Positions 1 through 64,000 of a stretch of 64,000 nucleotides of DNA are shown here, piece after piece (positions within the stretch are counted from its first letter, which is position 1; every line of letters begins with the position of its first letter). The stretch lies in contig NZ_KV917372.1 in NCBI RefSeq assembly GCF_002019635.1, positions 1,860,001-1,924,000 of the forward strand. The letters run 5' to 3'. The position numbers and the translations under genes were made by a program. The stretch comes from Metabacillus halosaccharovorans (lineage in GTDB: Bacteria; Bacillota; Bacilli; Bacillales; Bacillaceae). The notes below the pieces were generated by a model, which did no database searches, had not been told where the DNA came from, and was given only the letters and a program-made list of their open reading frames with translations.

Positions 1-992
1 GGGCAAGTTAAATCATTGTATACGTTATAGGCATTATCCACTGTATTTTGGCGATCATCTTCACCATGAATAATATAAGTAGGCATTTGAATCTTTTCAG
101 CCATTCCGCGAAGATTATAATGCTCCAGTTTCGCTCTTGCAGCTGGCATGTCTTCCACACCAAAAATATGTTGTAAAATCTTTGCTAAAGGGTGATTGTC
201 AGGTCGTTTTCTCCAAACATCGTTATAATCATAAACAGCTCCCCAAATTGCACACGCTTTAAATCTTGGTTCAAATGCTGCACATCTTGCTGCCATATAG
301 CCACCCATTGATACGGCCATGATCCCAATTCGTTCCGGATCGACATCTAAATTGTCAACGGCCCATTCATATGCAGCTGTTCCCGCAGTATTATAATCAT
401 GTCTTGAATGAATATTGTGAAGTCGCAATGCCCCTCCTTGACCAGGTCCATCAAGTGCTAAAAGAGAAATACCTCTTTGATTTAAAAATTGTGCAGGTCC
501 ATAGTATAATTCTTCCGCTGTTGAATCTAAGCCACCAAACATGACCATTAATGGTCCTCTTTTTTGTCCAGGTGCTTCAAAGAAATATCCTGGAAGAGAT
601 GCTTGTTCAAATGGAACGTTAACAGCCTTTGGTGGAATGTCTAGCAATTCTCCGCCCTTTCTAAAGGAGTCAACCGATTTTAAATAGGTTGGTAGTTTTC
701 GATCATCGTCTGGTTGTAGGAAAAATTCAGCTGTACGGAAATAGTTTGCTGCACGCAAATAGCCTGCACGAGCAGTCTCCTTATGACCTTTATCCATTGC
801 ATCATTTGCTGTCGATAATGACTTGTTACCAGCGTTCATCCATTCATTATGAAAACTATCAAAGTCACCGAGCTTCATCCGACCGGCGGCATCTAAAATC
901 TCATTTACTTCACCGCCTCCAAAATAGGATTGGCTAATCATTCTTACTATTTGATAAGACCACATGTAGTTTTCAGGGAAAAAGTGCCACAT
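1..992 (-). CDS. alpha/beta hydrolase, FrsA / dihydropseudooxynicotine-hydrolase-like (C-terminus beyond window)
   Basis: The frame is open from an ATG at 992 to the window edge, about 330 codons. An AAAGGATG ribosome site lies just upstream. The first ~130 residues form a helical cap; the alpha/beta hydrolase core follows. The nucleophile elbow AVSMGGY puts the likely catalytic Ser near residue 228, and HGEDD near the window edge supplies the Asp. The catalytic His would lie outside the window. The architecture resembles esterases of the FrsA and 2,6-dihydropseudooxynicotine hydrolase group, some of which cleave C-C bonds in aromatic breakdown; that is family knowledge. The gene lies 100 bp downstream of an extradiol dioxygenase on the same strand. 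I infer it hydrolyses a ring-cleavage product or an aryl ester. The exact substrate cannot be read. Confidence 0.8.
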   Translation of the reverse strand, partial: MWHFFPENYMWSYQIVRMISQSYFGGGEVNEILDAAGRMKLGDFDSFHNEWMNAGNKSLSTANDAMDKGHKETARAGYLRAANYFRTAEFFLQPDDDRKLPTYLKSVDSFRKGGELLDIPPKAVNVPFEQASLPGYFFEAPGQKRGPLMVMFGGLDSTAEELYYGPAQFLNQRGISLLALDGPGQGGALRLHNIHSRHDYNTAGTAAYEWAVDNLDVDPERIGIMAVSMGGYMAARCAAFEPRFKACAIWGAVYDYNDVWRKRPDNHPLAKILQHIFGVEDMPAARAKLEHYNLRGMAEKIQMPTYIIHGEDDRQNTVDNAYNVYNDLTC

Positions 993-1093
993 CTATAAAA
1001 CATCCTTTCTTTCAATCTGAATCTGTTCAAACTGCTTATCTTTAGGAAATCCATTTGCCACAAAAACAAAAAACAATCTTTAAATCTCGAATA

Positions 1094-2041
1094 TTACTTA
1101 ATAATTTTCCCGGATTTATCCCATGGCATTTCTCTGCCCCAAGCATCGTTTGGATTTTCTGGAAGGCTCCATCTGTAAGGACCAAAATCAGGTGCAAACA
1201 CTAAATGTGCTCCTGCATACAACTCAAAACGATTTCCGCCCGGCTCATCAACATAGAAGAAAAAACCTTCGGCTAGAGCATGACGAGTTGGTCCACCCAT
1301 TGCTAGCTCGTAACCGCTTTCGATAATGTGATCGGCTGCTAATAAAACCTCTTCTCTACTCTCAACTGCGTAACAAACGTGATTGAATCCGCCTGGCTTT
1401 CCATTGTGAGATTTTAAGAAAGCAATATCATGAGAAAGATTTGTTACAGAAAGCCAAGCACCGATTTCAGGACTTCCTGGTTCATTTGCATCTAAAAAGA
1501 TTCCTTCATTATAACGGAATCCGATATTTTGATAGAATTCACGATCTTTTGTCACATCATTACTATGTAGGGTAATGTGATCAATACGACGTGGAGAAAT
1601 TCCGCGTCCTGGATTTTTTTGCGGACGGTTTTTCCATTTACTTTGAAGTGCTGCAGGTGCTTCATAAACTTCTACATCCCAGAAGATTTCCTCTAAATGA
1701 CCATCAGGTGACGTAAATTGGTACGCACGACCATGTCCTAAGTCACCTTCAATCCAGCCAATTCCTTGACCCAGCTTTTCAATCTGAGCTGCTGCTTCTT
1801 CAAGAGCCGCCGGACTATCAGCACGCCAGCCAATATGACCAAGACCAGGTTCTGCCCCCTCTGTAATCTTTAAACTGTGGTGATAATGTTCACCCCATGC
1901 ACGGAAATAAACGGAATTCCCCTTTCTCCCTGACTCCTCTAAACCGATAATATTTTTAAAGAAATCTGCTGATTCTTCTAATTTTGGGCTGATTAATTCA
2001 ACATGAGCTAAATGTGAAAAATAATGTGGATTTTTATACAT
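1094..2041 (-). CDS. two-domain VOC protein, probable extradiol (catechol 2,3-type) dioxygenase
   Basis: The protein has 315 residues. I start it at the ATG at 2041 because GGAGG sits 8 bases upstream; the frame extends a few codons further only through a TTG. Two tandem VOC (glyoxalase/dioxygenase) domains cover residues ~10-125 and ~152-285. In the second, His155 (RIDHITLH), His221 (FNHVCYAV) and Glu273 (RFELYAG) have the spacing of the 2-His-1-carboxylate iron site of type I extradiol dioxygenases. The first domain has no obvious metal triad, as is usual for this fold. The predicted reaction is meta-cleavage of a catechol-type ring. A cre-like site lies in the upstream gap. The gene sits between an AraC regulator and an alpha/beta hydrolase, which fits a short aromatic-ring operon. 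Substrate is not assignable. Confidence 0.85.
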   Translation of the reverse strand: MYKNPHYFSHLAHVELISPKLEESADFFKNIIGLEESGRKGNSVYFRAWGEHYHHSLKITEGAEPGLGHIGWRADSPAALEEAAAQIEKLGQGIGWIEGDLGHGRAYQFTSPDGHLEEIFWDVEVYEAPAALQSKWKNRPQKNPGRGISPRRIDHITLHSNDVTKDREFYQNIGFRYNEGIFLDANEPGSPEIGAWLSVTNLSHDIAFLKSHNGKPGGFNHVCYAVESREEVLLAADHIIESGYELAMGGPTRHALAEGFFFYVDEPGGNRFELYAGAHLVFAPDFGPYRWSLPENPNDAWGREMPWDKSGKIIK

Positions 2042-2123
2042 AACGTAACCCTCCAATAATAAGTTTTTTAAAAGCAGCCTTGTAAAAGCTGTGTATTTAA
2101 CTTAATTATAAGGAAGGTTATTT

Positions 2124-2138
2124 TTGAAAACGTTTACT
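2124..2138. promoter_or_regulatory. cre-like site (CcpA) upstream of the dioxygenase gene
   Basis: TTGAAAACGTTTACT matches the consensus WTGNAANCGNWNNCW at every defined position. It lies 83-97 bases upstream of the dioxygenase start, in the gap after the AraC gene. Catabolite repression of the ring-cleavage genes is inferred. Confidence 0.55.
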
Positions 2139-2141
2139 TTT

Positions 2142-3089
2142 TTATGAAAAATCATACCGATTTTTATCTTTTTCTAAATATTTATATAAATAACGAATGT
2201 CATTTTCTTCCACGAATTCATATCCTTCTACCCCCTCTTTTTTCCTTCGAGGAGTTGTAAAAGATGTTGATTGCTTCTTTCGATATTGATGTGGTGTTGT
2301 ATGAAACGTATCTTTAAATAACTTATGGAATGTGTTTAAGTTAGTAAACCCACACTCCATTGCGATCTGTATGATGGGTAAATCTGTTTCTAATAAATAA
2401 TAAAGAGCATGTTCGAGCCGAATTCCATTTAAATATTTAAGAAATGTTTGCCCCATATGCTGTTGAAAATATCTAGATAAGTATGGAGGAGTTAACTGCT
2501 CGGTTTCTGCTAGTTCTTCTAATGTAAGAGGATGCATGTAATGTTTCTCTATGTAGTCAGTAATTCTGTTCATACGTTCAATATTTTTTTTACTGGTTTG
2601 TTTTAATTCATGTTGATTTTTCATCTTGAAGTCCGTAACAAGATGATAGATTGTGTCCAATAGAAGTGAATGAACCTTTAAATCATAGTTTTCCTTTTTT
2701 TGTTTTACTGTTAGACATAACTGAGCGAGCAATGTTCGAATTTTATTAAATTGCTGCTGATTTTCATGGAGAAAAGATTGGCATTGAAATCGTTCTTGTT
2801 CTATCGTCATATAGCATTTTTTTATAAATGAAATGGGAATTTGAACAATCAATATCGTATTCTCTTCATCTGATTCAACTCCGTGAACTTCATTACTATT
2901 AATAAGCAGGAGGTCATTTTCATGTAAGATACAATCTTCTCTTCCAACGTAAACGCGCACCTTCCCCTTTAACACTAATAAAAACTCAATTCGGTCATGC
3001 CAATGCATGGCTACGTATTTCACCGTTGTCATTAGTAAGAATACGGGTACTTCTTCGTTTACGACGACGCTTTCGTATGGGTAGTTCAT
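2142..3089 (-). CDS. AraC-family transcriptional regulator with cupin sensor domain
   Basis: The protein has 315 residues. An N-terminal cupin-like effector domain (~1-100) contains the HWHDRIEFLLVLKG region typical of AraC sugar or aromatic sensors. A C-terminal AraC double helix-turn-helix spans ~190-290, with the segments LEELAETEQLTPPYLSRYF and IAMECGFTNLNTFHKLFK. The start has a GGAGGG ribosome site. It is followed on the same strand, after a gap with a cre-like site, by the dioxygenase and hydrolase genes, so it is the likely local activator of those genes. The N-terminal half resembles that of the AraC-GH39 fusion at 10266-12788, which suggests related inducers. The ligand is unknown. 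Confidence 0.85.
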   Translation of the reverse strand: MNYPYESVVVNEEVPVFLLMTTVKYVAMHWHDRIEFLLVLKGKVRVYVGREDCILHENDLLLINSNEVHGVESDEENTILIVQIPISFIKKCYMTIEQERFQCQSFLHENQQQFNKIRTLLAQLCLTVKQKKENYDLKVHSLLLDTIYHLVTDFKMKNQHELKQTSKKNIERMNRITDYIEKHYMHPLTLEELAETEQLTPPYLSRYFQQHMGQTFLKYLNGIRLEHALYYLLETDLPIIQIAMECGFTNLNTFHKLFKDTFHTTPHQYRKKQSTSFTTPRRKKEGVEGYEFVEENDIRYLYKYLEKDKNRYDFS

Positions 3090-3302
3090 ATGACTCCCTC
3101 CAATTTCACTTTATCTTTTTAGTGTGATTTTGCGAGATTGAAATATTATTATTTTTTGATAAACATCCATTAACTTTAACACGTTTATAATAGAAGAAGA
3201 AGGTACTAAAACTTATTGAAATTTCAAATTCGCAGAAAACTACTCTAAAGTAATGGAGTTAATAGGGCTTTAAATATCTAGCCCTTTTAAAAATACTTTA
3301 TA

Positions 3303-3691
3303 TTACAAACGAAATGCAGTTATCATTTGTTTTAGGTCGTTAGCTAAACTATTCAATTTTTTTGCTGTAGATGCAACATCTACCATAGAATTACTTGATT
3401 CTTCTACTGAAGCCGTAGTTTCTTCTATTCTAGCTGCAGACCCTTCTGAAATAGTCAATACTTCAACTATTGATATATTTATTTTCTCACTACTATTCGC
3501 AAGATTTCCAAGGGTAAGAGAGATATTTTTAACATCACTTTCCATAAACTAAAAGAGAATGCTCTATTTACTGAAAGTCCGCCCTGTTGAAGTGATATGA
3601 TTTTTCCACTATTCACTTCTTTAAATATACAAAATAGTGAGTTGGCCACTAATTCTGTTTCATTTGGTATATTGCTCACAATCATTTCCAC
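3303..3691 (-). pseudogene. remnant of a methyl-accepting chemotaxis protein (C-terminal end, frameshifted)
   Basis: An 80-codon stretch ending at 3303 encodes the extreme C-terminus of a chemoreceptor: SAARIEETTASVEESSNSM and a tail ending in MITAFRL, as in Bacillus receptors. Upstream, the reading continues in another frame (to about 3691), and the two overlap near 3479-3545 with no ligand-binding, membrane or HAMP segment. The signalling hairpin is missing. It is therefore a decayed gene. It lies between the AraC gene and a sugar symporter, so a receptor for the locus substrate may once have been here. Confidence 0.6.
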
Positions 3692-3765
3692 CTTTTGTTA
3701 TTCTGATATTTCTATTACAAACCCAGTTACAAGCATGAGAAGATTGATTTTAGATATTTACAAAA

Positions 3766-3791
3766 AAATCCCTACCTATAGGTAAGGATTT
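3766..3791 (-). terminator. rho-independent terminator of the GPH symporter gene
   Basis: A hairpin with arms AAATCCCTACC / GGTAAGGATTT and loop TATA is followed on the minus strand by a run of seven Ts. It lies 40 bases past the symporter stop codon. Confidence 0.7.
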
Positions 3792-3830
3792 CTTTTAAAC
3801 TCCTATAAAAGATTATACAGGTCTGGGCTG

Positions 3831-5207
3831 TTAGCTTTTCTCACTTAATTCTCGCACAATTTGTGGATGAATCTTATCTATTTTATAAAATGATGTCGCT
3901 ATAATTTGTAATACTGAAACTAAAATTGGTATAAAGAAATAAAGAAAATTAATTGAATTTACAGCTGACTCTGTAACGTTCTGCGCATCATAGCCTACGA
4001 AAGCCAATACATAGCCTACTACTGCCCCCCCGATTGCCATACCTACTTTTGTTGCAAAACTATACCCAGCATATAGAGTACCTTCAGTACGCTTTCCAAA
4101 TTTCCATTCATTGTAGTCTACTGAGTTAGCAGTCATACTGAACACGGAACCAGCAGATAAAGCATTAAAAAGATTTGCTATAAAATATATGGTAATAAAA
4201 AGTACTTGGTTATCAGCAAATAACGGTAAAACTGCAAAGCCCAAAATAAAGGTAATCTGAGAAATTATATTTCCTTTACGAAGTTGAAATTTTTTCAAGT
4301 ATACCGGCGTTAGAAATGATGATACGAAAACTGCGACGTAAAATAAAGACAATAAAATAGAAATCATCGCTGGATTTTTTAGCACTTGCATACAGTAAAA
4401 GATAGTTATTGATACAATTGCTCCAATTTTTATAAACATTAACAGTGAGAAGATAACTGTTGAAACCCAAGGACCATTCTTGAATGCAGTTTTATATGTT
4501 TCAAGAATGCTACCTTTCTCCCTAGTTACAGGCTTTTGTTCAACAAAACGTTCTTTACAATTTTTCACTATAACTAAAAAGGAGACACTGCAGATTGTCG
4601 CAAAGATAATAGTGGTCCATAAAAAACCTTGTTGCTGATTGCCACCGCCTAAATAACTAACTAAAGGCAGCGTTCCAACTGACACTAATATATTTCCCAG
4701 TGCCATCCCACCCATACGAATACTTGATAGTTGATTTTTTTCATTTGAATCTCTAGTCATAAGAGGCATTAAAGCTCCATATGGAATATTTACAACTGAG
4801 TATAATAATCCACAAATAATAAATGTTACATAAGCATAGATAATTTTAGTTGTATCCGAACCATTAACTGTCGTAAAAGATAATACATAAAAAACACTCA
4901 ATGGAATGATCCCGAAAATAATATAAGGTTTTGTGCGTCCCCATTTAGAGTATGTTCGGTCAATAAACCCACCAATAACAGGATCTATAAATGCATCAAG
5001 TACTCGTGAAACAAGGAATATAGTCCCCGTAGCAGCAACTGGAATAAAAGCTACGTCTGTATAAAAATAAAGTAAGAAGCTTCCAATAACTCCCCACATT
5101 AAATTAGAAGCAAAGTCACCAAAACCATAACTAAATTTTTCCTTAATGCTTAATTTTTCTGTTTCAACTGATATCGCTTGTGTATTCGTAACTTTTTCAA
5201 TTTCCAT
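3831..5207 (-). CDS. GPH-family (glycoside-pentoside-hexuronide) cation symporter
   Basis: The protein has 458 residues and about 12 hydrophobic membrane segments. The N-terminal part has features of GPH/MelB-type carriers: FSYGFGDFASNLMW, followed by DAFIDPVIGGFIDRT with the conserved acidic residues used for cation coupling in this family, and RTKPYIIFG. The family imports glycosides together with H+ or Na+ across the cytoplasmic membrane. The start has an AAGGGGG ribosome site. Two cre-like sites lie in the ~630-base upstream gap. Its place next to the C-glycoside deglycosidase genes makes it the likely importer of that substrate; this is inference from context. Confidence 0.88.
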   Translation of the reverse strand: MEIEKVTNTQAISVETEKLSIKEKFSYGFGDFASNLMWGVIGSFLLYFYTDVAFIPVAATGTIFLVSRVLDAFIDPVIGGFIDRTYSKWGRTKPYIIFGIIPLSVFYVLSFTTVNGSDTTKIIYAYVTFIICGLLYSVVNIPYGALMPLMTRDSNEKNQLSSIRMGGMALGNILVSVGTLPLVSYLGGGNQQQGFLWTTIIFATICSVSFLVIVKNCKERFVEQKPVTREKGSILETYKTAFKNGPWVSTVIFSLLMFIKIGAIVSITIFYCMQVLKNPAMISILLSLFYVAVFVSSFLTPVYLKKFQLRKGNIISQITFILGFAVLPLFADNQVLFITIYFIANLFNALSAGSVFSMTANSVDYNEWKFGKRTEGTLYAGYSFATKVGMAIGGAVVGYVLAFVGYDAQNVTESAVNSINFLYFFIPILVSVLQIIATSFYKIDKIHPQIVRELSEKS

Positions 5208-5736
5208 TACTATTCCCCCTTTATTTTAAAGGTCAAAGTTAGTTTATTTTTTCAAAAGATTAATAGTATATTATACTTTTAGCTCATACACTCTTTAAAA
5301 ATATAAGTAGCAACCCCATTTTATATAGATTTTACGTGCCCCTTTTTAGCAATCGCTTACAATAATGTATTAAATATTTCTTGTTTACCTGCTTTAAAAC
5401 TTTATACTCCTTCCTTAATTACTTTTTACGTATACGCTTACATTCATTTTAAATCCTTTCCCAATCTAGTCCCTCTTTATAATTAACTTAATATATATAT
5501 AATTCTATCCAAATCTTTAATTAATTTTGGTCAAGTAAGAACTGGTTAATTTTTTTGCTATCATTTTTAACCACTTATCATTATTAGGTTTAATTAGTTA
5601 TTATTTTAAAAGTTATATCATTACAGGCTATGTTTTTGGGACTTATACATAAAGTTTGATTACCCATGGTTAATATATAGGTGTTTAGAATATTATTCCC
5701 TTCTTAAATTAAGAAAAGAAGCATATTTCACTAAAA
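5208..5736. other. AT-rich intergenic region, promoter side of the symporter gene
   Basis: About 530 very AT-rich bases without a credible reading frame. It contains two cre-like sites (5348-5362 and 5429-5443) and presumably the symporter promoter. Nothing else was recognised. Confidence 0.5.
5348..5362 (-). promoter_or_regulatory. cre-like site upstream of the symporter gene
   Basis: Read on the minus strand, TTGTAAGCGATTGCT fits WTGNAANCGNWNNCW fully. A second, near-perfect copy (ATGTAAGCGTATACG, one end mismatch) lies at 5429-5443. Both are 140-240 bases upstream of the symporter start. Confidence 0.55.
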
Positions 5737-5763
5737 ATGGCCCCAATATTATATCGGGGCCAT
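5737..5763 (-). terminator. rho-independent terminator after the FAD monooxygenase
   Basis: Arms ATGGCCCC / GGGGCCAT enclose an 11-base loop. Ts follow on the minus strand only. It lies 75 bases past the monooxygenase stop. Confidence 0.75.
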
Positions 5764-5838
5764 ATAAAACATATAAAATTTGAAAGGGGATTTTCACTAA
5801 GTGATTTTTTAATCAAGATTTCAACTGTTTTACTTATA

Positions 5839-7116
5839 CTAATGATTAATAGTTTTTCCATTTTTGTATGCAGCAACCCCAGTCATAGCTTGAGGCGGGT
5901 TCTTTCCTTCTAAATCAAGAACTGTCTTAAGAAGAGTTTCAGCCTCTAGCACACTATTTTTTACGATTTGCCTCTCTGGGAATTTAGTATAATCTAATAG
6001 AAAATCTCTGAGGATACGAAGGGATTTAGGAGAATTATGAAAAAGCTTTCCTAAAGTCTTAGCAAATCCTACTACGTTATTTGTATAGTTAACTCTCTGA
6101 TTATCAAATTTTAATAACCCATCATGAAGATCATTTAAATTAGAAAGATCGACACCTGCTAAATATTTTCCCAAGAAATATCCATCCTCAAGTGCCATTC
6201 CCGCACCATAGGCTGCATATGGTGAAGTAGGATGGGCTGCATCTCCAAGAATTGTTACACGTCCTTTTGACCAAGCAGATAAAGGATCTCTGTACTTTAT
6301 AAGCCAGCGGAATAAGTTTTGTGAATTAGTTGCCATAAGAATTTCTGGTACTGGATAAGCAAAGTTTCTTAATTTTTCACTAATATATTTAAGCGGATCA
6401 CTCGGTTCAGGCTGTTCTTCCGTGCATGGTTCCACGAACCACCATTCAAAACAGTTTTTTTCATTATATACAAGTGGTGAATAACCAAATTGATGTAAAT
6501 CACTGTGGTTTAAAACAATTTCATTTCTATCTGGTCCTTCTAACTCGGACCAGCCAAGCCATACTGCAATTCCTAAATGTTGTAATTCTGATTCTCCCCA
6601 AAGTTGCTTTCGTACTAGAGAATTTACTCCGTCAGCTCCGACTAATAAATCTGCTGTATAAGACTTTCCATCCTCAAAAAGAATGTTCACTCCATCAGCA
6701 TCCTCTTTATAGGAGATGAATTGATGATCAGTTACAATCATTTCTTCTTGAATCTTGTCTAACAGTCGCTTATAAAGGTCAGAGCGCATGAGACCCGCCA
6801 TCCACCCTGAGACATTTGCTTTGTTTAATAAATCCTTATCAAATTGTTGTAGAACTCTTTGATGACCATCATACCGTCTAAATCTTTGAGTATCAGTAGT
6901 TGCCAAGTCATCTGCATAAATTCCATAACTGCGTAAAATATTAATGCCAATTGCATTAAGAATAATTGCTCCTCCTAGAGGTTTAATCTCTTTATGTCTT
7001 TCAAATATTTTAACGTCAAAACCTGCCTGAGTTAGAGCAATACCTGCTGATAATCCACCTGGTCCTGCTCCGATAATAGCTACTTTTTTTCTTGGTTTAT
7101 TGTTACTTTTACTCAC
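5839..7116 (-). CDS. FAD-dependent aromatic monooxygenase (salicylate / p-hydroxybenzoate hydroxylase type)
   Basis: The protein has 425 residues. It has the three hallmarks of class A flavoprotein hydroxylases: the Rossmann GAGPGG near residues 16-21 with ERH at the end of beta-2, the middle motif GADGVNSLVR (about 160-170), and the C-terminal ribose-binding GDAAHPTSPYAAYGAGMALEDG (about 300-320). Members use NAD(P)H and O2 to hydroxylate phenolic rings in the cytoplasm. The start is GTG at 7116 with an AAAGGATG site; a terminator follows. It is on the same strand as the C-glycoside deglycosidase genes 275 bases upstream, so it probably modifies the freed or intact aglycone. The exact substrate is unknown. 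Confidence 0.85.
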   Translation of the reverse strand: MSKSNNKPRKKVAIIGAGPGGLSAGIALTQAGFDVKIFERHKEIKPLGGAIILNAIGINILRSYGIYADDLATTDTQRFRRYDGHQRVLQQFDKDLLNKANVSGWMAGLMRSDLYKRLLDKIQEEMIVTDHQFISYKEDADGVNILFEDGKSYTADLLVGADGVNSLVRKQLWGESELQHLGIAVWLGWSELEGPDRNEIVLNHSDLHQFGYSPLVYNEKNCFEWWFVEPCTEEQPEPSDPLKYISEKLRNFAYPVPEILMATNSQNLFRWLIKYRDPLSAWSKGRVTILGDAAHPTSPYAAYGAGMALEDGYFLGKYLAGVDLSNLNDLHDGLLKFDNQRVNYTNNVVGFAKTLGKLFHNSPKSLRILRDFLLDYTKFPERQIVKNSVLEAETLLKTVLDLEGKNPPQAMTGVAAYKNGKTINH

Positions 7117-7351
7117 CTATTTCACATCCTTTAAAGTAGTATAAATCATAAATAAAACACCAAATAATCTTAATAAAAAAAGGAATGAATAACCCTCACT
7201 TTTTTGTAAGCGTTTTAATTATAATTTTAAACAACTATGATATATTAAACATTCATATTTTTATTATAAAAATTATATTTTTTTAATATTCAGAAATATA
7301 AAAAGGGAATGTAGTGAGAAAATTTGCTATTTATTAATCCTATATGCAAAT

Positions 7352-7378
7352 AAGCGAGAGCTAAAATTGCTCCCGCTT
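7352..7378 (-). terminator. likely terminator after the DUF6379 gene
   Basis: Arms AAGCGAGAGC / GCTCCCGCTT pair with one G-U wobble and a 7-base loop. The T tract on the minus strand is weak (TTATTT), so read-through into the monooxygenase gene is possible. Confidence 0.45.
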
Positions 7379-7391
7379 TTACTAAAGGAAT

Positions 7392-7796
7392 TTACACTAA
7401 AAGAAGTCTTCTCTTATGTGGTTTTGTACCAAAAACTGTATCTATTGATGGAGGTAAATAAGAAGCACTATATAAATAACTTACTTCAATATCATGGTAA
7501 CCGGGTTCAAGGCCACCTTCCTTAGATACGGTTAAAGTAGCAGGCTCTAACAGTCCCCAATGGACATCTCCAAGCGTTGCCATTTCACTTTGAGTGTAAG
7601 TTATACCACTGATAGTCCATTTAATTTGTTCTCCAGAAAATGTTTCTCCATCTACTTTTACCGTTGCTGGGCGTAACTGTGAAAGCCAAAGACCTCTATA
7701 ATATAAAGACCTAATATTCACTTGGAAACCAATTACTTTTCCATCACTTTCTACGTTTCTAAATCCTCTAGATTGGATACTTTCTTTTTCTAACAT
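7392..7796 (-). CDS. C-glycoside deglycosidase beta subunit (DUF6379 family)
   Basis: The protein has 134 residues. It resembles the small beta-sandwich subunit of heterodimeric C-glycoside deglycosidases (CarC, DfgB, DgpC; DUF6379): SRGFRNVESDGKVIGFQVN at the N-terminus, YYRGLWLSQLRP, VDGETFSGEQI, WGLLEPATLTV, and a basic C-terminus ending in RRLLLV. In characterised enzymes this subunit packs on a TIM-barrel alpha subunit, and the pair cleaves the C-C bond of a 3-oxo-C-glucoside. It starts 13 bases after the stop of exactly such a TIM-barrel gene, with an AAGGAGG site, so the two are translated together. Recognition rests on remembered family features, not a search. I know of no other role for this family. 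Confidence 0.8.
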   Translation of the reverse strand: MLEKESIQSRGFRNVESDGKVIGFQVNIRSLYYRGLWLSQLRPATVKVDGETFSGEQIKWTISGITYTQSEMATLGDVHWGLLEPATLTVSKEGGLEPGYHDIEVSYLYSASYLPPSIDTVFGTKPHKRRLLLV

Positions 7797-7809
7797 GATA
7801 TATTCCTCC

Positions 7810-8703
7810 TTACTCTCCTAATATCTTTTTCATCATGATATGATGCTTACGTACTTGCTCAGGAGCTGTTCCTAAAACACCTTTATTAGGCCCTTCATAT
7901 TCACTTACCATATAACCATCCCATTTATGCTCAACTAACGTATTAAGTATCTTTTCATAAGGAATTGTTACTTCCTCAAACTCATCAGATACCTTAATAA
8001 ATTTTGCATGGCAACAATAAATATAAGGTAAAAGTGGGATAATATCTTCAACTGGGCTGTGTTCAGATTCTGGCATGATGAAATCATCAGGACCCCATTC
8101 ATCCTTCGGTAATCGTTCTGTTTGAAACACACCAAAGTCCATACATAAACCAAAATGTTTTGTTCCTGTCTTTTTGATGAATTCAACATAATCATCAACC
8201 ATTTTTGATTTTAGTAGTGTCGGTGGATGTATTTCTGGACACATAACAACATCATACTTTTCAGCCATAGGCAGTGCCTTTGCAATAAATTCTGACCAAT
8301 TTTCTACGGGTGTTAGAGTTTCATCAATTACCCCTAATTTTGTTCGAAGAACCTTAAACCCTAGCCGATTAGCAAGTTTAAAATCTTGTATTAGCATATT
8401 GTAAGATTCTTCAGTTGTAAGCTGTCTTCCCTCAAACAAACGAGAATCTACCCAATGACCATATTCAGCAGGCACGATATCATATTTCTCAATTAATTTA
8501 TCCCATTTTTCAAGCCATTCATTACTTGGATTTGGATATCCTTCGATATGTGCGTTTGCAAGAATTTCTAATCCTCTAGCACCCATATCATTCATTTCTT
8601 TAAACATATCTTCTAAATCCATCGTTACACCAAATTCCGCGGCATAACTATAAAGAGAAACCCCTCTTTTTGGTTTTCCAACCTTATTTAATTCAGTACT
8701 CAT
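7810..8703 (-). CDS. C-glycoside deglycosidase alpha subunit (xylose-isomerase-like TIM barrel)
   Basis: The protein has 297 residues and a sugar-phosphate isomerase/epimerase-like TIM barrel. The expected metal ligands are present: Glu157 (CPEIHPP), Asp189 (CMDFG), His232 (CCHAKF) and Glu268 or Glu270 (VSEYEG). His159 beside the first ligand is a further candidate active-site residue. Alpha subunits of C-glycoside deglycosidases (CarB, DfgA, DgpB) have this fold and use a divalent metal to start elimination of the aglycone from the 3-oxo sugar. The adjoining DUF6379 gene makes this assignment much more likely than a plain epimerase. The Gfo/Idh/MocA oxidoreductase 160 bases upstream would make the 3-oxo intermediate. 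The ribosome site is AAGGGAG. Confidence 0.78.
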   Translation of the reverse strand: MSTELNKVGKPKRGVSLYSYAAEFGVTMDLEDMFKEMNDMGARGLEILANAHIEGYPNPSNEWLEKWDKLIEKYDIVPAEYGHWVDSRLFEGRQLTTEESYNMLIQDFKLANRLGFKVLRTKLGVIDETLTPVENWSEFIAKALPMAEKYDVVMCPEIHPPTLLKSKMVDDYVEFIKKTGTKHFGLCMDFGVFQTERLPKDEWGPDDFIMPESEHSPVEDIIPLLPYIYCCHAKFIKVSDEFEEVTIPYEKILNTLVEHKWDGYMVSEYEGPNKGVLGTAPEQVRKHHIMMKKILGE

Positions 8704-8863
8704 ATTTCTTCTCCCTTCTGACTCTCTTTTTACTATTACTATCTGAAGTTTAAAAGTTTAAAACTATGGCTTTCGCTTTAGTACTTAACGATATGCTACT
8801 ATTTTCTACCTTTTAACGTCTGATTACTTGATTTTAAAACTCATATCCTATTTATTCTCTTTA

Positions 8864-9958
8864 TTAAAACTTTATAACTTCACCAGTTTCAGCTGATTTA
8901 TAAATGGCTTCCAAGATTTGTGTAACGACAAGTGCTTGCTCTGGCTTAACTACTGGTTCAGTATCATTTAAAATACAATCAATCCATTGCGTTGCTTCAG
9001 CATCACGTTGTTCTAAGGTAGCACCTGCAAACCCAAATACTCCACCAGCATCTGAAGGCTGTGATTCCACTAGTTGGTTATACTCAGCCTTGTTGAACAC
9101 TGTATATCCCTGATCCATAAAAGCTTTACCAAACATTTCAGCTCCGCCTTCTGTTCCACAAAGTGTCACTTGAGCTTCTTTCGGATTAATCATATTTAAT
9201 GCCCATGCCGCTTCTAAATAGATTGTTGCACCATTTTCCATCTTAATAAAACCAAAAGCAGAGTCTTCTGTTTCAAAGGTATCTGGATCCCAAGGTCCAA
9301 ACATATTCCCCTCAGGTTTATCTTTTAATTTCTGATAAGTTGATCCAAACACACTCTTTGGTTTGTAGTTATCCATGAACCATAATGTTAAGTCTAATGC
9401 ATGAGTACCGATATCGATTAATGGACCCCCACCTTGTTTTTCTTTATCTGGGAAAACTCCCCAAGTTGGTACACCACGACGTCTAACAGCATGTGCCTTT
9501 GCCATATAAATGTCACCAAGTCTATTTTCCTGACAAGCTTGATAAGTAGCTAATGAATCTGCTCGAAAACGATTTTGATAACCGACCGTTAACTTTTTAC
9601 CAGTCCTTTTTGCAGCATCTAACATTTTCTTTCCTTCTTCATAGTTAATAGCCATTGGTTTTTCACACATAACATGCTTTCCCGCTTCTAAGGAGTCAAC
9701 AGTAATATAAGAATGTGAAATATTTGGAGTTAGTACATGAATAACATCGATACTGTTATCTTTTAATAATTCTTTGTAATCTTCACATACAAATGCATCA
9801 TCTGTTCCATATTCTTTAGCAGCTTGTTCAGCTCTTTCCAACTCAATGTCACAAAAAGCTACTAATTCCACTTTATCCTTTAGTTTTGCTAGAGCTGGAA
9901 GGTGTTTTTGATTAGCTATCCCGCCACATCCAATAATACCTATTTTTAATTTTTTCAT
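8864..9958 (-). CDS. Gfo/Idh/MocA-family NAD(P)-dependent sugar oxidoreductase (candidate C-glycoside 3-dehydrogenase)
   Basis: The protein has 364 residues. A Rossmann domain begins GIIGCGGIANQKHL (residues 7-20). The family signature EKP is at 99-101 (MCEKPMAI), and a C-terminal alpha/beta substrate domain contains GGGPLIDIGTHALDLTLWFM with its conserved Asp and His. Family members oxidise or reduce sugar hydroxyls, often at C3. In the puerarin-degrading bacterium strain PUE, an oxidoreductase of this family (DgpA) is reported to act ahead of the C-C bond-cleaving subunits. Gene order here (oxidoreductase, alpha, beta on one strand) supports the same role by inference. The GGAGGA site is strong, and a full cre match lies about 50 bases upstream of the start. 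Confidence 0.85.
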   Translation of the reverse strand: MKKLKIGIIGCGGIANQKHLPALAKLKDKVELVAFCDIELERAEQAAKEYGTDDAFVCEDYKELLKDNSIDVIHVLTPNISHSYITVDSLEAGKHVMCEKPMAINYEEGKKMLDAAKRTGKKLTVGYQNRFRADSLATYQACQENRLGDIYMAKAHAVRRRGVPTWGVFPDKEKQGGGPLIDIGTHALDLTLWFMDNYKPKSVFGSTYQKLKDKPEGNMFGPWDPDTFETEDSAFGFIKMENGATIYLEAAWALNMINPKEAQVTLCGTEGGAEMFGKAFMDQGYTVFNKAEYNQLVESQPSDAGGVFGFAGATLEQRDAEATQWIDCILNDTEPVVKPEQALVVTQILEAIYKSAETGEVIKF

Positions 9959-10007
9959 TTTAGTTCCTCCTCTATTACAAGATCAGTTGATCTTAATAGG
10001 TTTTTAA

Positions 10008-10022
10008 TGTTTTCGCTTACAT
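10008..10022 (-). promoter_or_regulatory. cre site upstream of the oxidoreductase-deglycosidase operon
   Basis: On the minus strand ATGTAAGCGAAAACA matches WTGNAANCGNWNNCW at all positions. It is 50-64 bases upstream of the oxidoreductase start, a position where CcpA binding would block the promoter. It is in a ~300-base gap otherwise holding only the terminator at 10221-10261. Confidence 0.6.
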
Positions 10023-10220
10023 TATTATCATACAGCTTATTGATTTCCTTTCCCTCTCATTATTTATCTTTGAAGTTGTAGATTTTCGTCATAACTATAG
10101 AAGATTTTTAATAGATAGTAATAAGGATAAATATTTATATGTTATTTTTAACCTCCGGATAAAATGCATAAAAAGTTTCTTAAAAAGTATTCAAACAAGT
10201 ATGTACACTATTCACAAAAA

Positions 10221-10261
10221 AAAAGAGGTCAAAAATCCTCTAGTGATTTTTAACCTCTTTT
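10221..10261 (-). terminator. rho-independent terminator of the AraC-GH39 gene
   Basis: Arms AAAAGAGGTCAAAAATC / GATTTTTAACCTCTTTT, followed by a long T run on the minus strand. A near-copy of this hairpin follows the broken second gene copy at 16484-16516. Confidence 0.75.
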
Positions 10262-10265
10262 ACTT

Positions 10266-12788
10266 TTACTCAAATAATAAATTTAATTCAAATAATCTTA
10301 TCTCGTGTGGATTAAGTTTTCCTTTTAATTCGATTCTATTATCTTCTACTAGATTATGCTTTACATTCATACTAGGTATACAAATTTCTTTTAAGTATTT
10401 TATTTCATCAGGCTTCATGTCTTCCACTCCACCAAACTTCAACCATTCATCAAGTACACTACCATGTTTCCTGTTTAATTTTATTTCTTTTATACGGTAT
10501 TTTCCATTTTTAATGCCTTGTATTTCTACTGAAAGATCTAAAAGATCAGTATCCTCAAAGATATCATTTTGCTGTTTTATTCCCATACTGCCTTCTGGAT
10601 GTAGATAATAGGAAAAATCGAAATGTTTATAGTTAAAACATAATAATTGATATCGATCACCGGACTTTTTAGTAACAACATAGTTTTCACCCTTAGAAAC
10701 AAGAATCTCACCCAATTGTTTTAAAAGGACAAAGGCATGATAACTAGGTTTTTTTATCCCATTCTTTGTTAATAGTCCTGCTCCCCCATAAAGAAAATTC
10801 TTTGAATCTCTGTAATCACTAAATAAATCAGATGTTAACCAGTAACCAATCATGTTAATTTTATGTTGAGCTAAGTTATCAATAATATTCTTAACTAAAT
10901 AGGTTGCTTTATAACAACTATCATTTAAAAAATTGCGGTTGGAAATCGATAGATTCCACTCGGTAACATTTAATTCTAATTCTTCCATTTCAGCCATTAT
11001 TAACGATTTCTTTACTTGATTTAGCTTTTGGTTAATATAGTTAGGATTAGAGGATTGAAGGTTTCTTATAGGGATATGATTTTTATCCGTTTCAAGCTCA
11101 ATTGGATATAAATAAATTGAGAGAAAGTCTGGCTGTATCTTTTCTTTTTTCCATTGCATTAGAAGCAAATCAAGTTTATCTCCTTCTAAATTCATACTCA
11201 GACCACACCCACCAACCTTTGCAGAAGGAACAAGTTCGTTAGCAATTTTTTTAAACATGCTAAATACTTTATAATACTCTTCAAACTGGTTAGGTTCTTT
11301 TAATATATTATTATTTATATTCTCCAAAAATTCCCTTCTACCTTGTTCACCCGGAACTACAAAATTCATGTTCGGCCTCCAAATTTCGAAGTACCATGTT
11401 TCAACTTCCTCAATTCCAAAACGATCAACACATTGTAATAAAAAAGCACGAGCTATATTTCCCCACTCTTCTAATGTTTTGTTGCTGATTGTTTGAATAA
11501 TAAAAGAATCTTCTATTGTCTTTGATAATATCTTTGGTTTAGGACCTAGTTCAATAAAGGGTTTTAAATTATTTTTAACTAAGAAATCTAAAAGCTTATT
11601 AGTGTTTGTAAAATTATAACTTACTTTATCCTCTGACCGATCTTCAACAAGCATATCATCCCCAAATATCCCCCAAAACCTCGCATATTTAAATCCTAGT
11701 TCATTTTGAAGAAAGATAATTTGTTCTTGCATATCAGAATTTAATAAATCTTTTGCATACCCAACATTAATCAATTTATTCCAATACTTCATAAAAGCAT
11801 TCATCTTACCCATTTTTATAATCTGCTTTTGTTCCTTTGCTGGAGTTTCTACTTTTGCTTGGATAGGTGCTTTGGGAATATTTTCAAGATATTGCTCGAG
11901 TTCTACTAAAGCAGCTCTAGTGTCTTGGTTATCTTCCTGAGAATCAACTTCTACTTTATCAAGAGTGTTTTTCTTTCTATAATCTAATGGTTTTTGTTTA
12001 TAGTATTCTTTAAATACACGGTTAAATGCCGATAAATTAGGAAAACCATTATCTAGAGCTACCCTGGTAAGCGGTTTCACAGAATTTGTTAATTCATTAA
12101 CAGCATGAGCCAGACGAACTTCGTTTAAATATTGTGAGAAAGTTTTTCCTGTTCGTTTTTTGAAAAATTTAGACAAATATGGACTAGAGATGAAATGCGT
12201 ACTTGCAACTTCATCTAAAGTAAGTGGTTCCGAGAAATTAACCTGAATATATTCCAAAATATCGGTTAATCTATCATTTTGTCCTTTGGTACTCATTTGA
12301 TTTTCGAATTCTAAATGCTCTTTATTCTTCAAAAGTCTTGAAGTGAGGATTGAACTTAATTTATATGCTTTTTCTAATATTTCTAGTTCTGCATTATTTT
12401 GTTTTCTTTTTATATAAATCTGTAATAACTCTTCTATCGTAGACTTTATTTCCTGACTTAAGTAACCATGATTATTGATTTCTCTGTGGAATACTAGGCT
12501 TCTCTGTGTTAAATGGGAACTTAATTCTGTATAGTTTAGATGTATAATAACAAACAAGTTATCCTTATCTGATTGGAATGAATGAAATTCGTTAGAGTTA
12601 ATTAATAGAATATCAGATTGACTCATTTGATATTGTTCATTACTAATTTTCACTTGTAATTGACCCTTTATAACATAAACTAATTCTATGTCTCTATGTG
12701 CATGTTCCAAACTAGTTTGATTGCTTATTACTGATAAAGTAATGAGATTAGAATCATTTGAAGATTGGAAAGCTTGTTTATTAGTCAC
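10266..12788 (-). CDS. AraC-family regulator fused to a GH39-like (beta-xylosidase) domain
   Basis: The protein has 840 residues and starts at GTG 12788 behind GGAGGAGGG. Domain order: an N-terminal cupin (~1-100), an AraC helix-turn-helix (~175-275; LDEVASTHFISSPYLSKFF and VALDNGFPNLSAFNRVFK), a short linker, then a GH39-like TIM barrel (~330-720) and a beta-rich tail. The GH39 nucleophile region is kept (LNVTEWNLS). The acid/base motif, normally FEIWNEPN, reads FEIWRPNMN (about residue 470), so the catalytic Glu is gone. There is no signal peptide. I infer a cytoplasmic regulator whose GH39 domain binds a glycoside as ligand rather than cleaving it. It lies upstream of the deglycosidase operon and may control it. 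Confidence 0.85.
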   Translation of the reverse strand: MTNKQAFQSSNDSNLITLSVISNQTSLEHAHRDIELVYVIKGQLQVKISNEQYQMSQSDILLINSNEFHSFQSDKDNLFVIIHLNYTELSSHLTQRSLVFHREINNHGYLSQEIKSTIEELLQIYIKRKQNNAELEILEKAYKLSSILTSRLLKNKEHLEFENQMSTKGQNDRLTDILEYIQVNFSEPLTLDEVASTHFISSPYLSKFFKKRTGKTFSQYLNEVRLAHAVNELTNSVKPLTRVALDNGFPNLSAFNRVFKEYYKQKPLDYRKKNTLDKVEVDSQEDNQDTRAALVELEQYLENIPKAPIQAKVETPAKEQKQIIKMGKMNAFMKYWNKLINVGYAKDLLNSDMQEQIIFLQNELGFKYARFWGIFGDDMLVEDRSEDKVSYNFTNTNKLLDFLVKNNLKPFIELGPKPKILSKTIEDSFIIQTISNKTLEEWGNIARAFLLQCVDRFGIEEVETWYFEIWRPNMNFVVPGEQGRREFLENINNNILKEPNQFEEYYKVFSMFKKIANELVPSAKVGGCGLSMNLEGDKLDLLLMQWKKEKIQPDFLSIYLYPIELETDKNHIPIRNLQSSNPNYINQKLNQVKKSLIMAEMEELELNVTEWNLSISNRNFLNDSCYKATYLVKNIIDNLAQHKINMIGYWLTSDLFSDYRDSKNFLYGGAGLLTKNGIKKPSYHAFVLLKQLGEILVSKGENYVVTKKSGDRYQLLCFNYKHFDFSYYLHPEGSMGIKQQNDIFEDTDLLDLSVEIQGIKNGKYRIKEIKLNRKHGSVLDEWLKFGGVEDMKPDEIKYLKEICIPSMNVKHNLVEDNRIELKGKLNPHEIRLFELNLLFE

Positions 12789-12958
12789 TTCATTCCCTCC
12801 TCCAAAAGCAAAACTTAATTATCAACTAATATATCATATTATTTTTCCTTTCAATAGTAACTCTCTCAATATAACCATATGTACTAGGTTAATATCAGTT
12901 AACTAATTAAGTTTTGTATTATCAGCAAATTATTGTCTCTTGTACTTAAATACATTCT

Positions 12959-13198
12959 TTACTGTTTCTGAATTCTTACTAGTGATGCAGCACCTATTAT
13001 ACCTGCATCATTTCCAAGTTGGGCAAGCTTTATTTTTGTACTAGTTCTAACATGCGGAAATGCAAACTTTTGAAAATAGCTCTCTACTCCTTTCAGCAGC
13101 ATTTCTCCAGCAGACGATACTCCACCCCCAATAACTATTCCTTCTGGGTTTAATATGTTGGCAATACTCCCGCACGCTAGTCCTAACTTTGCATCCAT
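12959..13198 (-). pseudogene. C-terminal fragment of a ROK-family sugar kinase
   Basis: Seventy-nine codons match only the last quarter of ROK glucokinases: LGLACGSIANILNPEGIVIG, then GIIGAASLV near the end. The ATP-binding and sugar-binding N-terminal parts, including the zinc-binding Cys cluster, are missing. Immediately upstream is the terminator of the next gene (13211-13236). It is a truncated remnant and unlikely to be active. It suggests a hexokinase for the released sugar once belonged to this cluster. Confidence 0.7.
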
Positions 13199-13210
13199 TA
13201 CATAAAAGTA

Positions 13211-13236
13211 ATACAGGTGATCAAAACCACCTGTAT
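13211..13236 (-). terminator. terminator-like hairpin after the TIM-barrel gene
   Basis: A perfect 9-base stem, ATACAGGTG / CACCTGTAT, with an 8-base loop, lies 60 bases past the stop of the 13298-14203 gene. The T tract on the minus strand is interrupted (TACTTTTA). Confidence 0.55.
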
Positions 13237-13297
13237 ATTTGGTATATTTCTATTTATCAAACAAATAATATAAGAAATTTCGATTATTATTTAAAAA

Positions 13298-14203
13298 TTA
13301 TACTAAATATTGCCCTAAATAATTTTTACTTATTATTATCGAATCTTTTTTGGACTTTAGCGAATCCTCGAAAGCCTTGTCTTCTACTTCAATCACTGCA
13401 TATCCGAAGTATCTTATATCTGTTAAAGCGGATACATATTTACCCCAATTCACATCACCAAGACCAGGTAATTTAGGTGAGATATATTCAAGTGGTGTGG
13501 CCATAACTCCAACATCATTTAACTTATCTTTATACACTTTTATATCTTTAAAGTGTATATGGAAGATACGATCTTTGAATTCATATATAGGCTTTAGATA
13601 ATCCATTTGTTGCCAAACAAAATGAGAGGGATCATAGTTTAAACCAAAGTTTTTATTTGGTATGATTTCAAATACTCGACGGAATATAGCCGGTGTCGTC
13701 ATTAGGTTTTGTCCTCCCGGCCACTCGTCGTTTGTAAATAACATAGGGCAATTTTCAATAGCAATTTTGACACCAAGCTCTTCAGCAAAATCAATAATGG
13801 GCTTCCATACTTCTTCCATGATTACTAGATTTTCCTCGACTGTTTTCTTTTGATTTCTCCCAATGAATGTATTGACCAGGTTCACATCAAGCTTTTTTGC
13901 TGCCTCAATACACTTCTTGATATGAGCAACATAGTATTCGCTTCTTTCTTTATCCTCATCAAGAGCATTTGGATAATAAGCAATTGCGGAAATTTTTATG
14001 CCCTTAGCTTCTGTATAGTTTGTGATGTAATCAACATCTAAGTTATCAACATCAATATGTGTTACTCCTGCATATTTGCGAACAGCTTTACCTCTCGGCC
14101 ATGCACATAATTCAACACAAGTAAAACCATTTTCTGCTGCAAAATCAATGACTTCTTCAAACGTACAACCATCTAGAATTGCACTGTTAAATCCTAGTTT
14201 CAT
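13298..14203 (-). CDS. sugar phosphate isomerase/epimerase-like TIM-barrel protein
   Basis: The protein has 301 residues and is a member of the AP-endonuclease-2/xylose-isomerase-like TIM superfamily. Probable metal ligands are Glu150 (IAIENCP), Asp191 and His194 (NYDPSHF), His217 (IFHIHFKD) and Glu272 or Glu274 (VIEVED). Such proteins epimerise or isomerise sugars, or act on 3-keto-glycosides beside a Gfo/Idh/MocA enzyme. The upstream neighbour on the same strand is such an oxidoreductase. No DUF6379 partner gene is adjacent, so a C-glycoside deglycosidase role is less likely than for the 7810-8703 gene. The start has an AAGGAGA site. Exact activity is unknown. Confidence 0.8.
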   Translation of the reverse strand: MKLGFNSAILDGCTFEEVIDFAAENGFTCVELCAWPRGKAVRKYAGVTHIDVDNLDVDYITNYTEAKGIKISAIAYYPNALDEDKERSEYYVAHIKKCIEAAKKLDVNLVNTFIGRNQKKTVEENLVIMEEVWKPIIDFAEELGVKIAIENCPMLFTNDEWPGGQNLMTTPAIFRRVFEIIPNKNFGLNYDPSHFVWQQMDYLKPIYEFKDRIFHIHFKDIKVYKDKLNDVGVMATPLEYISPKLPGLGDVNWGKYVSALTDIRYFGYAVIEVEDKAFEDSLKSKKDSIIISKNYLGQYLV

Positions 14204-14287
14204 AAATTCATTCTCCTTTTTTTGCTAAAAACTTATTTTAAATTTACATTTTCTGAAACCCTACCCTATTTTCATGATAATCTTTCT

Positions 14288-14311
14288 ACCTTTTCTTAAA
14301 TAAGAAAAGGT
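14288..14311. terminator. perfect inverted repeat between the oxidoreductase and TIM-barrel genes
   Basis: Eleven-base arms ACCTTTTCTTA / TAAGAAAAGGT with a 2-base loop. It could be a weak terminator for the 14435-15520 gene or an operator for the downstream gene. The A/T-rich stem and lack of a good T tract leave this open. Confidence 0.35.
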
Positions 14312-14434
14312 TAATTAGTCTATCTAATTCAACGCTAATAGAAATTGTTTTGGAATGATTCATACCATATTCGCAACCTGTTTTAATCATCTCGTTCCTT
14401 TTGAATTCAATTTTTTCTTTTAAACTAGTAATAG

Positions 14435-15520
14435 TTAGCATGATAATAATTTAAGGTTCCCTCTGTTTTTTTCAAAAAATACTGGTTCATGCTTACTTGC
14501 AGATAAGTAAAAGTGGTCGATGATATTCATCATATAAACACCATGTTCAGCAGGTGCTAGTAACTCATCCTCGGAAAGAATACAGTTTGTAAAATGCTCA
14601 AACTCATTCATCAACTTTATATTTGGATTAAGATTTGGAGAAAGATCAATACACGTATCAAGTAACTCCGAATGTATTTTTAGTTCTCCATTTATGATAC
14701 TTGCGCCACCTTTTGTACCTAATAACTCAACGAATGTTTGATCTTTTTCAATATTTGAAGCCCAGCTGAATTCAAAATTCACCGTTGCTCCATCCTTAAG
14801 TCCAATGAATCCTGTTGCACTATCTTCTACGTTAAAAATACCGTTTGGATTTCCTATATAGCCATTACGATTTCGAGTTGTTGTATGTGCAAAATTTTGA
14901 TAGGTAGCTCCAGTGACATAAGATGGCTCAGGCATTCCCATTAAAAACAGTGCTAAATCAAGATAATGCACGCCAAGGTCGATCATAACTCCCCCGCCAG
15001 CAATATCCTTATTTGTAAACCAAGTTCCTCTTCCAGGAATACCACTTCGTCTGACCCACCCTGCTTTGGCCTTATAAATATCCCCTAAGTAGCCTGCATC
15101 AATTATTTTCTTTAAATAAACCGCTTCGTTTGTAAATCGGTTATTTAACCCGACCATTAATTTTTTACCTGATTTGTTCTTCGCATCACCAATTCTTTGA
15201 GCTTCCACAGCATTAATGGCTAATGGCTTTTCACAATGGACATTTACGCCATTTATTAAGGCAAAAATCGCAATGTCAGCGTGTAAAGAATTAGGTGTAC
15301 ACACACTGACCAGGTCTAAATCTTCCGAGTTAATCATATCTTTATAGCTTTTATACACTTTATCAATCTTATACTTTTCTGCTATTTTCTCAGCATTTTC
15401 AATATTCACATCACATATAGCAACTAGTTCAACATTAGGAAGACTTAAGTAATTACTTAGATGTTTTTTTTCAGCGTTACTACCAGCACCAATTAATCCG
15501 TATCTTAGTTTTTTGTTCAT
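14435..15520 (-). CDS. Gfo/Idh/MocA-family sugar oxidoreductase
   Basis: The protein has 361 residues. The nucleotide-binding motif is YGLIGAGSNAEKKHL at the N-terminus; EKP occurs in NVHCEKPLAIN near residue 97; the substrate domain includes GGGVMIDLGVHYLDLALFLM. It resembles the oxidoreductase at 8864-9958 in layout (both with RRSGIP/RRRGVP and a GGGxxIDxG segment), so the two are probably paralogues. It is flanked on the same strand by two TIM-barrel sugar isomerase-like genes; the upstream one ends 21 bases before its start, so these are co-transcribed. Likely role: NAD(P)-linked oxidation at a sugar hydroxyl of an imported glycoside or inositol-like compound. The GGAGGAGG site is strong. 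Confidence 0.82.
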   Translation of the reverse strand: MNKKLRYGLIGAGSNAEKKHLSNYLSLPNVELVAICDVNIENAEKIAEKYKIDKVYKSYKDMINSEDLDLVSVCTPNSLHADIAIFALINGVNVHCEKPLAINAVEAQRIGDAKNKSGKKLMVGLNNRFTNEAVYLKKIIDAGYLGDIYKAKAGWVRRSGIPGRGTWFTNKDIAGGGVMIDLGVHYLDLALFLMGMPEPSYVTGATYQNFAHTTTRNRNGYIGNPNGIFNVEDSATGFIGLKDGATVNFEFSWASNIEKDQTFVELLGTKGGASIINGELKIHSELLDTCIDLSPNLNPNIKLMNEFEHFTNCILSEDELLAPAEHGVYMMNIIDHFYLSASKHEPVFFEKNRGNLKLLSC

Positions 15521-15541
15521 ACTACTTACTCCTCCTCCATT

Positions 15542-16330
15542 TTAGAATATTAATTTCTTCATATAATCAATTGTATAGTCAATTCCTTTTTGCCCAAGTT
15601 CCCCCGACCACACGGGTGAATGAGGTTCAATACTTAATCCACCTGTATAGCCCTTCACTCTTAATAACGATATAAATGTTTTCCAATCCGTTTGGTCTAA
15701 GCCTGCTGGTGGATCATCTATTCTTTGACCGTTAATCATTAATGAACCTTTTAAATGAACATGGTTAAATCTGTCTCCCCAATCTAATGTTTCCTGTAAA
15801 TAATCTCCACCAAAATAACGACTGTGTGATGGATCAAATTTGATACCTAAATCCTTTAAATGACCGTGAATGATTTTCCAAGCTTCTGGATTATGAACAA
15901 AATTTACTTTTCTACAATTGTAGGATGAGATGTTTACTCCCTTTGGCTTAGCGTAATCAATTAAAAGTGAGAAAAAGTGGATAGCTGCAGAACAATTTTC
16001 ATAGTAAGATAGATTCTCTACATAATTACAGCCGCTTACAAAATTTGAACAACCTAATTCACTTGCAACATCAATTAACTTAAAACATTTTTCTAACTCT
16101 TTTTCTATGACATGACCTTGTTGATCAATACGAATGGACTTCCATCTACCAATAGAACCAATCTTGGTTTCATATTTGTTTTTCCATTGATTTAAGTTAT
16201 GGCGGTTACAATAGAACTCTTCTACATCATTTCCTTCATTTATACATAACTCTATAAAGTCTAATTCTTTTTGCTTTGCTTGCTGAAAACTTTCTTCCGT
16301 TGGTTTTGCGATGATTCCAAGTTGCATCAT
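15542..16330 (-). CDS. sugar phosphate isomerase/epimerase-like TIM-barrel protein
   Basis: The protein has 262 residues. It has a TIM-barrel isomerase/epimerase fold with metal-ligand segments LGIKFDPSHSRYFGGD (Asp, His), FNHVHLKGS (His) and LSIEPHSP (Glu) in the C-terminal half. The first-ligand Glu is less clear than in the two other TIM-barrel genes of the region. It is first in a three-gene set with the oxidoreductase 21 bases downstream and another TIM-barrel gene beyond. Such pairs typically act on keto-sugars. The start ATGATG follows an AAGGGG site. Precise function is not assignable. Confidence 0.75.
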   Translation of the reverse strand: MMQLGIIAKPTEESFQQAKQKELDFIELCINEGNDVEEFYCNRHNLNQWKNKYETKIGSIGRWKSIRIDQQGHVIEKELEKCFKLIDVASELGCSNFVSGCNYVENLSYYENCSAAIHFFSLLIDYAKPKGVNISSYNCRKVNFVHNPEAWKIIHGHLKDLGIKFDPSHSRYFGGDYLQETLDWGDRFNHVHLKGSLMINGQRIDDPPAGLDQTDWKTFISLLRVKGYTGGLSIEPHSPVWSGELGQKGIDYTIDYMKKLIF

Positions 16331-16483
16331 TTTAAAACCCCTTCCTGAATAATGTCCTATAATTTGTTATTTACTTTACTAATAAAATTTTAATATTTTA
16401 TTAGAGTTTTTTCTTTGCGCCTCTTAATCAATTACTTGTTAATTCTTTATTTATATTTCCTTCACTTTGTTCGAACAAAAAAA

Positions 16484-16516
16484 GAGGTTAAAAATCAACA
16501 TATGATCTTTAACCTC
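16484..16516 (-). terminator. terminator hairpin of the broken AraC-GH39 copy
   Basis: Arms GAGGTTAAAAATC / GATCTTTAACCTC (one mismatch), followed by a T run on the minus strand. It is nearly the same as the hairpin at 10221-10261, which supports duplication of the gene end together with its terminator. Confidence 0.6.
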
Positions 16517-16559
16517 CAACACTCACGCTCACCATACCATTCAAACTACCTGACCTCAT

Positions 16560-16797
16560 GGGGTTCGTCAAAAACACTTCCATAATTATGGTTTAATCTA
16601 AGTTCTTTTCCTCTGTACTTACCATTTGGTATACCCTGAAATTCCAAGATAGGTTTATAACAGCATTATTTCAGACATATCTTGTTGCTTATTAATCCCT
16701 ATATTCGCCTCTGGGTGCAGATAGTAAGAGTAGTAAAAATGCTTATAATTATAACACAGCACCTGGTAACGGTTCCCAGGACAACACCCTTTTAGTA
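16560..16797 (-). pseudogene. 3'-end remnant of a second AraC-GH39-type gene
   Basis: The minus-strand translation gives GNRYQVLCYNYKHFYYSYYL followed by HPEANIGINKQQD. This aligns with GDRYQLLCFNYKHFDFSYYL and HPEGSMGIKQQND of the intact fusion at 10266-12788. After a frameshift it continues with QGIPNGKYRGKELRLNHNYG, matching QGIKNGKYRIKEIKLNRKHG. A TAA interrupts the first frame. Only the last ~75 codons survive; everything upstream has been lost. This explains most of the 530-base gap between the genes at 16330 and 16862. Confidence 0.75.
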
Positions 16798-16810
16798 AAA
16801 AGCCCAAAAA

Positions 16811-16853
16811 TAAAAACTAGCCTCTTGTCCTGAGACTAAGAAGCTAGTTTTTA
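16811..16853 (-). terminator. rho-independent terminator of the ABC-GH43 operon
   Basis: Arms TAAAAACTAGC / GCTAGTTTTTA with a 21-base loop, then Ts on the minus strand. It begins 9 bases past the GH43 stop codon. Confidence 0.7.
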
Positions 16854-16861
16854 TTCGTTTA

Positions 16862-19800
16862 TTAACCTTTCAATTTCTTTAATAGAACAATCAATATCTT
16901 TGAGTTTTCTTCAGAAATTGATTTTCCAGTTTGAGCTTTTAATTGATTTTCATAAGCGTTTAGTTGGCCATTCATTGCCTGTTGATTGCCTTTTGCTTCT
17001 AAAGATTTCGCAGCTTGAAGCTTTTTCACTAGGGCGTTAGCTATTCCTACTTTCGTTACCATCGTCTCTGTTAAGCGACCTAAACTATCAAAATCAACTG
17101 TGACTGTAAATTCGATTACTGCTATTGCCGTATTACCTGCTTTGTCTGTCGCTGTAGCCGTAAATTTATTGATTCCTAGCTCAAATTCATAAGCTGGTCC
17201 CTCAATATTTTCACATTCTTTTGAAGCGATACCAGACAAATCATCGGTGATGTTACAAGTAATCTTAATATTTGAATCAACGGTATATGTTTCTTGATAG
17301 CCATTAAATTCGATTACTGGTGGTGTTGTATCCTTTGGCTTCTCGACAGTTACTTCACTCACAGCCATTAAACCACCATCGACTGTTGTTACAGTGATTT
17401 TTGCTTTCCCTTCTTTTAGGGCCGTAACTTTTCCATTTTCGTCAACGGTTGCAACTTCTTCATTATTACTAGACCATATAACCGCTTTATTGACTGCATC
17501 ATTAGGTGTAACCGTTGCAAGCAGTGTTCCTGTTTTACCTTCTGACAACGTGAATGTTTCCTGTTCAAGTGTTACACTTGTTGGATGTTGTTCAGCGCTT
17601 GGAACTTTAACTGTCGGAACTGTTTTTAGTAAGGCTTCATGTTCGGCTTTGGTTACTGGAAGTACTGTTCCATGACGTGGTCGTGCCGGTAAATCATAGT
17701 TTTCAGACACTTTCCATTCACCTGACTGCAGGTCCGTTGTTTCAAATGGAACATATCCTCTACCACCGAACTCGTCAATGAACATATACCATTTTTCTTC
17801 TGTATTTGATTTAAAGATCGTTGGACCTTCACCTTGACCAATTGAGCCTTTACCAATTCCCTCTTTAATAAGCTTGAAGTTAGGATCAAGGACTGAGTTT
17901 CCTACCTCTTGGAAGATAAACTTACCGTTTGGTGAAGATGATGTATTGCCTCTTTCATCTTTTGATAATCGATAAATTTTATCATCATGTTCAATCATTG
18001 TTGTATCAATAACTGAGTAACCTAGATCAATATAAACTTCAGGTTCTGTAAATGTATAGAAATCTCTTGTTTTACTGTACATCATTTTATTATAAGTTGA
18101 GCCACTATGATCGGCATTGTCATAGAGTTTCGATGCCCAGAAAACAATGTACTCACCTGTTGTATCATCGTAGAAGATTTCAGGTGCCCATGTATTTCCT
18201 GCCTCTGGTGGAGCTACTTCTACCATTCTTTGCTCAGACCAATTAATCAAATCTGTGGATTCCCACACCATAATCGATCGACTGCCTAATCTTTGGGCTC
18301 TGTCCCAATTCCAATCTCCATTAACTTTTAGATCTGTTGCAATTAAATAGAATTTATCACCTTCAGGAGAACGAATGATAAACGGATCTCTAAGTCCCTT
18401 TTCTCCTAATTTAGATGTGATGGCTGGTGCTCCATTGTTTAACTCATTCCATTTAAGTGGATTATTGCCTTCACTTAAAGCGAAATAAATTTGTTCACCA
18501 TTTGTGTAGCCTTCGCCTGTAAAGTAACTAAAGACATAACCTTCATAGTCTTGTTTTTGCGGCATTTCTTTCACATTTGCTAAAAATGCTTTTGTAATGG
18601 TTTCTTTATTTAATGTGATTGTTGCCGTTAATTTCACATTTTTATTTCCTTCTCCATGTGCCGGGCGTTTTACTTCACCAGTTGCTGTAATCATCTTTGA
18701 ATCACTAGATTTCCAAGTAATCTTTGATCCATTCTCACCAGATGTCGGTAATGTAAGATTACCGCGAACATCATGAATGTTATGAACCTTTAATGCTTCT
18801 GCGTCTGTTCGTACTGCGACTGAATCGTGTGGTTTCTTTACTACAGTAACAGTAAACTCTTTTGTTGCCTCATTTTTACCATCTGTAATCGTCGCTACAA
18901 TCTTAACTATTTTGTCTCCATCTTCATATGAAGGTCTGGAAACTTTTCCTTCATTCGTAATGATCTCTTGATTTTTTGATTCCCAAGTGATTGAAGTCCC
19001 ATTTGCTCCTGTCTTAGGAAATACTAAATCTGACGTGATTTTATCTTTGTTTTCATTCTTATTAATAATTGTTGAGTAATCTAATTGTTTGATCGCATTT
19101 TGAAGAAGTAAACCTTCCATTTTAGCAACTTTTTCATCTGCTTTTTCTCTTAGTTCACTAACTTCTGTAGCTGTTAAGGCTCCATTATAGATTTCAAAGT
19201 CTGCAATCATTCCTCCAAAATATGGATCAGACGAATAGAATGATCGGCCAATGAAACCACTTCTTCCGTTCGCATTATTAATCTGTGCTAATGTGTATCC
19301 ATTTGTTGAACCCGATGCTACTTCAACACCATTAACATACAATTTTAACGTCTTATCTTTGCCTGACATAACAGCTGTAACCAGTTTCCATTCATGTGAC
19401 TTTAATGAACCAGTTGTCGCATTTGCTGCGGCTTCATTACTCCAGCTTGCTGTTGCAATTCCGACTCGAGCCGAACGATCACCCGAATTTCGTTTTGGTG
19501 TTGCAAATAGATATTTATTGCTATCCTGACCTAAAGCAAATAACCATTCAGCCTCGTTTTTACCATCCCAATTCACTAAAGATGAAACGGTTACACTTTC
19601 TAACCCATTTAACACACCTTGAGGCATTTCAATATAAGAGCTTGTAGAGCCGCCTTTAAAATTGATAACCCCAGCTTCTTCCCCTTTAATAACTTCAGCG
19701 TTTTGAGGGTTGACAAGCTTACCATCAAAAGCACCTGTTTGATCTAATACTTTCGTGTCTTCCACTTTACTCATATCGTAGTCAAGAATTAACTTCGTTT

Positions 19801-22800
19801 CTTCCGGTTCCTCTTCAGGTGGCGTTGAAACCTCTTCATCTGCTAAACTAGTAATTTCTTTAGCATTCAGGGCTCGGTTGTAAATTTTAAAGTCATCAAA
19901 CTTACCCTTAAAAAGACCGTGATTGTTATTGCTTGATTTACCTAGGTAGTTCATTGTTGTTTCTAATAGCATTCTAGGCTCTACATTATATGTTGTGCTT
20001 TTTGAAACTTCTTTTCCATCCACATATAAAACAGCATCAAATCCTTCAATTGTCATCGCTACATGATGCCATGAACTAGCAGAAAGCATTGGCGCTCTCA
20101 CAGCATATTTATACGAGCTTCCTAAAAGAGAATGTTGATTGGCAAACTTTTCGGTGAAAGGAGTCACAATAGCAAATTCCAAGTTACCTGTATCACCTTG
20201 TGTACTTAAATACATCGTATTGCGGTTTGCAACTCTTCCTGTATTAGAAGAAAAGTCAAAAATTCGTTGATTCGCTTGATCACCTTCAACTTTTACCCAA
20301 GTAGACATTGTCATACTTTCTAGATTAAGATCTTTAATGACATTTTGCGGAAGTTCAACATATCCTGTACTTCCATCTAAGTCTACTGCTCCAGAAGATT
20401 TCCCAACTGTGTCAGTTTTATCAATCTTAGATCCACCAACTAATTTTGCATCAAACCCATTATTGGAAACATCTTTAACTGTTGTTCCATTAATGTCTTC
20501 TTCATCAAATGTATAATGTACAACTGGCTCAACAGATTTCTCAGGTCCAGGCATACTATATTTTTTTTGAAGGGCATTATATTCCTCATTCGTGATTGGA
20601 ATAACGGTTCCATGTCGCGGACCCGGTGGTAGTGCATATTCAGACTCGGGAAGTAAATTGTTCACAAATTGTGTACCATCTTCCAAGTCTGTCGACCAAC
20701 GCACATGATATGGCCAAGAATCTAAGAACATATACCATTTATCTTCATGGATGTCTTTAAAAATGGTTTGTCCTTCGTTGTTCCCTTGGTGACCGATTAG
20801 GCCTCTGTTTCCATCTTTTGTTCCAGGGATCACATCGTATTGGAATCCATTTTCCTTAATACCATCTTTGTCATTGAAAAGATCTGTTGCTTTTTCATAA
20901 TACACTCTGTAATTGACTTCAGATTTTGTAAATCGATAAAATGTCCCATCATTTTCGATAAAGCTGGTGTCAATCGTAGGGAAACCTTCATCAATAAATA
21001 CTTTAGGTTCTGAGAACGTATGGAAGTCTCTTGTTGTCGCGTAATACATGACATTGTACTGTCCTGTTGGTCTTCCATTTGGATAATTCCCATAAGTTTC
21101 TTCGTTTTTCATTGAAGAAGCCCAGAATACAACGTATTCACCAGATTTCTCATCATAAATAGCCTCAGGTGCCCAAGTGTTTCCACCCGTTTTAGGAGCC
21201 ACCTCTACCATTCGCTGTTCGCTCCAGTTAACAAGATCATCCGATTCCCAAATCATTAGGGAGTGACTTCCTGTGATTTGTGCTTGGTCAAAGTTTGTAC
21301 TTTCACCCATCTTCAAGTCAGTTGCTAGCATATAAAATTTATCTCCCTCAGGAGAACGAATGACAAATGGATCTCTTAGTCCTTTTTCACCCATAGTTGA
21401 TTGAATAATCGATTGACCGTTATTTAATGAACGCCATTTTAATGGATCTTCTGCTGTTGCGAAAGAAATTTCCTCTCCACCTTCGTATTCCCCAGTGAAA
21501 TATGAGAAGAAGTAGGCATCATATGTTAATTTGCCAGGATCTTTTATTACGTTATGCTTAAACGTTTTTGTTGTTTTAGCATTCCCTTTTGAGATGGTTG
21601 CCGTTAATGTCACTTCTGTATCAGCTTCTGGTCTTGTTACCCAGCCAAGCATTTTATTATGATCAGCTGCCTCAGCTGACCCTTTTACAATTTGCGGGTT
21701 TGATGATTCCCAGGTAATTGTGCTTCCTTCTATGCCTGATACCGGTAAAGTTATATTCCCTTTCACGTTATCTGTGTTAGTAAGTACTAAGTTTGATGCG
21801 TCTAAGTCTACTACTTGATCATCAGAATACTCTTTTAAAACGGTTACAACAAACTTTTTCACTTTTTCAGCTCCTTCATAGGAGATGGTAGCAGTTAACT
21901 CCACTTCTACATCTGTTTCTGTTTTAGCAGGACGAGTAACTTTCCCGTCATTCGCAATGACTTCAGTGTTACTTGAACTCCAAGTAAGTTCTACACCATG
22001 TTTACCTTTTGACGGAAGTGCGATATTACTTGTTATTTTATCTACTTGATCATCACTATCTAAATATTCAGTGATATCTAGAGATTCTGCTGCATCATTG
22101 ATAACTAGTTGATTGATTTTATCAATTTTACTAGATGTTTCTGTATATAAATCCGCTACCTGTGTTTCTGAAAGTGAACCATTATATACACGGAAATCAC
22201 CTATCATTCCTTTAAAAAATGGATCATTTTTAAAGATGGATTTTCCAATAAAGCCTGAGAAGCTAGCTGAAGGATCGATAATCTCTGCCAGTTTCTTTCC
22301 ACCCGCTGAGCCTGAAGCTACCTTTTTTCCATTTACGAATAATGTAATTGTATCAGATTTTTCAGAGAAAACGACGGTAGCTACTTCCCATTCAGCCGCT
22401 CTCATAGTCGATGTTGCCTTTACAAGTGATTCATTTCTCCATCCGGCCTTAGAAATCCCTGTTGCAGCTACATCTCCTGAACCATGTCTTGGCGTAACAA
22501 AGAAATATTTATTGCCGTTTTCAGCATCATCTGTTTCAGCCCCTAATCCAAAAACCCAACGATTTGCACCGTCATTCGTCCAATTCACAAGAGTGGAAAT
22601 CGTAACTTCTTGTAAACCAGTTAATAAATCTGAGCCATCTTCACCTTTTGGGATCTCAATATATCCACTTTTTGATGTTGAACTTCCCCCATTAAAGGAA
22701 ACATATCCAACTTCATCATTTTTAACCAATTGTCCATTTTCTGGGTTTTTAAATATTCCATCAAACGCTTTTTCATTCCCTGATACATCATTCAGTGTCA

Positions 22801-22966
22801 TTTGATCACCATTTTTACTACTCGATTTCATATCATAATGAAGAATCAGTTCAGGAGTTGCTGAGCTCTGCTCTTCTGCAAATAATGATTGCGGTATTAA
22901 TCCTGAAAAAAGATTAAACATCATAATTGTTAATAAACAAATCGAGAGCTTTTTCCTTTTTGACAT
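16862..22966 (-). CDS. secreted multi-domain protein with two GH43 glycoside hydrolase domains
   Basis: The protein has 2034 residues. A signal peptide (MSKRKK, then a hydrophobic stretch ending near SLFAEE) directs export. Apparent order: LamG/concanavalin-like (~35-275), two Ig-like repeats with the EVxRP pattern (~285-470), GH43 no. 1 (~485-800), LamG (~815-1060), LamG (~1070-1290), two Ig-like repeats (~1300-1480), GH43 no. 2 (~1490-1760), Big_2 (~1785-1860), another Ig-like domain (~1870-1960), and a C-terminal FIMAH-like helical domain. Both GH43 domains keep GLRDPF(V/I)IRSPEGDKFY, NTWAPE and a putative acid Glu (NNEGQTIF; GEGPTIF). Probable substrates are alpha-L-arabinofuranosides or galactofuranosides; context with an arabinose pathway favours the former. 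There is no LPXTG or SLH anchor. Confidence 0.85.
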   Translation of the reverse strand: MSKRKKLSICLLTIMMFNLFSGLIPQSLFAEEQSSATPELILHYDMKSSSKNGDQMTLNDVSGNEKAFDGIFKNPENGQLVKNDEVGYVSFNGGSSTSKSGYIEIPKGEDGSDLLTGLQEVTISTLVNWTNDGANRWVFGLGAETDDAENGNKYFFVTPRHGSGDVAATGISKAGWRNESLVKATSTMRAAEWEVATVVFSEKSDTITLFVNGKKVASGSAGGKKLAEIIDPSASFSGFIGKSIFKNDPFFKGMIGDFRVYNGSLSETQVADLYTETSSKIDKINQLVINDAAESLDITEYLDSDDQVDKITSNIALPSKGKHGVELTWSSSNTEVIANDGKVTRPAKTETDVEVELTATISYEGAEKVKKFVVTVLKEYSDDQVVDLDASNLVLTNTDNVKGNITLPVSGIEGSTITWESSNPQIVKGSAEAADHNKMLGWVTRPEADTEVTLTATISKGNAKTTKTFKHNVIKDPGKLTYDAYFFSYFTGEYEGGEEISFATAEDPLKWRSLNNGQSIIQSTMGEKGLRDPFVIRSPEGDKFYMLATDLKMGESTNFDQAQITGSHSLMIWESDDLVNWSEQRMVEVAPKTGGNTWAPEAIYDEKSGEYVVFWASSMKNEETYGNYPNGRPTGQYNVMYYATTRDFHTFSEPKVFIDEGFPTIDTSFIENDGTFYRFTKSEVNYRVYYEKATDLFNDKDGIKENGFQYDVIPGTKDGNRGLIGHQGNNEGQTIFKDIHEDKWYMFLDSWPYHVRWSTDLEDGTQFVNNLLPESEYALPPGPRHGTVIPITNEEYNALQKKYSMPGPEKSVEPVVHYTFDEEDINGTTVKDVSNNGFDAKLVGGSKIDKTDTVGKSSGAVDLDGSTGYVELPQNVIKDLNLESMTMSTWVKVEGDQANQRIFDFSSNTGRVANRNTMYLSTQGDTGNLEFAIVTPFTEKFANQHSLLGSSYKYAVRAPMLSASSWHHVAMTIEGFDAVLYVDGKEVSKSTTYNVEPRMLLETTMNYLGKSSNNNHGLFKGKFDDFKIYNRALNAKEITSLADEEVSTPPEEEPEETKLILDYDMSKVEDTKVLDQTGAFDGKLVNPQNAEVIKGEEAGVINFKGGSTSSYIEMPQGVLNGLESVTVSSLVNWDGKNEAEWLFALGQDSNKYLFATPKRNSGDRSARVGIATASWSNEAAANATTGSLKSHEWKLVTAVMSGKDKTLKLYVNGVEVASGSTNGYTLAQINNANGRSGFIGRSFYSSDPYFGGMIADFEIYNGALTATEVSELREKADEKVAKMEGLLLQNAIKQLDYSTIINKNENKDKITSDLVFPKTGANGTSITWESKNQEIITNEGKVSRPSYEDGDKIVKIVATITDGKNEATKEFTVTVVKKPHDSVAVRTDAEALKVHNIHDVRGNLTLPTSGENGSKITWKSSDSKMITATGEVKRPAHGEGNKNVKLTATITLNKETITKAFLANVKEMPQKQDYEGYVFSYFTGEGYTNGEQIYFALSEGNNPLKWNELNNGAPAITSKLGEKGLRDPFIIRSPEGDKFYLIATDLKVNGDWNWDRAQRLGSRSIMVWESTDLINWSEQRMVEVAPPEAGNTWAPEIFYDDTTGEYIVFWASKLYDNADHSGSTYNKMMYSKTRDFYTFTEPEVYIDLGYSVIDTTMIEHDDKIYRLSKDERGNTSSSPNGKFIFQEVGNSVLDPNFKLIKEGIGKGSIGQGEGPTIFKSNTEEKWYMFIDEFGGRGYVPFETTDLQSGEWKVSENYDLPARPRHGTVLPVTKAEHEALLKTVPTVKVPSAEQHPTSVTLEQETFTLSEGKTGTLLATVTPNDAVNKAVIWSSNNEEVATVDENGKVTALKEGKAKITVTTVDGGLMAVSEVTVEKPKDTTPPVIEFNGYQETYTVDSNIKITCNITDDLSGIASKECENIEGPAYEFELGINKFTATATDKAGNTAIAVIEFTVTVDFDSLGRLTETMVTKVGIANALVKKLQAAKSLEAKGNQQAMNGQLNAYENQLKAQTGKSISEENSKILIVLLKKLKG

Positions 22967-23013
22967 TTTTTCACTCCTCGATATTTATTTCTCCATCGCA
23001 TCACAATGTTCCT

Positions 23014-24009
23014 TTAATGGGAGGATATTGTTGTTTGACCCGCTTTGCTTCTGGCAACGATTACCCGTTGTAATACGATAAATAATAATAACAATGCTCC
23101 AATTGCAATTTTTGTCCACCAAGAACTTAACGTTCCTTCAAAGACAATAACTGTTTGAATAATACCTAAAATAAGGACACCTACGACACTTCCAGCTACA
23201 TACCCGGCACCTCCTGTAAGTAAGGTACCACCAATTACAACAGCGGCAATTGTATCAAGCTCTAAACCATTTGCATGCAGTCCATAACCTGATAACATGT
23301 AGAAAGTGAAAATTAACCCAGCAAGTGATGAGCAAAATCCACTAACTGTATAAATTAAAATTTTTGTTTCCCCAACAGGTAATCCCATTAATAAGGCAGA
23401 TTGTTCACTTCCACCTAAGGCATATACATTACGTCCAAATTTCGAGTAATGAGCAACAAAAATAGCAGCAATCACCACTAACATCGCAATGATGACACTA
23501 ATGGAAATAAAATTCCCGCCACCGACTGAGATTCGGGTACTAGCCATAAAATTAAAAAATTCATGGTTGATTGTGATCGATTCAACACTAATGAGATAGC
23601 ATAAGCCTCTTGCCAAGAACATCCCTGCAAGTGTCACGATAAACGGTTGTAAGTTAAAGAAATGAATCAGGCAGCCCATACAGAAGCCAAGGATTGTTCC
23701 AACAAGTAAACTAATCGGTATCACAAGAACTGGAGAAAGTTGAGCATTCATTGTCAGGCTTGCTGCCACCATGCTTGTTAACGCAATGATCGAACCGACT
23801 GAAAGATCGATTCCTCCTGATAAAATCACGAATGTCATCCCTACTGCAACAACAATCAAGAATGCGTTATCAATAAACAAATTCAGAAATACTTGTGTAG
23901 AAAAAAATCCAGTATATCTGAACGAGCCAAATATGAACATCATAATAAATAACAGAATTGTTGCTGTTAAGGGGAGATGTTTCGAATCTATCTGTAACCT
24001 TTTCGTCAT
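23014..24009 (-). CDS. sugar ABC transporter permease (CUT2 family, YjfF-like)
   Basis: The protein has 331 residues, with 8-10 membrane segments and the CUT2/RbsC signatures ILSGGIDLSVGSIIALTSM and GGTLLTGGAGYVAGSVVG. Its start overlaps the stop of the preceding permease by ATGA (24006-24009), so the two are translationally coupled and probably form a heterodimeric membrane channel, as YtfT-YjfF do for furanose uptake in Escherichia coli. The GH43 gene follows 47 bases later. The pairing of two CUT2 permeases with one fused ATPase points to a furanose form of a sugar (arabinofuranose or galactofuranose). Confidence 0.9.
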   Translation of the reverse strand: MTKRLQIDSKHLPLTATILLFIMMFIFGSFRYTGFFSTQVFLNLFIDNAFLIVVAVGMTFVILSGGIDLSVGSIIALTSMVAASLTMNAQLSPVLVIPISLLVGTILGFCMGCLIHFFNLQPFIVTLAGMFLARGLCYLISVESITINHEFFNFMASTRISVGGGNFISISVIIAMLVVIAAIFVAHYSKFGRNVYALGGSEQSALLMGLPVGETKILIYTVSGFCSSLAGLIFTFYMLSGYGLHANGLELDTIAAVVIGGTLLTGGAGYVAGSVVGVLILGIIQTVIVFEGTLSSWWTKIAIGALLLLFIVLQRVIVARSKAGQTTISSH

Positions 24010-25031
24010 GATACCGACACTCCCTCACTTTTTTCTTTTGCCTTTTTCACTGAAAAAACACTGAATACTTTTTTTCTAAATTCAGGAGATTGTAATAAGC
24101 AAACAATTAAGACAACAACTGCTTTTACGACAAGGTTTATTTCTGGTGCAATTCCAATTGAGTAAATGGTTGTCGTTAAACTTTGAATGATAAGGGCACC
24201 TATCACTGTTCCCATTAAGTAAAATCTTCCGCCATTCAGTGATGTACCACCAATTACGACCGCTAATATGGCATCAAGCTCATACCATAACCCAGCATTA
24301 TTACCATCTGCACTCGCTACATTGGAGCTTAGAATTAGACCACCAATCCCTGCACAAAGTCCAGAAAACACATAAACCATTAATAAAATATTTTTAGAGT
24401 TAATACCTGATAGCCTACTAGCTTCAGGATTCGTTCCAACCGATTCAATAAATAATCCTAAAGCGGTTTTTCTTGTTAATAGCGACGCAATGATCAACAC
24501 GACTGCTACGATAAAAATGGAAAAAGGAAGCATAAGCCAATATCCTCCACCGATAAAGGTGTATGGATCATAATAGACTGTCATGATTTGACCATCAGTA
24601 ATTAATTGGGCAATACCTCGTCCAGCCACCATCAATATCAATGTGGCAACAATTGGTTGAACACCAATTCTCGAAACAAGCACACCATTCCATATTCCCG
24701 TTAAAATAGAGATTCCAATAACCAATCCAATTGCAGTAAATAAAGGGAGTAAGCTATCGCCTTTTGCCCCACTTACGGTCATGGCACCAACTGCACCAGC
24801 CATCGCAATAACTGAACCAACCCCTAAATCAACTCCTTTTGTTGCAATAACTAGAGTCATGCCAATTGAAACTAATAACAGTGGAGCTCCTCTATTAAGA
24901 ATATCTATTAAACTACCAGTTAAATATCCGTTCCTCACTTCAATCGAAAAGAAGCTTTTATCAAAGAACAGATTGATGAATAAGATGATGAGTAAAACGA
25001 CGATTGGCCAAAATAATTTTGATTTCATCAT
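24006..25031 (-). CDS. sugar ABC transporter permease (CUT2 family, YtfT-like)
   Basis: The protein has 341 residues. Signatures: VIATKGVDLGVGSVIAMAGA and AVVIGGTSLNGGRFYLMGTVIG, with multiple hydrophobic segments. It is overlapped by 4 bases at both ends: its start overlaps the ATPase gene's stop and its stop overlaps the next permease's start. This tight coupling means ATPase and both permeases are made together as one importer. In the family it is the first of two permeases. Substrate is inferred as a pentofuranose or hexofuranose released by the co-transcribed GH43 protein. Confidence 0.9.
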   Translation of the reverse strand: MMKSKLFWPIVVLLIILFINLFFDKSFFSIEVRNGYLTGSLIDILNRGAPLLLVSIGMTLVIATKGVDLGVGSVIAMAGAVGAMTVSGAKGDSLLPLFTAIGLVIGISILTGIWNGVLVSRIGVQPIVATLILMVAGRGIAQLITDGQIMTVYYDPYTFIGGGYWLMLPFSIFIVAVVLIIASLLTRKTALGLFIESVGTNPEASRLSGINSKNILLMVYVFSGLCAGIGGLILSSNVASADGNNAGLWYELDAILAVVIGGTSLNGGRFYLMGTVIGALIIQSLTTTIYSIGIAPEINLVVKAVVVLIVCLLQSPEFRKKVFSVFSVKKAKEKSEGVSVS

Positions 25032-26545
25032 GTCACACCTCCAGCCATTGCTTTCATAATATCTTTTTGGGTAATTTGTTGATTATTTTCTATCTCTGAA
25101 ACCTTTTTGTGATCTCGTAGAACAGCAATTTTTCGACAAGTTCGCAATACCTCTTCTATTTCAGATGAGACAAATAAAATGGACATCCCTTCTTTACTAA
25201 GTGAAACCATAAGCTTTTGAATTTCTGCTTTTGCACCTACATCAATACCTCTTGTTGGCTCATCTAAAATGAGTAAATTAGGATTCGTAATCAGCCATCT
25301 GGCAAGCAAGACTTTTTGTTGGTTCCCACCGCTCAAATTTTTGATTAACTGCTCGGGATTTGGCGGATTGATGTTTAGTAGTTTGATATATTCATCTGCC
25401 ATTTCAATTTGTCTTTTCTTTGGGATATACCTAAACCACCCTTGTATTCCTTGCATCGCTAGAATCATATTTTCTCTTATTGTGAGGTCTGCAATAATCC
25501 CTTCTGTTTTACGGTTTTCGGAACAAAAAGCGATTTTCTTTGAAATAGCTTGTTTCGGGGATGTAAGATTGGCTTTGCTTCCGTTTATCTTAAATTCACC
25601 TGTATCTGCTTTATCTGCTCCAAACAATAACCTTGCCAACTCTGTTCTCCCTGAACCAAGAAGTCCGGCAAGGCCTACAATTTCTCCTTCATGGATTTCG
25701 AGATCAAAAGGAGCAATTTTCCCTTTCTTCGATACTTCTTTTCCTTCTAAAAAGAGCTTTTTCTTTTCATTTGAATGATTGGCTGTTGTGTGTTCATTGC
25801 TCTTAAGCTCGTTTAGGTCTTTTCCAATCATTTTAGAAACTAATTCAAGTCTCTCAATTTCATTTGTCATATATTCACCGATCCATTGGCCATTCCTTAA
25901 AACGGTTAATCGATCTGTTATTTCATAAATTTGGTCAAGGAAGTGACTGACAAACACAATAGCTAAACCATCTTGTTTCAATTTCCGAATAACATTAAAT
26001 AATTGATTAACTTCATTTTGATCAAGGCTTGATGTTGGTTCATCCAAAATCAGGACCTTTGCAGAGACTAATAGTGATCGTGCAATTGCTATCATTTGTT
26101 GAATCGCAACCGAATAGGAAGAAAGCAGCTTTGTTACATCAATATCTAAGTTTAATCTTGTTTGCAACAACTCTTTTGCTTGCCTATTCATTTCCTTCCA
26201 GTCAAGCCGACCTCTTTTCATTATTTCCCGGCCTATAAAGATATTTTCTACGACAGATAGATTCGTACATAAATTCACCTCTTGGTAAACTGTACTAATC
26301 CCAAGGTTTTGTGCTTCAAGTGGATTTGATACTCTTATTGGATTTTCCTCCAGAGTGATCGTCCCTTTATCAAACGTATATACACCTGTTAACACTTTAA
26401 TTAATGTCGATTTTCCTGCACCATTCTCACCCATAAGTGCATGAACCTCACCTGGATAAAGTGTTAACTGCACATTAGATAAAGCTTTTACTCCCGGAAA
26501 CTCCTTTGTAATTCCTTCCATGATGAGGACCGGAGTCTTTTTCAC
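25028..26545 (-). CDS. sugar ABC transporter ATP-binding protein (CUT2, two fused ATPase domains)
   Basis: The protein has 505 residues. I start it at GTG 26545 because GGGAGG lies 7 bases upstream; an in-frame upstream extension of 12 codons lacks a site. Domain 1 has Walker A GENGAGKST, Walker B VLILDEPTSSLD and a degenerate signature (LSSYSVAIQQM). Domain 2 has a degenerate Walker A (GLLGSGRTE), signature LSGGNQQKV and Walker B LLILDEPTRGID. This asymmetry is normal for RbsA, AraG and YtfR proteins. It energises the two permeases downstream. A stem-loop separates it from the binding-protein gene, probably allowing more binding protein than ATPase. Confidence 0.92.
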   Translation of the reverse strand: MKKTPVLIMEGITKEFPGVKALSNVQLTLYPGEVHALMGENGAGKSTLIKVLTGVYTFDKGTITLEENPIRVSNPLEAQNLGISTVYQEVNLCTNLSVVENIFIGREIMKRGRLDWKEMNRQAKELLQTRLNLDIDVTKLLSSYSVAIQQMIAIARSLLVSAKVLILDEPTSSLDQNEVNQLFNVIRKLKQDGLAIVFVSHFLDQIYEITDRLTVLRNGQWIGEYMTNEIERLELVSKMIGKDLNELKSNEHTTANHSNEKKKLFLEGKEVSKKGKIAPFDLEIHEGEIVGLAGLLGSGRTELARLLFGADKADTGEFKINGSKANLTSPKQAISKKIAFCSENRKTEGIIADLTIRENMILAMQGIQGWFRYIPKKRQIEMADEYIKLLNINPPNPEQLIKNLSGGNQQKVLLARWLITNPNLLILDEPTRGIDVGAKAEIQKLMVSLSKEGMSILFVSSEIEEVLRTCRKIAVLRDHKKVSEIENNQQITQKDIMKAMAGGVT

Positions 26546-26575
26546 GCATTTCCCTCCCAAACTATTTATTTTAAA

Positions 26576-26620
26576 AGCCACTAGTCAGTAATACGAAGAT
26601 ATACTACTAATCTAGTGGCT
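26576..26620 (-). promoter_or_regulatory. intercistronic stem-loop after the binding-protein gene
   Basis: A perfect 9-base stem, AGCCACTAG / CTAGTGGCT, with a 27-base loop and no T tract on either strand. It fits a processing or stability hairpin protecting the binding-protein message rather than a full terminator. Confidence 0.5.
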
Positions 26621-26642
26621 ATATGTTTGTTAATTCTCTTTA

Positions 26643-27665
26643 TTAATATTCACGTGTTGGTAATAACTCTTCTGCTTGATCCATTGTATACATGCTTTCC
26701 TCGACAGCTACACGCTTTTCAATTTCTTCTCCGGCAAGATGTGCTTCAATCAAATCGACCATTTGCGGTCCAAACAATGGATTACATTCAATTGTGACAT
26801 TCATTTTGCCTGCTGCCATCGCCTCAAATGCTCCTCTTACTGCATCCACGCCGATGATTTTAATGTCTTCGCCTGGCGTTAAGCCATACTCTTCAATTGC
26901 TTGAATCGCACCGATGGCCATATCATCATTGTGAGCGTATAAAACATCGATGTTTTCTCCATCAGATTTTAAGAATGCTTCCATAACTTCTTTTCCTTTA
27001 GCACGTGTGAAGTCACCTGTTTGAGATTTGATGATTTTTAGATTTGGATGATCTTTAATCACCTCTTCAAAACCTTCTTTACGGTCGATCGCTGGAGCTG
27101 AACCTACTGTACCTTGAAGCTCAACAATATTCACATCACCGTCCATATCCTTAGTTTCTTCGACTAACCAGTTTGCAGCTTTTCTTCCTTCTTCAACAAA
27201 GTCAGATCCTAAGAATGTTACCCATAGTGAATCATCTTCAATATCTACAGCACGGTCTGCAAGGAATACGGGAATCCCTGCGTCTTTTGCTTCCTGTAAT
27301 ACCGTTTCAAATCCCGTTTCAACAACCGGTGAAAAGACAATTGCATCAACCTTTTGAGCGATAAAAGAACGAATGGCTTTAATTTGATTTTCTTGTTTTT
27401 GCTGAGCATCTGAAAACTTTAACTCATGACCTGCAGCTTTTATGGCATCCTGCATAGACTTTGTATTTGCCGTTCTCCACTCACTCTCAGCCCCTACTTG
27501 CGAAAAACCGATGACTAACTTTTCACTTGATTTAGAATCTCCTGAACTAGCACCACCAGATTCTGTATCTCCCCCTGTTCCTGCTGAACTACATGCAGCT
27601 AGTAAAAGCATGAGCGACATCATTAGGAATAATACTGTTTTTCTTTTTAAAAGCTTTTTCATCAT
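26643..27665 (-). CDS. sugar-binding lipoprotein of the CUT2 importer (YtfQ/RbsB family)
   Basis: The protein has 340 residues. An N-terminal lipoprotein signal ends in LLLAACSS (lipobox Cys near 26). The periplasmic-binding-protein type 1 fold follows: KLVIGFSQVGAESEWRTANT, AQKVDAIVFSPVVETGFE, and ADRAVDIEDDSLWVTFLGSD. Arg, Asp and Trp residues in these loops are typical sugar contacts. The segments QVGAESEWRTANT and IAQKVDAI resemble YtfQ, which binds galactofuranose in E. coli. It is first in the five-gene operon. A cre-like site lies 77-92 bases upstream of the start. The sugar could be arabinofuranose or galactofuranose. Confidence 0.9.
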   Translation of the reverse strand: MMKKLLKRKTVLFLMMSLMLLLAACSSAGTGGDTESGGASSGDSKSSEKLVIGFSQVGAESEWRTANTKSMQDAIKAAGHELKFSDAQQKQENQIKAIRSFIAQKVDAIVFSPVVETGFETVLQEAKDAGIPVFLADRAVDIEDDSLWVTFLGSDFVEEGRKAANWLVEETKDMDGDVNIVELQGTVGSAPAIDRKEGFEEVIKDHPNLKIIKSQTGDFTRAKGKEVMEAFLKSDGENIDVLYAHNDDMAIGAIQAIEEYGLTPGEDIKIIGVDAVRGAFEAMAAGKMNVTIECNPLFGPQMVDLIEAHLAGEEIEKRVAVEESMYTMDQAEELLPTREY

Positions 27666-27741
27666 TTGCTTCTCCCCCTCTTCTTTCTCATTCAGATTGT
27701 TTTATAACCAAACAACATTCCTTTATTGGAATAACCTTATT

Positions 27742-27757
27742 ATAAAGCGTTTACACA
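27742..27757 (-). promoter_or_regulatory. cre-like site upstream of the CUT2 importer operon
   Basis: Minus-strand TGTGTAAACGCTTTAT keeps the TGTAAACGCTT core of cre but departs at the 3' end. The position, about 80 bases before the binding-protein start, suits catabolite repression. Confidence 0.4.
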
Positions 27758-27830
27758 ATACCAGTGAATGGAATAACTTTCGAAAAAGTTGCAAATCATT
27801 TAGTTTATAAATTGTTTTTGTTTATAAAAT

Positions 27831-27863
27831 TGTAAATTCTTTTAAAAATGTGTAAAATCTTTT
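27831..27863. promoter_or_regulatory. direct repeats TGTAAA(T/A)TCTTTT, candidate response-regulator site
   Basis: TGTAAATTCTTTT (27831-27843) and TGTAAAATCTTTT (27851-27863) are 20 bases apart, about two helical turns. They lie in the divergent region between the sugar importer and the chemoreceptor-kinase-regulator genes. AraC-type response regulators bind such direct repeats; the assignment is inferred. Confidence 0.4.
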
Positions 27864-27919
27864 CATCTACTTTTAACTCTTTCTATAGTAGAATATTTCT
27901 AGAAGGGGGAGGAAGTTAA

Positions 27920-29620
27920 TTGAAAGCGCATCCAAAATTATCTGATCTTTCATTACGAAAAAGAATAATCTTTGTTTTTTTGGTCATTCTGTTATTGCTT
28001 GCAGCAATTAACTGTGTACAAATCTATCTTTTCCTTGGGTATGTTCGGCAGTATAACGCGATGATGGAAACCATTAAATTAACGAATTCAATAAATGGTT
28101 CACTCAAGCAGAAGCTGGATGAGGAGATTAGGGATATTGCATACGGAAAAGTACTGTTCGAAAATGGTACTCAATATGATCACCTTAACAATATGTACCA
28201 TAACTTAGATAAAATTGAACAGGATGATATTAATAGCCAATTTACTAAGGAAATTTCAGAGGTTCGCCAGACATTAACGACTACGACTGAATATATTGAT
28301 AAACTTGGAGAACAAATACAAGATAATGCGCCTGCTGATACACGAAATATCACCTATGAATATATTACAATTCTAACAGACCTCATTGATGAAAAAGTTC
28401 AGTCACTCTTACAAAAGACCCTTTTGGTAAAAGGGGAATCACAAAACATCATATCTATTAACCTAAAACGAGATATTACTATTTATATTTGTGCATTTAT
28501 TTCGGTCATTATGATCTCAATATTTTTTGCAATATATATATCCGGAAGCTTTGTAAAACCTATACGTCATTTAGGACAAAAAACAAATGAAATTGCTGAA
28601 GGAAATTTAACAATAGGAGCAATAACATATCCTTATAAAAATGAAGTCGGAGAATTATGCCGCTCTTATAATCGAATGTTTCATAATTTAAAGGATATTA
28701 TCTTAAGTGTGAGAAGAACAAATGATTTAGTCGTGTTAACCTCAAAGGATATTCACCAAAGTATTCTGGAGAACCGACTGGCAGGAGAAGAAGTTGCCGA
28801 AGCCACACAAAAAATTTCAACCAATCTTCATACACAAGATCAACTCATCCAAAACTCAGTCTCAACATTTGAGCATCTGCTTTATAAATATAACGAAATA
28901 CTAGGAAAATCAAATAAAATCAACCTCCAGTCAAAGGAAACCTTACATATTACAAATAAAATTACAAGTGAACTTATAACGTTTCATCAACAACTCGGAC
29001 ATATGAGTAAGATGATTTATTACATGAATACAGAATCAGAAGAACTACAGAGATTATCAGGAGAAGTGAATGAAAATATTCGATTCATTAAACTTGTTTC
29101 AAAAGAATTTAATTTACTGTACCTTTCTCTTCTAAACGAGATGCCCAATCTTTCAGAAAATCAAATTGTATCGAACATATTTACTCAAATAAAGAAAATT
29201 TCTGATGAGACAGATAGAGTCTCACAACAATCTGATGACAAAACAAACGATATTTCAAGACGATCATCTTCAATCAGAAAACAAAACTCTGAAACACTAC
29301 AGAATATTCAAGCCAGTAAAATCATAACTGAGGAAATACAGAGTAGCTTTAAAACGATTCTTTCGATTAGAAGTAAACAGCAAGTTGAAATTGAAAGTAT
29401 AAAGCAAGACATGCATGAGGCGTTTAATCAAATGCTTTCTGTTCGTCAAATGATTTCAGACATTGAGCAAAGCTCTCAAATAACAAATGCAGAATTAGCC
29501 GGTATTGCTTCTATGGGAGAAGAACAGCTAACGACTCTCGAGGAAGTTTCTGATTCATCCTATAAACTTGTTGAACGAATTCAAGAAATGAAAGATAACA
29601 TAAGGCAATTCAAAATATAA
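27920..29620 (+). CDS. chemoreceptor-like membrane protein with HAMP domain, degenerate signalling domain
   Basis: The protein has 566 residues and starts at TTG 27920 behind GGGGGAGG. Transmembrane segments lie at ~18-40 and ~190-212 around an extracytoplasmic helical domain; a HAMP domain follows (FVKPIRHLGQKTNEIAEGNL). The long cytoplasmic coiled coil looks like a methyl-accepting receptor but lacks the conserved hairpin tip (EIA...LLALNAxIEAARAGE) that binds CheW and CheA. Its C-terminus has IASMGEEQLTTLEEVSDSS, like a receptor end. It precedes the YesM-type kinase on the same strand. I infer it is a sensory partner of that kinase rather than a true chemoreceptor. Confidence 0.7.
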   Translation: MKAHPKLSDLSLRKRIIFVFLVILLLLAAINCVQIYLFLGYVRQYNAMMETIKLTNSINGSLKQKLDEEIRDIAYGKVLFENGTQYDHLNNMYHNLDKIEQDDINSQFTKEISEVRQTLTTTTEYIDKLGEQIQDNAPADTRNITYEYITILTDLIDEKVQSLLQKTLLVKGESQNIISINLKRDITIYICAFISVIMISIFFAIYISGSFVKPIRHLGQKTNEIAEGNLTIGAITYPYKNEVGELCRSYNRMFHNLKDIILSVRRTNDLVVLTSKDIHQSILENRLAGEEVAEATQKISTNLHTQDQLIQNSVSTFEHLLYKYNEILGKSNKINLQSKETLHITNKITSELITFHQQLGHMSKMIYYMNTESEELQRLSGEVNENIRFIKLVSKEFNLLYLSLLNEMPNLSENQIVSNIFTQIKKISDETDRVSQQSDDKTNDISRRSSSIRKQNSETLQNIQASKIITEEIQSSFKTILSIRSKQQVEIESIKQDMHEAFNQMLSVRQMISDIEQSSQITNAELAGIASMGEEQLTTLEEVSDSSYKLVERIQEMKDNIRQFKI

Positions 29621-29692
29621 GGCCCGCAAGCTTATAACATTTGTCGAAATTATACAAAACTACTAATCATACTACTGGCAGGTTGGAGAGAT

Positions 29693-31435
29693 ATGAAATT
29701 TATCAAATGGATCGTATCAAGTTTACGCGCGAAACTTCTAATGATGTTCCTTTTTTTAACGGTCATCCCTCTTATTCTTGTTGGGATGATTTCATATATG
29801 AAATCGTACGATATTTTTGCACAAAAATCATATTCATTAGCTCAAATCCAACTAGCACAATTACGAAGCGAATATGATGAGGTGATTCAAGACATTAAAA
29901 GATTTACTGAAATTGGGAAAAAGGATAGCACAGTCCAATTTTTAATAGATAAACAAAATACAGCTGAGGAATCGAAAAGCATTTTAGGAATGATAAAGCT
30001 TTACAGAGAAAGTTATCAATATAGTGATAGTATCATGAATATTAAAATTATTGGACTTGATGGGAAAGCTGTAAGTGAAGATCGAGGAGTTCACCAATTA
30101 GATCGTCAAGCACTCACTAAACCTCCATTTGTGACACTACTTGATGAACCTACGAAAACGTTGATTGAGCCAATCTATAAAAATAGTAATCCAGCACTTT
30201 CTATGACAAGTACGATCGTATCCGATTCGTCTGAAGAAGTTATTGGTTTTATAGATATTGTCATTAAAGCTTCCGTTTTTAAGGAGATTCTTCACGATGC
30301 TTCCTTAAGTAATTCAAGCACGGTTCAAATTCAATCTGAGTCTGGAACTATTTTATTCTCATATCCACAATTTGCAAAGACTTCACCACTCCTAGATCAA
30401 AAATCAATAGAAGAAAACAGCTCTGGTTATTTTACGAAAGGGTCCACATTTTTTGTTTATGATACATCTGAATTAACCGGATGGAAATTTATAAGATATA
30501 CACCATTAACAGAAATTACGAAAGAAGCAAATGAAATAAGGAGTCTCATTGTCTTAACAGTTGGCTCAATATTAATTTTCACAATTGGATTATATATCTT
30601 TATTACTTCAAGATTGATTCTTCCGCTTCGCTTATTAAAGAGGAAGATGAAACAAGCTTCCCAGTGGGATTTGGAAGTGAAATTTGAAAATAAAGGGACA
30701 GATGAAATTTCAGAACTAGGTGAAAATTTTAATAGTATGCTCATAAAAATAAAGGACCTATTAACAAAAAGTATAAATGAACAGAAACAGTTAAAAAAAG
30801 CAGAATTACGTACGATGCAGGCCCAAATAAACCCTCACTTTCTATATAATTCACTTGAAACAATTATATGGATGGCAGAAGCAAGAAAAACTGGTCAAGT
30901 CATTGAAATTACAAAGGCCTTATCCCATTTTTTTAGAATTTCTTTAAGTAAAGGAAAGGATGTCATTCCTCTAGAAGATGAGATTAATCACATCCGGAAT
31001 TATCTTACGATTCAAAAAATGAGATACCAAGATATCTTAGATGTAACGTTTCACTTAAATGAAGACATTTTAGAATATGAAATAATTAAATTAACACTTC
31101 AGCCTATTGTTGAAAATGCAATCTATCATGGAATAAAAAATAAACGTGGCAAGGGGTTTGTACGTATTAAAGGTGATTTTACACCTGAAGGATATATTTC
31201 AATTGATGTAATAGATAACGGTATTGGAATGAAAGAAGACAAATTAGAAGAAATTCGATCTCAATTATCTCAAGGTGTCCCATTTGAAAAAGAGCAAGGT
31301 GGCTTTGGTATGGTAAATGTTCATCAGCGAATACATTTACACTATGGAGAACCTTTTGGTCTTACAATCAATAGCTGGTATGGGTCAGGTACACGTGTTA
31401 GTTTGATCATACCTGCAGAAGGGAGAAATAGATGA
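29693..31435 (+). CDS. YesM-family sensor histidine kinase
   Basis: The protein has 580 residues. Two membrane segments (~20-40 and ~285-305) flank an extracellular Cache-like sensor; a HAMP domain follows. The kinase core has the LytS/YesM-type phospho-acceptor motif QAQINPHFLYNSLETIIWMA, the N-box QPIVENAIYHGIK and the G-boxes DVIDNGIGM and GGFGMVNV. It overlaps the next gene, its response regulator, by ATGA at 31432-31435. In Geobacillus a similar sensor-kinase-regulator set (AraPST) responds to extracellular arabinose. Here the set is divergent from a furanose importer, so it probably controls that operon. Confidence 0.88.
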   Translation: MKFIKWIVSSLRAKLLMMFLFLTVIPLILVGMISYMKSYDIFAQKSYSLAQIQLAQLRSEYDEVIQDIKRFTEIGKKDSTVQFLIDKQNTAEESKSILGMIKLYRESYQYSDSIMNIKIIGLDGKAVSEDRGVHQLDRQALTKPPFVTLLDEPTKTLIEPIYKNSNPALSMTSTIVSDSSEEVIGFIDIVIKASVFKEILHDASLSNSSTVQIQSESGTILFSYPQFAKTSPLLDQKSIEENSSGYFTKGSTFFVYDTSELTGWKFIRYTPLTEITKEANEIRSLIVLTVGSILIFTIGLYIFITSRLILPLRLLKRKMKQASQWDLEVKFENKGTDEISELGENFNSMLIKIKDLLTKSINEQKQLKKAELRTMQAQINPHFLYNSLETIIWMAEARKTGQVIEITKALSHFFRISLSKGKDVIPLEDEINHIRNYLTIQKMRYQDILDVTFHLNEDILEYEIIKLTLQPIVENAIYHGIKNKRGKGFVRIKGDFTPEGYISIDVIDNGIGMKEDKLEEIRSQLSQGVPFEKEQGGFGMVNVHQRIHLHYGEPFGLTINSWYGSGTRVSLIIPAEGRNR

Positions 31436-32988
31436 AAAAAGTATTTTTAGTAGATGATGAAATGGCTATCCGTGAGGGGATCGGAAAAAGCGTTGATTGG
31501 AACTTAGAAGGGTTTATCTATTGTGGCGATGCTTCTGATGGCGAAATGGCCCTTCCATTGATCGAAAAACACCAACCTGATATTGTCATTACTGACATTA
31601 AAATGCCTTTTATGGATGGGCTGGAACTCAGTCGTATTCTTCGTGAAAATATGCCCTCAATAAAAATTATAATTCTAAGTGGTCATGATGAATTTGAATA
31701 TGCTAGGGAAGCAATGCGCATTCAAGTTGCGGAGTATTGCTTAAAACCTGTAAGTTCTCTAGATTTACTTACTATTTTAAAAAAAGTCTCTTCAAAAATT
31801 GATGAGGAGGAACTGAAAAATAAAAGAATAAATGACCTGGAAAATCAAATTTCTCAAAATAAATCTGCTACTAGAAATAAGTTTTTATATGAAATTTGTG
31901 AAGGTTCTTATACTTCTTCAAGAGCAATAAAAGAGGCGACACAATTAAACATTAATCTAATCTCAAGCTATTATTATGTTGTTATTATTGAATGTACAAT
32001 TGAATCAGACTTTATTAACTGGATTGAAGAGGAATATGATTGTTTACGATTCAGCAGAAAATTGAAGGAAACTATTTATATTATGAAAGGCGAATCAAAA
32101 CAGACACTTGAATATGAAGCAGAGGTAATTAGAAAGCGTCTCCTCCTTACGCATGAGGATTTACATCCAAAGAAACCATTAATATTTGGTATAGGAAGAG
32201 TAGAAAGTCGTATCAAAGGAATTTCTGTTTCGTTTTCGGAAGCTGATGAAGAAAAAAGCTATTCAAGTATTATTCAGAAATACAGTTCTAAGGGAACTGA
32301 AATAGATATTGAATCAAAGAAAGAACTCCAACATTTTAACCGCAGAGACTTAATTGACTTTTTAAAATATGGACTTCTAAACGATATTTCTAGTTTTGCT
32401 CGTACCTATTCATCTTATCTATCAAAGGGAAATATTTGTTCACCTTTTACAACGTATTATTTTTTAATGGATTTCACCATAACGATCTCACATTATTTAA
32501 AGGAAGGAGAAATGGACCGTCTTGAAGTTATGCAGGAGATTAATCAATTAGAAATGAAAGCAAGCTGGATTAGGAACTATAATGAGGTTCTAGCCTTTAT
32601 TGAGGAAATGCTGCACCTCGTTTTATCAACTAGAGATTGTTTAACAAGCAAATACTCATCATCTGTTCAAATGGCTATGGATTATATTAATAAAAATTTT
32701 CCCGACTCACAATTATCGTTGCAAACAGTTGCTGATGCCGTAAATGTAAGTGCCTCCTATTTGAGTCATTTGTTTAGTCAGGAAACAGGTAAAACATTAA
32801 TTGAATATTTAACAAATACCCGTATTGATATGGCAAAAAATCTATTAAAGTCAACAAACAATAAAACCTATGAAATTGCCGACCAAGTTGGATATAGTGA
32901 TTCACATTATTTTTGCAAAACTTTCAAAAAAATAACCGGATTAACAACAAAGCAATTTAAACATCAAAAACAAGATTTTTTAGTTTAA
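31432..32988 (+). CDS. YesN-family response regulator with AraC DNA-binding domain
   Basis: The protein has 518 residues. The receiver domain (1-125) has the acidic pocket VDDE, phospho-acceptor Asp in VITDIKMPFMDG (about residue 55) and the Lys in CLKPV (about 104). A middle linker without known motif covers ~130-400. A C-terminal AraC helix-turn-helix lies at ~415-515 (LQTVADAVNVSASYLSHLF; IADQVGYSDSHYFCKTFKKI). It is coupled by overlap to the kinase gene. Likely targets are the CUT2 importer-GH43 operon across the divergent region, through the direct repeats at 27831-27863. Confidence 0.9.
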   Translation: MKKVFLVDDEMAIREGIGKSVDWNLEGFIYCGDASDGEMALPLIEKHQPDIVITDIKMPFMDGLELSRILRENMPSIKIIILSGHDEFEYAREAMRIQVAEYCLKPVSSLDLLTILKKVSSKIDEEELKNKRINDLENQISQNKSATRNKFLYEICEGSYTSSRAIKEATQLNINLISSYYYVVIIECTIESDFINWIEEEYDCLRFSRKLKETIYIMKGESKQTLEYEAEVIRKRLLLTHEDLHPKKPLIFGIGRVESRIKGISVSFSEADEEKSYSSIIQKYSSKGTEIDIESKKELQHFNRRDLIDFLKYGLLNDISSFARTYSSYLSKGNICSPFTTYYFLMDFTITISHYLKEGEMDRLEVMQEINQLEMKASWIRNYNEVLAFIEEMLHLVLSTRDCLTSKYSSSVQMAMDYINKNFPDSQLSLQTVADAVNVSASYLSHLFSQETGKTLIEYLTNTRIDMAKNLLKSTNNKTYEIADQVGYSDSHYFCKTFKKITGLTTKQFKHQKQDFLV

Positions 32989-33006
32989 GGCCTTGGAATT
33001 AAACGA

Positions 33007-33030
33007 TTCCTATCCTCTTTAGGATAGGAA
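33007..33030 (+). terminator. likely terminator after the response-regulator gene
   Basis: Arms TTCCTATCC / GGATAGGAA with a 6-base loop, 19 bases after the stop. The T-rich tail on the plus strand is interrupted, so confidence is moderate. Confidence 0.5.
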
Positions 33031-33115
33031 GTATCATTTCTAATTTCCTCACAAAAATTTGGGAGGTTTTAATCGTCTATTTACGCTTAAATTTAGTAAA
33101 CTTTTTTATATAAAA

Positions 33116-33150
33116 AGACCAGAGGTTTAATCTTCTTAAACCTCTGGTCT
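33116..33150 (-). terminator. rho-independent terminator after araA
   Basis: A perfect 15-base stem, AGACCAGAGGTTTAA / TTAAACCTCTGGTCT, with a 5-base loop. A TTTTTATAT tail follows on the minus strand. It lies 10 bases past the araA stop. Confidence 0.85.
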
Positions 33151-33159
33151 TCGTTCATC

Positions 33160-34647
33160 TTATCTTCTCCAAATTGCTTCATTCCATTTTAATTCATTGC
33201 GGAACTGTCTCACATTTGTATCTTTGTCGATGACAACCACTTCGATTTTTGCCATATCAGCAAAGTCGTATAATTGTTCAGTTGTTACTTCAAAAGAGAA
33301 TACAGTATGGTGTGCACCACCAGCATAGATCCAAGCTTCTGTCGCTTCACTTAAAGATGGCTGCGGCTTCCACAATACTTTTGCTACCGGTAAATTTGGT
33401 GTCTCAATAGTAGGTTGTTCAGCTTTCACTTCATTGATGACAAGACGATATCTTCCACCTAATTCGATAAGAGAGGCATTTAGAGCATCTCCACCTTTGC
33501 CATCAAATACTAGACGTGCTGGATCTTCTTTACCGCCGATACCAAGAGGATTTACCACAATCTTAGGTTTTGTCGCAGATACCGTTGGACAGATTTCAAG
33601 CATATGTGAACCAAGAACCATTTCGTTACCAGGCTCTAAGTGGTACGTATAATCTTCCATGAAAGAAGTTCCTTTGTTACCGGAAATAATTTTCATTAGG
33701 CGTAATAATGCAGCTGTTCTCCAGTCACCTTCACCTGCAAATCCATAGCCTTCTGCCATTAAACGTTGTGAAGCTAGTCCCGGAAGTTGTTTCATGCCAT
33801 GTAAATCTTCAAAATTTGTCGTGAATGCGCTGTAATTTCCTTTAGACAAGAATGCTTTTAATCCTAACTCAGTACGTCCTTGCTCAAGAATTGCGTCCCT
33901 AACCGCTCCCGGCTCACTCGCTTCTGCTGGAAGCTCGTATAATTCACTATACTCTTTATAAAGTGCATCTAACTGGTCATCTGTTACTTTGTTCATTTCT
34001 TCAACAAGATCACCAATGCCATAATAATCTACTGTCCATCCAAACTTAATTTGTGCTTCAACTTTATCTCCGTCTGTTACGGCAACGTTTCTCATATTAT
34101 CACCGAAGCGAGCAACACGAATATTTGGACCTTCTGTAACTCCAACAGCGGTTTTCATCCAGCTGCCTAATTTTGATGTAACATCTTTGCTTTGCCAATG
34201 TCCAACAATTACTTTTCTTGACACATCCATACGAGTTCCAATAAAACCGTACTCTCTATCACCATGAGCTGCTTGGTTTAAGTTCATAAAGTCCATGTCG
34301 ATATCGCTCCATGGGATATCACGGTTATGTTGGGTATGAAGGTGAAGCAATGGTTTTTGCAGAGCCGTTAGTCCTGCGATCCACATTTTACCTGGTGAGA
34401 ATGTGTGCATCCATGTAATAATCCCTGCACAATTTTCATTTGTATTTGCTTCAAATGCCAGATTTCTAATTTCCTCTGCCGTCTTTACAACAGACTTGAA
34501 TACGATATTAAAAGGAAGATCTCCTTCTTTATTTAACCCGTCTACAACTTCCTGTGAGTTGTTGGCCACTTGGCGTAATGGTTCTTCTCCGTATAAGTTT
34601 TGACTACCTGTAACAAACCAAAATTCATAAGGTCTTGTTTTTAACAT
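33160..34647 (-). CDS. araA: L-arabinose isomerase
   Basis: The protein has 495 residues, the usual size. I start it at ATG 34647 (MLKTRPYEFWFVTGSQ), which has GGAGG 7 bases upstream; an upstream in-frame extension of 17 codons has no site. It converts L-arabinose to L-ribulose with a divalent metal. Diagnostic segments include the N-terminal FVTGSQNLYGEE, MHTFSPGKMWI, and GYGFAGEGDWRTAALLR and FMEDYTYHLEPG, which contain the metal and catalytic Glu residues. It follows araD by 54 bases on the same strand, and a strong terminator ends the unit. Control is probably through the AraR-type operators before araD. Confidence 0.97.
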   Translation of the reverse strand: MLKTRPYEFWFVTGSQNLYGEEPLRQVANNSQEVVDGLNKEGDLPFNIVFKSVVKTAEEIRNLAFEANTNENCAGIITWMHTFSPGKMWIAGLTALQKPLLHLHTQHNRDIPWSDIDMDFMNLNQAAHGDREYGFIGTRMDVSRKVIVGHWQSKDVTSKLGSWMKTAVGVTEGPNIRVARFGDNMRNVAVTDGDKVEAQIKFGWTVDYYGIGDLVEEMNKVTDDQLDALYKEYSELYELPAEASEPGAVRDAILEQGRTELGLKAFLSKGNYSAFTTNFEDLHGMKQLPGLASQRLMAEGYGFAGEGDWRTAALLRLMKIISGNKGTSFMEDYTYHLEPGNEMVLGSHMLEICPTVSATKPKIVVNPLGIGGKEDPARLVFDGKGGDALNASLIELGGRYRLVINEVKAEQPTIETPNLPVAKVLWKPQPSLSEATEAWIYAGGAHHTVFSFEVTTEQLYDFADMAKIEVVVIDKDTNVRQFRNELKWNEAIWRR

Positions 34648-34701
34648 GTGAATTCCTCCTAATTTATATAGATTGTTAGATTTATTGTTTAGTAGCATAG
34701 C

Positions 34702-35394
34702 TTACTTTTTCTGTCCGTAATATGCATTTGCACCATGTTTTCTTAAGTAGTGTTTATCTAATAATGTCTGATCCATAGGCGGAATTTCCGGGTTAATTTG
34801 GTATGTGTGGAAATTCATTTTTGCCACTTCTTCCAAGACAACAGCGTTATGGACTGCTTCACTTGGGTCTTTTCCCCAATTGAATGGAGCATGACTATGA
34901 ACTAGTACACTAGGAATCTGTGATGGATCTATGTCTTTAAATGTTTCAACAATCACATTCCCTGTTTCCAATTCGTACTCACCTTGAATCTCTTCTTCTG
35001 TCATTCTTCTCGTGCAAGGTACAGTACCGTAAAAATAATCCGCTTGCGTTGTCCCTAATGCATGAATAGGTTTACCCGCTTGAGCCCAGCTTGTTGCCCA
35101 TGGGGAATGGGTATGAACAATTCCCCCAATTCCGGGAAAGTTTCGGTAAAGAACCAGATGTGTTGGGGTATCAGATGATGGGTTTAAATTACCTTCTACA
35201 ATATTCCCCTGTAAATCAAGTACAACTAAGTCTTCGACTGTCAACTTGTCATATGCAACGCCACTAGGCTTGATTACGACTAGTCCTTCCTCTCGGTCAT
35301 AACCGCTTACATTACCCCAAGTAAACGTTACCAAACCATACTTTGGTAAAGCTAAATTTGCCTCCAACACTTGCTTCTTCAGGCTTTCTAACAT
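34702..35394 (-). CDS. araD: L-ribulose-5-phosphate 4-epimerase
   Basis: The protein has 230 residues, a class II aldolase-fold zinc enzyme that converts L-ribulose 5-phosphate to D-xylulose 5-phosphate. Seen: [22 protein letters not shown], and the zinc His pair in [13 protein letters not shown] plus HSHAPFNWG. It is first in an araD-araA unit; the ATG follows AAGGAG. Two AraR-type operators lie 33-92 bases upstream, placed to repress this promoter. The ribulokinase gene upstream has its own operator region. Confidence 0.96.
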
Positions 35395-35426
35395 GAGCTG
35401 TTTGGCACTCCTTTCAATTATACATT

Positions 35427-35442
35427 ATCTTGTACGCATAAA
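35427..35442. promoter_or_regulatory. AraR-type operator, promoter-proximal to araD (weaker box)
   Basis: TATCTTGTACGCATAA resembles the AraR box ATTTGTACGTACAAAT in its TTGTACG core. It is centred 44 bases from the better box at 35471-35486, a spacing that puts both on one face of the helix. Confidence 0.5.
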
Positions 35443-35470
35443 CTTTATCTTATGAGTAAATCATATCGTA

Positions 35471-35486
35471 ATTTGTACGTACAATC
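35471..35486. promoter_or_regulatory. AraR-type operator upstream of araD
   Basis: ATTTGTACGTACAATC matches the Bacillus AraR consensus ATTTGTACGTACAAAT in 14 of 16 positions. AraR is a GntR/LacI-type repressor relieved by L-arabinose. No araR gene lies in the window. Confidence 0.75.
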
Positions 35487-35610
35487 AACAGGAATTTTAC
35501 TAACAAACTATCAATCTTCATATCCCCTGCAAAAGGTACTTGGCTTAGGTAAATTTTTCAACAATCTGCAGGAATAAGTTATCCCTGCAGATTTGTAAAT
35601 TCATTTCAAT

Positions 35611-37209
35611 TTATTGAAGATTATCAACTGCAGCTCTTTCAATGACTAGTCCGTTTTTATAACGTTCCATAAATTGCTCAAAGCCTTCTACATCTTTCGG
35701 ATCTGGAGACACTGTCTTCACTGATTGATCAACAAATACTTTGTCAGTTAAAAACTCTTCCAAAGACTCCTGTTCCTTTTTGTTTATCATATAAGATCCA
35801 AGTAGAGCCATTCCCCAAGCACCACCCTCTCCTGCCGTTTCCATAACAGACACAGGGACATTAAAAGCAGCTGCCAAGATACTTTGACCAACACCTTCTG
35901 TCTTAAACAATCCGCCATGACCTAATACTTCATCCAATTTTACGTTTTCTTCATTTAATAGAATATCCATACCTATTTTCATCGCGCCGAATGCTGTAAA
36001 TAATTGCACGCGCATGAAATTAGCAAGATTGAAACGACTTCCTGAAGAACGAACAAACAATGGACGGCCTTCTTCAAAATGGGTCATATGCTCACCTGAA
36101 AGATAGCCATATGATAATAGGCCACCTCCATCCTGATCTCCTTGAAGGGCTTGTTTAAATAACGTTTCATATATTTTATTCTTGTCACCTTCAATACCCA
36201 TTGCACCTAAAAATTCTTCAAATATTCCGATCCATGCATTTAAGTCTGAAGAACAGTTGTTGGAGTGAGCCATCGCTACCAAATTACCTGTAGGTGTTGT
36301 GACAAGATCAATTTCAGGATGTACTTTGGACAAATCTTTTTCGAGTACAACCATGGCAAATGCAGATGTCCCGGCAGAAACATTTCCAGTACGTTTTGCT
36401 ACACTGTTTGTGGCAACCATACCAGTTCCCGCATCACCTTCAGGAGGACAAAGCGGAATACCTGCTTGCAGTTTTCCAGTAACATCGAGAAGCTTGGCTC
36501 CTTCTTCTGTTAATACGCCAGCATTTTCCCCAGCTAATAAAACATGAGGCAAAATGTCTTCCAGTTTCCAAGATAAATGCTTGTGAGCAACCAATTCATT
36601 AAACTGATTGATCATTGTTTGATTATAATTCTTTGTTTGTAAGTCAATCGGAAAGACACCGGAAGCTTCACCAACACCCAAAACCTTCTGTCCAGTCAAT
36701 TTCCAGTGAACATAACCTGCTAATGTTGTTAAAAAAGATACGTCATTAATATGTTCTTCCTGATTTAAGATCGCTTGATATAAATGAGCAATACTCCATC
36801 TTTGAGGAATTTGATAGTTAAACAGTTCTGTTAATTCCCTCGAAGCATCTCCGGTCATATTGTTACGCCATGTACGGAATGGGACTAAAAGCCTTTCATT
36901 TTTGTCAAAAGCCATATACCCATGCATCATCGCACTAAATCCAATAGCACCAACTGTTTGTAAAGTGATGCCATACTGTTGCTTTACATCATTAGCCATC
37001 TTTTGAAAGCTGTCTTGAACACCCTTCCAAACTTCCTCTATACTATATGTCCACAGATTATTTACATAACTATTTTCCCATTCATGGCTTCCGGATGCGA
37101 TTGGTGTATTATCTTCGCCGATTAGAACTGCTTTAATTCGAGTTGATCCAAGTTCAATACCAAGTACTGTCTTACCGCTTTGAATCGCGCTTTTTACATT
37201 AAGACTCAT
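35611..37209 (-). CDS. FGGY-family sugar kinase, probable L-ribulokinase (AraK-type, not AraB)
   Basis: The protein has 532 residues with an actin-like FGGY kinase fold. The N-terminal phosphate-binding loop reads [17 protein letters not shown]. Further along are [27 protein letters not shown] and the C-terminal [20 protein letters not shown] and [17 protein letters not shown]. It does not begin like Bacillus subtilis AraB (GVDFGTLSGR). The sequence fits the non-orthologous ribulokinase group called AraK in Clostridium; this is from memory. It sits directly before araD-araA and has an AraR-type box upstream, so L-ribulose phosphorylation is the natural role. Xylulose or another ketose cannot be excluded. 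Confidence 0.8.
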
Positions 37210-37252
37210 TCAAAATTCCTCCAATACATTATCTTTTTAATGAATCGACTAT

Positions 37253-37267
37253 AGTAACCGCTTACAC
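37253..37267 (-). promoter_or_regulatory. cre-like site upstream of the ribulokinase gene
   Basis: Minus-strand GTGTAAGCGGTTACT matches cre except for the first base. It lies 44-58 bases upstream of the ribulokinase start, consistent with CcpA control of arabinose use. Confidence 0.5.
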
Positions 37268-37406
37268 AAACCCGAATAAATATTAATAAACAGAATTGTC
37301 ATTTCCACATCATTACTACATCAGTTTTCAAGTTTACTAAGCTCCACTTACAATAATCCAAAACCTTGTGCGTATATATATGAAATTATAAGTTTATAAT
37401 ACTATA

Positions 37407-37422
37407 ATTGGTACGTACAATC
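37407..37422. promoter_or_regulatory. AraR-type operator upstream of the ribulokinase gene
   Basis: ATTGGTACGTACAATC keeps the GTACGTACAA core. A weaker related sequence, ACCTTGTGCGTATATA, lies at 37369-37384. Together they suggest AraR control of a promoter about 200 bases before the gene. Confidence 0.65.
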
Positions 37423-37534
37423 AACAATGATTTGAATGTATCTTTTTCATGAACCTATAGCAGCACCGATTAAAGGTAGGTTCCAACTATTTTTATTCCA
37501 GCTCATACAGTTTATTTTTCTAAACAGCAAAAAA

Positions 37535-37554
37535 GCCACCTAGAATTAGGCAGC
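37535..37554 (-). terminator. terminator after licH
   Basis: Stem GCCACCTA / TAGGCAGC (one mismatch) with loop GAAT, followed by six Ts on the minus strand. It lies 16 bases past the licH stop. Confidence 0.65.
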
Positions 37555-37570
37555 TTCCACAATATATAAC

Positions 37571-38899
37571 TTAAACTTCTACTGTTTCAAAAAACTGTGG
37601 TAAATGCTCCTTATGTGCTTCCATCATTTCATCCAAAATCTGTTTCCCCACTTTATCAGATGGTACTAATGGATTTATTGTCATCGCTAATAACGCTGTA
37701 TCATAGTTTCCTGTTACTGCTGCCTCAGCCGCTACACGTTCAAATGATTTAATTTGCTGGACGAGTCCTGTAACCGCAACAGGTAAATCTCCATTAATGA
37801 TTGGTTTTGGACCTTCCTTCGTGATAACACAGCTTACTTCCACTGCAGATCCATAAGGAATACTGGCGATTGCTCCATTATTAATAGTGTTAACAGGCTG
37901 AATATCACGTTTATCGTTATAAATAGAAGAAATTAACCGAACAGCTGCATCACTGTAATACGCTCCGCCGCGTTCTTCCAACTGAGGTGGCTTTATGGAT
38001 AAATTAGGATCTTTGTAAAGCTCAAACAATTCATCTTCTAATTTTTTCACGACTTCCGCTCTAGTTGTGCCTTCTTTAAAGTTTTTCATCTCTTTTTCCA
38101 GCATTTCATCACTCTTATAATAGTAGAGGTGATATGGACAAGTGAGGGCATTTAATGCGCGGATAAATTCGGGCTCCCATCCTTGACCTTCTATGTTTTT
38201 AACAAAACTGCTGTTCTCTGGATTTGATAACAGTTCGATTACTTTCTCCTTCACACTTACACCGTCCAAATATACATCCAATCCATATACCATATGATTT
38301 AAACCGGCAAAATCAATCCGGATACGAGAATGGTCAACATCTAATAGCTTTGCTACTCCCATCTCAATACCGATTGGAACATTACATAAACCTACGATTT
38401 TTTTATGATCCGAATAGCGAAGAACAGCTTCCGTCACCATACCGGCAGGGTTTGTAAAGTTGATCAACCAAGCTTCAGGACATAGTTCCTTCATATCTTT
38501 GACAATATTCAAAATAATCGGAATTGTACGCAATCCCTTAAAAAGTCCACCAGGCCCATTTGTCTCTTGACCTAATACCCCATGACTTAAAGGAATTCTT
38601 TCATCTTTGGCACGCGCTTTCAGTAACCCTACACGAAATTGAGTTGTTACAAAGTCGGCGTCTTTTAATGCCTCTTTTCTATCTAATGTTAAATAAACTT
38701 CGATCGGGAGTCCTGCCTTTTTGATCATCCTTTTTGCAAGGTCCCCTACAATCTCTAACTTTTCCTTCCCTGCTTCTATATCAACCAACCATAATTCCCT
38801 TACAGGCAGTTCATCATATCTTTTAATAAAGCCTTCTACTAATTCAGGAGTATAACTTGAACCTCCGCCAATCGTTGCGATTTTAATTCCCTTACTCAT
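37571..38899 (-). CDS. licH: 6-phospho-beta-glucosidase, GH4 family
   Basis: The protein has 442 residues, the same length as I recall for B. subtilis LicH. I start it at ATG 38899 (MSKGIK); an ATG two codons earlier almost touches the AGGAGGA site. It is an NAD- and metal-dependent GH4 hydrolase: Rossmann motif IATIGGGSSYTPELVEGFIK, VTTQFRVGLLKARAKDE, LINFTNPAG, and GLCNVPIG with the conserved metal Cys. It hydrolyses phosphorylated beta-glucosides such as cellobiose 6-phosphate in the cytoplasm. No PTS gene is nearby, so the phosphorylating uptake system must lie elsewhere. It is divergent from an RpiR-type regulator. Confidence 0.9.
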   Translation of the reverse strand: MSKGIKIATIGGGSSYTPELVEGFIKRYDELPVRELWLVDIEAGKEKLEIVGDLAKRMIKKAGLPIEVYLTLDRKEALKDADFVTTQFRVGLLKARAKDERIPLSHGVLGQETNGPGGLFKGLRTIPIILNIVKDMKELCPEAWLINFTNPAGMVTEAVLRYSDHKKIVGLCNVPIGIEMGVAKLLDVDHSRIRIDFAGLNHMVYGLDVYLDGVSVKEKVIELLSNPENSSFVKNIEGQGWEPEFIRALNALTCPYHLYYYKSDEMLEKEMKNFKEGTTRAEVVKKLEDELFELYKDPNLSIKPPQLEERGGAYYSDAAVRLISSIYNDKRDIQPVNTINNGAIASIPYGSAVEVSCVITKEGPKPIINGDLPVAVTGLVQQIKSFERVAAEAAVTGNYDTALLAMTINPLVPSDKVGKQILDEMMEAHKEHLPQFFETVEV

Positions 38900-38967
38900 G
38901 AACATTCCTCCTAAAATAATGAATTTACAAGACCTATTATAGAGAGGATAAAAGGAATACGATATAG

Positions 38968-38982
38968 TTTTGAAAGCGCTAG
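38968..38982. promoter_or_regulatory. cre-like site between licH and the RpiR-type regulator
   Basis: TTGAAAGCGCTAGAT has the strong TGAAAGCGCT half of cre with one defined mismatch. It lies 69-83 bases before the licH start. Confidence 0.45.
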
Positions 38983-39083
38983 ATTTGTTTTTCTCCTAAA
39001 GGAATTCGTTTCATAAAAGTAACACTGTGTTTCTCTTATGAAGTATAATGACAAAAGAAAGTTTACATAAAGGAGAGATGCAT

Positions 39084-39815
39084 TTGTTTACAAATGAAGA
39101 AATTGCAACTTTCAATGAACTTGAGATGTTGATTTACAAATACGTTATGCAAAATAAAGAAAAAGTGATATATATGCGTATACGAGATCTTGCTGATGAA
39201 GCTCATGTTTCCACTTCTACAATCATGCGTTTTTGCCGGAAAATAAATTGTGAAGGCTTTTCTGAATTTAAAGTAAAACTGAAGTTGGCAATGGATGAAA
39301 AAAGTGATATCTCGATCAAAAGCGGTCAGTATGTATTAGCGGAGTTTTTTGAGCGCACTCAAAATGAGAAGTTCATCTCTAAGCTGGAGGATGCTGCAGA
39401 CACCATCTCTAAAGCTAATCATGTATATTTTATTGGGATCGGCAGTTCAGGTACACTTGCTGAATATGGTGCCAGATACTTCTCGAGCTTAGGTACGTTT
39501 TCTACATATTTAAAAGATTGGTATACACCTATTCATGCCAATTTGAATAACAGCATTACGATTGCTTTGTCCGTCTCCGGAGAAAATGAGTTTACCCTAT
39601 CTCATATTCATAAATTAAAAGAAAAGAACAGCAAAATTCTTAGTATTACAAACAATGCACAGTCTACAATCGCTAAAATTTCTGATAAAAATGTGTCTTA
39701 TTATGTGACCGAGGAATTTTTTGAATCTGCAAATATTACGACTCAGATTCCTGTTATCTTCATCTTAGAGGAACTTGCTAGAAGGGTGTATGAGAAGAGT
39801 AGGAAGTTGGATTGA
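39084..39815 (+). CDS. RpiR-family transcriptional regulator with SIS domain
   Basis: The protein has 243 residues from TTG 39084, which has AAAGGAG 8 bases upstream; an in-frame ATG at 39048 lacks a site, and one at 39078 is too close. N-terminal helix-turn-helix (~1-75) with MRIRDLADEAHVSTSTIMRFCRK; SIS phosphosugar-binding domain (~105-230) with YFIGIGSSGTLAEYGARYFSS and ALSVSGENEFTLSHI. It is divergent from licH and separated by ~180 bases, so it likely controls licH in response to a phosphorylated beta-glucoside. It may act as activator or repressor; the sequence does not say. Confidence 0.88.
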   Translation: MFTNEEIATFNELEMLIYKYVMQNKEKVIYMRIRDLADEAHVSTSTIMRFCRKINCEGFSEFKVKLKLAMDEKSDISIKSGQYVLAEFFERTQNEKFISKLEDAADTISKANHVYFIGIGSSGTLAEYGARYFSSLGTFSTYLKDWYTPIHANLNNSITIALSVSGENEFTLSHIHKLKEKNSKILSITNNAQSTIAKISDKNVSYYVTEEFFESANITTQIPVIFILEELARRVYEKSRKLD

Positions 39816-39969
39816 GTTTGAATAATAATATGAATATTACACTGGTATAAAATACCTTTTACTACGAAACAATAATTAGCAAAAAAGATGAAAATATGGA
39901 AGGGTATTCTCATAAAATTCTAAATATGAACGATCAATTAGCAAAATTGTGCCAAAGAGGAGCTTTCAA

Positions 39970-40446
39970 ATGGAGAAATTTCTACATAATTTAGACTTAG
40001 GAGCAGAAGGTCTTTGGTTTCCCGTAACAATAAGTATCCTATTAGTATTATTAGTTTTATTACTTCCTAAGAAAAATATTTCTTGGAAAGAAATATATAT
40101 TACTTTTGGTATCGTAGGACTTGCCACTTGGATCAGCGATGCCATTATTGCCAGAGCATTGGATCTTATCGATTTAGGTGATCCTAATAAAGGTGGAATT
40201 GGAGATATTCTCTCGTATACATTTATACCAACTTCTCTTGCCATATTGTTTTTAAATTACTATACAAAAGAAAACAAATGGAAGTTATCTATCCTTTTCT
40301 CAGTTATTTCATTTTTGATAGAAGTTGGAATGGCCTACTTTGGATACATGAAGTACACTGGATGGAGTATGGTTATTTCTCTCGTAGTTTTTATTACTGC
40401 CTTTGCTTTCTTTTTACCACTTCACTTAAAAATAATAAAAAAATGA
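39970..40446 (+). CDS. CBO0543-type small integral membrane protein
   Basis: The protein has 158 residues from ATG 39970, with AGAGGAG upstream. Five hydrophobic segments (~16-34, ~45-63, ~79-97, ~104-124, ~130-150) and a basic C-terminus. It resembles the CBO0543 family of Bacillales and Clostridia membrane proteins, whose function is unknown; recognition is tentative. It is probably a stand-alone gene: the neighbours are a regulator and an Sda-like gene on the opposite strand. A degraded copy of its middle part occurs at 59138-59313, so the gene has been duplicated within this chromosome. Confidence 0.65.
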   Translation: MEKFLHNLDLGAEGLWFPVTISILLVLLVLLLPKKNISWKEIYITFGIVGLATWISDAIIARALDLIDLGDPNKGGIGDILSYTFIPTSLAILFLNYYTKENKWKLSILFSVISFLIEVGMAYFGYMKYTGWSMVISLVVFITAFAFFLPLHLKIIKK

Positions 40447-40558
40447 AGAATGACCAATGTCAGTGTTTGAAGTTTAATGATTAAAAGTAATATGAACGGT
40501 TTTTGATAGATTGACCTTAATTACCCATTAACAATTTTCCAATATTTTATGTAGGCAA

Positions 40559-40723
40559 TTACCTTACTAGCTTTAGTAATTGAATATTATGTTCATCTTT
40601 CGATAATAAATCTCTTTTTGATAATTCCTGCTCGATTAAAAAAATAAAATATTGATCAAGGTCTAATAAATTAGCTTTTACATAAGAAGATATTAGAATG
40701 TCATCACTTAATTTGTTAAGCAT
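40559..40723 (-). CDS. Sda-like sporulation histidine-kinase inhibitor
   Basis: A 54-residue protein starting MLNKLSDDILISSYVKANLL, with GAGGTG 7 bases before the ATG. It resembles B. subtilis Sda, which begins MRKLSDELLIESYFKA. Two short helices form the anti-parallel hairpin that in Sda binds the dimerisation domain of KinA; the key Phe of helix 2 is kept (YFIFLIEQELSKRDLL). The C-terminus is slightly longer than in Sda. A second family member is at 56356-56550. It is monocistronic, 110 bases past the membrane-protein gene on the opposite strand. Whether it acts on a sporulation kinase or another kinase is open. Confidence 0.75.
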   Translation of the reverse strand: MLNKLSDDILISSYVKANLLDLDQYFIFLIEQELSKRDLLSKDEHNIQLLKLVR

Positions 40724-40812
40724 TTTCTTCCACCTCATGTACTAATTTTAAATAAGAATTAATTCATTATTTATTTTAAACAATGAAAAAAACATCTCCT
40801 TTATCTATTTAA

Positions 40813-40854
40813 CTAATATCCGCTTTCAAAAAGCGCATTGAAAGCGGATATTAG
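40813..40854. other. long perfect hairpin between the beta-mannosidase and Sda-like genes
   Basis: Sixteen-base perfect arms CTAATATCCGCTTTCA / TGAAAGCGGATATTAG with a 10-base loop. Both sides lack a clear T tract, so it may be a terminator of the Sda-like gene, an RNA-stabilising hairpin, or a protein-binding palindrome. Confidence 0.5.
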
Positions 40855-40935
40855 GATATACACACATATTTTTTTCGAAAGACTATCGGTCAACATGAAA
40901 GATTGCGTTCGCAAAGATCATTTAGTTAATTCTAT

Positions 40936-43401
40936 TTATACAATGTCATATACACTACGCAGTTGTAGTTGATCTTTAAATGATTCCAGACTCAAACTTT
41001 CACTTAAACTCTCTTTTTTAACCTTTACGGTCCTAACCTCTCCTCTAGATAAATCAAAATAATTATCACTAAACTTACAATCCGCAGCCTTTAAGTCTAT
41101 CTCGATATATTTAGCAAAAGCTTGAGAAGAAATGGTAATTTCAAACGTATCTATCTTGTCAATAACATTGAATGTTAGCTCAGGATCTATGAAGTTGAAG
41201 TGCTTTGGTTTTGTGAACATTAAAGTTGAAACCGATGTTTGTTCCCCATTTACATATAATGTGCACTCAAGATATAAATTTCTCTTATTTTCTTCTGTTA
41301 TATATTTATCTAATGATAACCTCTCACATTGCTTTGCAGTTAGATTGTTAACTTCAGTTTGTACGTTACCTTGAGCAAGAATTTCAGAATTGTTTTTTCG
41401 TAATTTCCATTCAATATGTGCCTCTATCGTAGATAACGAATCATTTGTTACGTGGATCTCAACGTCTGAGCCTTCTTCTCTTAATGACATTAATACTGGA
41501 GCATAAAATTTCTTTGCAAAATAATGAAGTGCCTTCCATCTTCCGAAATAATCTAAACTAGACCAAGATGCAACCGGCCAACAATCATTTAATTGCCAAT
41601 AAAGAGACCCCATACAGCGTCCGCGATTTCTTCTCCAATGCTCTACACCATATTTTATTGCTTCTGCTTGAAGCAGTTGTGACGCATATACTAAAGAATC
41701 AAAATCCTTTGGGTAAAGGAAATTCTCAGAAAGATAGAATAATATTTTCCCGTTTGCTGCTCCATTTTTTTGGTGTTTCTCCATTACATATGAAAAAATA
41801 TTACGATCTTCTGGCTCTGTAAAGGTGTTAATTGTCTTCATAGAAGGAAATGATTGAAAACCGAATTCAGAACAAAAACGGAAATGATATTTTTCGTACT
41901 CAGAAAACGGCTTTAAACCATGCCACACTTCCCAATAATGCATGTCTCCTTCATTAGGGTTTCTCGGTTCATTAAATCCCCCACCTGATGATGGAGATGA
42001 AGACCAATAAAACGTATGTGGATCCAGTTCTTTGATAAGTTCTGGAATAATAAATTCAAATAATTTAATATAATCAGCTTTATACTTATATCCCTCACCA
42101 GGAATTCCCCAATATACCCATGCTTCTTCAACTTCATTATTTCCACACCAAATCCCTAGACTAGCATGATGTCTAATCCGTTTCACATTATCAATCACTT
42201 CTTGTTCAACATTCTTCCTAAAGTCGTCATTTAAACCGTACATACTACAAGCGAACATAAAGTCCTGCCAAACAATGATTCCTTTTTGATCACATAAATC
42301 GAAGAAGTAGTCCTCCGGATATATTCCGCCTCCCCAAACACGGACCATATTAAAGTTTGCTTCGACACAATCATTTAAAAGTTGTTCTGTACGTTCTTTT
42401 GAATAGCGAGCAATTATACTGTCCTCCGGGATATAATTTGCTCCCATTGCAAAAATGGATAAGCCATTCACTTCAAACTCAAATGATTTTCCCCACTGAT
42501 CTGGTTCGTGTTTTACTTTTATTGTCCGTAGTCCAATATTTAATACTTTTTCATCCAATACATTGGATTGATCTGACGAAATAACCTCTACCTTATATAA
42601 AGGTTGTTCACCATAATTGTTCGGCCACCATAACTGCGGATTAACAACATTAAAGCTTACCGTTTCTTCACTTAAAGCATCATCGATATGAAAAGAATCT
42701 TCTATTCCAGAGGGACTCGTTATTTTCACTTTAAGGTTTACCGCATGATTAGGACGTGTTTCTATTTTCATTCGTACATTAACATTAACCCCTACCTCGT
42801 TGTCTCGATGGTCTTGGGTTATATACACATCCTCAATCCGACCCGTGGTCCAAGCAAGAAGGGAAACATCCCTCCAAATTCCTAAGTCCGGTATTTGTGG
42901 ACCCCAGTCCCACCCAAACATACTATGTCCTTTTCTAAGATGAGGATATCCTTCTATCGCATCTCCAACTCCCCATAACTTCTCTTCAGTTTGTTTCTTT
43001 GAGATATATTGTATAGGTGAGAAAAGAGTAACCTGTAATTTATTTAGTCCAGGTACCAAAAATGGTTTAACATCAAATTCATATATCCGGTGCATATTAT
43101 GTGTCTTTGCTACACTATTTTCATTGATTTTTATTTCTGCAAGCGTATCCAATCCTTCAAAACGTAAAATAATATTTTCACATTGTATTAGTTCTTCTTC
43201 AACTATAAAATCCCGAATATATACATAGTCCTTTGAAGCAATATCATATGCAAAACGCTCATTATCTCGATAAAAAGGATCGTCAATTCCTCCATGACAT
43301 AAAAGGTCATTCATGACAGTACCAGGAACTAGCACCTTAAGATTTTCTGAGCTACCCACACTCTTCATTTGCCAAGTACCATTTAAGTTGATTTTTCTCA
43401 T
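40936..43401 (-). CDS. beta-mannosidase, GH2 family
   Basis: The protein has 821 residues. Layout is that of GH2 beta-mannosidases: jelly-roll sugar-binding domain (~1-190), Ig-like domain (~195-295), TIM barrel (~300-610), and a C-terminal beta region. Catalytic acid/base Glu in WCGNNEVEEAW and nucleophile Glu in FCSEFGFQSFPS. Other typical pieces are KGHSMFGWDWGPQIPDLGIWRDV and MGSLYWQLNDCWPVASWSS. No signal peptide, so it acts on imported manno-oligosaccharides in the cytoplasm, trimming mannose from the non-reducing end. It is divergent from the alpha-galactosidase gene with an operator-like palindrome in the shared region. Confidence 0.92.
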   Translation of the reverse strand: MRKINLNGTWQMKSVGSSENLKVLVPGTVMNDLLCHGGIDDPFYRDNERFAYDIASKDYVYIRDFIVEEELIQCENIILRFEGLDTLAEIKINENSVAKTHNMHRIYEFDVKPFLVPGLNKLQVTLFSPIQYISKKQTEEKLWGVGDAIEGYPHLRKGHSMFGWDWGPQIPDLGIWRDVSLLAWTTGRIEDVYITQDHRDNEVGVNVNVRMKIETRPNHAVNLKVKITSPSGIEDSFHIDDALSEETVSFNVVNPQLWWPNNYGEQPLYKVEVISSDQSNVLDEKVLNIGLRTIKVKHEPDQWGKSFEFEVNGLSIFAMGANYIPEDSIIARYSKERTEQLLNDCVEANFNMVRVWGGGIYPEDYFFDLCDQKGIIVWQDFMFACSMYGLNDDFRKNVEQEVIDNVKRIRHHASLGIWCGNNEVEEAWVYWGIPGEGYKYKADYIKLFEFIIPELIKELDPHTFYWSSSPSSGGGFNEPRNPNEGDMHYWEVWHGLKPFSEYEKYHFRFCSEFGFQSFPSMKTINTFTEPEDRNIFSYVMEKHQKNGAANGKILFYLSENFLYPKDFDSLVYASQLLQAEAIKYGVEHWRRNRGRCMGSLYWQLNDCWPVASWSSLDYFGRWKALHYFAKKFYAPVLMSLREEGSDVEIHVTNDSLSTIEAHIEWKLRKNNSEILAQGNVQTEVNNLTAKQCERLSLDKYITEENKRNLYLECTLYVNGEQTSVSTLMFTKPKHFNFIDPELTFNVIDKIDTFEITISSQAFAKYIEIDLKAADCKFSDNYFDLSRGEVRTVKVKKESLSESLSLESFKDQLQLRSVYDIV

Positions 43402-43525
43402 TTTCCCTTTCCCCTCACTCTTTATAATATGTTCTAGTAAACACTTAAAATAAGCTTAATTATTCAATAGGAGTACTCTTATTGTTAAAATACTACCTCC
43501 TCCTAATTATCTCTCCGCAGCATTT

Positions 43526-43542
43526 AACTTTATCGTTAAGTT
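43526..43542. promoter_or_regulatory. AACTT-N7-AAGTT inverted repeat upstream of the beta-mannosidase gene
   Basis: AACTT TATCGTT AAGTT, 125 bases before the beta-mannosidase start. It resembles the palindromes at 43766-43782 and 51881-51914 in front of other mannan genes. The function is inferred. Confidence 0.35.
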
Positions 43543-43712
43543 ATCGTAAACTATATAATTAATGCTATATCAAAACCCCCTTCTCGTCAAATACATTTAT
43601 GGAATTATTCATTTCTTAATACAAAGAATGTCAAGCATAATATGACTGTGATGAACTTCTTATTCTCCAATACTCCCTCAAATATATATTGCAGAAAAAT
43701 CGCAAAAACTTA

Positions 43713-43740
43713 TTACATTTTATAGACAACATGTTATAAT
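43713..43740 (+). promoter_or_regulatory. candidate sigma-A promoter of the alpha-galactosidase gene
   Basis: TTACAT, a 16-base spacer, then a perfect TATAAT ending at 43740. The AACTTA-N5-TAAGTT palindrome begins 26 bases downstream, where a repressor would block elongation. Confidence 0.5.
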
Positions 43741-43765
43741 GATAACATAAAATTAACTATTCGAT

Positions 43766-43782
43766 AACTTAATATATAAGTT
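43766..43782. promoter_or_regulatory. AACTTA-N5-TAAGTT palindrome upstream of the alpha-galactosidase gene
   Basis: A perfect 6-base inverted repeat, located between the promoter and the ribosome site, 54 bases before the start codon. It is a candidate operator shared with other mannan genes. Confidence 0.4.
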
Positions 43783-43835
43783 AATCGTTTGTAAAAAGTA
43801 GTCATATACTAACAAAACAGATGAGGTGTTATACT

Positions 43836-46073
43836 GTGCCAATTAAAGTAAATAACGAATTAAAAGAATTTCACTTATTTAACGAAAATGTAAGCTATAT
43901 TTTTAGAGTTTTAGAAAAAAGCCATCAACTGGAACATATATACTTCGGAAATCGAGTGAAACATCGGGAAAGCTTTCACCATCTAATTGAACGTGAAGTA
44001 AGACCGTCAAGCAACTTGTTCGAAGGTGACCACACATCGTCTTTGGAACATATCAAACAAGAATATCCAAGCTATGGAACTACTGATTTTCGTTATCCGG
44101 CACATTCTATTACAGATCAGGAAAATGCCCATATTACAGACTTTCAGTATGAAAGCTTTCAAGTCATAAAAGGCAAACCTGCTTTAGAAGGCTTACCAGC
44201 CACTTATGTAGAAGATCATAATGAAGCAGAAACACTTGAAATTACGTTATATGATGCTGTGCTCAAAACAAAACTTATTTTGAGCTACACAATATATGCT
44301 GACCGAAATGTTGTCACGAGAAATGCAACGTTTTTAAATGAAGGCGATGCCCCCATTTTCCTTGATCAAGCAATGAGTGCCAGCGTAGATTTTCCAGACG
44401 ATGAATTTGAAATGATTCACTTATATGGAGCATGGGCAAGAGAAACACATATGGAGACAAGAAAATTGTCAAAAGGGATTCAATCTATTTCCAGCGCCAG
44501 AGGAGCCAGCAGTCATGTCCACAACCCGTTTCTTGCTTTAAAAAGATTCGATACAACTGAACACTCAGGCGAAGCTTTTGGTTTCAGCTTGGTTTACAGC
44601 GGAAACTTTCTTGGGCAGGTTGAGGTAGATAGCTACAATGTCACACGTGTTATGATGGGCATTAACCCTTTCCAGTTTAAGTGGAAATTAAGTCCTAATG
44701 AATCATTTCAAACACCTGAATGTGTGATGGTTTATTCAAATAACGGATTAAATGAGATGAGCCAAACATTCCACCACCTTTATCGCAGCAGGTTGGCACG
44801 CGGTTATTGGAGAGATAGAACTCGTCCAATTTTAATAAACAACTGGGAAGCTACCTATTTTGATTTTAATGAAGACAAGATTTTATCTATCGTAGAATCA
44901 TCAAAAGAACTAGGAATTGAGTTATTTGTACTGGATGATGGTTGGTTCGGAAACCGTGATGATGACTCTAGCTCATTAGGTGATTGGTTTGAGTACGAAG
45001 AAAAACTGCCAAACGGCATTAACGGCTTATCTCAAAAGGTAGAAGAATTAGGGATGAAATTCGGTCTTTGGTTTGAACCGGAAATGGTCAGTAAGGGAAC
45101 AAAATTATTTGAAGAACATCCTGACTGGATTCTTGCAACACCTAACCGTCGTGCATCACATGGCAGAAATCAATTTGTCCTTGATTTTTCCCGAAAGGAA
45201 GTTGTCGATCACATCTTTTCACTTATGGATAACATCATTAGTAAATCAAAGATCTCCTATATAAAATGGGATATGAATCGATATATTACCGAGGCTTATT
45301 CACATGTTTTAGAAAAAGATCAACAAGGTGAAGTTTTTCATCGCTACATCTTAGGAGTCTACGACTTATATGATAGATTAATAAACAAATATCCTCATAT
45401 TCTGTTTGAATCCTGTGCAGGTGGTGGTGCCCGTTTTGATCCGGGAATGCTTTTCTACGCGCCTCAAACCTGGACAAGCGATGACACAGATGCAGTGGAA
45501 CGACTCAAAATCCAATATGGCACATCTATGGTGTATCCACTCAGTTCAATCGGAAGCCATGTTTCTGCCGTCCCAAATCATCAAGTTGGCCGTATGACAC
45601 CAATTGACACCCGAGCAAATGTAGCGTATTTCGGTACCTTCGGATATGAACTGGATGTGACGAAATTAACAGAAGATGAAAAAGAAAAAGTAAAAGAACA
45701 GGTATCATTCTTCAAAGAATATAGAGACATGATTCACAATGGAACTTTTTACAGAATCTCAAATCCATTTACTTCTAATGAAACAACATGGATGGTTGTG
45801 TCACAAGATCAAAAAGAGGCCATTGTCGGTTACTATAAAGTCCTTGCTAAACCTAACGACTCTTATAGCCGAATAAAAATAAAAGGTTTGGACCCTGAGA
45901 AGTTATATACGATTAACAACAGTACTACCACACATTATGGTGATGAATTAATGAACATCGGTATTATTTTAGCGGAGAATTATACAGATCGCGCTTCAGA
46001 GTACTGGTCACGAGAACATCCGCATGATTACTATTCTAAATTGTTTGTGATTAAGGAATTCACTGGTCAATAG
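43836..46073 (+). CDS. alpha-galactosidase, GH36 family
   Basis: The protein has 745 residues from GTG 43836. GAGGTG lies 7 bases upstream of that codon and overlaps an ATG at 43821, which is therefore unlikely to be the start. GH36 layout: N-terminal beta-sandwich (~1-330), TIM barrel (~330-640), C-terminal beta domain. Signatures are LFVLDDGWFGNRDDDSSSLG, the nucleophile Asp in YIKWDMNRYITE, and the acid/base Asp in TWTSDDTDAVERLKIQYGTS. No signal peptide. It removes alpha-1,6-galactose from imported galactomanno-oligosaccharides or raffinose sugars. A strong terminator follows. Confidence 0.93.
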   Translation: MPIKVNNELKEFHLFNENVSYIFRVLEKSHQLEHIYFGNRVKHRESFHHLIEREVRPSSNLFEGDHTSSLEHIKQEYPSYGTTDFRYPAHSITDQENAHITDFQYESFQVIKGKPALEGLPATYVEDHNEAETLEITLYDAVLKTKLILSYTIYADRNVVTRNATFLNEGDAPIFLDQAMSASVDFPDDEFEMIHLYGAWARETHMETRKLSKGIQSISSARGASSHVHNPFLALKRFDTTEHSGEAFGFSLVYSGNFLGQVEVDSYNVTRVMMGINPFQFKWKLSPNESFQTPECVMVYSNNGLNEMSQTFHHLYRSRLARGYWRDRTRPILINNWEATYFDFNEDKILSIVESSKELGIELFVLDDGWFGNRDDDSSSLGDWFEYEEKLPNGINGLSQKVEELGMKFGLWFEPEMVSKGTKLFEEHPDWILATPNRRASHGRNQFVLDFSRKEVVDHIFSLMDNIISKSKISYIKWDMNRYITEAYSHVLEKDQQGEVFHRYILGVYDLYDRLINKYPHILFESCAGGGARFDPGMLFYAPQTWTSDDTDAVERLKIQYGTSMVYPLSSIGSHVSAVPNHQVGRMTPIDTRANVAYFGTFGYELDVTKLTEDEKEKVKEQVSFFKEYRDMIHNGTFYRISNPFTSNETTWMVVSQDQKEAIVGYYKVLAKPNDSYSRIKIKGLDPEKLYTINNSTTTHYGDELMNIGIILAENYTDRASEYWSREHPHDYYSKLFVIKEFTGQ

Positions 46074-46090
46074 GATAGTTAAAAACGGTA

Positions 46091-46123
46091 AAAAAAGTAC
46101 GTGTCGATAAACACGTACTTTTT
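46091..46123 (+). terminator. rho-independent terminator after the alpha-galactosidase gene
   Basis: Arms AAAAAAGTACGTGT / ACACGTACTTTTTT with loop CGATAA, 17 bases past the stop. A T run follows on the plus strand; the flanking A run lets it act in both directions. Confidence 0.8.
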
Positions 46124-46191
46124 TGTTATTGTTCTTTATTAACATTATTATAATGCTTCATCAATTTTATCGTTGTTTACTCAAGTAAAAA

Positions 46192-46211
46192 CCCATTGTA
46201 TAAACAATGGG
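46192..46211 (-). terminator. rho-independent terminator after the mannanase gene
   Basis: Stem CCCATTGT / ACAATGGG with a 4-base loop, then TTTTT on the minus strand and CCTTTTT on the plus strand. It serves the mannanase gene, which ends 50 bases away, and can back up the galactosidase terminator. Confidence 0.75.
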
Positions 46212-46260
46212 CCTTTTTATATACTCGATAAAACAGAGCTACTCTTTTTATTTTATTAGT

Positions 46261-47994
46261 CTATCTGTTAATAAGTGTAATCCTTAGTTCATCCAAAGTC
46301 TTATTTAGTTCAATCTTTGCATTTTCTGATATATTATTTTGTAACCCTTTGTTATCAAGACTTTGTTTGAATTTATCCACATGTTGCACAGCTTGTTTAT
46401 AATGCTTTTTATTGAATTGATCTTGTATTTGTTTGTATCTGTTATTTAATTGTTTTTTTAGTGCACCGGTTAATTCACCGTCTTTCTCATATTTGTCAAT
46501 TATAGTAGATAACTTCCGTAACAATACATCTTCGTTATATGTTTTAAGATTAGGCATTTCATCCAATGTAATAACATAGTCGTGATTGTATACCTTCTTT
46601 AGGTGCTCTTGGCTATTTTGATCCTTCAGTACATCTCCATTCCATGTAGAAAACCAACTGTAATTAGCATGGTATATTGGCAATAAATCAGGATCTGGTA
46701 TTGGACCATTTTCTGCTATAGAAATGATTTTTTTGTTATTAGTCAACTCTTTTAATGCCTCGTACTGACTGCTCATAGGACTATAGTTATTTCCACCCGG
46801 ATATGAATCAAAGCTTACAATATCGACATATTCATCTCCTGGATACCAATCTTTCTCAATAGAATTCCAAACCCATATTAAGTTATTTAGGTTATGGTAA
46901 TTCGTCATTCGATCATACATTAATCTCCATAATTCCTTTGTAGGCTCAGGACCTTTTGCTCCCCACCAGAACCACCCACCTTCTGCCTCATGCAGGGGGC
47001 GCCATAAGACAGGTACATCCGCTTCCTGTAATTTCTTTAATTCACCAGCTATAACATCGATATCACGAATAAGAAGCTTATAGTCCTCAGACTCCGGATG
47101 ATTCAATGCGTATTCTATGTCAAAGGTTGTTGCGTCCGTATAAAAACCACTCCACCACTCTTTTCCTGGTTCATCTATCAAATCTTTTGGAGCATTCCAA
47201 TGCCAGGAGAAGGAAACAATTCCACCTTTATTCCACCAGTCAATAGCTACTGGTGTTTCATCAGCTGAGGCTCCGTGCTCAACTCTTGAAGGACTGTTAT
47301 CTATAAAGTCTAAACCTAAAATAGCCGGGTATTTACCAGTAGTTTCATAGATATATTCTAAATCTCCAGGTCTTGTACTTGGAAAATCATGTTGTCCAGA
47401 AAGGACCTTTTCACCAAAGTTATCAACAAGATAGCTTATTACAGCTTTTGCCTCATTTGTTGCATTTGGATTAATTAATTTCTTTTCTACTTCATGTTTT
47501 TCCGGTTCAGGTGCAGGCTTAACTTCTATATAATCAATGGCAAAATATGTCCAATTTGGTGTTATCGAAATTGTATTGGTGCCAGCGTTAAGTAGTATGT
47601 TTCCGGCTGATTCTTTACCAAACCCACTTCCCATGGTAAAAGAGCTTAACACCTCACCATTGACTACAACATTAGCAACTTTTCCATCTCCATAAATTGC
47701 TCCATATCCAATATTCAGATTATATAAGCCGGTTTCAGGTGCATCCACATGAAAAGTAACACTTTGAGAACTATTTTCAAAATCACCAACATATCCAGTA
47801 CCTGAGAACCCCGCTACAGAATTCTTAACAGTCAGCCCATTTAAAGTAGCATCTTCTGCTTCAAAAATTCTTACTTCAGATTCTGCCTTTGTGACATTTC
47901 CTTTAGTAGGAATTATGGAAATACTTAATGCGAATATACTAGCAGCAACCATAGTATTCTTAGTGATTGAAATCATGTTTTTCTTTTTCCTCAT
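46261..47994 (-). CDS. secreted endo-beta-1,4-mannanase, GH26 with CBM35
   Basis: The protein has 577 residues. A signal peptide (MRKKKN, hydrophobic core, cleavage near TKAES) is followed by a CBM35 module (~38-160; FEAEDATLNG ... YFAIDYIEV) that binds beta-mannan. The GH26 TIM barrel spans ~175-480, with acid/base Glu in WRPLHEAEGGWFWWG and nucleophile Glu in SIAENGPIPD. The C-terminal ~85 residues form a helical FIMAH-like domain, also found on the GH43 protein, perhaps for cell-wall attachment. It cleaves galactomannan outside the cell; the importer gene cluster lies just upstream. A cre-like site is about 140 bases upstream. Confidence 0.93.
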   Translation of the reverse strand: MRKKKNMISITKNTMVAASIFALSISIIPTKGNVTKAESEVRIFEAEDATLNGLTVKNSVAGFSGTGYVGDFENSSQSVTFHVDAPETGLYNLNIGYGAIYGDGKVANVVVNGEVLSSFTMGSGFGKESAGNILLNAGTNTISITPNWTYFAIDYIEVKPAPEPEKHEVEKKLINPNATNEAKAVISYLVDNFGEKVLSGQHDFPSTRPGDLEYIYETTGKYPAILGLDFIDNSPSRVEHGASADETPVAIDWWNKGGIVSFSWHWNAPKDLIDEPGKEWWSGFYTDATTFDIEYALNHPESEDYKLLIRDIDVIAGELKKLQEADVPVLWRPLHEAEGGWFWWGAKGPEPTKELWRLMYDRMTNYHNLNNLIWVWNSIEKDWYPGDEYVDIVSFDSYPGGNNYSPMSSQYEALKELTNNKKIISIAENGPIPDPDLLPIYHANYSWFSTWNGDVLKDQNSQEHLKKVYNHDYVITLDEMPNLKTYNEDVLLRKLSTIIDKYEKDGELTGALKKQLNNRYKQIQDQFNKKHYKQAVQHVDKFKQSLDNKGLQNNISENAKIELNKTLDELRITLINR

Positions 47995-48086
47995 CCTTCT
48001 TCCTCCTTCAGTTTCCTCTCAACCCAATTCATTTGTTCTTCACTTGTGCAATGAATTTTTGAATGAGTCATTGCAAATATCCTAAA

Positions 48087-48108
48087 AACTTATTGATGCT
48101 ATAAGATT
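48087..48108. promoter_or_regulatory. imperfect AACTTAT / ATAAGATT inverted repeat upstream of the mannanase gene
   Basis: AACTTAT TGATGCT ATAAGATT, about 95-115 bases before the mannanase start. It is a weaker relative of the palindromes before the other mannan genes. Confidence 0.3.
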
Positions 48109-48130
48109 ACATTTAAATTATCCGGTAAAA

Positions 48131-48144
48131 GGAAGCGCTTACTT
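48131..48144 (-). promoter_or_regulatory. weak cre-like site upstream of the mannanase gene
   Basis: Minus-strand AAGTAAGCGCTTCC keeps the TAAGCGCTT core but lacks the leading TG. It is placed 137-150 bases before the mannanase start. Confidence 0.35.
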
Positions 48145-48187
48145 TTAATTGCTATTTAGTTGACTAAGTATAAGATAGAAAGATGAA

Positions 48188-48205
48188 GGTCCTGATTTTA
48201 GGACC
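48188..48205 (-). terminator. terminator after the manno-oligosaccharide ABC importer operon
   Basis: Stem GGTCCT / AGGACC with a 6-base loop, followed on the minus strand by a T-rich TTCATCTTTC. It is 26 bases past the binding-protein stop. Confidence 0.55.
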
Positions 48206-48230
48206 CTCTATACTTTTCAAAAAGGTCTTA

Positions 48231-49898
48231 CTAATTATTCCATAACTCTACTGTATCTTTTACAATCTGTGTAAATTCCTCTTCAGATTCCTCAACACCC
48301 AATTTATCTAAATCCTTCATATATTGATCCCATATTTCGTCAAACTTTTTTGGTTCTGAAAGAATAGCTTCTGGTACACGTTTAAATGTAATATCCAGCA
48401 TTCTTTGATTATTAACTTCAAGTTTAGAACCCGCAGGAATTGGTAAATTATATGCCGCTCCCCAAGGGCTTACAGGAATTTCATCTTTAGAAGGATATAA
48501 ATCTTTCCACAATTCTACACCATAGTTCTTTAAAACTTCTTTTTCTATTTCTGTCTGGTTCGCTATTTGTTGCTCACGAGTATTTATTGTGTATGTTTGA
48601 CCTGTTGAATCTAATGCACCGTCACCATACCGTGGAGCAAATCTCGAGAAGTTGTATCCAATTCCTGTTTCTTTTAAGAAATTTTTATCATTGTTACGTC
48701 TTTCTAAAACATCTTCCGGTATAACTCGTTTCCCATCCACAACTTCATAATGCTCACCTTCAATACCCCAATTAAGCATAACTTGAGTCTCTTCTTTAAC
48801 TAAGTAATCAAGAAATTTTATAGCACGAACAGGATCTTTACAATCTTTTGTAATCCCAATACCCCAACCAACTTGAAAACCATTATCTCGAAATGCATTA
48901 TGATTATACTCTTCACTTAATGTAATAGGATACATCCCATACATTCTTTCTTCCATTCCTGCTTCACGTAATGCTGACTGAGCTTCATATATCATCCAAT
49001 CAGGAGCTATAGTAGCTAATGCACGACCTGTCGATAACTTTGAAAGCCATTGGTCATGTTTTTGAACAAAAGAATCAGGATCTAATAACCCTTCGTCATT
49101 CATTTTATTATACCAACGGAAAACTTCTTTCTCTGCAGGACGACGATAATGTAAAGTAGCTTCAAAGGTCTCAGGATCCACAAAATATTCACCATCATCA
49201 GCTCCGCCCGTCATCATAAATCCGCTATTTAGTGTTGCTGATTGTAACCGCCATCCATCAGTCTGTAACGTTAAACCTAAAGTCGGTTGTCCATTAATTT
49301 CAGGGTGTAATTTTTTATATTCTCTAATTGCATTTTCAAGGTCTTCGAGAGTTTTCATTTCCGGATAACCCAACTCTCTAACAACATCATGTTGCACAAG
49401 TGCACCAAAATTAGGATTCGCACGATCCTCATCTACTGTGTTATTGCTAAGGATATAAATAGAAGGATCATCTTTACTCCATTTTAATCGGTTTATATCA
49501 TCTCCCAGCATTTTTTTGATGTTCGGTGCATGCTCTTCAATAAGTGGAGCAAGGTCAATCAAAGCACCAGCATCTACAAGAGTGCTTGCTTCATTCTTCG
49601 GAAGTATCATATCTGGATATTCACCACTAGCTACCATTAAAGGGATTTTTGTTTGTCCCCCTTCAATATCGAACTCAGGATCTAAGGTAACCCCAGTGTC
49701 CTCTTTTATTTTTTGCCCGACCGGACTCTCCATTTTTTCCCAATCAGGATTTGTATCAGAATCAAAAACCGTCAATGTAATCGGACCATTTCCCTCTGAA
49801 TTGGTCGTAACCTCTTCCTTTGAATTCTGACAAGCTGCCATGATTGATAAAAGTGCGGTCAATAAAACGAGACTAAAAAATTTATAGCATGACCTCAT
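48231..49898 (-). CDS. ABC transporter sugar-binding lipoprotein (LplA-like)
   Basis: The protein has 555 residues. The lipoprotein signal ends in LLSIMAACQNS (Cys near 23). It belongs to the large family-1 solute-binding proteins such as LplA and YtcQ: ITLTVFDSDTNPDWEKME near the start, GEYPDMILPKNEAST, WGIGITKDCKDPVRAIKFLDYLV near 350, and a C-terminal YMKDLDKLGVEE. It is last in an operon after the two permeases. Such importers rely on a shared ATPase such as MsmX encoded elsewhere; none is here. With the mannanase and beta-mannosidase nearby, manno-oligosaccharides are the probable substrate. Confidence 0.88.
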   Translation of the reverse strand: MRSCYKFFSLVLLTALLSIMAACQNSKEEVTTNSEGNGPITLTVFDSDTNPDWEKMESPVGQKIKEDTGVTLDPEFDIEGGQTKIPLMVASGEYPDMILPKNEASTLVDAGALIDLAPLIEEHAPNIKKMLGDDINRLKWSKDDPSIYILSNNTVDEDRANPNFGALVQHDVVRELGYPEMKTLEDLENAIREYKKLHPEINGQPTLGLTLQTDGWRLQSATLNSGFMMTGGADDGEYFVDPETFEATLHYRRPAEKEVFRWYNKMNDEGLLDPDSFVQKHDQWLSKLSTGRALATIAPDWMIYEAQSALREAGMEERMYGMYPITLSEEYNHNAFRDNGFQVGWGIGITKDCKDPVRAIKFLDYLVKEETQVMLNWGIEGEHYEVVDGKRVIPEDVLERRNNDKNFLKETGIGYNFSRFAPRYGDGALDSTGQTYTINTREQQIANQTEIEKEVLKNYGVELWKDLYPSKDEIPVSPWGAAYNLPIPAGSKLEVNNQRMLDITFKRVPEAILSEPKKFDEIWDQYMKDLDKLGVEESEEEFTQIVKDTVELWNN

Positions 49899-49968
49899 TC
49901 TAAATTCTCCCCTTTTGTCTACTATATTGTATAAACAGAATATAATCTGTTAACACCATCATTAACTT

Positions 49969-50880
49969 TTATTGTTTTACTGCACCTAAAGTCATTCCTT
50001 GGATAAAATACCTTTGAACAAATGGATAAACCAGCATGATTGGAATAACAGTTACCATGGTAATAGCCATTTTAATAGATTCAGGAGAAACCTGATTCTG
50101 TTGCTGTTCATTTGGCCTCATTTGGTTCGCATCCACATTACCACCCATTGAGGTATTATCCAGAATTTTCATAAGTTCATACTGCAATGTTGTTAAATTT
50201 TCATTCATACTATTATATAAATACGTATCAAACCAACTGTTCCATTGTCCTACTGCCACAAACAATGCGATCGTTGCTAAAACAGGTTTACATAACGGCA
50301 GGATAATTCGGTAAAAGATGGTAAAGTCATTTGCGCCATCCATCTTTGCTGATTCTTGTAAAGAAAATGGTATTCCATCCATGAACGATCGAATAATAAT
50401 AATGTTAAACGCACTTACTAAACCTGGCAAAATATAAACCCAAAACGAATTCATGAGCCCTAAATCCCTTATTAGCATGTATCCAGGAATGAGTCCACCA
50501 GAAAAATACATCGTTAAAACAAGGAATGTTGAGACAAATTTTCTACCCTGGAAATCTGCACGACTTAGTGTAAAAGCCACCATAGCTTGTGCAAATACTC
50601 CTAAAATTGTACCAATTACTGTTCTTAAGACAGAGTTAAAAAACCCAGTAACTAAATGATCGTACTTCATGATTTCTAAATAATTATTGAGGGTGAATTC
50701 TCGCGGCCAAGCATAGATGCCACCTCTTACAGTGTCAGTTGATTCATTTAGAGAAATTGCTAGTACATTTAAAAACGGATAAAGTGTAACAATCATAACA
50801 ATTAGAAGAAATATATAGTTGATGATATCAAAGACACGCTCTTTCATCGTTGAATCCATCAACTTACCTTTCGTGACCAT
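49969..50880 (-). CDS. ABC transporter permease (LplC / YtcP-like)
   Basis: The protein has 303 residues and six membrane segments. The EAA loop motif is in SLQESAKMDGANDFTIFYRIILPLCKPVLATIALF, the site contacting the ATPase. It resembles LplC-type permeases, including the C-terminal PIMLVYPFVQRYFIQGMTLGAVKQ. It begins 12 bases after the stop of the other permease, with an AAGGAGGT site. A proline-free loop with NQMRPNEQQQNQVSPES is typical of this group. It forms the channel with the 50893-51864 product. Confidence 0.9.
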   Translation of the reverse strand: MVTKGKLMDSTMKERVFDIINYIFLLIVMIVTLYPFLNVLAISLNESTDTVRGGIYAWPREFTLNNYLEIMKYDHLVTGFFNSVLRTVIGTILGVFAQAMVAFTLSRADFQGRKFVSTFLVLTMYFSGGLIPGYMLIRDLGLMNSFWVYILPGLVSAFNIIIIRSFMDGIPFSLQESAKMDGANDFTIFYRIILPLCKPVLATIALFVAVGQWNSWFDTYLYNSMNENLTTLQYELMKILDNTSMGGNVDANQMRPNEQQQNQVSPESIKMAITMVTVIPIMLVYPFVQRYFIQGMTLGAVKQ

Positions 50881-50892
50881 ACAACTACCTCC

Positions 50893-51864
50893 TTACATAA
50901 CACTTTGATTTGAAAAGCGTTTAAAGATTCCGTTCGCTAGGAATAACAGGAAAATACTTACAACAGAATTAAATATTCCTATTGCTGTCCCATAAGAAAA
51001 CTGTCCTAAACCAATCCCGTAATTAAGCGCATACAAATCTAAGACTTCAGAATAATCCAGCACAAGGGAATTCCCTAATAACATCTGCTTCTCAAAACCA
51101 ATACTAACCAAGTGACCAATATTCAAAATAAGAACTACTAAGATTGTTGGTCTAATTCCAGGTAATGTAACATGCCATATCCTTCTTAATCTCCCTGCTC
51201 CATCAACCTTTGCTGCTTCATAGAGTTGTGGATCAAGACCAGCAATCGCGGCTAAAAAGATGATGGCATTCCAACCCATTTCTTTCCATAAGTCTGAAAC
51301 TGTAACAATTCCCCAAAACCATGTTTCCTGAGCCATAAATTGGAAGGGCTTATCGATTACCCCAAATCTGAGTAATAAATCATTTACAATTCCCCCATCA
51401 ATGGACAACATCTTTGTAACAATCCCTGCTACGACTACCCATGATACAAAATGTGGTAAATATGTTACTGTTTGAACAGTTCTCTTAAAAAACGAATGGC
51501 GAACTTCATTTATTAACACCGCAAACAATATCGGCACAGTAAAACCTACTACTAGTCCCATTAAACTCATAGCCAGTGTGTTTCTTAATACCATAAAAAA
51601 ACGTTCATCAGTAAACAAGGTAATAAAGTGTTCTAGTCCTCCCCACTCTTGTTCAAAAAATGACCTTCCAGGCCTAAAATTTTGAAATGCCATCGTCCAA
51701 CCCCATACCGGTAGATAATTGAAAATAAACACCCACACAACAAAAGGAAGTGACATCATATAAAGTGTTTTTTGACTTTTAAACACTTTCCAAAAACTGT
51801 GTCTTTTTTCTTTTTCTTTTACGATCACCATTTCTGTAATCGCTTTCCTACTTGTATCCGCCAT
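50893..51864 (-). CDS. ABC transporter permease (LplB / YteP-like)
   Basis: The protein has 323 residues, six membrane segments and an extended N-terminal cytoplasmic tail. The EAA loop is in LYEAAKVDGAGRLRRIWHVTLPGIRPTILVVLIL. Family features include WGWTMAFQNFRPGRSFFEQEWGG. It is first in the permease-permease-binding protein operon. The start has an AAGGAGGGGG site, and a long palindrome (51881-51914) lies 17 bases upstream, where a bound regulator would block transcription or translation. Confidence 0.9.
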   Translation of the reverse strand: MADTSRKAITEMVIVKEKEKRHSFWKVFKSQKTLYMMSLPFVVWVFIFNYLPVWGWTMAFQNFRPGRSFFEQEWGGLEHFITLFTDERFFMVLRNTLAMSLMGLVVGFTVPILFAVLINEVRHSFFKRTVQTVTYLPHFVSWVVVAGIVTKMLSIDGGIVNDLLLRFGVIDKPFQFMAQETWFWGIVTVSDLWKEMGWNAIIFLAAIAGLDPQLYEAAKVDGAGRLRRIWHVTLPGIRPTILVVLILNIGHLVSIGFEKQMLLGNSLVLDYSEVLDLYALNYGIGLGQFSYGTAIGIFNSVVSIFLLFLANGIFKRFSNQSVM

Positions 51865-51880
51865 GTTCCCCCTCCTTATT

Positions 51881-51914
51881 TGTAACTTAATTTTATATTA
51901 ATAATTAAGTTACA
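51881..51914. promoter_or_regulatory. perfect 11-base inverted repeat upstream of the importer operon
   Basis: TGTAACTTAAT-N12-ATTAAGTTACA. It shares the AACTTA core with the palindromes before the beta-mannosidase and alpha-galactosidase genes. A candidate operator for the mannan regulon; no binding protein is proven. Confidence 0.5.
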
Positions 51915-51960
51915 GGTACCTTAATAATCAAAGGGGATTTCATATAAAAATATTAGAAAA

Positions 51961-52000
51961 ACTAAGGCTTTCGCCAAGTCCTAATGGCGAAAGCCTTAGT
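51961..52000 (-). terminator. rho-independent terminator of the YesMN operon
   Basis: A perfect 15-base stem, ACTAAGGCTTTCGCC / GGCGAAAGCCTTAGT, with a 10-base loop; TTTTTC follows on the minus strand. It separates the regulator operon from the importer operon. A weaker hairpin (ACCTCCTG / CAGGAGGT) lies at 52057-52081. Confidence 0.85.
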
Positions 52001-52087
52001 TTTTCTTATACTATCATCCATAAAAATTTATATACTGTCTGATAGTACAAAATAATACCTCCTGGGTAAATGACAGGAGGTCTCGGA

Positions 52088-53620
52088 TTACGATAAACCA
52101 TGATTTTTTTTATAAGACGAGGGAGATTCGCCTACATATTTTTTGAATTTACTATGGAAATAATCCACATTAGAAAAACCAACTTGTTCTGCTACTTCAT
52201 ATACTTTGAGTCCTTGTAACAAAAGTTTTTTCCCGTTTTCGATTCTAATCTTATCAAGGTAAGTGTTAAAATATTCCCCCGTATAATCTTTAAAGAGTTT
52301 CCCTAAGTAGAACCTATTATAATTAAGGACCTTTGCTAGTGTTTCAAGCTTAATATTTTTATAATAGTTTTTTTCAATTAATTTAATCATTTTTTTCACT
52401 AATATATCTGAGTCACTTGAATCAATACTATCTAACATCTCTTCTAATAAAGTTGTTACGTAAGTAAGTAGCTCCGTAAGTTTTGACTGTGTTTCAATTT
52501 CGTATACTCTTGAGAGGATATTGGACACCGTTTCATGAATATTCTTGTTCTCATACATAAGTTTCTTTAATAATGATGTAACAATTTCTATATATTTTTC
52601 TTTGATAGTCTGTTCAGATAACTCATTAAAAATCATATACTTTCCTACATTCATACAAATTCTTTCAATTACCTTTTTATCTCCTATTTCCAAAGCGAAG
52701 ACTAACTGTTCTACAACTTCTGAAAATTGTAATGACGAAATTTTATCTTTGGAAACACCTACTTCAACTGTAATAACAGGCTTAGAATCAGAGTGTAATA
52801 TGGTTCCCTCATCGTAGAAAAATTGATCTTTTATTAAATCCGAAGCAATATTGAATTGAGTACTTAAATCTTCAATTTCCTTGAAAGTTTGCGAGATGGA
52901 CGCTACAAATTTAGTTTGGATGTTTTGATGTATTGCCTTGTATATGTGAGCGATATTATTATTTACTTCTTGATCTGCATTTAGGAGAATTCCAATATAG
53001 GATCCAGTGGTAAAAATAAGTCCCTTTTTATCTAATTCATAAACCTGCTTTAATTGCTTTTTAATATCACCCAAAGAGTATTCATTTTTCTTCACTTCTA
53101 TAAGCAAAATTCGAAATCTATTCCATTTTAAATGATCAAATAGTTCTTTTAATTCCTCCATACACTCTCCAGTTACAGCAGCTTGGATAACTCTTTCCTT
53201 GTTTTCCTCATCCATTTTCTTTTTTACCCTACTAAATTCTTCTTCTTTGATAAACCCTTGCGCTAATTCAGTTAATATAGGAATGAGTTCATCTTCATCA
53301 ACCGGTTTCACCAAATAATCTTTCACATTATACTTCATTGCATTTCTTGCATACTCAAATTCGGCAAAACCACTCAAAACGATAAATTGGATTGAGGAAT
53401 CCACTTCTCGAATTTTTTGTATTAACTCGATCCCACTCATTTCAGGCATTTTCATATCAACCATCATTAGATTTGGTTTTAACTCTTTATATTTTTCAAT
53501 TGCATCAAAACCATCTTCCGCTGTACCAACAATTTCAAATCCAAGGTCCTCCCAGGGGATAAACATTTCTAACCCTTCCCGTGTTGAAGGTTCATCATCA
53601 ACAATCATTACCTTAAGCAT
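52088..53620 (-). CDS. YesN-family response regulator with AraC DNA-binding domain
   Basis: The protein has 510 residues. The receiver domain (1-125) has VDDEPSTREG, the phospho-acceptor Asp in LMMVDMKMPEMSG (about residue 55), and Lys in YLVKPVDEDE (about 105). A linker domain covers ~130-400. The C-terminal AraC helix-turn-helix covers ~410-505 (LETLAKVLNYNRFYLGKLFKD; VAEQVGFSNVDYFHSKFKKYVG). Its start overlaps the kinase stop by 8 bases. It is the likely activator of the adjacent manno-oligosaccharide importer. Confidence 0.9.
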   Translation of the reverse strand: MLKVMIVDDEPSTREGLEMFIPWEDLGFEIVGTAEDGFDAIEKYKELKPNLMMVDMKMPEMSGIELIQKIREVDSSIQFIVLSGFAEFEYARNAMKYNVKDYLVKPVDEDELIPILTELAQGFIKEEEFSRVKKKMDEENKERVIQAAVTGECMEELKELFDHLKWNRFRILLIEVKKNEYSLGDIKKQLKQVYELDKKGLIFTTGSYIGILLNADQEVNNNIAHIYKAIHQNIQTKFVASISQTFKEIEDLSTQFNIASDLIKDQFFYDEGTILHSDSKPVITVEVGVSKDKISSLQFSEVVEQLVFALEIGDKKVIERICMNVGKYMIFNELSEQTIKEKYIEIVTSLLKKLMYENKNIHETVSNILSRVYEIETQSKLTELLTYVTTLLEEMLDSIDSSDSDILVKKMIKLIEKNYYKNIKLETLAKVLNYNRFYLGKLFKDYTGEYFNTYLDKIRIENGKKLLLQGLKVYEVAEQVGFSNVDYFHSKFKKYVGESPSSYKKNHGLS

Positions 53621-55412
53621 CCTTCCACCCCTCCTTAATAGGTATAAAAATAGTGACCTTCGTCCCTTTGTTTACCTTACTATCTATTGATAATCCTGAT
53701 TTCTTACCGAATGTAAGTAGTAATCTCTGATGAACATTCTTTAATCCTATACGCTCCTCATTGTGGTGACTTTGCTCATTTAACATCATTGAAATAGCCT
53801 CTTGTTTCTCTTCATTCATTCCAACTCCATTATCAATGATATGAACAAGTAATCCCTCTGCAACGGCGTTGGTTTCAACACAAACATGCCCGCCTTTCCT
53901 ACTATTCTCTAACCCATGAATAACAGCATTTTCTACAATCGGCTGTATGATTAGAGGGGGAATAGGTACATGTATAAAAGATGGATCAACCTTTAATTCA
54001 TAAGTTAAGCGGTTACCATACCGAAACTTTTGTATTTGTAAATAGGCCTGAACGATTTTCAATTCATTTTCAAGAGTCACTTTACCAGTTCCAACCTCAA
54101 TACTATTCCTCATTAATTTCCCAAGCATTTTTACTACCTGAGATATTTCTTTTTCTCCTTTTGCGTATGCCTTCATCCTGATCGACTCAAGTGCATTAAA
54201 TAAAAAATGTGGATTTATCTGACTTGCCATCATTTTGAACTTTATTTCATTTTGCTTTCTTTCCAGTAACGTTTTCTGTCTATTAGTCTCATACACTTCA
54301 TTTAAAAGATTCTTTGTATTATTCACCATGAATTCCAATTGTTTTGATAAGTGTCCAATCTCATCTTTACCGTCAATTGGTATCCTTATATTAAAGTTTC
54401 TGTTTCCAACTTGCTTAATCTGCTCACTAAGTATAATGAGCCTATTTGAAAGTAATTTTGAAATATAATAAATTAACAATAAAGCAAAGCACATACTAAC
54501 TCCAACAACCAAAAATCCCGTATCCCTTACCTTATTGGCATTTCCTACAATACTCTCATCAGAAATGAATGAAACAATCCTTATATCATTCAAACTATTT
54601 TCCACTGAAATTGTCTCAACAAAGATTTGGGTCGGCTCCCCTTTAACATCACCTTCAAACATACCAGCCTTACTCTCCCTAAGCGATTTGGAGTTAACTA
54701 TGTCAGACAGTTTTTTCCCTTTAAACTCAGGCTGATTTGTACTAATAATATAATCTAGGTCATCCACGATCATAATTGGTTGAGATTCCTGTGATAAAAT
54801 CAGGTTTAATGTGTCAGTATTAACATTAATAATTAATACACCGTTTGTATCCAAATCCAAAAAGTTTATTGTCCTTACTAAACTTAAATATTTGTGGGGT
54901 TTATTTGTTTCATCTTCCATGTAGACCCATCTAACTAAGCCTTTATCTGATATGGCTTTTTTATACCATTTAGAGGTTGTTATCATTTCATCTATCGGTA
55001 TTATTTCCCAACTATTCAGTAATGTTTCATTTTTCATATAAAATCTGATATTTGAAACCTCTTCTTTATATAACTTTCGGTATTCTTTGAAACTATTGAA
55101 ATCTCGATATGATTCAACAACATCATACCTAGATTGATATTTTGTATTTACAACATTTTTTAATTGTTCATCAAATAAGAGATTATTAGAAACATATAAT
55201 GATACATTCATAACTGCTTGAGTTCTTTCCTTTACCCGCTCAATATTTATTAGAGCTTCTTGCTTTGCATCTTCAAGCGCTAATTGCCTTAACTCGTTTG
55301 TTAAAAATCCCCCAACAGCTATTAGTGGTATAAATACAACTAGAATAAAAGAAATATACAGTTTATTACGTAGCTTTATATCATTTAACTTTTTCTTAAT
55401 AACAGAGAAAAT
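53613..55412 (-). CDS. YesM-family sensor histidine kinase, apparent AUU start
   Basis: The kinase core is clear: MASQINPHFLFNALESIRMKA (His), QPIVENAVIHGLEN (N-box), HIIDNGVGM and GLKNVHQRL (G-boxes), with HAMP before it. The first in-frame ATG (55211) would drop the first membrane helix. Upstream the frame stays open to a TAG near 55443 and encodes LYISFILVVFIPLIAVGGFL, the expected first transmembrane segment. The only well-placed start is ATT at 55412, 10 bases after GGAGG (55423-55427). That gives 599 residues, normal for YesM kinases. No ATG, GTG or TTG lies in frame nearby. A sequencing error is the main alternative. It is paired with the overlapping response regulator. Confidence 0.75.
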   Translation of the reverse strand: MFSVIKKKLNDIKLRNKLYISFILVVFIPLIAVGGFLTNELRQLALEDAKQEALINIERVKERTQAVMNVSLYVSNNLLFDEQLKNVVNTKYQSRYDVVESYRDFNSFKEYRKLYKEEVSNIRFYMKNETLLNSWEIIPIDEMITTSKWYKKAISDKGLVRWVYMEDETNKPHKYLSLVRTINFLDLDTNGVLIINVNTDTLNLILSQESQPIMIVDDLDYIISTNQPEFKGKKLSDIVNSKSLRESKAGMFEGDVKGEPTQIFVETISVENSLNDIRIVSFISDESIVGNANKVRDTGFLVVGVSMCFALLLIYYISKLLSNRLIILSEQIKQVGNRNFNIRIPIDGKDEIGHLSKQLEFMVNNTKNLLNEVYETNRQKTLLERKQNEIKFKMMASQINPHFLFNALESIRMKAYAKGEKEISQVVKMLGKLMRNSIEVGTGKVTLENELKIVQAYLQIQKFRYGNRLTYELKVDPSFIHVPIPPLIIQPIVENAVIHGLENSRKGGHVCVETNAVAEGLLVHIIDNGVGMNEEKQEAISMMLNEQSHHNEERIGLKNVHQRLLLTFGKKSGLSIDSKVNKGTKVTIFIPIKEGWKDA

Positions 55413-55587
55413 ATTAGATACACCTCCTTGATCTTTTTGATTCTAATAATATTAAATAAACACACAATAAATTATCCCTATTAAATTACTTTACAAAACG
55501 CAATACATTACCTTAATATTAACTTAACAAATCATCTATTTACAACTTAATATTTTATATTAAATAAACTAATAAAGGGGCAAACAT

Positions 55588-56241
55588 ATGATGGATTCTT
55601 CCTCAATGAGAGGTTTCTATAAGATATCAGAATGGATAATGAATTTTGCTTATTTAAATATATTGTGGATTGCATTTACATTATTAGGCCTTGTTTTATT
55701 TGGAATTTTTCCTGCAACGGTATCATTGTTCATTATTGTACGGAAATGGGTCCAAGGTCAGCGTGATTTTCATATAACAAAATTATTTTGGAACTCATTT
55801 AAAAAAGAATTCTTAAAGAGTAATCTTCTTGGTCTAATTCTGGTTGTTATAGGAGGTATTTTATATACTGACTTCTTATTTGTTAGAGGAAATGACGTTC
55901 ATCTTGTTCAATATACTTATTATCCTTTATTAATTATCATTGCTATTTTCACGTTAGCTTTGTTATATGTCTTTCCAATCTATGTTCATTTTGAAACAAA
56001 ACTCATGCATATTTTAAAAAACTCAGTATTATTAATGATCATGAGCCCACTCATTACGATTATGATGGTCACTTTCATCTTAATTTTGTATCACATTTTA
56101 AGACTTATTCCTGGATTAACCCCTTTGTTTGGTGCGAGTCTTTTTGCCTATATTATAATGTGGTCTAGTCATTTTGTCTTTCAGAAAATAGGAAGATATA
56201 AAAACACCAATAAACAAGAAACTTCAGGACAAATGAATTAA
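55588..56241 (+). CDS. YesL-like membrane protein (DUF624)
   Basis: The protein has 217 residues and five or so hydrophobic segments. The N-terminal pattern (ISEWIMNFAYLNILWIAFTL; LFGIFPATVSLFIIVRKWVQG) is that of the YesL family, which in Bacillus accompanies YesMN pairs and LplABC-type importers in glycan loci. Its role is unknown; a function in signalling or in transporter assembly has been proposed from context. It is divergent from the kinase gene. The start has an AAAGGGG site, and a terminator overlaps its stop codon. Confidence 0.85.
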   Translation: MMDSSSMRGFYKISEWIMNFAYLNILWIAFTLLGLVLFGIFPATVSLFIIVRKWVQGQRDFHITKLFWNSFKKEFLKSNLLGLILVVIGGILYTDFLFVRGNDVHLVQYTYYPLLIIIAIFTLALLYVFPIYVHFETKLMHILKNSVLLMIMSPLITIMMVTFILILYHILRLIPGLTPLFGASLFAYIIMWSSHFVFQKIGRYKNTNKQETSGQMN

Positions 56242-56266
56242 AGCTGACCTGAAGTTTCTTTTTTTA
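56217..56266 (+). terminator. rho-independent terminator overlapping the yesL-like stop codon
   Basis: Twelve-base arms AGAAACTTCAGG / CCTGAAGTTTCT around a loop that includes the stop codon, followed by seven Ts on the plus strand. Confidence 0.8.
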
Positions 56267-56355
56267 TTATCAATTAAGGGACTTAAATACCAATTTTAAG
56301 TCAGAACAATTTTTTAAGTTCAAAGTACCTTCGAACTTTATATCCAAAACCATCT

Positions 56356-56550
56356 TTACTTTTTCTCATTTCTTTCTGAAAATCTCTTTACAGCTCTAGT
56401 AGATGATTTAATACGTTGATTTTGAAATGGATACAAACCTCTTTTAGATAGTTCTTTCTCTATTAAAAAAATAAAATGTGGATCGAGATTTAATTCAATA
56501 GATTTCATATAAGCATCAATTAGGTGGTCATCCCTTATTTTTTGGAACAT
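56356..56550 (-). CDS. Sda-like sporulation checkpoint protein (second copy)
   Basis: The protein has 64 residues: MFQKIRDDHLIDAYMKSIEL, then NLDPHFIFLIEKELSKRGL. The two-helix hairpin and the Phe of helix 2 match Sda. A basic tail of about 20 residues (ending SERNEKK) is not present in B. subtilis Sda. The start follows a GGGGGG site. It shares IFLIE(Q/K)ELSKR with the 40559-40723 gene, so the two are paralogues. Predicted to bind a histidine-kinase dimerisation domain; the target may be a sporulation kinase or one of the kinases in this window. Confidence 0.75.
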   Translation of the reverse strand: MFQKIRDDHLIDAYMKSIELNLDPHFIFLIEKELSKRGLYPFQNQRIKSSTRAVKRFSERNEKK

Positions 56551-56677
56551 TTATTGCCCCCCCATGTGCTAAAATTAAAGAACTGATTATTTCGGTTTGT
56601 GTTTTGCAAAAGTTGTGAAATGACTAAATTACTCTGCAACTCTAAATGTCGCAATTGTTTAAGAGCAATATAAACAA

Positions 56678-57289
56678 TTATTTTATTAGATTTGCCTTCA
56701 TCAATGAAGCGACCTGTTGCTCATCTGTAGTAGATTTCTGTTCGAGTTGATTAATAACTAGCTCTTGTCTCTCTAATGAATGGTTTTGACTTAATTTACT
56801 TTTCCCTTCTATTTTATTGATCTTTATTTTGAAACCTTGGACTCCTTTATTCATACCAGCCAGATACTCAGGATCTACATCCCGTAAACTATATGAACTG
56901 TCTGGAGCTTCATATTTTACTACCATGTCATGTAAGGAAGCTATTAACTCCTCTTCGTCCTCTAATAGCTCTACTTCTCCATATACATGAACTGTTACGT
57001 AATTCCAGGTCGGTACCGCCTTATTCGTCTCATACCAAGATGGTGAAATATAACAATGAGGACCATGGAAAACAGCTAAGACCGTTTGATCTTTAATATC
57101 TTTCCACTGAGGATTTGGTCGAGCAAAGTGTCCGTATAAGTAAGACTTCTCCTTGTTCAAAATTAACGGTAAATGAGTCGCAAATGGCATTCCATTGTTT
57201 TGAGAAAAAAGAGTCGCAAAACTATGTTCTTTTATAATGTCGTAAGCCACCGTTTCATCTGTGATTTTAAAATATTTTGGAATATACAT
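56678..57289 (-). CDS. paiB: PaiB-family FMN-binding protein
   Basis: The protein has 203 residues. I prefer the second of two adjacent ATGs (57289), 6 bases after GGTGG. Start [20 protein letters not shown], then [22 protein letters not shown] and [20 protein letters not shown] are typical of PaiB, a split-barrel flavin-binding fold linked to repression of sporulation and protease genes in B. subtilis. It follows paiA by 22 bases on the same strand, so the two form an operon, here led by a MarR-type regulator. Confidence 0.9.
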
Positions 57290-57311
57290 CATAATCCACC
57301 TTTCGAAGAAG

Positions 57312-57842
<531 letters not shown>

Positions 57843-57850
57843 TTAAATAA

Positions 57851-58303
57851 TCAATAATTTCTCTTGTTTCCTTTCTTAACGAATTCCCAATCGACTTCTA
57901 CATTTTTCCTTACTCTTTGGAGTAAATGATAAATGGTCTCCACTTCAATATCAGTAAATCCCTCTAATGCCACATTATTGGAATGTTCATTTTCTCTTTT
58001 TATGAAGGGATAAACATTTTTCCCTTTCTCTGTTGGAAAAAGTTTTTTTATTTTTTGGTTATATTCATCATTTTTCTTTTCAATAAAACCATTTAGCTCA
58101 AGCTTTTTTATAGCACGAGCAGCAGTTGTTCGATCTACTTTTATCATCTCAGCTAGTTTTTCTTGAATGATTCCTGGACTTTCACATATTCTCACAAGGT
58201 ACAAATACTGGCCTTTTGTGAGGTCATATTCTTTAAATTCTATATTGCTTATAGAATCTAAAGCTCTTGCTATCATTCCAATTTCACGAAGAATTTCCTT
58301 CAT
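57851..58303 (-). CDS. MarR-family transcriptional regulator
   Basis: The protein has 150 residues with a winged helix-turn-helix: LTKGQYLYLVRICESPGIIQ, EKLAEMIKVDRTTAARAIKK, then the wing GFIEKKNDEYNQKIKKLFPT. First gene of the paiAB operon, with only 20 bases to paiA. Two palindromes with TTGTTG/CAACAA arms lie within 90 bases upstream and are likely its own operators, giving autoregulation. The inducer is unknown; polyamines are a guess from context. Confidence 0.88.
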   Translation of the reverse strand: MKEILREIGMIARALDSISNIEFKEYDLTKGQYLYLVRICESPGIIQEKLAEMIKVDRTTAARAIKKLELNGFIEKKNDEYNQKIKKLFPTEKGKNVYPFIKRENEHSNNVALEGFTDIEVETIYHLLQRVRKNVEVDWEFVKKGNKRNY

Positions 58304-58324
58304 AATAGGCTCCTTAGCTCATGT

Positions 58325-58390
58325 ATTGTTGTAAATACAATAAAAATAACTTATATTAAATGTACCCAAACTTTGTTGTAAATGCAACAA
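58325..58390. promoter_or_regulatory. two palindromes upstream of the marR-paiAB operon
   Basis: ATTGTTGTAAATACAATAA at 58325-58343 and TTGTTGTAAATGCAACAA at 58373-58390 (perfect 6-base arms). They share TTGTTGTAAAT and are 47 bases apart centre to centre. Placement just before a MarR gene suggests operators. Confidence 0.5.
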
Positions 58391-58600
58391 AATAAACGAT
58401 AAAGAACTCATGTATATTGAATTATGTTTTTATGAATTATGAAATTTATTTAACTCTTGGTATTTCATTCACTATACAATCAGACCTTGTGACTTCAGCC
58501 TTAATGCACTTTTGGTATGTCTGTCCATAAATGCGGGACTTACTCTGGGTAGCCTCTAGACGTGTTAATTACACTTATCATTCGTTCCTGATACAATAAA
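58391..58600. other. intergenic DNA with no recognised feature
   Basis: About 210 bases between the MarR operator region and the terminator at 58601. I see no reading frame, repeat or clear promoter in it. Confidence 0.4.
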
Positions 58601-58641
58601 AAACGCCTAATATCCAGTTCTATCAAGGATTTAAGGCGTTT
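58601..58641 (-). terminator. terminator-like hairpin downstream of the acetyltransferase fragment
   Basis: Stem AAACGCCT / AGGCGTTT with a loop of about 23 bases and TTTTTTATT following on the minus strand. Confidence 0.55.
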
Positions 58642-58795
58642 CAACTACTAAATTTGAGTTTTGTTAATCGATATTTAACACGAAGTTAAGACTTTAAGAA
58701 TAATAGGGAGTTTCCTCCCTCTCTTCAAAACTGTTCATTATTATCCCCAACTGGAAAGGCATTTAACTTAGTTTAATTAGATAAAACGTGAAACT

Positions 58796-59113
58796 TTAGC
58801 AATTGCGCTCCGATTCCTGAAAACCAATATTTCTTGTAAAACTATCGCTTCCCATTAGTTCAAAAAGATCATTGCGTTTTAAATTCCATAAAAACCGTTC
58901 TACACCTGGATATTTTTCACCTAGACTTGTTATCTCAAAATCAAAATACCGATGCTCAGTAATATAATTAATCATACCAATACCCTTTCCTCTTTGAACT
59001 GAAGATACTGCAATATGTTTAATTTCGCACTCAATTAAACTACTAATTTCACCCCCTGCACATCCAACAATTTCACCTTCAAAGTTCAAAACTATATAAT
59101 TTTCGGTTTAATA
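58796..59113 (-). pseudogene. C-terminal fragment of a GNAT acetyltransferase
   Basis: The readable part encodes ENYIVLNFEGEIVGCAGGEI and later HIAVSSVQRGKGIGMINYI, the acetyl-CoA binding region of a GNAT protein, then 55 residues to a stop. A TAA immediately precedes the fragment, and no start or N-terminal helices exist: upstream the sequence turns into a fragment of an unrelated membrane-protein gene. The GKGIG loop is intact, but the domain lacks its first strands. It is a truncated remnant. Confidence 0.65.
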
Positions 59114-59137
59114 ATTTCAAATATTTTCCATATTCTT

Positions 59138-59313
59138 GATCCTAATAAAGGTAGAATTGGTGATATACTCTCGTATACATTTATACCAACTTCTCTTGCT
59201 ATATTGTATTTAAATTACTACGAAAAAGGAAACAAATGGAAGTTATCTATCCTTTTCTCGGACATTTCATTTTTGATTGAAGTGGTATGGCCTACTTTGG
59301 ATACATGAGGTAC
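59138..59313 (+). pseudogene. degraded copy of the CBO0543-type membrane-protein gene
   Basis: About 175 bases are nearly identical to 40180-40360 of the intact gene, including GATCCTAATAAAGGT and AAACAAATGGAAGTTATCTA, with a few substitutions and single-base losses (e.g. GAAGTGGTATGG against GAAGTTGGAATGG) that break the frame. No start codon or C-terminal part remains. It abuts the acetyltransferase fragment. Confidence 0.75.
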
Positions 59314-59337
59314 TTTAACATGCCTAGCACATAAAAG

Positions 59338-59364
59338 AAGCATTGAGGATATCCCCCAATGCTT
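59338..59364 (-). terminator. rho-independent terminator after the 2-hydroxycarboxylate transporter
   Basis: Stem AAGCATTG / CAATGCTT, with an 11-base loop and a T-rich tail on the minus strand, 13 bases past the stop. Confidence 0.65.
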
Positions 59365-59376
59365 TTCTTGTATTTA

Positions 59377-60717
59377 TTAAACTAGCAGTGGTATGATCAG
59401 ACCGGAAAGTAGTAAAATCAACGCTCCTCCTAATCTCGATGAAATTTGCGCAAATGGCATTAATTCCATTCTTTTTGCTGCAGATAACACCGCAACATCA
59501 CCGGTTCCACCCATGTTAGCCATACATAAACCTGCTGTAATCGCTGCTTCAATTGGATAGAAACCTACTAATTTCCCTAAAAGACCTGCTCCAATAATTG
59601 CTCCTAATACCACACCAAATACTGTTAGAATATATTGAAGTGTGAGTGCTTCAATTACAGTATTTAAATCTGTGTATGCAACACCGATTCCAAATAATAG
59701 TGCAAATGTCCAGTTACTTGCTACAAACTGATACCACTGACTAGCACCGTCAAGTACAATAGGTGGGATTATATTTGCAACCTTCATAAGCGCAATTAAA
59801 ATAATCATAATTGCATATGGATGTAATGGTATAAACGCTCCTAAAAGATTTCCAAGTGTAAAGAAAGCTAATGCAGCCAATAACCCTACACCCATTTTTT
59901 TAATGTCATATTTTTGTTGAGGTTTCTCATACTTAAATCCTTTAACCAATTGTCCATCACCTGATAGTGATGGGAATTTTTTGCCTACCATATCTAACAC
60001 ACTTGCAAGAACAATCGCGAATACATTTCCTAGAGCAAGTGCCGGTACGAGCATTGAAATATAATAGCTTGGTTCATTTCCTAACATTTCAGAATAGATT
60101 TGACTCATCGGCACAGCACCAGCACCCATTCCGCCGCCCATAATCGGCAGTGTAATAACTAATATCGCGTCCTGAAGTGTAAAACCTACTAAGGAACCAA
60201 TAATACCTGCTAGTATAATGGCACCAATAACAGCACCAAAGATGGGAAGGAAATAACGTAAACCTACTTTTACTAAGATTTTTGAATTCATTCCCAAAAT
60301 ACTCCCTGTAATTAACGCCGCAATATAAAAGTCTAGAAAACCGCCTGTTTGCATGAAATCTGTAACAGATGTTGTGATTGATTCTGGAAGCAACCCGCTG
60401 TATACCATGTAAGCAGATCCAAAGATCGCTAAAATGGCTCCCCCACCTAAAAACGTTTTCATAATTGGTGTGCGATCGCCAATCCAGCCAAATACTTCAC
60501 CTAATACAATCATCACTAGTAAACTACCAATCATTCCACCTGGTAAGTTTCCAGTATACATACTAACTAATGTGATCGCTGCAAATAGTCCAAACCATAA
60601 AACTGGTGTATTAAATACTGTTATTTTCGGTTTTGGATCTAACTGATTTACCTTTGTGTCTGTTTCAAAGGAGATTTTTTTTACTGTTTGTTCCATTAAT
60701 AAATCCCTCATTTCCAT
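59377..60717 (-). CDS. 2-hydroxycarboxylate transporter (CitS / MaeN / CimH family)
   Basis: The protein has about 446 residues from ATG 60717 (AGGAG 11 bases upstream); ATG 60696 (MEQTVKKIS) is a second option, and the longer frame to 60756 has no ribosome site. It has ten or more membrane segments. The two re-entrant loop signatures of the 2HCT family are present: IMGGGMGAGAVPMSQIYSEM and MANMGGTGDVAVLSAAKRME. It imports malate, citrate or lactate with Na+ or H+. A CitA/DcuS-type two-component system lies directly upstream on the same strand, and a perfect cre is 430 bases before the start, so it is probably induced by its substrate. Confidence 0.9.
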   Translation of the reverse strand: MEMRDLLMEQTVKKISFETDTKVNQLDPKPKITVFNTPVLWFGLFAAITLVSMYTGNLPGGMIGSLLVMIVLGEVFGWIGDRTPIMKTFLGGGAILAIFGSAYMVYSGLLPESITTSVTDFMQTGGFLDFYIAALITGSILGMNSKILVKVGLRYFLPIFGAVIGAIILAGIIGSLVGFTLQDAILVITLPIMGGGMGAGAVPMSQIYSEMLGNEPSYYISMLVPALALGNVFAIVLASVLDMVGKKFPSLSGDGQLVKGFKYEKPQQKYDIKKMGVGLLAALAFFTLGNLLGAFIPLHPYAIMIILIALMKVANIIPPIVLDGASQWYQFVASNWTFALLFGIGVAYTDLNTVIEALTLQYILTVFGVVLGAIIGAGLLGKLVGFYPIEAAITAGLCMANMGGTGDVAVLSAAKRMELMPFAQISSRLGGALILLLSGLIIPLLV

Positions 60718-60876
60718 AGATTTAATTCTCCTCTCAGTATGAAAGCACTGTTTCATACTGAAGCTTGCGACTGCATTCTTATTGCTTCTTCAAGTCATGA
60801 TTTCAAGATTTAATTTTTCATTAAGGCTCTTTTCGTAAAGATTGTTGTTTTTACAAGTAACAAATTCGAACAGCTG

Positions 60877-61004
60877 TTGATTGGAGTGGAAGGTACGAGA
60901 CTCCTGCGGGAGAAGCGTGTTAAGGGAGACCCCGCAAGTGCAAAGCACTGAGGAGGCTCCTGAGACCGCCCGCGGAAAGCGAGTACCTGCAACGGAAATC
61001 AATC
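60877..61004. repeat. GC-rich palindromic intergenic repeat of Bacillaceae
   Basis: About 128 bases starting GTTGATTGGAGTGG and ending GGAAATCAATC, with internal pieces ACTCCTGCGGGAGAAGCG and CCGCCCGCGGAAAGCGAG. It is far more GC-rich than its surroundings and contains several inverted repeats. I recognise this sequence type from the intergenic regions of many Bacillus genomes, where short spurious proteins are sometimes called in it. It has no known function. It sits between the cre and the transporter gene, so it lies inside the transporter's 5' region. Confidence 0.65.
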
Positions 61005-61144
61005 CAGGTTTTAAGAGTAAATATAATTTAAAAGCAACAAAGTACAAAAACAGCCTTCATTAATAATAAAATTGCTTCTCTTCCAAACTAAGTCCCCAGT
61101 ATGTTGTTCCGTCTGAAACAATGGCTTGTCATTGACCCGCTTAT

Positions 61145-61159
61145 AGTAATCGCTTACAT
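61145..61159 (-). promoter_or_regulatory. cre site upstream of the 2-hydroxycarboxylate transporter
   Basis: Minus-strand ATGTAAGCGATTACT is a full match to WTGNAANCGNWNNCW. It lies in the 540-base gap between the response-regulator gene and the transporter. Confidence 0.55.
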
Positions 61160-61230
61160 TCCTTGAACCAATATTACTTAAATATTCAATCAATTTATAC
61201 CTTTTGTAATTATTGAAGTCTTTTGTAATT

Positions 61231-61258
61231 AAAAAAAGCAGCCCCCGCTGCTTTTTTT
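61231..61258 (-). terminator. rho-independent terminator after the response-regulator gene
   Basis: Stem AAAAAAAGCAGC / GCTGCTTTTTTT with loop CCCC, immediately past the stop codon. It can work on both strands. Confidence 0.8.
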
Positions 61259-61260
61259 AA

Positions 61261-61977
61261 TTACTCATATTGCACAAGAATCGATTCGTTTTCTTCATTA
61301 AACATATAAGAATAAAGAGGTCTACCTATACCATAGGTTAATGTTTCATCAATTACATGAATCTCATTTAAGAATTTTAAATACTTTCGGATTGACACTC
61401 TAGAAATATCAGTGATTTCTGCAATTTCATCTGTCGTAAACGCATGATTTTCTTGTCCTTTAATAGCATTAAAAACGATAGTTAAAGTCTTTTTAGATAA
61501 GCCTTTCGGCAGAGGCTTTAATGGTTCAGTCGCAGTTAATTCATCCTGTTTTACTAGGAAGAGCTCGTCTAATTCCTTTTGCTTCATCTTACTTTGTTGA
61601 CTTAGTATGAAGAACTTTTCTTTATAAGAGATAAGTGCTTGATGGAACCTCTCAAATTCAAATGGTTTAATTAAATAATCTACAGCTCCATATCTTAAAG
61701 CTGTTTGAATTTTATCTACATCAGATGCAGCAGTAATTAAAATGACATCTAATTCTTTTTTTTCTTTTCTTATTTTACTTAATAAAGTTAGTCCATTTTC
61801 GCCTGGCATGTAGATATCTAAAAGGACTAGATCAACTTTTTGATTGTTAATGATTTTTGTCGCTTCATTTACCGAATGTGCCACACCAACTAAAAAGAAC
61901 CCATTAATTTCTTTTAAGTATCGTTTATTAAACTCTGCTACCATTGGGTCATCATCTACAATTAGAACATTAATCAT
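61261..61977 (-). CDS. CitB/DcuR-family response regulator
   Basis: The protein has 238 residues from ATG 61977 (MINVLIVDDDPMVAEFN), with GGAGGAG upstream; a longer in-frame version has no site. The receiver domain has phospho-acceptor Asp in VDLVLLDIYMPGENG (about residue 53) and Lys in YLIKPFEFERF (about 104). A C-terminal helix-turn-helix follows (AFTTDEIAEITDISRVSIRK). It ends the pair with the upstream kinase gene (10-base gap). Likely target: the downstream transporter gene. Such pairs (e.g. MalKR, CitST, DctSR) respond to external dicarboxylates or citrate. Confidence 0.88.
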   Translation of the reverse strand: MINVLIVDDDPMVAEFNKRYLKEINGFFLVGVAHSVNEATKIINNQKVDLVLLDIYMPGENGLTLLSKIRKEKKELDVILITAASDVDKIQTALRYGAVDYLIKPFEFERFHQALISYKEKFFILSQQSKMKQKELDELFLVKQDELTATEPLKPLPKGLSKKTLTIVFNAIKGQENHAFTTDEIAEITDISRVSIRKYLKFLNEIHVIDETLTYGIGRPLYSYMFNEENESILVQYE

Positions 61978-61987
61978 TTGTCTCCTC

Positions 61988-63574
61988 CTATCGGTTGTAA
62001 GGAATTTGAATGATAAACTCTGTGCCTTTTTCAACACTTAAATTTAGTTGAATGGATCCTCCTAATGTTTCGACACTTTTGCTCACTAAATATAAACCGT
62101 AGCCGCGATTTTGTCCTTTTGTCGAATACCCTTTTTTAAATATGTGAGTAAACTGTTCTTCTTTAATCCCCGGACCTGAATCTCTGACTTTAATTAAAAG
62201 TTGATTTTTATTATAGTTTAACTTTACCTTCAGCTTCTTTTCCTTCATTTCACTCATAGCTTCTATCGCATTATCTATGACATTTCCGATAATGGTAATT
62301 AATTCATGAGTCACATGATCCTCGCTAGGTTTTGGTATGATTGTCTCATTATCTATTTTCATCTCTACCTTATTTTCCCTAGCGGTACTAAGCTTGCCCA
62401 TAATAAATCCAGCGAGGACAGGATCTTTAATATCTTTAGTCACATAACTAACTTCGTTTACACGATGATCAACAATTTCATTTATAAAATCCATTAACTC
62501 ATCATAAAATTCCATCCTAACCATTCCAAGAATAACATGGAGCCGATTCATAAACTCATGTGACTGAGCACGCAATGCTTCAGCATATATTCGAACACCT
62601 GTTAATTGTTCTGCCAATTGATGAACTTCCGTTTTATCCCTAAAAGTTGAGATAGCTCCGACAATTTCTTTGTTGACAATCAATGGAGCTCGATTAGTTA
62701 AAAGTGTCACACCATTGACCGCTATCTCTTCATCTTTTTCAGGCTTTCCCGTTTTTAACACCCGGTCTAGCTTTGAGAATGGTAGATATTCAGTTAGTTT
62801 CATACCTACAGGATTATCCGATAGGCCGATATTCGTAAATATTTTCAAAGCTGATTTATTGACTAGTGTTATTGTCGAATTTTTGTCTACTGCAATTATC
62901 CCTTCATGTACAGAATGAAGCATTGTATTTCGTTCTTCATGAATTTTTGCAATCATAAACGGTTCTAATCCAAATAAAATCTTTTTTATATATCCCGCTA
63001 GGAAAACTGCGCCTACGATACCAACTAAAATACCTACAATAGATCCAATAAAAATATTTTTATGACCTTTTTTAAGTGCTTTTTCAACGTTATTAAGTAA
63101 TATTCCAACAGAAACTGCTCCTATCTGTTCATTTTCATCATTATAAATAGGAGTGAATGAACGTAATGACTCCCCTAGTGTACCTTTCGATATAGAAATA
63201 TGTTCTTCTCCAGTTAATACCTCCTTCTCATCACCGCCAACAAAACGTTTCCCAATCTTTTCTGAATCAGGATGAGATTTTCTAATTCCGTTCATATCCA
63301 ACACTACAACAAAAAGAACATCAGCTGCTTGTTGAATATCAACTGTATACTCTTGGATTGCCCCACCATCATCTTCTTTCTCAAGCCCACTTATAACGAT
63401 TTCAGATTTGGCAACTGTTCTTGATACAATCTTTGCTTTTTCTTCCTGGTTGTTACGAATAGATTCACTAACTGTATGACTAATTAATAAATCAGTTAAA
63501 AGCAACGATATAAGAACAACTAAGCATACAAAGAAAATAATGATAGTACTTAGCTTATATTTTTGTTTTGACAA
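61988..63574 (-). CDS. CitA/DcuS-family sensor histidine kinase
   Basis: The protein has 528 residues from TTG 63574, 8 bases after AGGAG; a GTG three codons earlier overlaps that site. Membrane segments at ~10-30 and ~170-195 flank a PASP/Cache sensor with SHPDSEKIGKRFVGGD and LRSFTPIYNDENEQIGAVSVG, the carboxylate-binding fold of this family. A cytoplasmic PAS domain (~210-310) and a SpoOB-type kinase domain follow: ALRAQSHEFMNRLHVILGM (His), NVIDNAIEAM (N-box), VRDSGPGI and GYGLYLVSK (G-boxes). It senses a C4-dicarboxylate, malate or citrate outside the cell and phosphorylates the next gene's product. Confidence 0.9.
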   Translation of the reverse strand: MSKQKYKLSTIIIFFVCLVVLISLLLTDLLISHTVSESIRNNQEEKAKIVSRTVAKSEIVISGLEKEDDGGAIQEYTVDIQQAADVLFVVVLDMNGIRKSHPDSEKIGKRFVGGDEKEVLTGEEHISISKGTLGESLRSFTPIYNDENEQIGAVSVGILLNNVEKALKKGHKNIFIGSIVGILVGIVGAVFLAGYIKKILFGLEPFMIAKIHEERNTMLHSVHEGIIAVDKNSTITLVNKSALKIFTNIGLSDNPVGMKLTEYLPFSKLDRVLKTGKPEKDEEIAVNGVTLLTNRAPLIVNKEIVGAISTFRDKTEVHQLAEQLTGVRIYAEALRAQSHEFMNRLHVILGMVRMEFYDELMDFINEIVDHRVNEVSYVTKDIKDPVLAGFIMGKLSTARENKVEMKIDNETIIPKPSEDHVTHELITIIGNVIDNAIEAMSEMKEKKLKVKLNYNKNQLLIKVRDSGPGIKEEQFTHIFKKGYSTKGQNRGYGLYLVSKSVETLGGSIQLNLSVEKGTEFIIQIPYNR

Positions 63575-64000
63575 TGAATCCACTCCTAAAAAAAATTCCT
63601 GGATTTAATATAAAAAACCTTACCTAAACAGATTATTAGGAAGGCTAAAAAAGCAAAATATCTCTCTTAATAATACATAATCCAAGATTCATGTTGAAGC
63701 AATTTCCTTAATACCCGAAATACGAATCGAATTCACCTTTTCATGTATATCTTTTAAAACGAGTGCTTGTTTATTTACATCGAGATTAAAAATATGACCT
63801 TTACACATTTGCAAAGATTCATTTTAATAATGAGTAATTGTTAGCAAACGATTTTTTGTTAATTCTTGTAAGAACATCTCTTTGGTCCCTCTATTGCTAG
63901 CGATCTATTAAAAGGCTCTAGTTAACGTTTACATTACTAATGTTTTTATCGCCTTGAACACCTTTTCTCTCCTTAAAGAATCAAAGTATGTTCAAGGCTT
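63575..64000. other. intergenic region at the window end, with a cre site
   Basis: About 425 AT-rich bases without a convincing reading frame. A full cre match (minus strand ATGTAAACGTTAACT) lies at 63920-63934. The region presumably carries the kinase promoter and the start region of a gene beyond the window. Confidence 0.45.

Follow-up and report, generated by a model that had tools for sequence, protein, structure and literature searches.

The genes at positions 7392-9958 of the 64,000-nucleotide stretch of Metabacillus halosaccharovorans DNA analysed here (the window) very probably encode a DgpA-type dehydrogenase and a DfgAB-type C-glycoside deglycosidase (CGD), which would start off a larger pathway acting on C-glucosyl flavonoids, with C6-glucosyl flavones as the most likely substrates. 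C-glycosyl flavones, widespread in plants, withstand ordinary glycosidases, and little is known of what becomes of them outside the gut. The cluster offers a route from C-glucoside to central metabolism that can be tested gene by gene, a candidate for sugar hydration and new enzyme pairs for aglycone production. A broader reading, to which we give about an even chance, is that this one locus provides complete aerobic mineralisation of C-glucosyl flavones, beginning with 3-oxidation and C-C cleavage. The 2-hydroxy-3-keto-glucal would then be hydrated and glucose recovered, the A ring hydroxylated and meta-opened, and the B ring passed on via 4-hydroxybenzoate. On the same reading, the coupling of a CGD with this kind of five-gene aglycone module has originated in, or been passed to, no fewer than three phyla (Bacillota, Deinococcota, Pseudomonadota), accompanied by two unrelated candidate 3-oxidation enzymes, DgpA and a GMC oxidoreductase.

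The operon consists of three open reading frames, all on the minus strand. Their coordinates and the gap of 13 bases between alpha and beta are those given by the initial annotation; the gap between the oxidoreductase and alpha is 160 bases.

7392..7796, minus strand: beta subunit, DfgB-like, 134 aa
7810..8703, minus strand: alpha subunit, DfgA-like TIM barrel, 297 aa
8864..9958, minus strand: DgpA-type glycoside 3-dehydrogenase (Gfo/Idh/MocA), 364 aa

The initial annotation had staked its reading on the small protein being DUF6379-like, and this protein was found to match PF19906 (CGDB) with 125.9 bits (cut-off 27.6) over 112 of 112 profile positions. No other protein of the genome matches this family, nor does any in the 14 control genomes. 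The solved structures closest to it are DfgB (7bvs_B; E 1.8e-32, 57 of 126 aligned residues identical) and then DgpB. The barrel matches DfgA (7bvs_A) with an E-value of 2e-109 and 161 of 282 residues identical (57%). It has 8 matches among solved chains at E <= 0.01, each of them to a CGD alpha or a beta-alpha fusion, a status taken from the name or from an entry shared with a CGDB chain. The metal residues Glu157, Asp189, His232 and Glu268 are exactly as had been claimed, and the alignment adds Lys234 to the metal site and His159 and Glu270 as catalytic residues. These align with the metal ligands E147, D179, H269, K271 and E305 and the catalytic H149 and E307 of AgCGD2 (PMC8563793). Compared with Neobacillus drentensis, alpha (dN 0.142, dS 1.95) and beta (dN 0.158, dS 1.65) are under purifying selection, with dS close to saturation.

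The oxidoreductase just before the barrel, which had been placed in the Gfo/Idh/MocA family, proved to be a close DgpA homologue. It scores 686.6 bits with 9m3d_B, DgpA1 of strain W974-1 (294 of 361 residues identical, 81.4%), and 480 bits with 7xr9 (215 of 362, 59.4%), named DgpA in the PDB listing and taken here to be the puerarin enzyme of strain PUE; the best solved protein after the DgpAs scores 112 bits. A search of the open-access literature for W974-1 and P581a gave nothing relevant. Homology makes it near-certain that 8864-9958 encodes DgpA, and near-certain also that the pair at 7392-8703 is a two-subunit CGD of DfgAB type with its active site in place. The deglycosidase itself is of a kind already known. 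The annotation had set it among CGD pairs that act after a 3-dehydrogenase; this holds for the DgpA-type partner but not for its example CarBC, since the partner CarA is an FAD-dependent oxidase and not a dehydrogenase.

The initial annotation covered 7392-9958, but the genes that function together probably reach far beyond these limits. The operon lies within a supercluster of sugar-processing genes and an aglycone module, with a 4-hydroxybenzoate/protocatechuate meta-cleavage set alongside. The aglycone module comprises an FAD hydroxylase, an extradiol dioxygenase, a pseudooxynicotine-hydrolase-like enzyme, an FAA hydrolase and a cyclase, and extends past the left edge of the window.

1094..2056, minus strand: extradiol ring-cleaving dioxygenase of the aglycone module, PF00903, matched by solved catechol 2,3-dioxygenases
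3831..5207, minus strand: GPH-family symporter, candidate glycoside importer, TIGR00792 389 bits (cut-off 231)
5839..7116, minus strand: FMO1, FAD-dependent aromatic hydroxylase-like, PF01494 93.5 bits, 93% in genome G065
13298..14203, minus strand: IolE-like TIM barrel, candidate 2-hydroxy-3-keto-glucal hydratase, PF01261 135 bits
14435..15520, minus strand: second Gfo/Idh/MocA oxidoreductase (Gfo2), sugar side, PF01408 100.8 bits
15542..16330, minus strand: small IolI-like TIM barrel, sugar side, PF01261 59.4 bits, adjacency to Gfo2 conserved

The matches of FMO1, FMO2 and the dioxygenase are to generic families, and the dioxygenase scores 272 bits with TIGR03211, below the cut-off of 320. 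In the meta-cleavage set the 4-hydroxybenzoate 3-hydroxylase (549.3 bits, cut-off 538.7), the aldolase (530.2, cut-off 286) and the acetaldehyde dehydrogenase (462, cut-off 282.25) are above curated cut-offs. Scores under the cut-off were obtained for the semialdehyde dehydrogenase (682.5, cut-off 693.25), for the LigB-type dioxygenase and for each of the two hydratase/decarboxylase proteins; the tautomerase matches PF01361 with 56 bits, and the amidohydrolase gave no NCBIfam match at 1e-30. On the sugar side, the barrel at 13298-14203 is best matched among solved proteins by 2zds (56.2 bits), named a putative DNA-binding protein, and next by 8ro4, named '2-hydroxy-3-keto-glucal hydratase', a weak match of 35.4 bits over residues 129-274 of 301. 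It may be the hydratase for this sugar; no paper on a 3-keto-glucal hydratase was found in the open-access literature.

Repeated gene neighbourhood supports a link of the CGD with the sugar genes as well as with the aglycone module. Homologues of DgpA and of the AraC-GH39 regulator (below) lie near the CGD in 14 of 14 CGDB genomes with fetched neighbourhoods; Gfo2 and its adjoining IolI-like barrel also occur near the CGD in other clusters, and a fragment of a symporter homologue (64%) lies at the edge adjoining the DfgAB-type pair of genome G785. Among 80 genomes of the family, CGDB was found in 4, all within the 6 that carry the dioxygenase, and in order-wide samples of 397 and 394 genomes both markers were confined to the same two genomes; p-values for this association ignore the kinship of the genomes. 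Of 13 Bacillales genomes with the five-gene core, 9 have CGDB, within about 21 kb. The Bacillales that possess the cluster include Neobacillus drentensis, N. cucumis and Bacillus sp. J37. An FMO1 homologue also adjoins the DfgAB-type pair of Bacillus sp. J37.

It could be argued that the CGD is real and the neighbouring aromatic genes are unrelated to it, the unit having landed in an island for other aromatics and the cell using the sugar alone. PMC8563793 proposes sugar use as the role, this dioxygenase was found in none of the 7 CGDB genomes outside Bacillales, and the core is present without CGDB in 4 of the 13 Bacillales, so the module also serves other substrates. We nevertheless regard unrelated neighbours as unlikely, as every Bacillales genome met with CGDB carries the core (4/4 in the family, 2/2 in the order sample, 4/4 in the named set), several different CGD types adjoin the same core, and two further phyla show the pairing again. 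Similar aglycone modules near a CGD were found in Deinococcus aetherius, Novosphingobium P6W and Sphingobium TomTYG65, which were picked out because several of the queries had matches in, or close to, a single location. FMO1 homologues occur inside the Deinococcus CGD cluster (42%), where a GMC oxidoreductase adjoins the CGD, and in a Burkholderia anthina cluster (39%); the sphingomonad dioxygenases share only about 25% identity with that at 1094-2056.

Plasmid records give a mixed picture. The 11 examined, all of which hold both FMO2- and hydrolase-like genes and were picked among the matches listed (30 of 77 and 25 of 60), comprised 3 with a CGD, 2 with genes annotated as GH1 or GH3, and 6 in which the part viewed contains neither. 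Among these 6, the dioxygenase found no match at 1e-8 in Diaphorobacter, Massilia and B. anthina, despite an annotated VOC gene; the cyclase had no match in the Massilia or K84 plasmid records. Alpha-like matches occurred in 12 plasmid records, from which Deinococcus, TomTYG65 and Niallia were examined. The dioxygenase matches on plasmids of Methylobacterium, Agrobacterium vitis and Rhizobium SL42 sit in other pathways.

The part of the initial annotation that called this a C-glucoside deglycosidase operon is borne out by CGDB, the DfgA-like alpha and DgpA, but its mention of puerarin is not. DfgAB (EuCGD) cleaves C6-glucosides and not C8-glucosides. Puerarin is therefore unlikely, and C6-glucosyl flavones such as isovitexin and isoorientin are predicted as preferred substrates because the pair is DfgAB-like; puerarin was dropped as main substrate on the ground that the pair follows C6-specific EuCGD and not PuCGD. 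A preference for C8-glucosides (puerarin, orientin, vitexin) is rather improbable. The 59% identity of DgpA to 7xr9, taken as the puerarin enzyme, speaks for it, as do PuCGD-like pairs in other Bacillales clusters, but alpha (369 vs 125 bits) and beta (115 vs 66 bits) are far nearer to DfgAB than to DgpBC and the length of the lid domain is absent. On a reading of the sequences, which says nothing about activity, alpha L128, beta P115 and the length of loop 121-133 are kept; the L128 and P115 positions clash with the C8-glucoside orientin (PMC8563793).

That O-glucosides are the main natural substrates, with 3-oxidation followed by elimination and C-glucoside cleavage a side activity, is quite improbable. 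According to the available part of PMC11239390, D3dgpA oxidises C- and O-glycosides alike and 3-oxo-O-glycosides then fall apart; in the available part of PMC11170127, O-glucosides are substrates of DfgCD, which belong to the Eubacterium cluster of DfgAB; and GH1 or GH3 genes adjoin the aglycone core in Hymenobacter and Emticicia. However, since oxidised O-glycosides break without a CGD, as far as the same part of PMC11239390 goes, a dedicated alpha-beta pair with a complete C-C cleaving site would be superfluous for them, and the closest characterised relative, DfgAB, cleaves C6-C-glucosides. A non-flavonoid aryl C-glucoside, a xanthone (mangiferin) or an anthraquinone of the carminic acid type, has equally poor prospects: of six compounds, carminic acid and mangiferin among them, EuCGD took numbers 3-5, and MiCGD preferred compound 6, but the aglycone genes resemble the ifc isoflavone cluster and the 4-hydroxybenzoate set would fit a hydroxyphenyl B ring. 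That an unspecialised Gfo/Idh/MocA protein and an equally generic barrel lie together by chance was rejected, as solved-structure scores drop sharply past DgpA and the 8 barrel matches (E <= 0.01) are CGD-type.

On the preferred reading, a C6-glucosyl flavone would be taken up, perhaps via the GPH symporter, and DgpA with bound NAD would oxidise the glucose 3-OH. In the alpha-beta complex the metal ion and His159 could dearomatise the A ring and take the C2 proton of the sugar, so that the C-C bond would be broken through beta-elimination, giving free flavone and 2-hydroxy-3-keto-glucal. Hydration, possibly by the barrel at 13298-14203, would yield 3-ketoglucose, which could re-oxidise DgpA-NADH and be released as glucose; 3-oxo-glucose is given as oxidant of DgpA-type NADH in the available part of PMC11239390. 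The aglycone may then be hydroxylated by FMO2 and FMO1, opened by the extradiol dioxygenase and cut by the hydrolase, the FAA hydrolase and the cyclase, and the B-ring acid may reach meta-cleavage by way of 4-hydroxybenzoate or protocatechuate. Ring opening, the sequence of the aglycone steps and the B-ring route are conjectural.

DfgAB of Eubacterium cellulosolvens is likewise two-subunit (57% and 45% identity), with the same metal and catalytic residues and a long alpha loop, and its partner DfgE is a Gfo/Idh/MocA 3-dehydrogenase like DgpA; in this gut anaerobe an oxidative aglycone module is not described in the available parts of the sources. DgpABC of gut strain PUE shares the two-step logic, but DgpBC acts on C8-glucosides and possesses a lid domain. 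In soil, PurABC (Paenarthrobacter) and CarABC (Microbacterium) also couple 3-oxidation to CGD cleavage for carbon-source use, with an FAD oxidase in place of DgpA. The ifc (Variovorax V35, isoflavone) and fde (Herbaspirillum, naringenin) clusters each combine, as here, an FAD hydroxylase, a glyoxalase-type dioxygenase and a pseudooxynicotine-hydrolase-like alpha/beta hydrolase. A deglycosidase is not reported there, whereas the ifcD-type cupin was not seen here: no stand-alone cupin was found among ORFs of at least 100 aa left of the window or at least 80 aa in its left part, and cupin domains occur in these sets solely within AraC proteins. The likeness of the hydroxylases and dioxygenase to FdeC, FdeE, IfcA and IfcB is one of gene content only, and the idea of calling them proven orthologues was therefore set aside. 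The pra genes of Paenibacillus sp. JJ-1b (protocatechuate 2,3-cleavage) share the 4-hydroxybenzoate 3-hydroxylase, meta-cleavage enzymes and tautomerase but differ in gene order, with the ring-opening LigB-type enzyme a candidate counterpart of PraA. In the open-access literature, seen mostly as title and start of abstract, no earlier report of the CGD-aglycone coupling was found among the matches listed, and no paper pairs Metabacillus with a C-glycoside.

Several candidate control elements accompany these genes.

2142..3089, minus strand: AraC-family regulator (HTH_18 and AraC_binding)
5737..5763, minus strand: terminator-like hairpin with a 12-pair stem, after FMO1
10008..10021, minus strand: cre-like site TGTAAGCGAAAACA, an exact match to the consensus TGNAANCGNWWNCA, preceding the DgpA gene
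10266..12788, minus strand: AraC-GH39 fusion regulator

A scan of the window found no terminator directly 3' of the beta gene, and a scan for promoters found 59 sites, where shuffled sequence gave 70.1. A cre about 50 bases upstream had been proposed, and TGTAAGCGAAAACA indeed lies 49 bases ahead of the start codon at 9958. The exact consensus occurs 3 times in the window (0.58 expected), in itself a modest result because 3 of 100 shuffles equal it; its shorter core, TGTAAGCG, is present in 8 copies where 0.78 would be expected, a count reached in none of 100 shuffles.

The three open reading frames of the operon were found on the minus strand as the initial annotation had described them. Its DUF6379-like small protein proved to belong to CGDB (PF19906), the beta family of C-glycoside deglycosidases (CGDs): the 134-residue product matched the profile over its full length with 125.9 bits (cut-off 27.6), and it is the sole CGDB match in the source genome. 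The closest solved structures are those of DfgAB from Eubacterium cellulosolvens, with 57 of 126 aligned residues identical to DfgB (45.2%) for the small protein and 161 of 282 identical to DfgA (57.1%) for the barrel. The oxidoreductase shares 294 of 361 residues (81.4%) with DgpA1 of strain W974-1 and 215 of 362 (59.4%) with DgpA of structure 7xr9; beyond DgpA, the next best solved protein reaches only 112 bits. The operon thus very probably carries out 3-oxidation of a glycoside and subsequent cleavage of its C-C bond. The enzymes themselves are of an already known kind, and relative to the accessible part of PMC12724307 these genomes extend the DgpA-CGD pairing to Bacillales. Proteins of the CGD region are 98–99% identical to those of Bacillus sp. 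J37 (G065). The surroundings of the operon are as follows.

L002 (DNA left of the window edge), same strand as the window set: alpha/beta hydrolase, closest solved relative 2,6-dihydroxypseudooxynicotine hydrolase (92 bits)
L002, same strand, after the alpha/beta hydrolase: FAA hydrolase, cyclase, second FAD-dependent hydroxylase (FMO2) and MFS carrier
1094-2056, left of the pair: extradiol dioxygenase
2142-3089, left of the pair: AraC regulator
3831-5207, left of the pair: GPH symporter
5839-7116, left of the pair: FAD-dependent hydroxylase (FMO1)
7392-7796, minus strand: CGD beta
7810-8703, minus strand: CGD alpha
8864-9958, minus strand: DgpA-type oxidoreductase
10266-12788, right of the operon: AraC-GH39 fusion regulator
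Right of the operon: IolE-like barrel, second Gfo/Idh/MocA protein and a further barrel

The dioxygenase, alpha/beta hydrolase, FAA hydrolase, cyclase and FMO2 are together called the aglycone core. Further right, the product of 16862-22966 (2034 residues) begins in a signal-like way and, judged by eye, looks LamG/arabinanase-like; more sugar genes lie in the region to its right.

According to the available text of Mori et al. 2021 (PMC8563793), AgCGD2 has E147, D179, H269, K271 and E305 as metal ligands and H149 and E307 as catalytic residues; the counterparts in the window barrel are E157, D189, H232, K234, E268, H159 and E270. The same text reports that DfgAB accepts C6-glucosides and refuses C8-glucosides, that its alpha loop 121-133 is longer and a lid domain is absent, and that in a docking model orientin, a C8-glucoside, runs into its residues L128 (alpha) and P115 (beta). 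As read from alignments, the loop length and both clash residues are kept in the window pair, and on this basis C6-glucosyl flavones are the rather likely predicted substrates.

With regard to regulation, a cre about 50 bases upstream had been proposed. A cre-like site does lie 49 bases before the DgpA gene, but exact matches to the consensus are no strong evidence by themselves: the window has three, a number that 3 of 100 shuffles also reach. The core TGTAAGCG occurs eight times in the window against 0.78 expected, about tenfold above shuffles (5354, 5435, 7205, 10014, 16033, 35304, 37259 and 61151; five inside the cluster). This enrichment and the site before the DgpA gene make glucose repression plausible. 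The upstream region is almost identical in Bacillus sp. J37, too close to give independent evidence.

A metabolic link between the CGD and the aglycone core is likely. Among 80 genomes of the family, CGDB was found in four and the dioxygenase in six, and all four are among the six (chance 9.5e-6 assuming independent genomes, which they are not). Order-wide samples, which overlap and are possibly not identical, gave 2 CGDB genomes out of 397 and 2 dioxygenase genomes out of 394; the two genomes are the same for both markers. One of these, from another family (G160), has the whole core together with sugar genes, two CGD pairs and transporters, all on the same strand and within 20 kb. A scan of named genomes yielded nine loci. 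There are four CGDB matches each in Neobacillus drentensis JC05, Bacillus sp. ISL-18 and two N. cucumis strains and none in Robertmurraya korlensis, Domibacillus indicus and two Metabacillus litoralis strains. Thirteen Bacillales genomes have the core; nine of them have CGDB, each with a CGD pair no more than about 21 kb from the core. The dioxygenase was found in none of seven CGDB genomes outside Bacillales (E <= 1e-40), and therefore the core looks like a later addition to an older deglycosylation unit. For the coupling, no earlier report was found in searches of open-access papers, mostly at the level of titles and the beginnings of abstracts.

Some superclusters show further features. The DfgAB-type pair of N. 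cucumis DSM 101566 (G465) is directly followed by another FMO2-like hydroxylase (49%) and a dioxygenase-like gene split over two reading frames (L069:12525-14665); in N. cucumis V32-6 such a pair (L067, G464:C41:131285-132229) is apparently disrupted, the alpha frame being shortened and the CGDB match containing one internal stop. A large GH106-like (alpha-L-rhamnosidase) protein (PF17132, 47 bits) lies within the supercluster of G461 (L062:11708-14386), with homologues, judged from similar starts, in those of G462, G464, G465 and G065; rhamnosyl C-glycosides may thus also be fed into the pathway.

Similar arrangements exist in other phyla. Plasmid pDAETH-1 of Deinococcus aetherius carries on one strand, in order, FMO2, FMO1, hydrolase, FAA hydrolase, cyclase, dioxygenase, GMC oxidoreductase, CGDB, alpha and sugar transporter, its aglycone genes being 33–46% identical to the window set. 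In Novosphingobium P6W and Sphingobium TomTYG65, CGD pairs lie less than about 13 kb from the same five gene kinds, with dioxygenases only about 25% alike to that of the window. Full or partial module-like sets occur in Burkholderia anthina, Diaphorobacter, Massilia, Sphingobium yanoikuyae, Novosphingobium RL4 and Rhizobium K84, and no CGD was found in the stretch seen around these six. Homologues of FMO1, which adjoins the pair in the window, were found in the cluster of Deinococcus (42%) and in that of Burkholderia (39%), and they tie FMO1 to the aglycone pathway. In plasmids of Bacteroidota, the core (42–69% identity) adjoins a GH1 gene and protocatechuate 3,4-dioxygenase genes (Hymenobacter monticola) or a GH3 gene (Emticicia oligotrophica), possibly an O-glucoside version of the same pathway.

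Far left of the core lies a gene set fitting meta-cleavage of 4-hydroxybenzoate and protocatechuate, to which a 65-residue tautomerase belongs; 4-hydroxybenzoate 3-monooxygenase, aldolase and acetaldehyde dehydrogenase score above curated cut-offs and the other members below. The functions of these genes presumably correspond letter by letter to praA-I. The pra genes of Paenibacillus are such a route, as described in the accessible part of PMC12455638. There is an even chance that the B ring is degraded through protocatechuate. The isoflavone (ifc) cluster of Variovorax, as far as the available text of PMC11069340 describes it, is alike in gene content and in the likeness to pseudooxynicotine hydrolase, not by compared sequences, and it differs in the ifcD cupin, which was not seen in the window and L002 set. 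Disruption of the Variovorax alpha/beta hydrolase gene left daidzein loss continuing, which makes this hydrolase a weaker marker of an essential step.

On the sugar side, whole-genome searches met 16 CGDB genomes, and neighbourhoods were compared for 14 (without G730 and G1029); three of these 14 belong to another family in the class, and two lie outside the class. All 14 fetched neighbourhoods contain homologues of DgpA (at least 55%) and of the AraC-GH39 fusion (at least 27%), so the latter may be a dedicated sensor. Niallia sp. Man26 has the same kinds of gene, namely CGDB, alpha, DgpA-like genes and a homologue of AraC-GH39, on a mobilizable plasmid from shrimp gut. A ROK-family kinase gene immediately follows a CGD pair in the four Neobacillus-group clusters and in G063 (ROK match at 252 bits), a position that fits glucose release. 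The accessible part of PMC11239390 reports that 3-oxo-glucose re-oxidises NADH bound to a DgpA, turning into glucose. Such a cycle would need hydration of 2-hydroxy-3-keto-glucal, and the candidate is the IolE-like barrel, a weak match to the corresponding hydratase; this role is about evenly balanced. A GMC oxidoreductase (PF05199, PF00732) lies close to a DgpA/CGD cluster in genome G054 (L012:12296-13798), and 3-oxidation enzymes of the GMC and DgpA kinds may coexist in this one genome.
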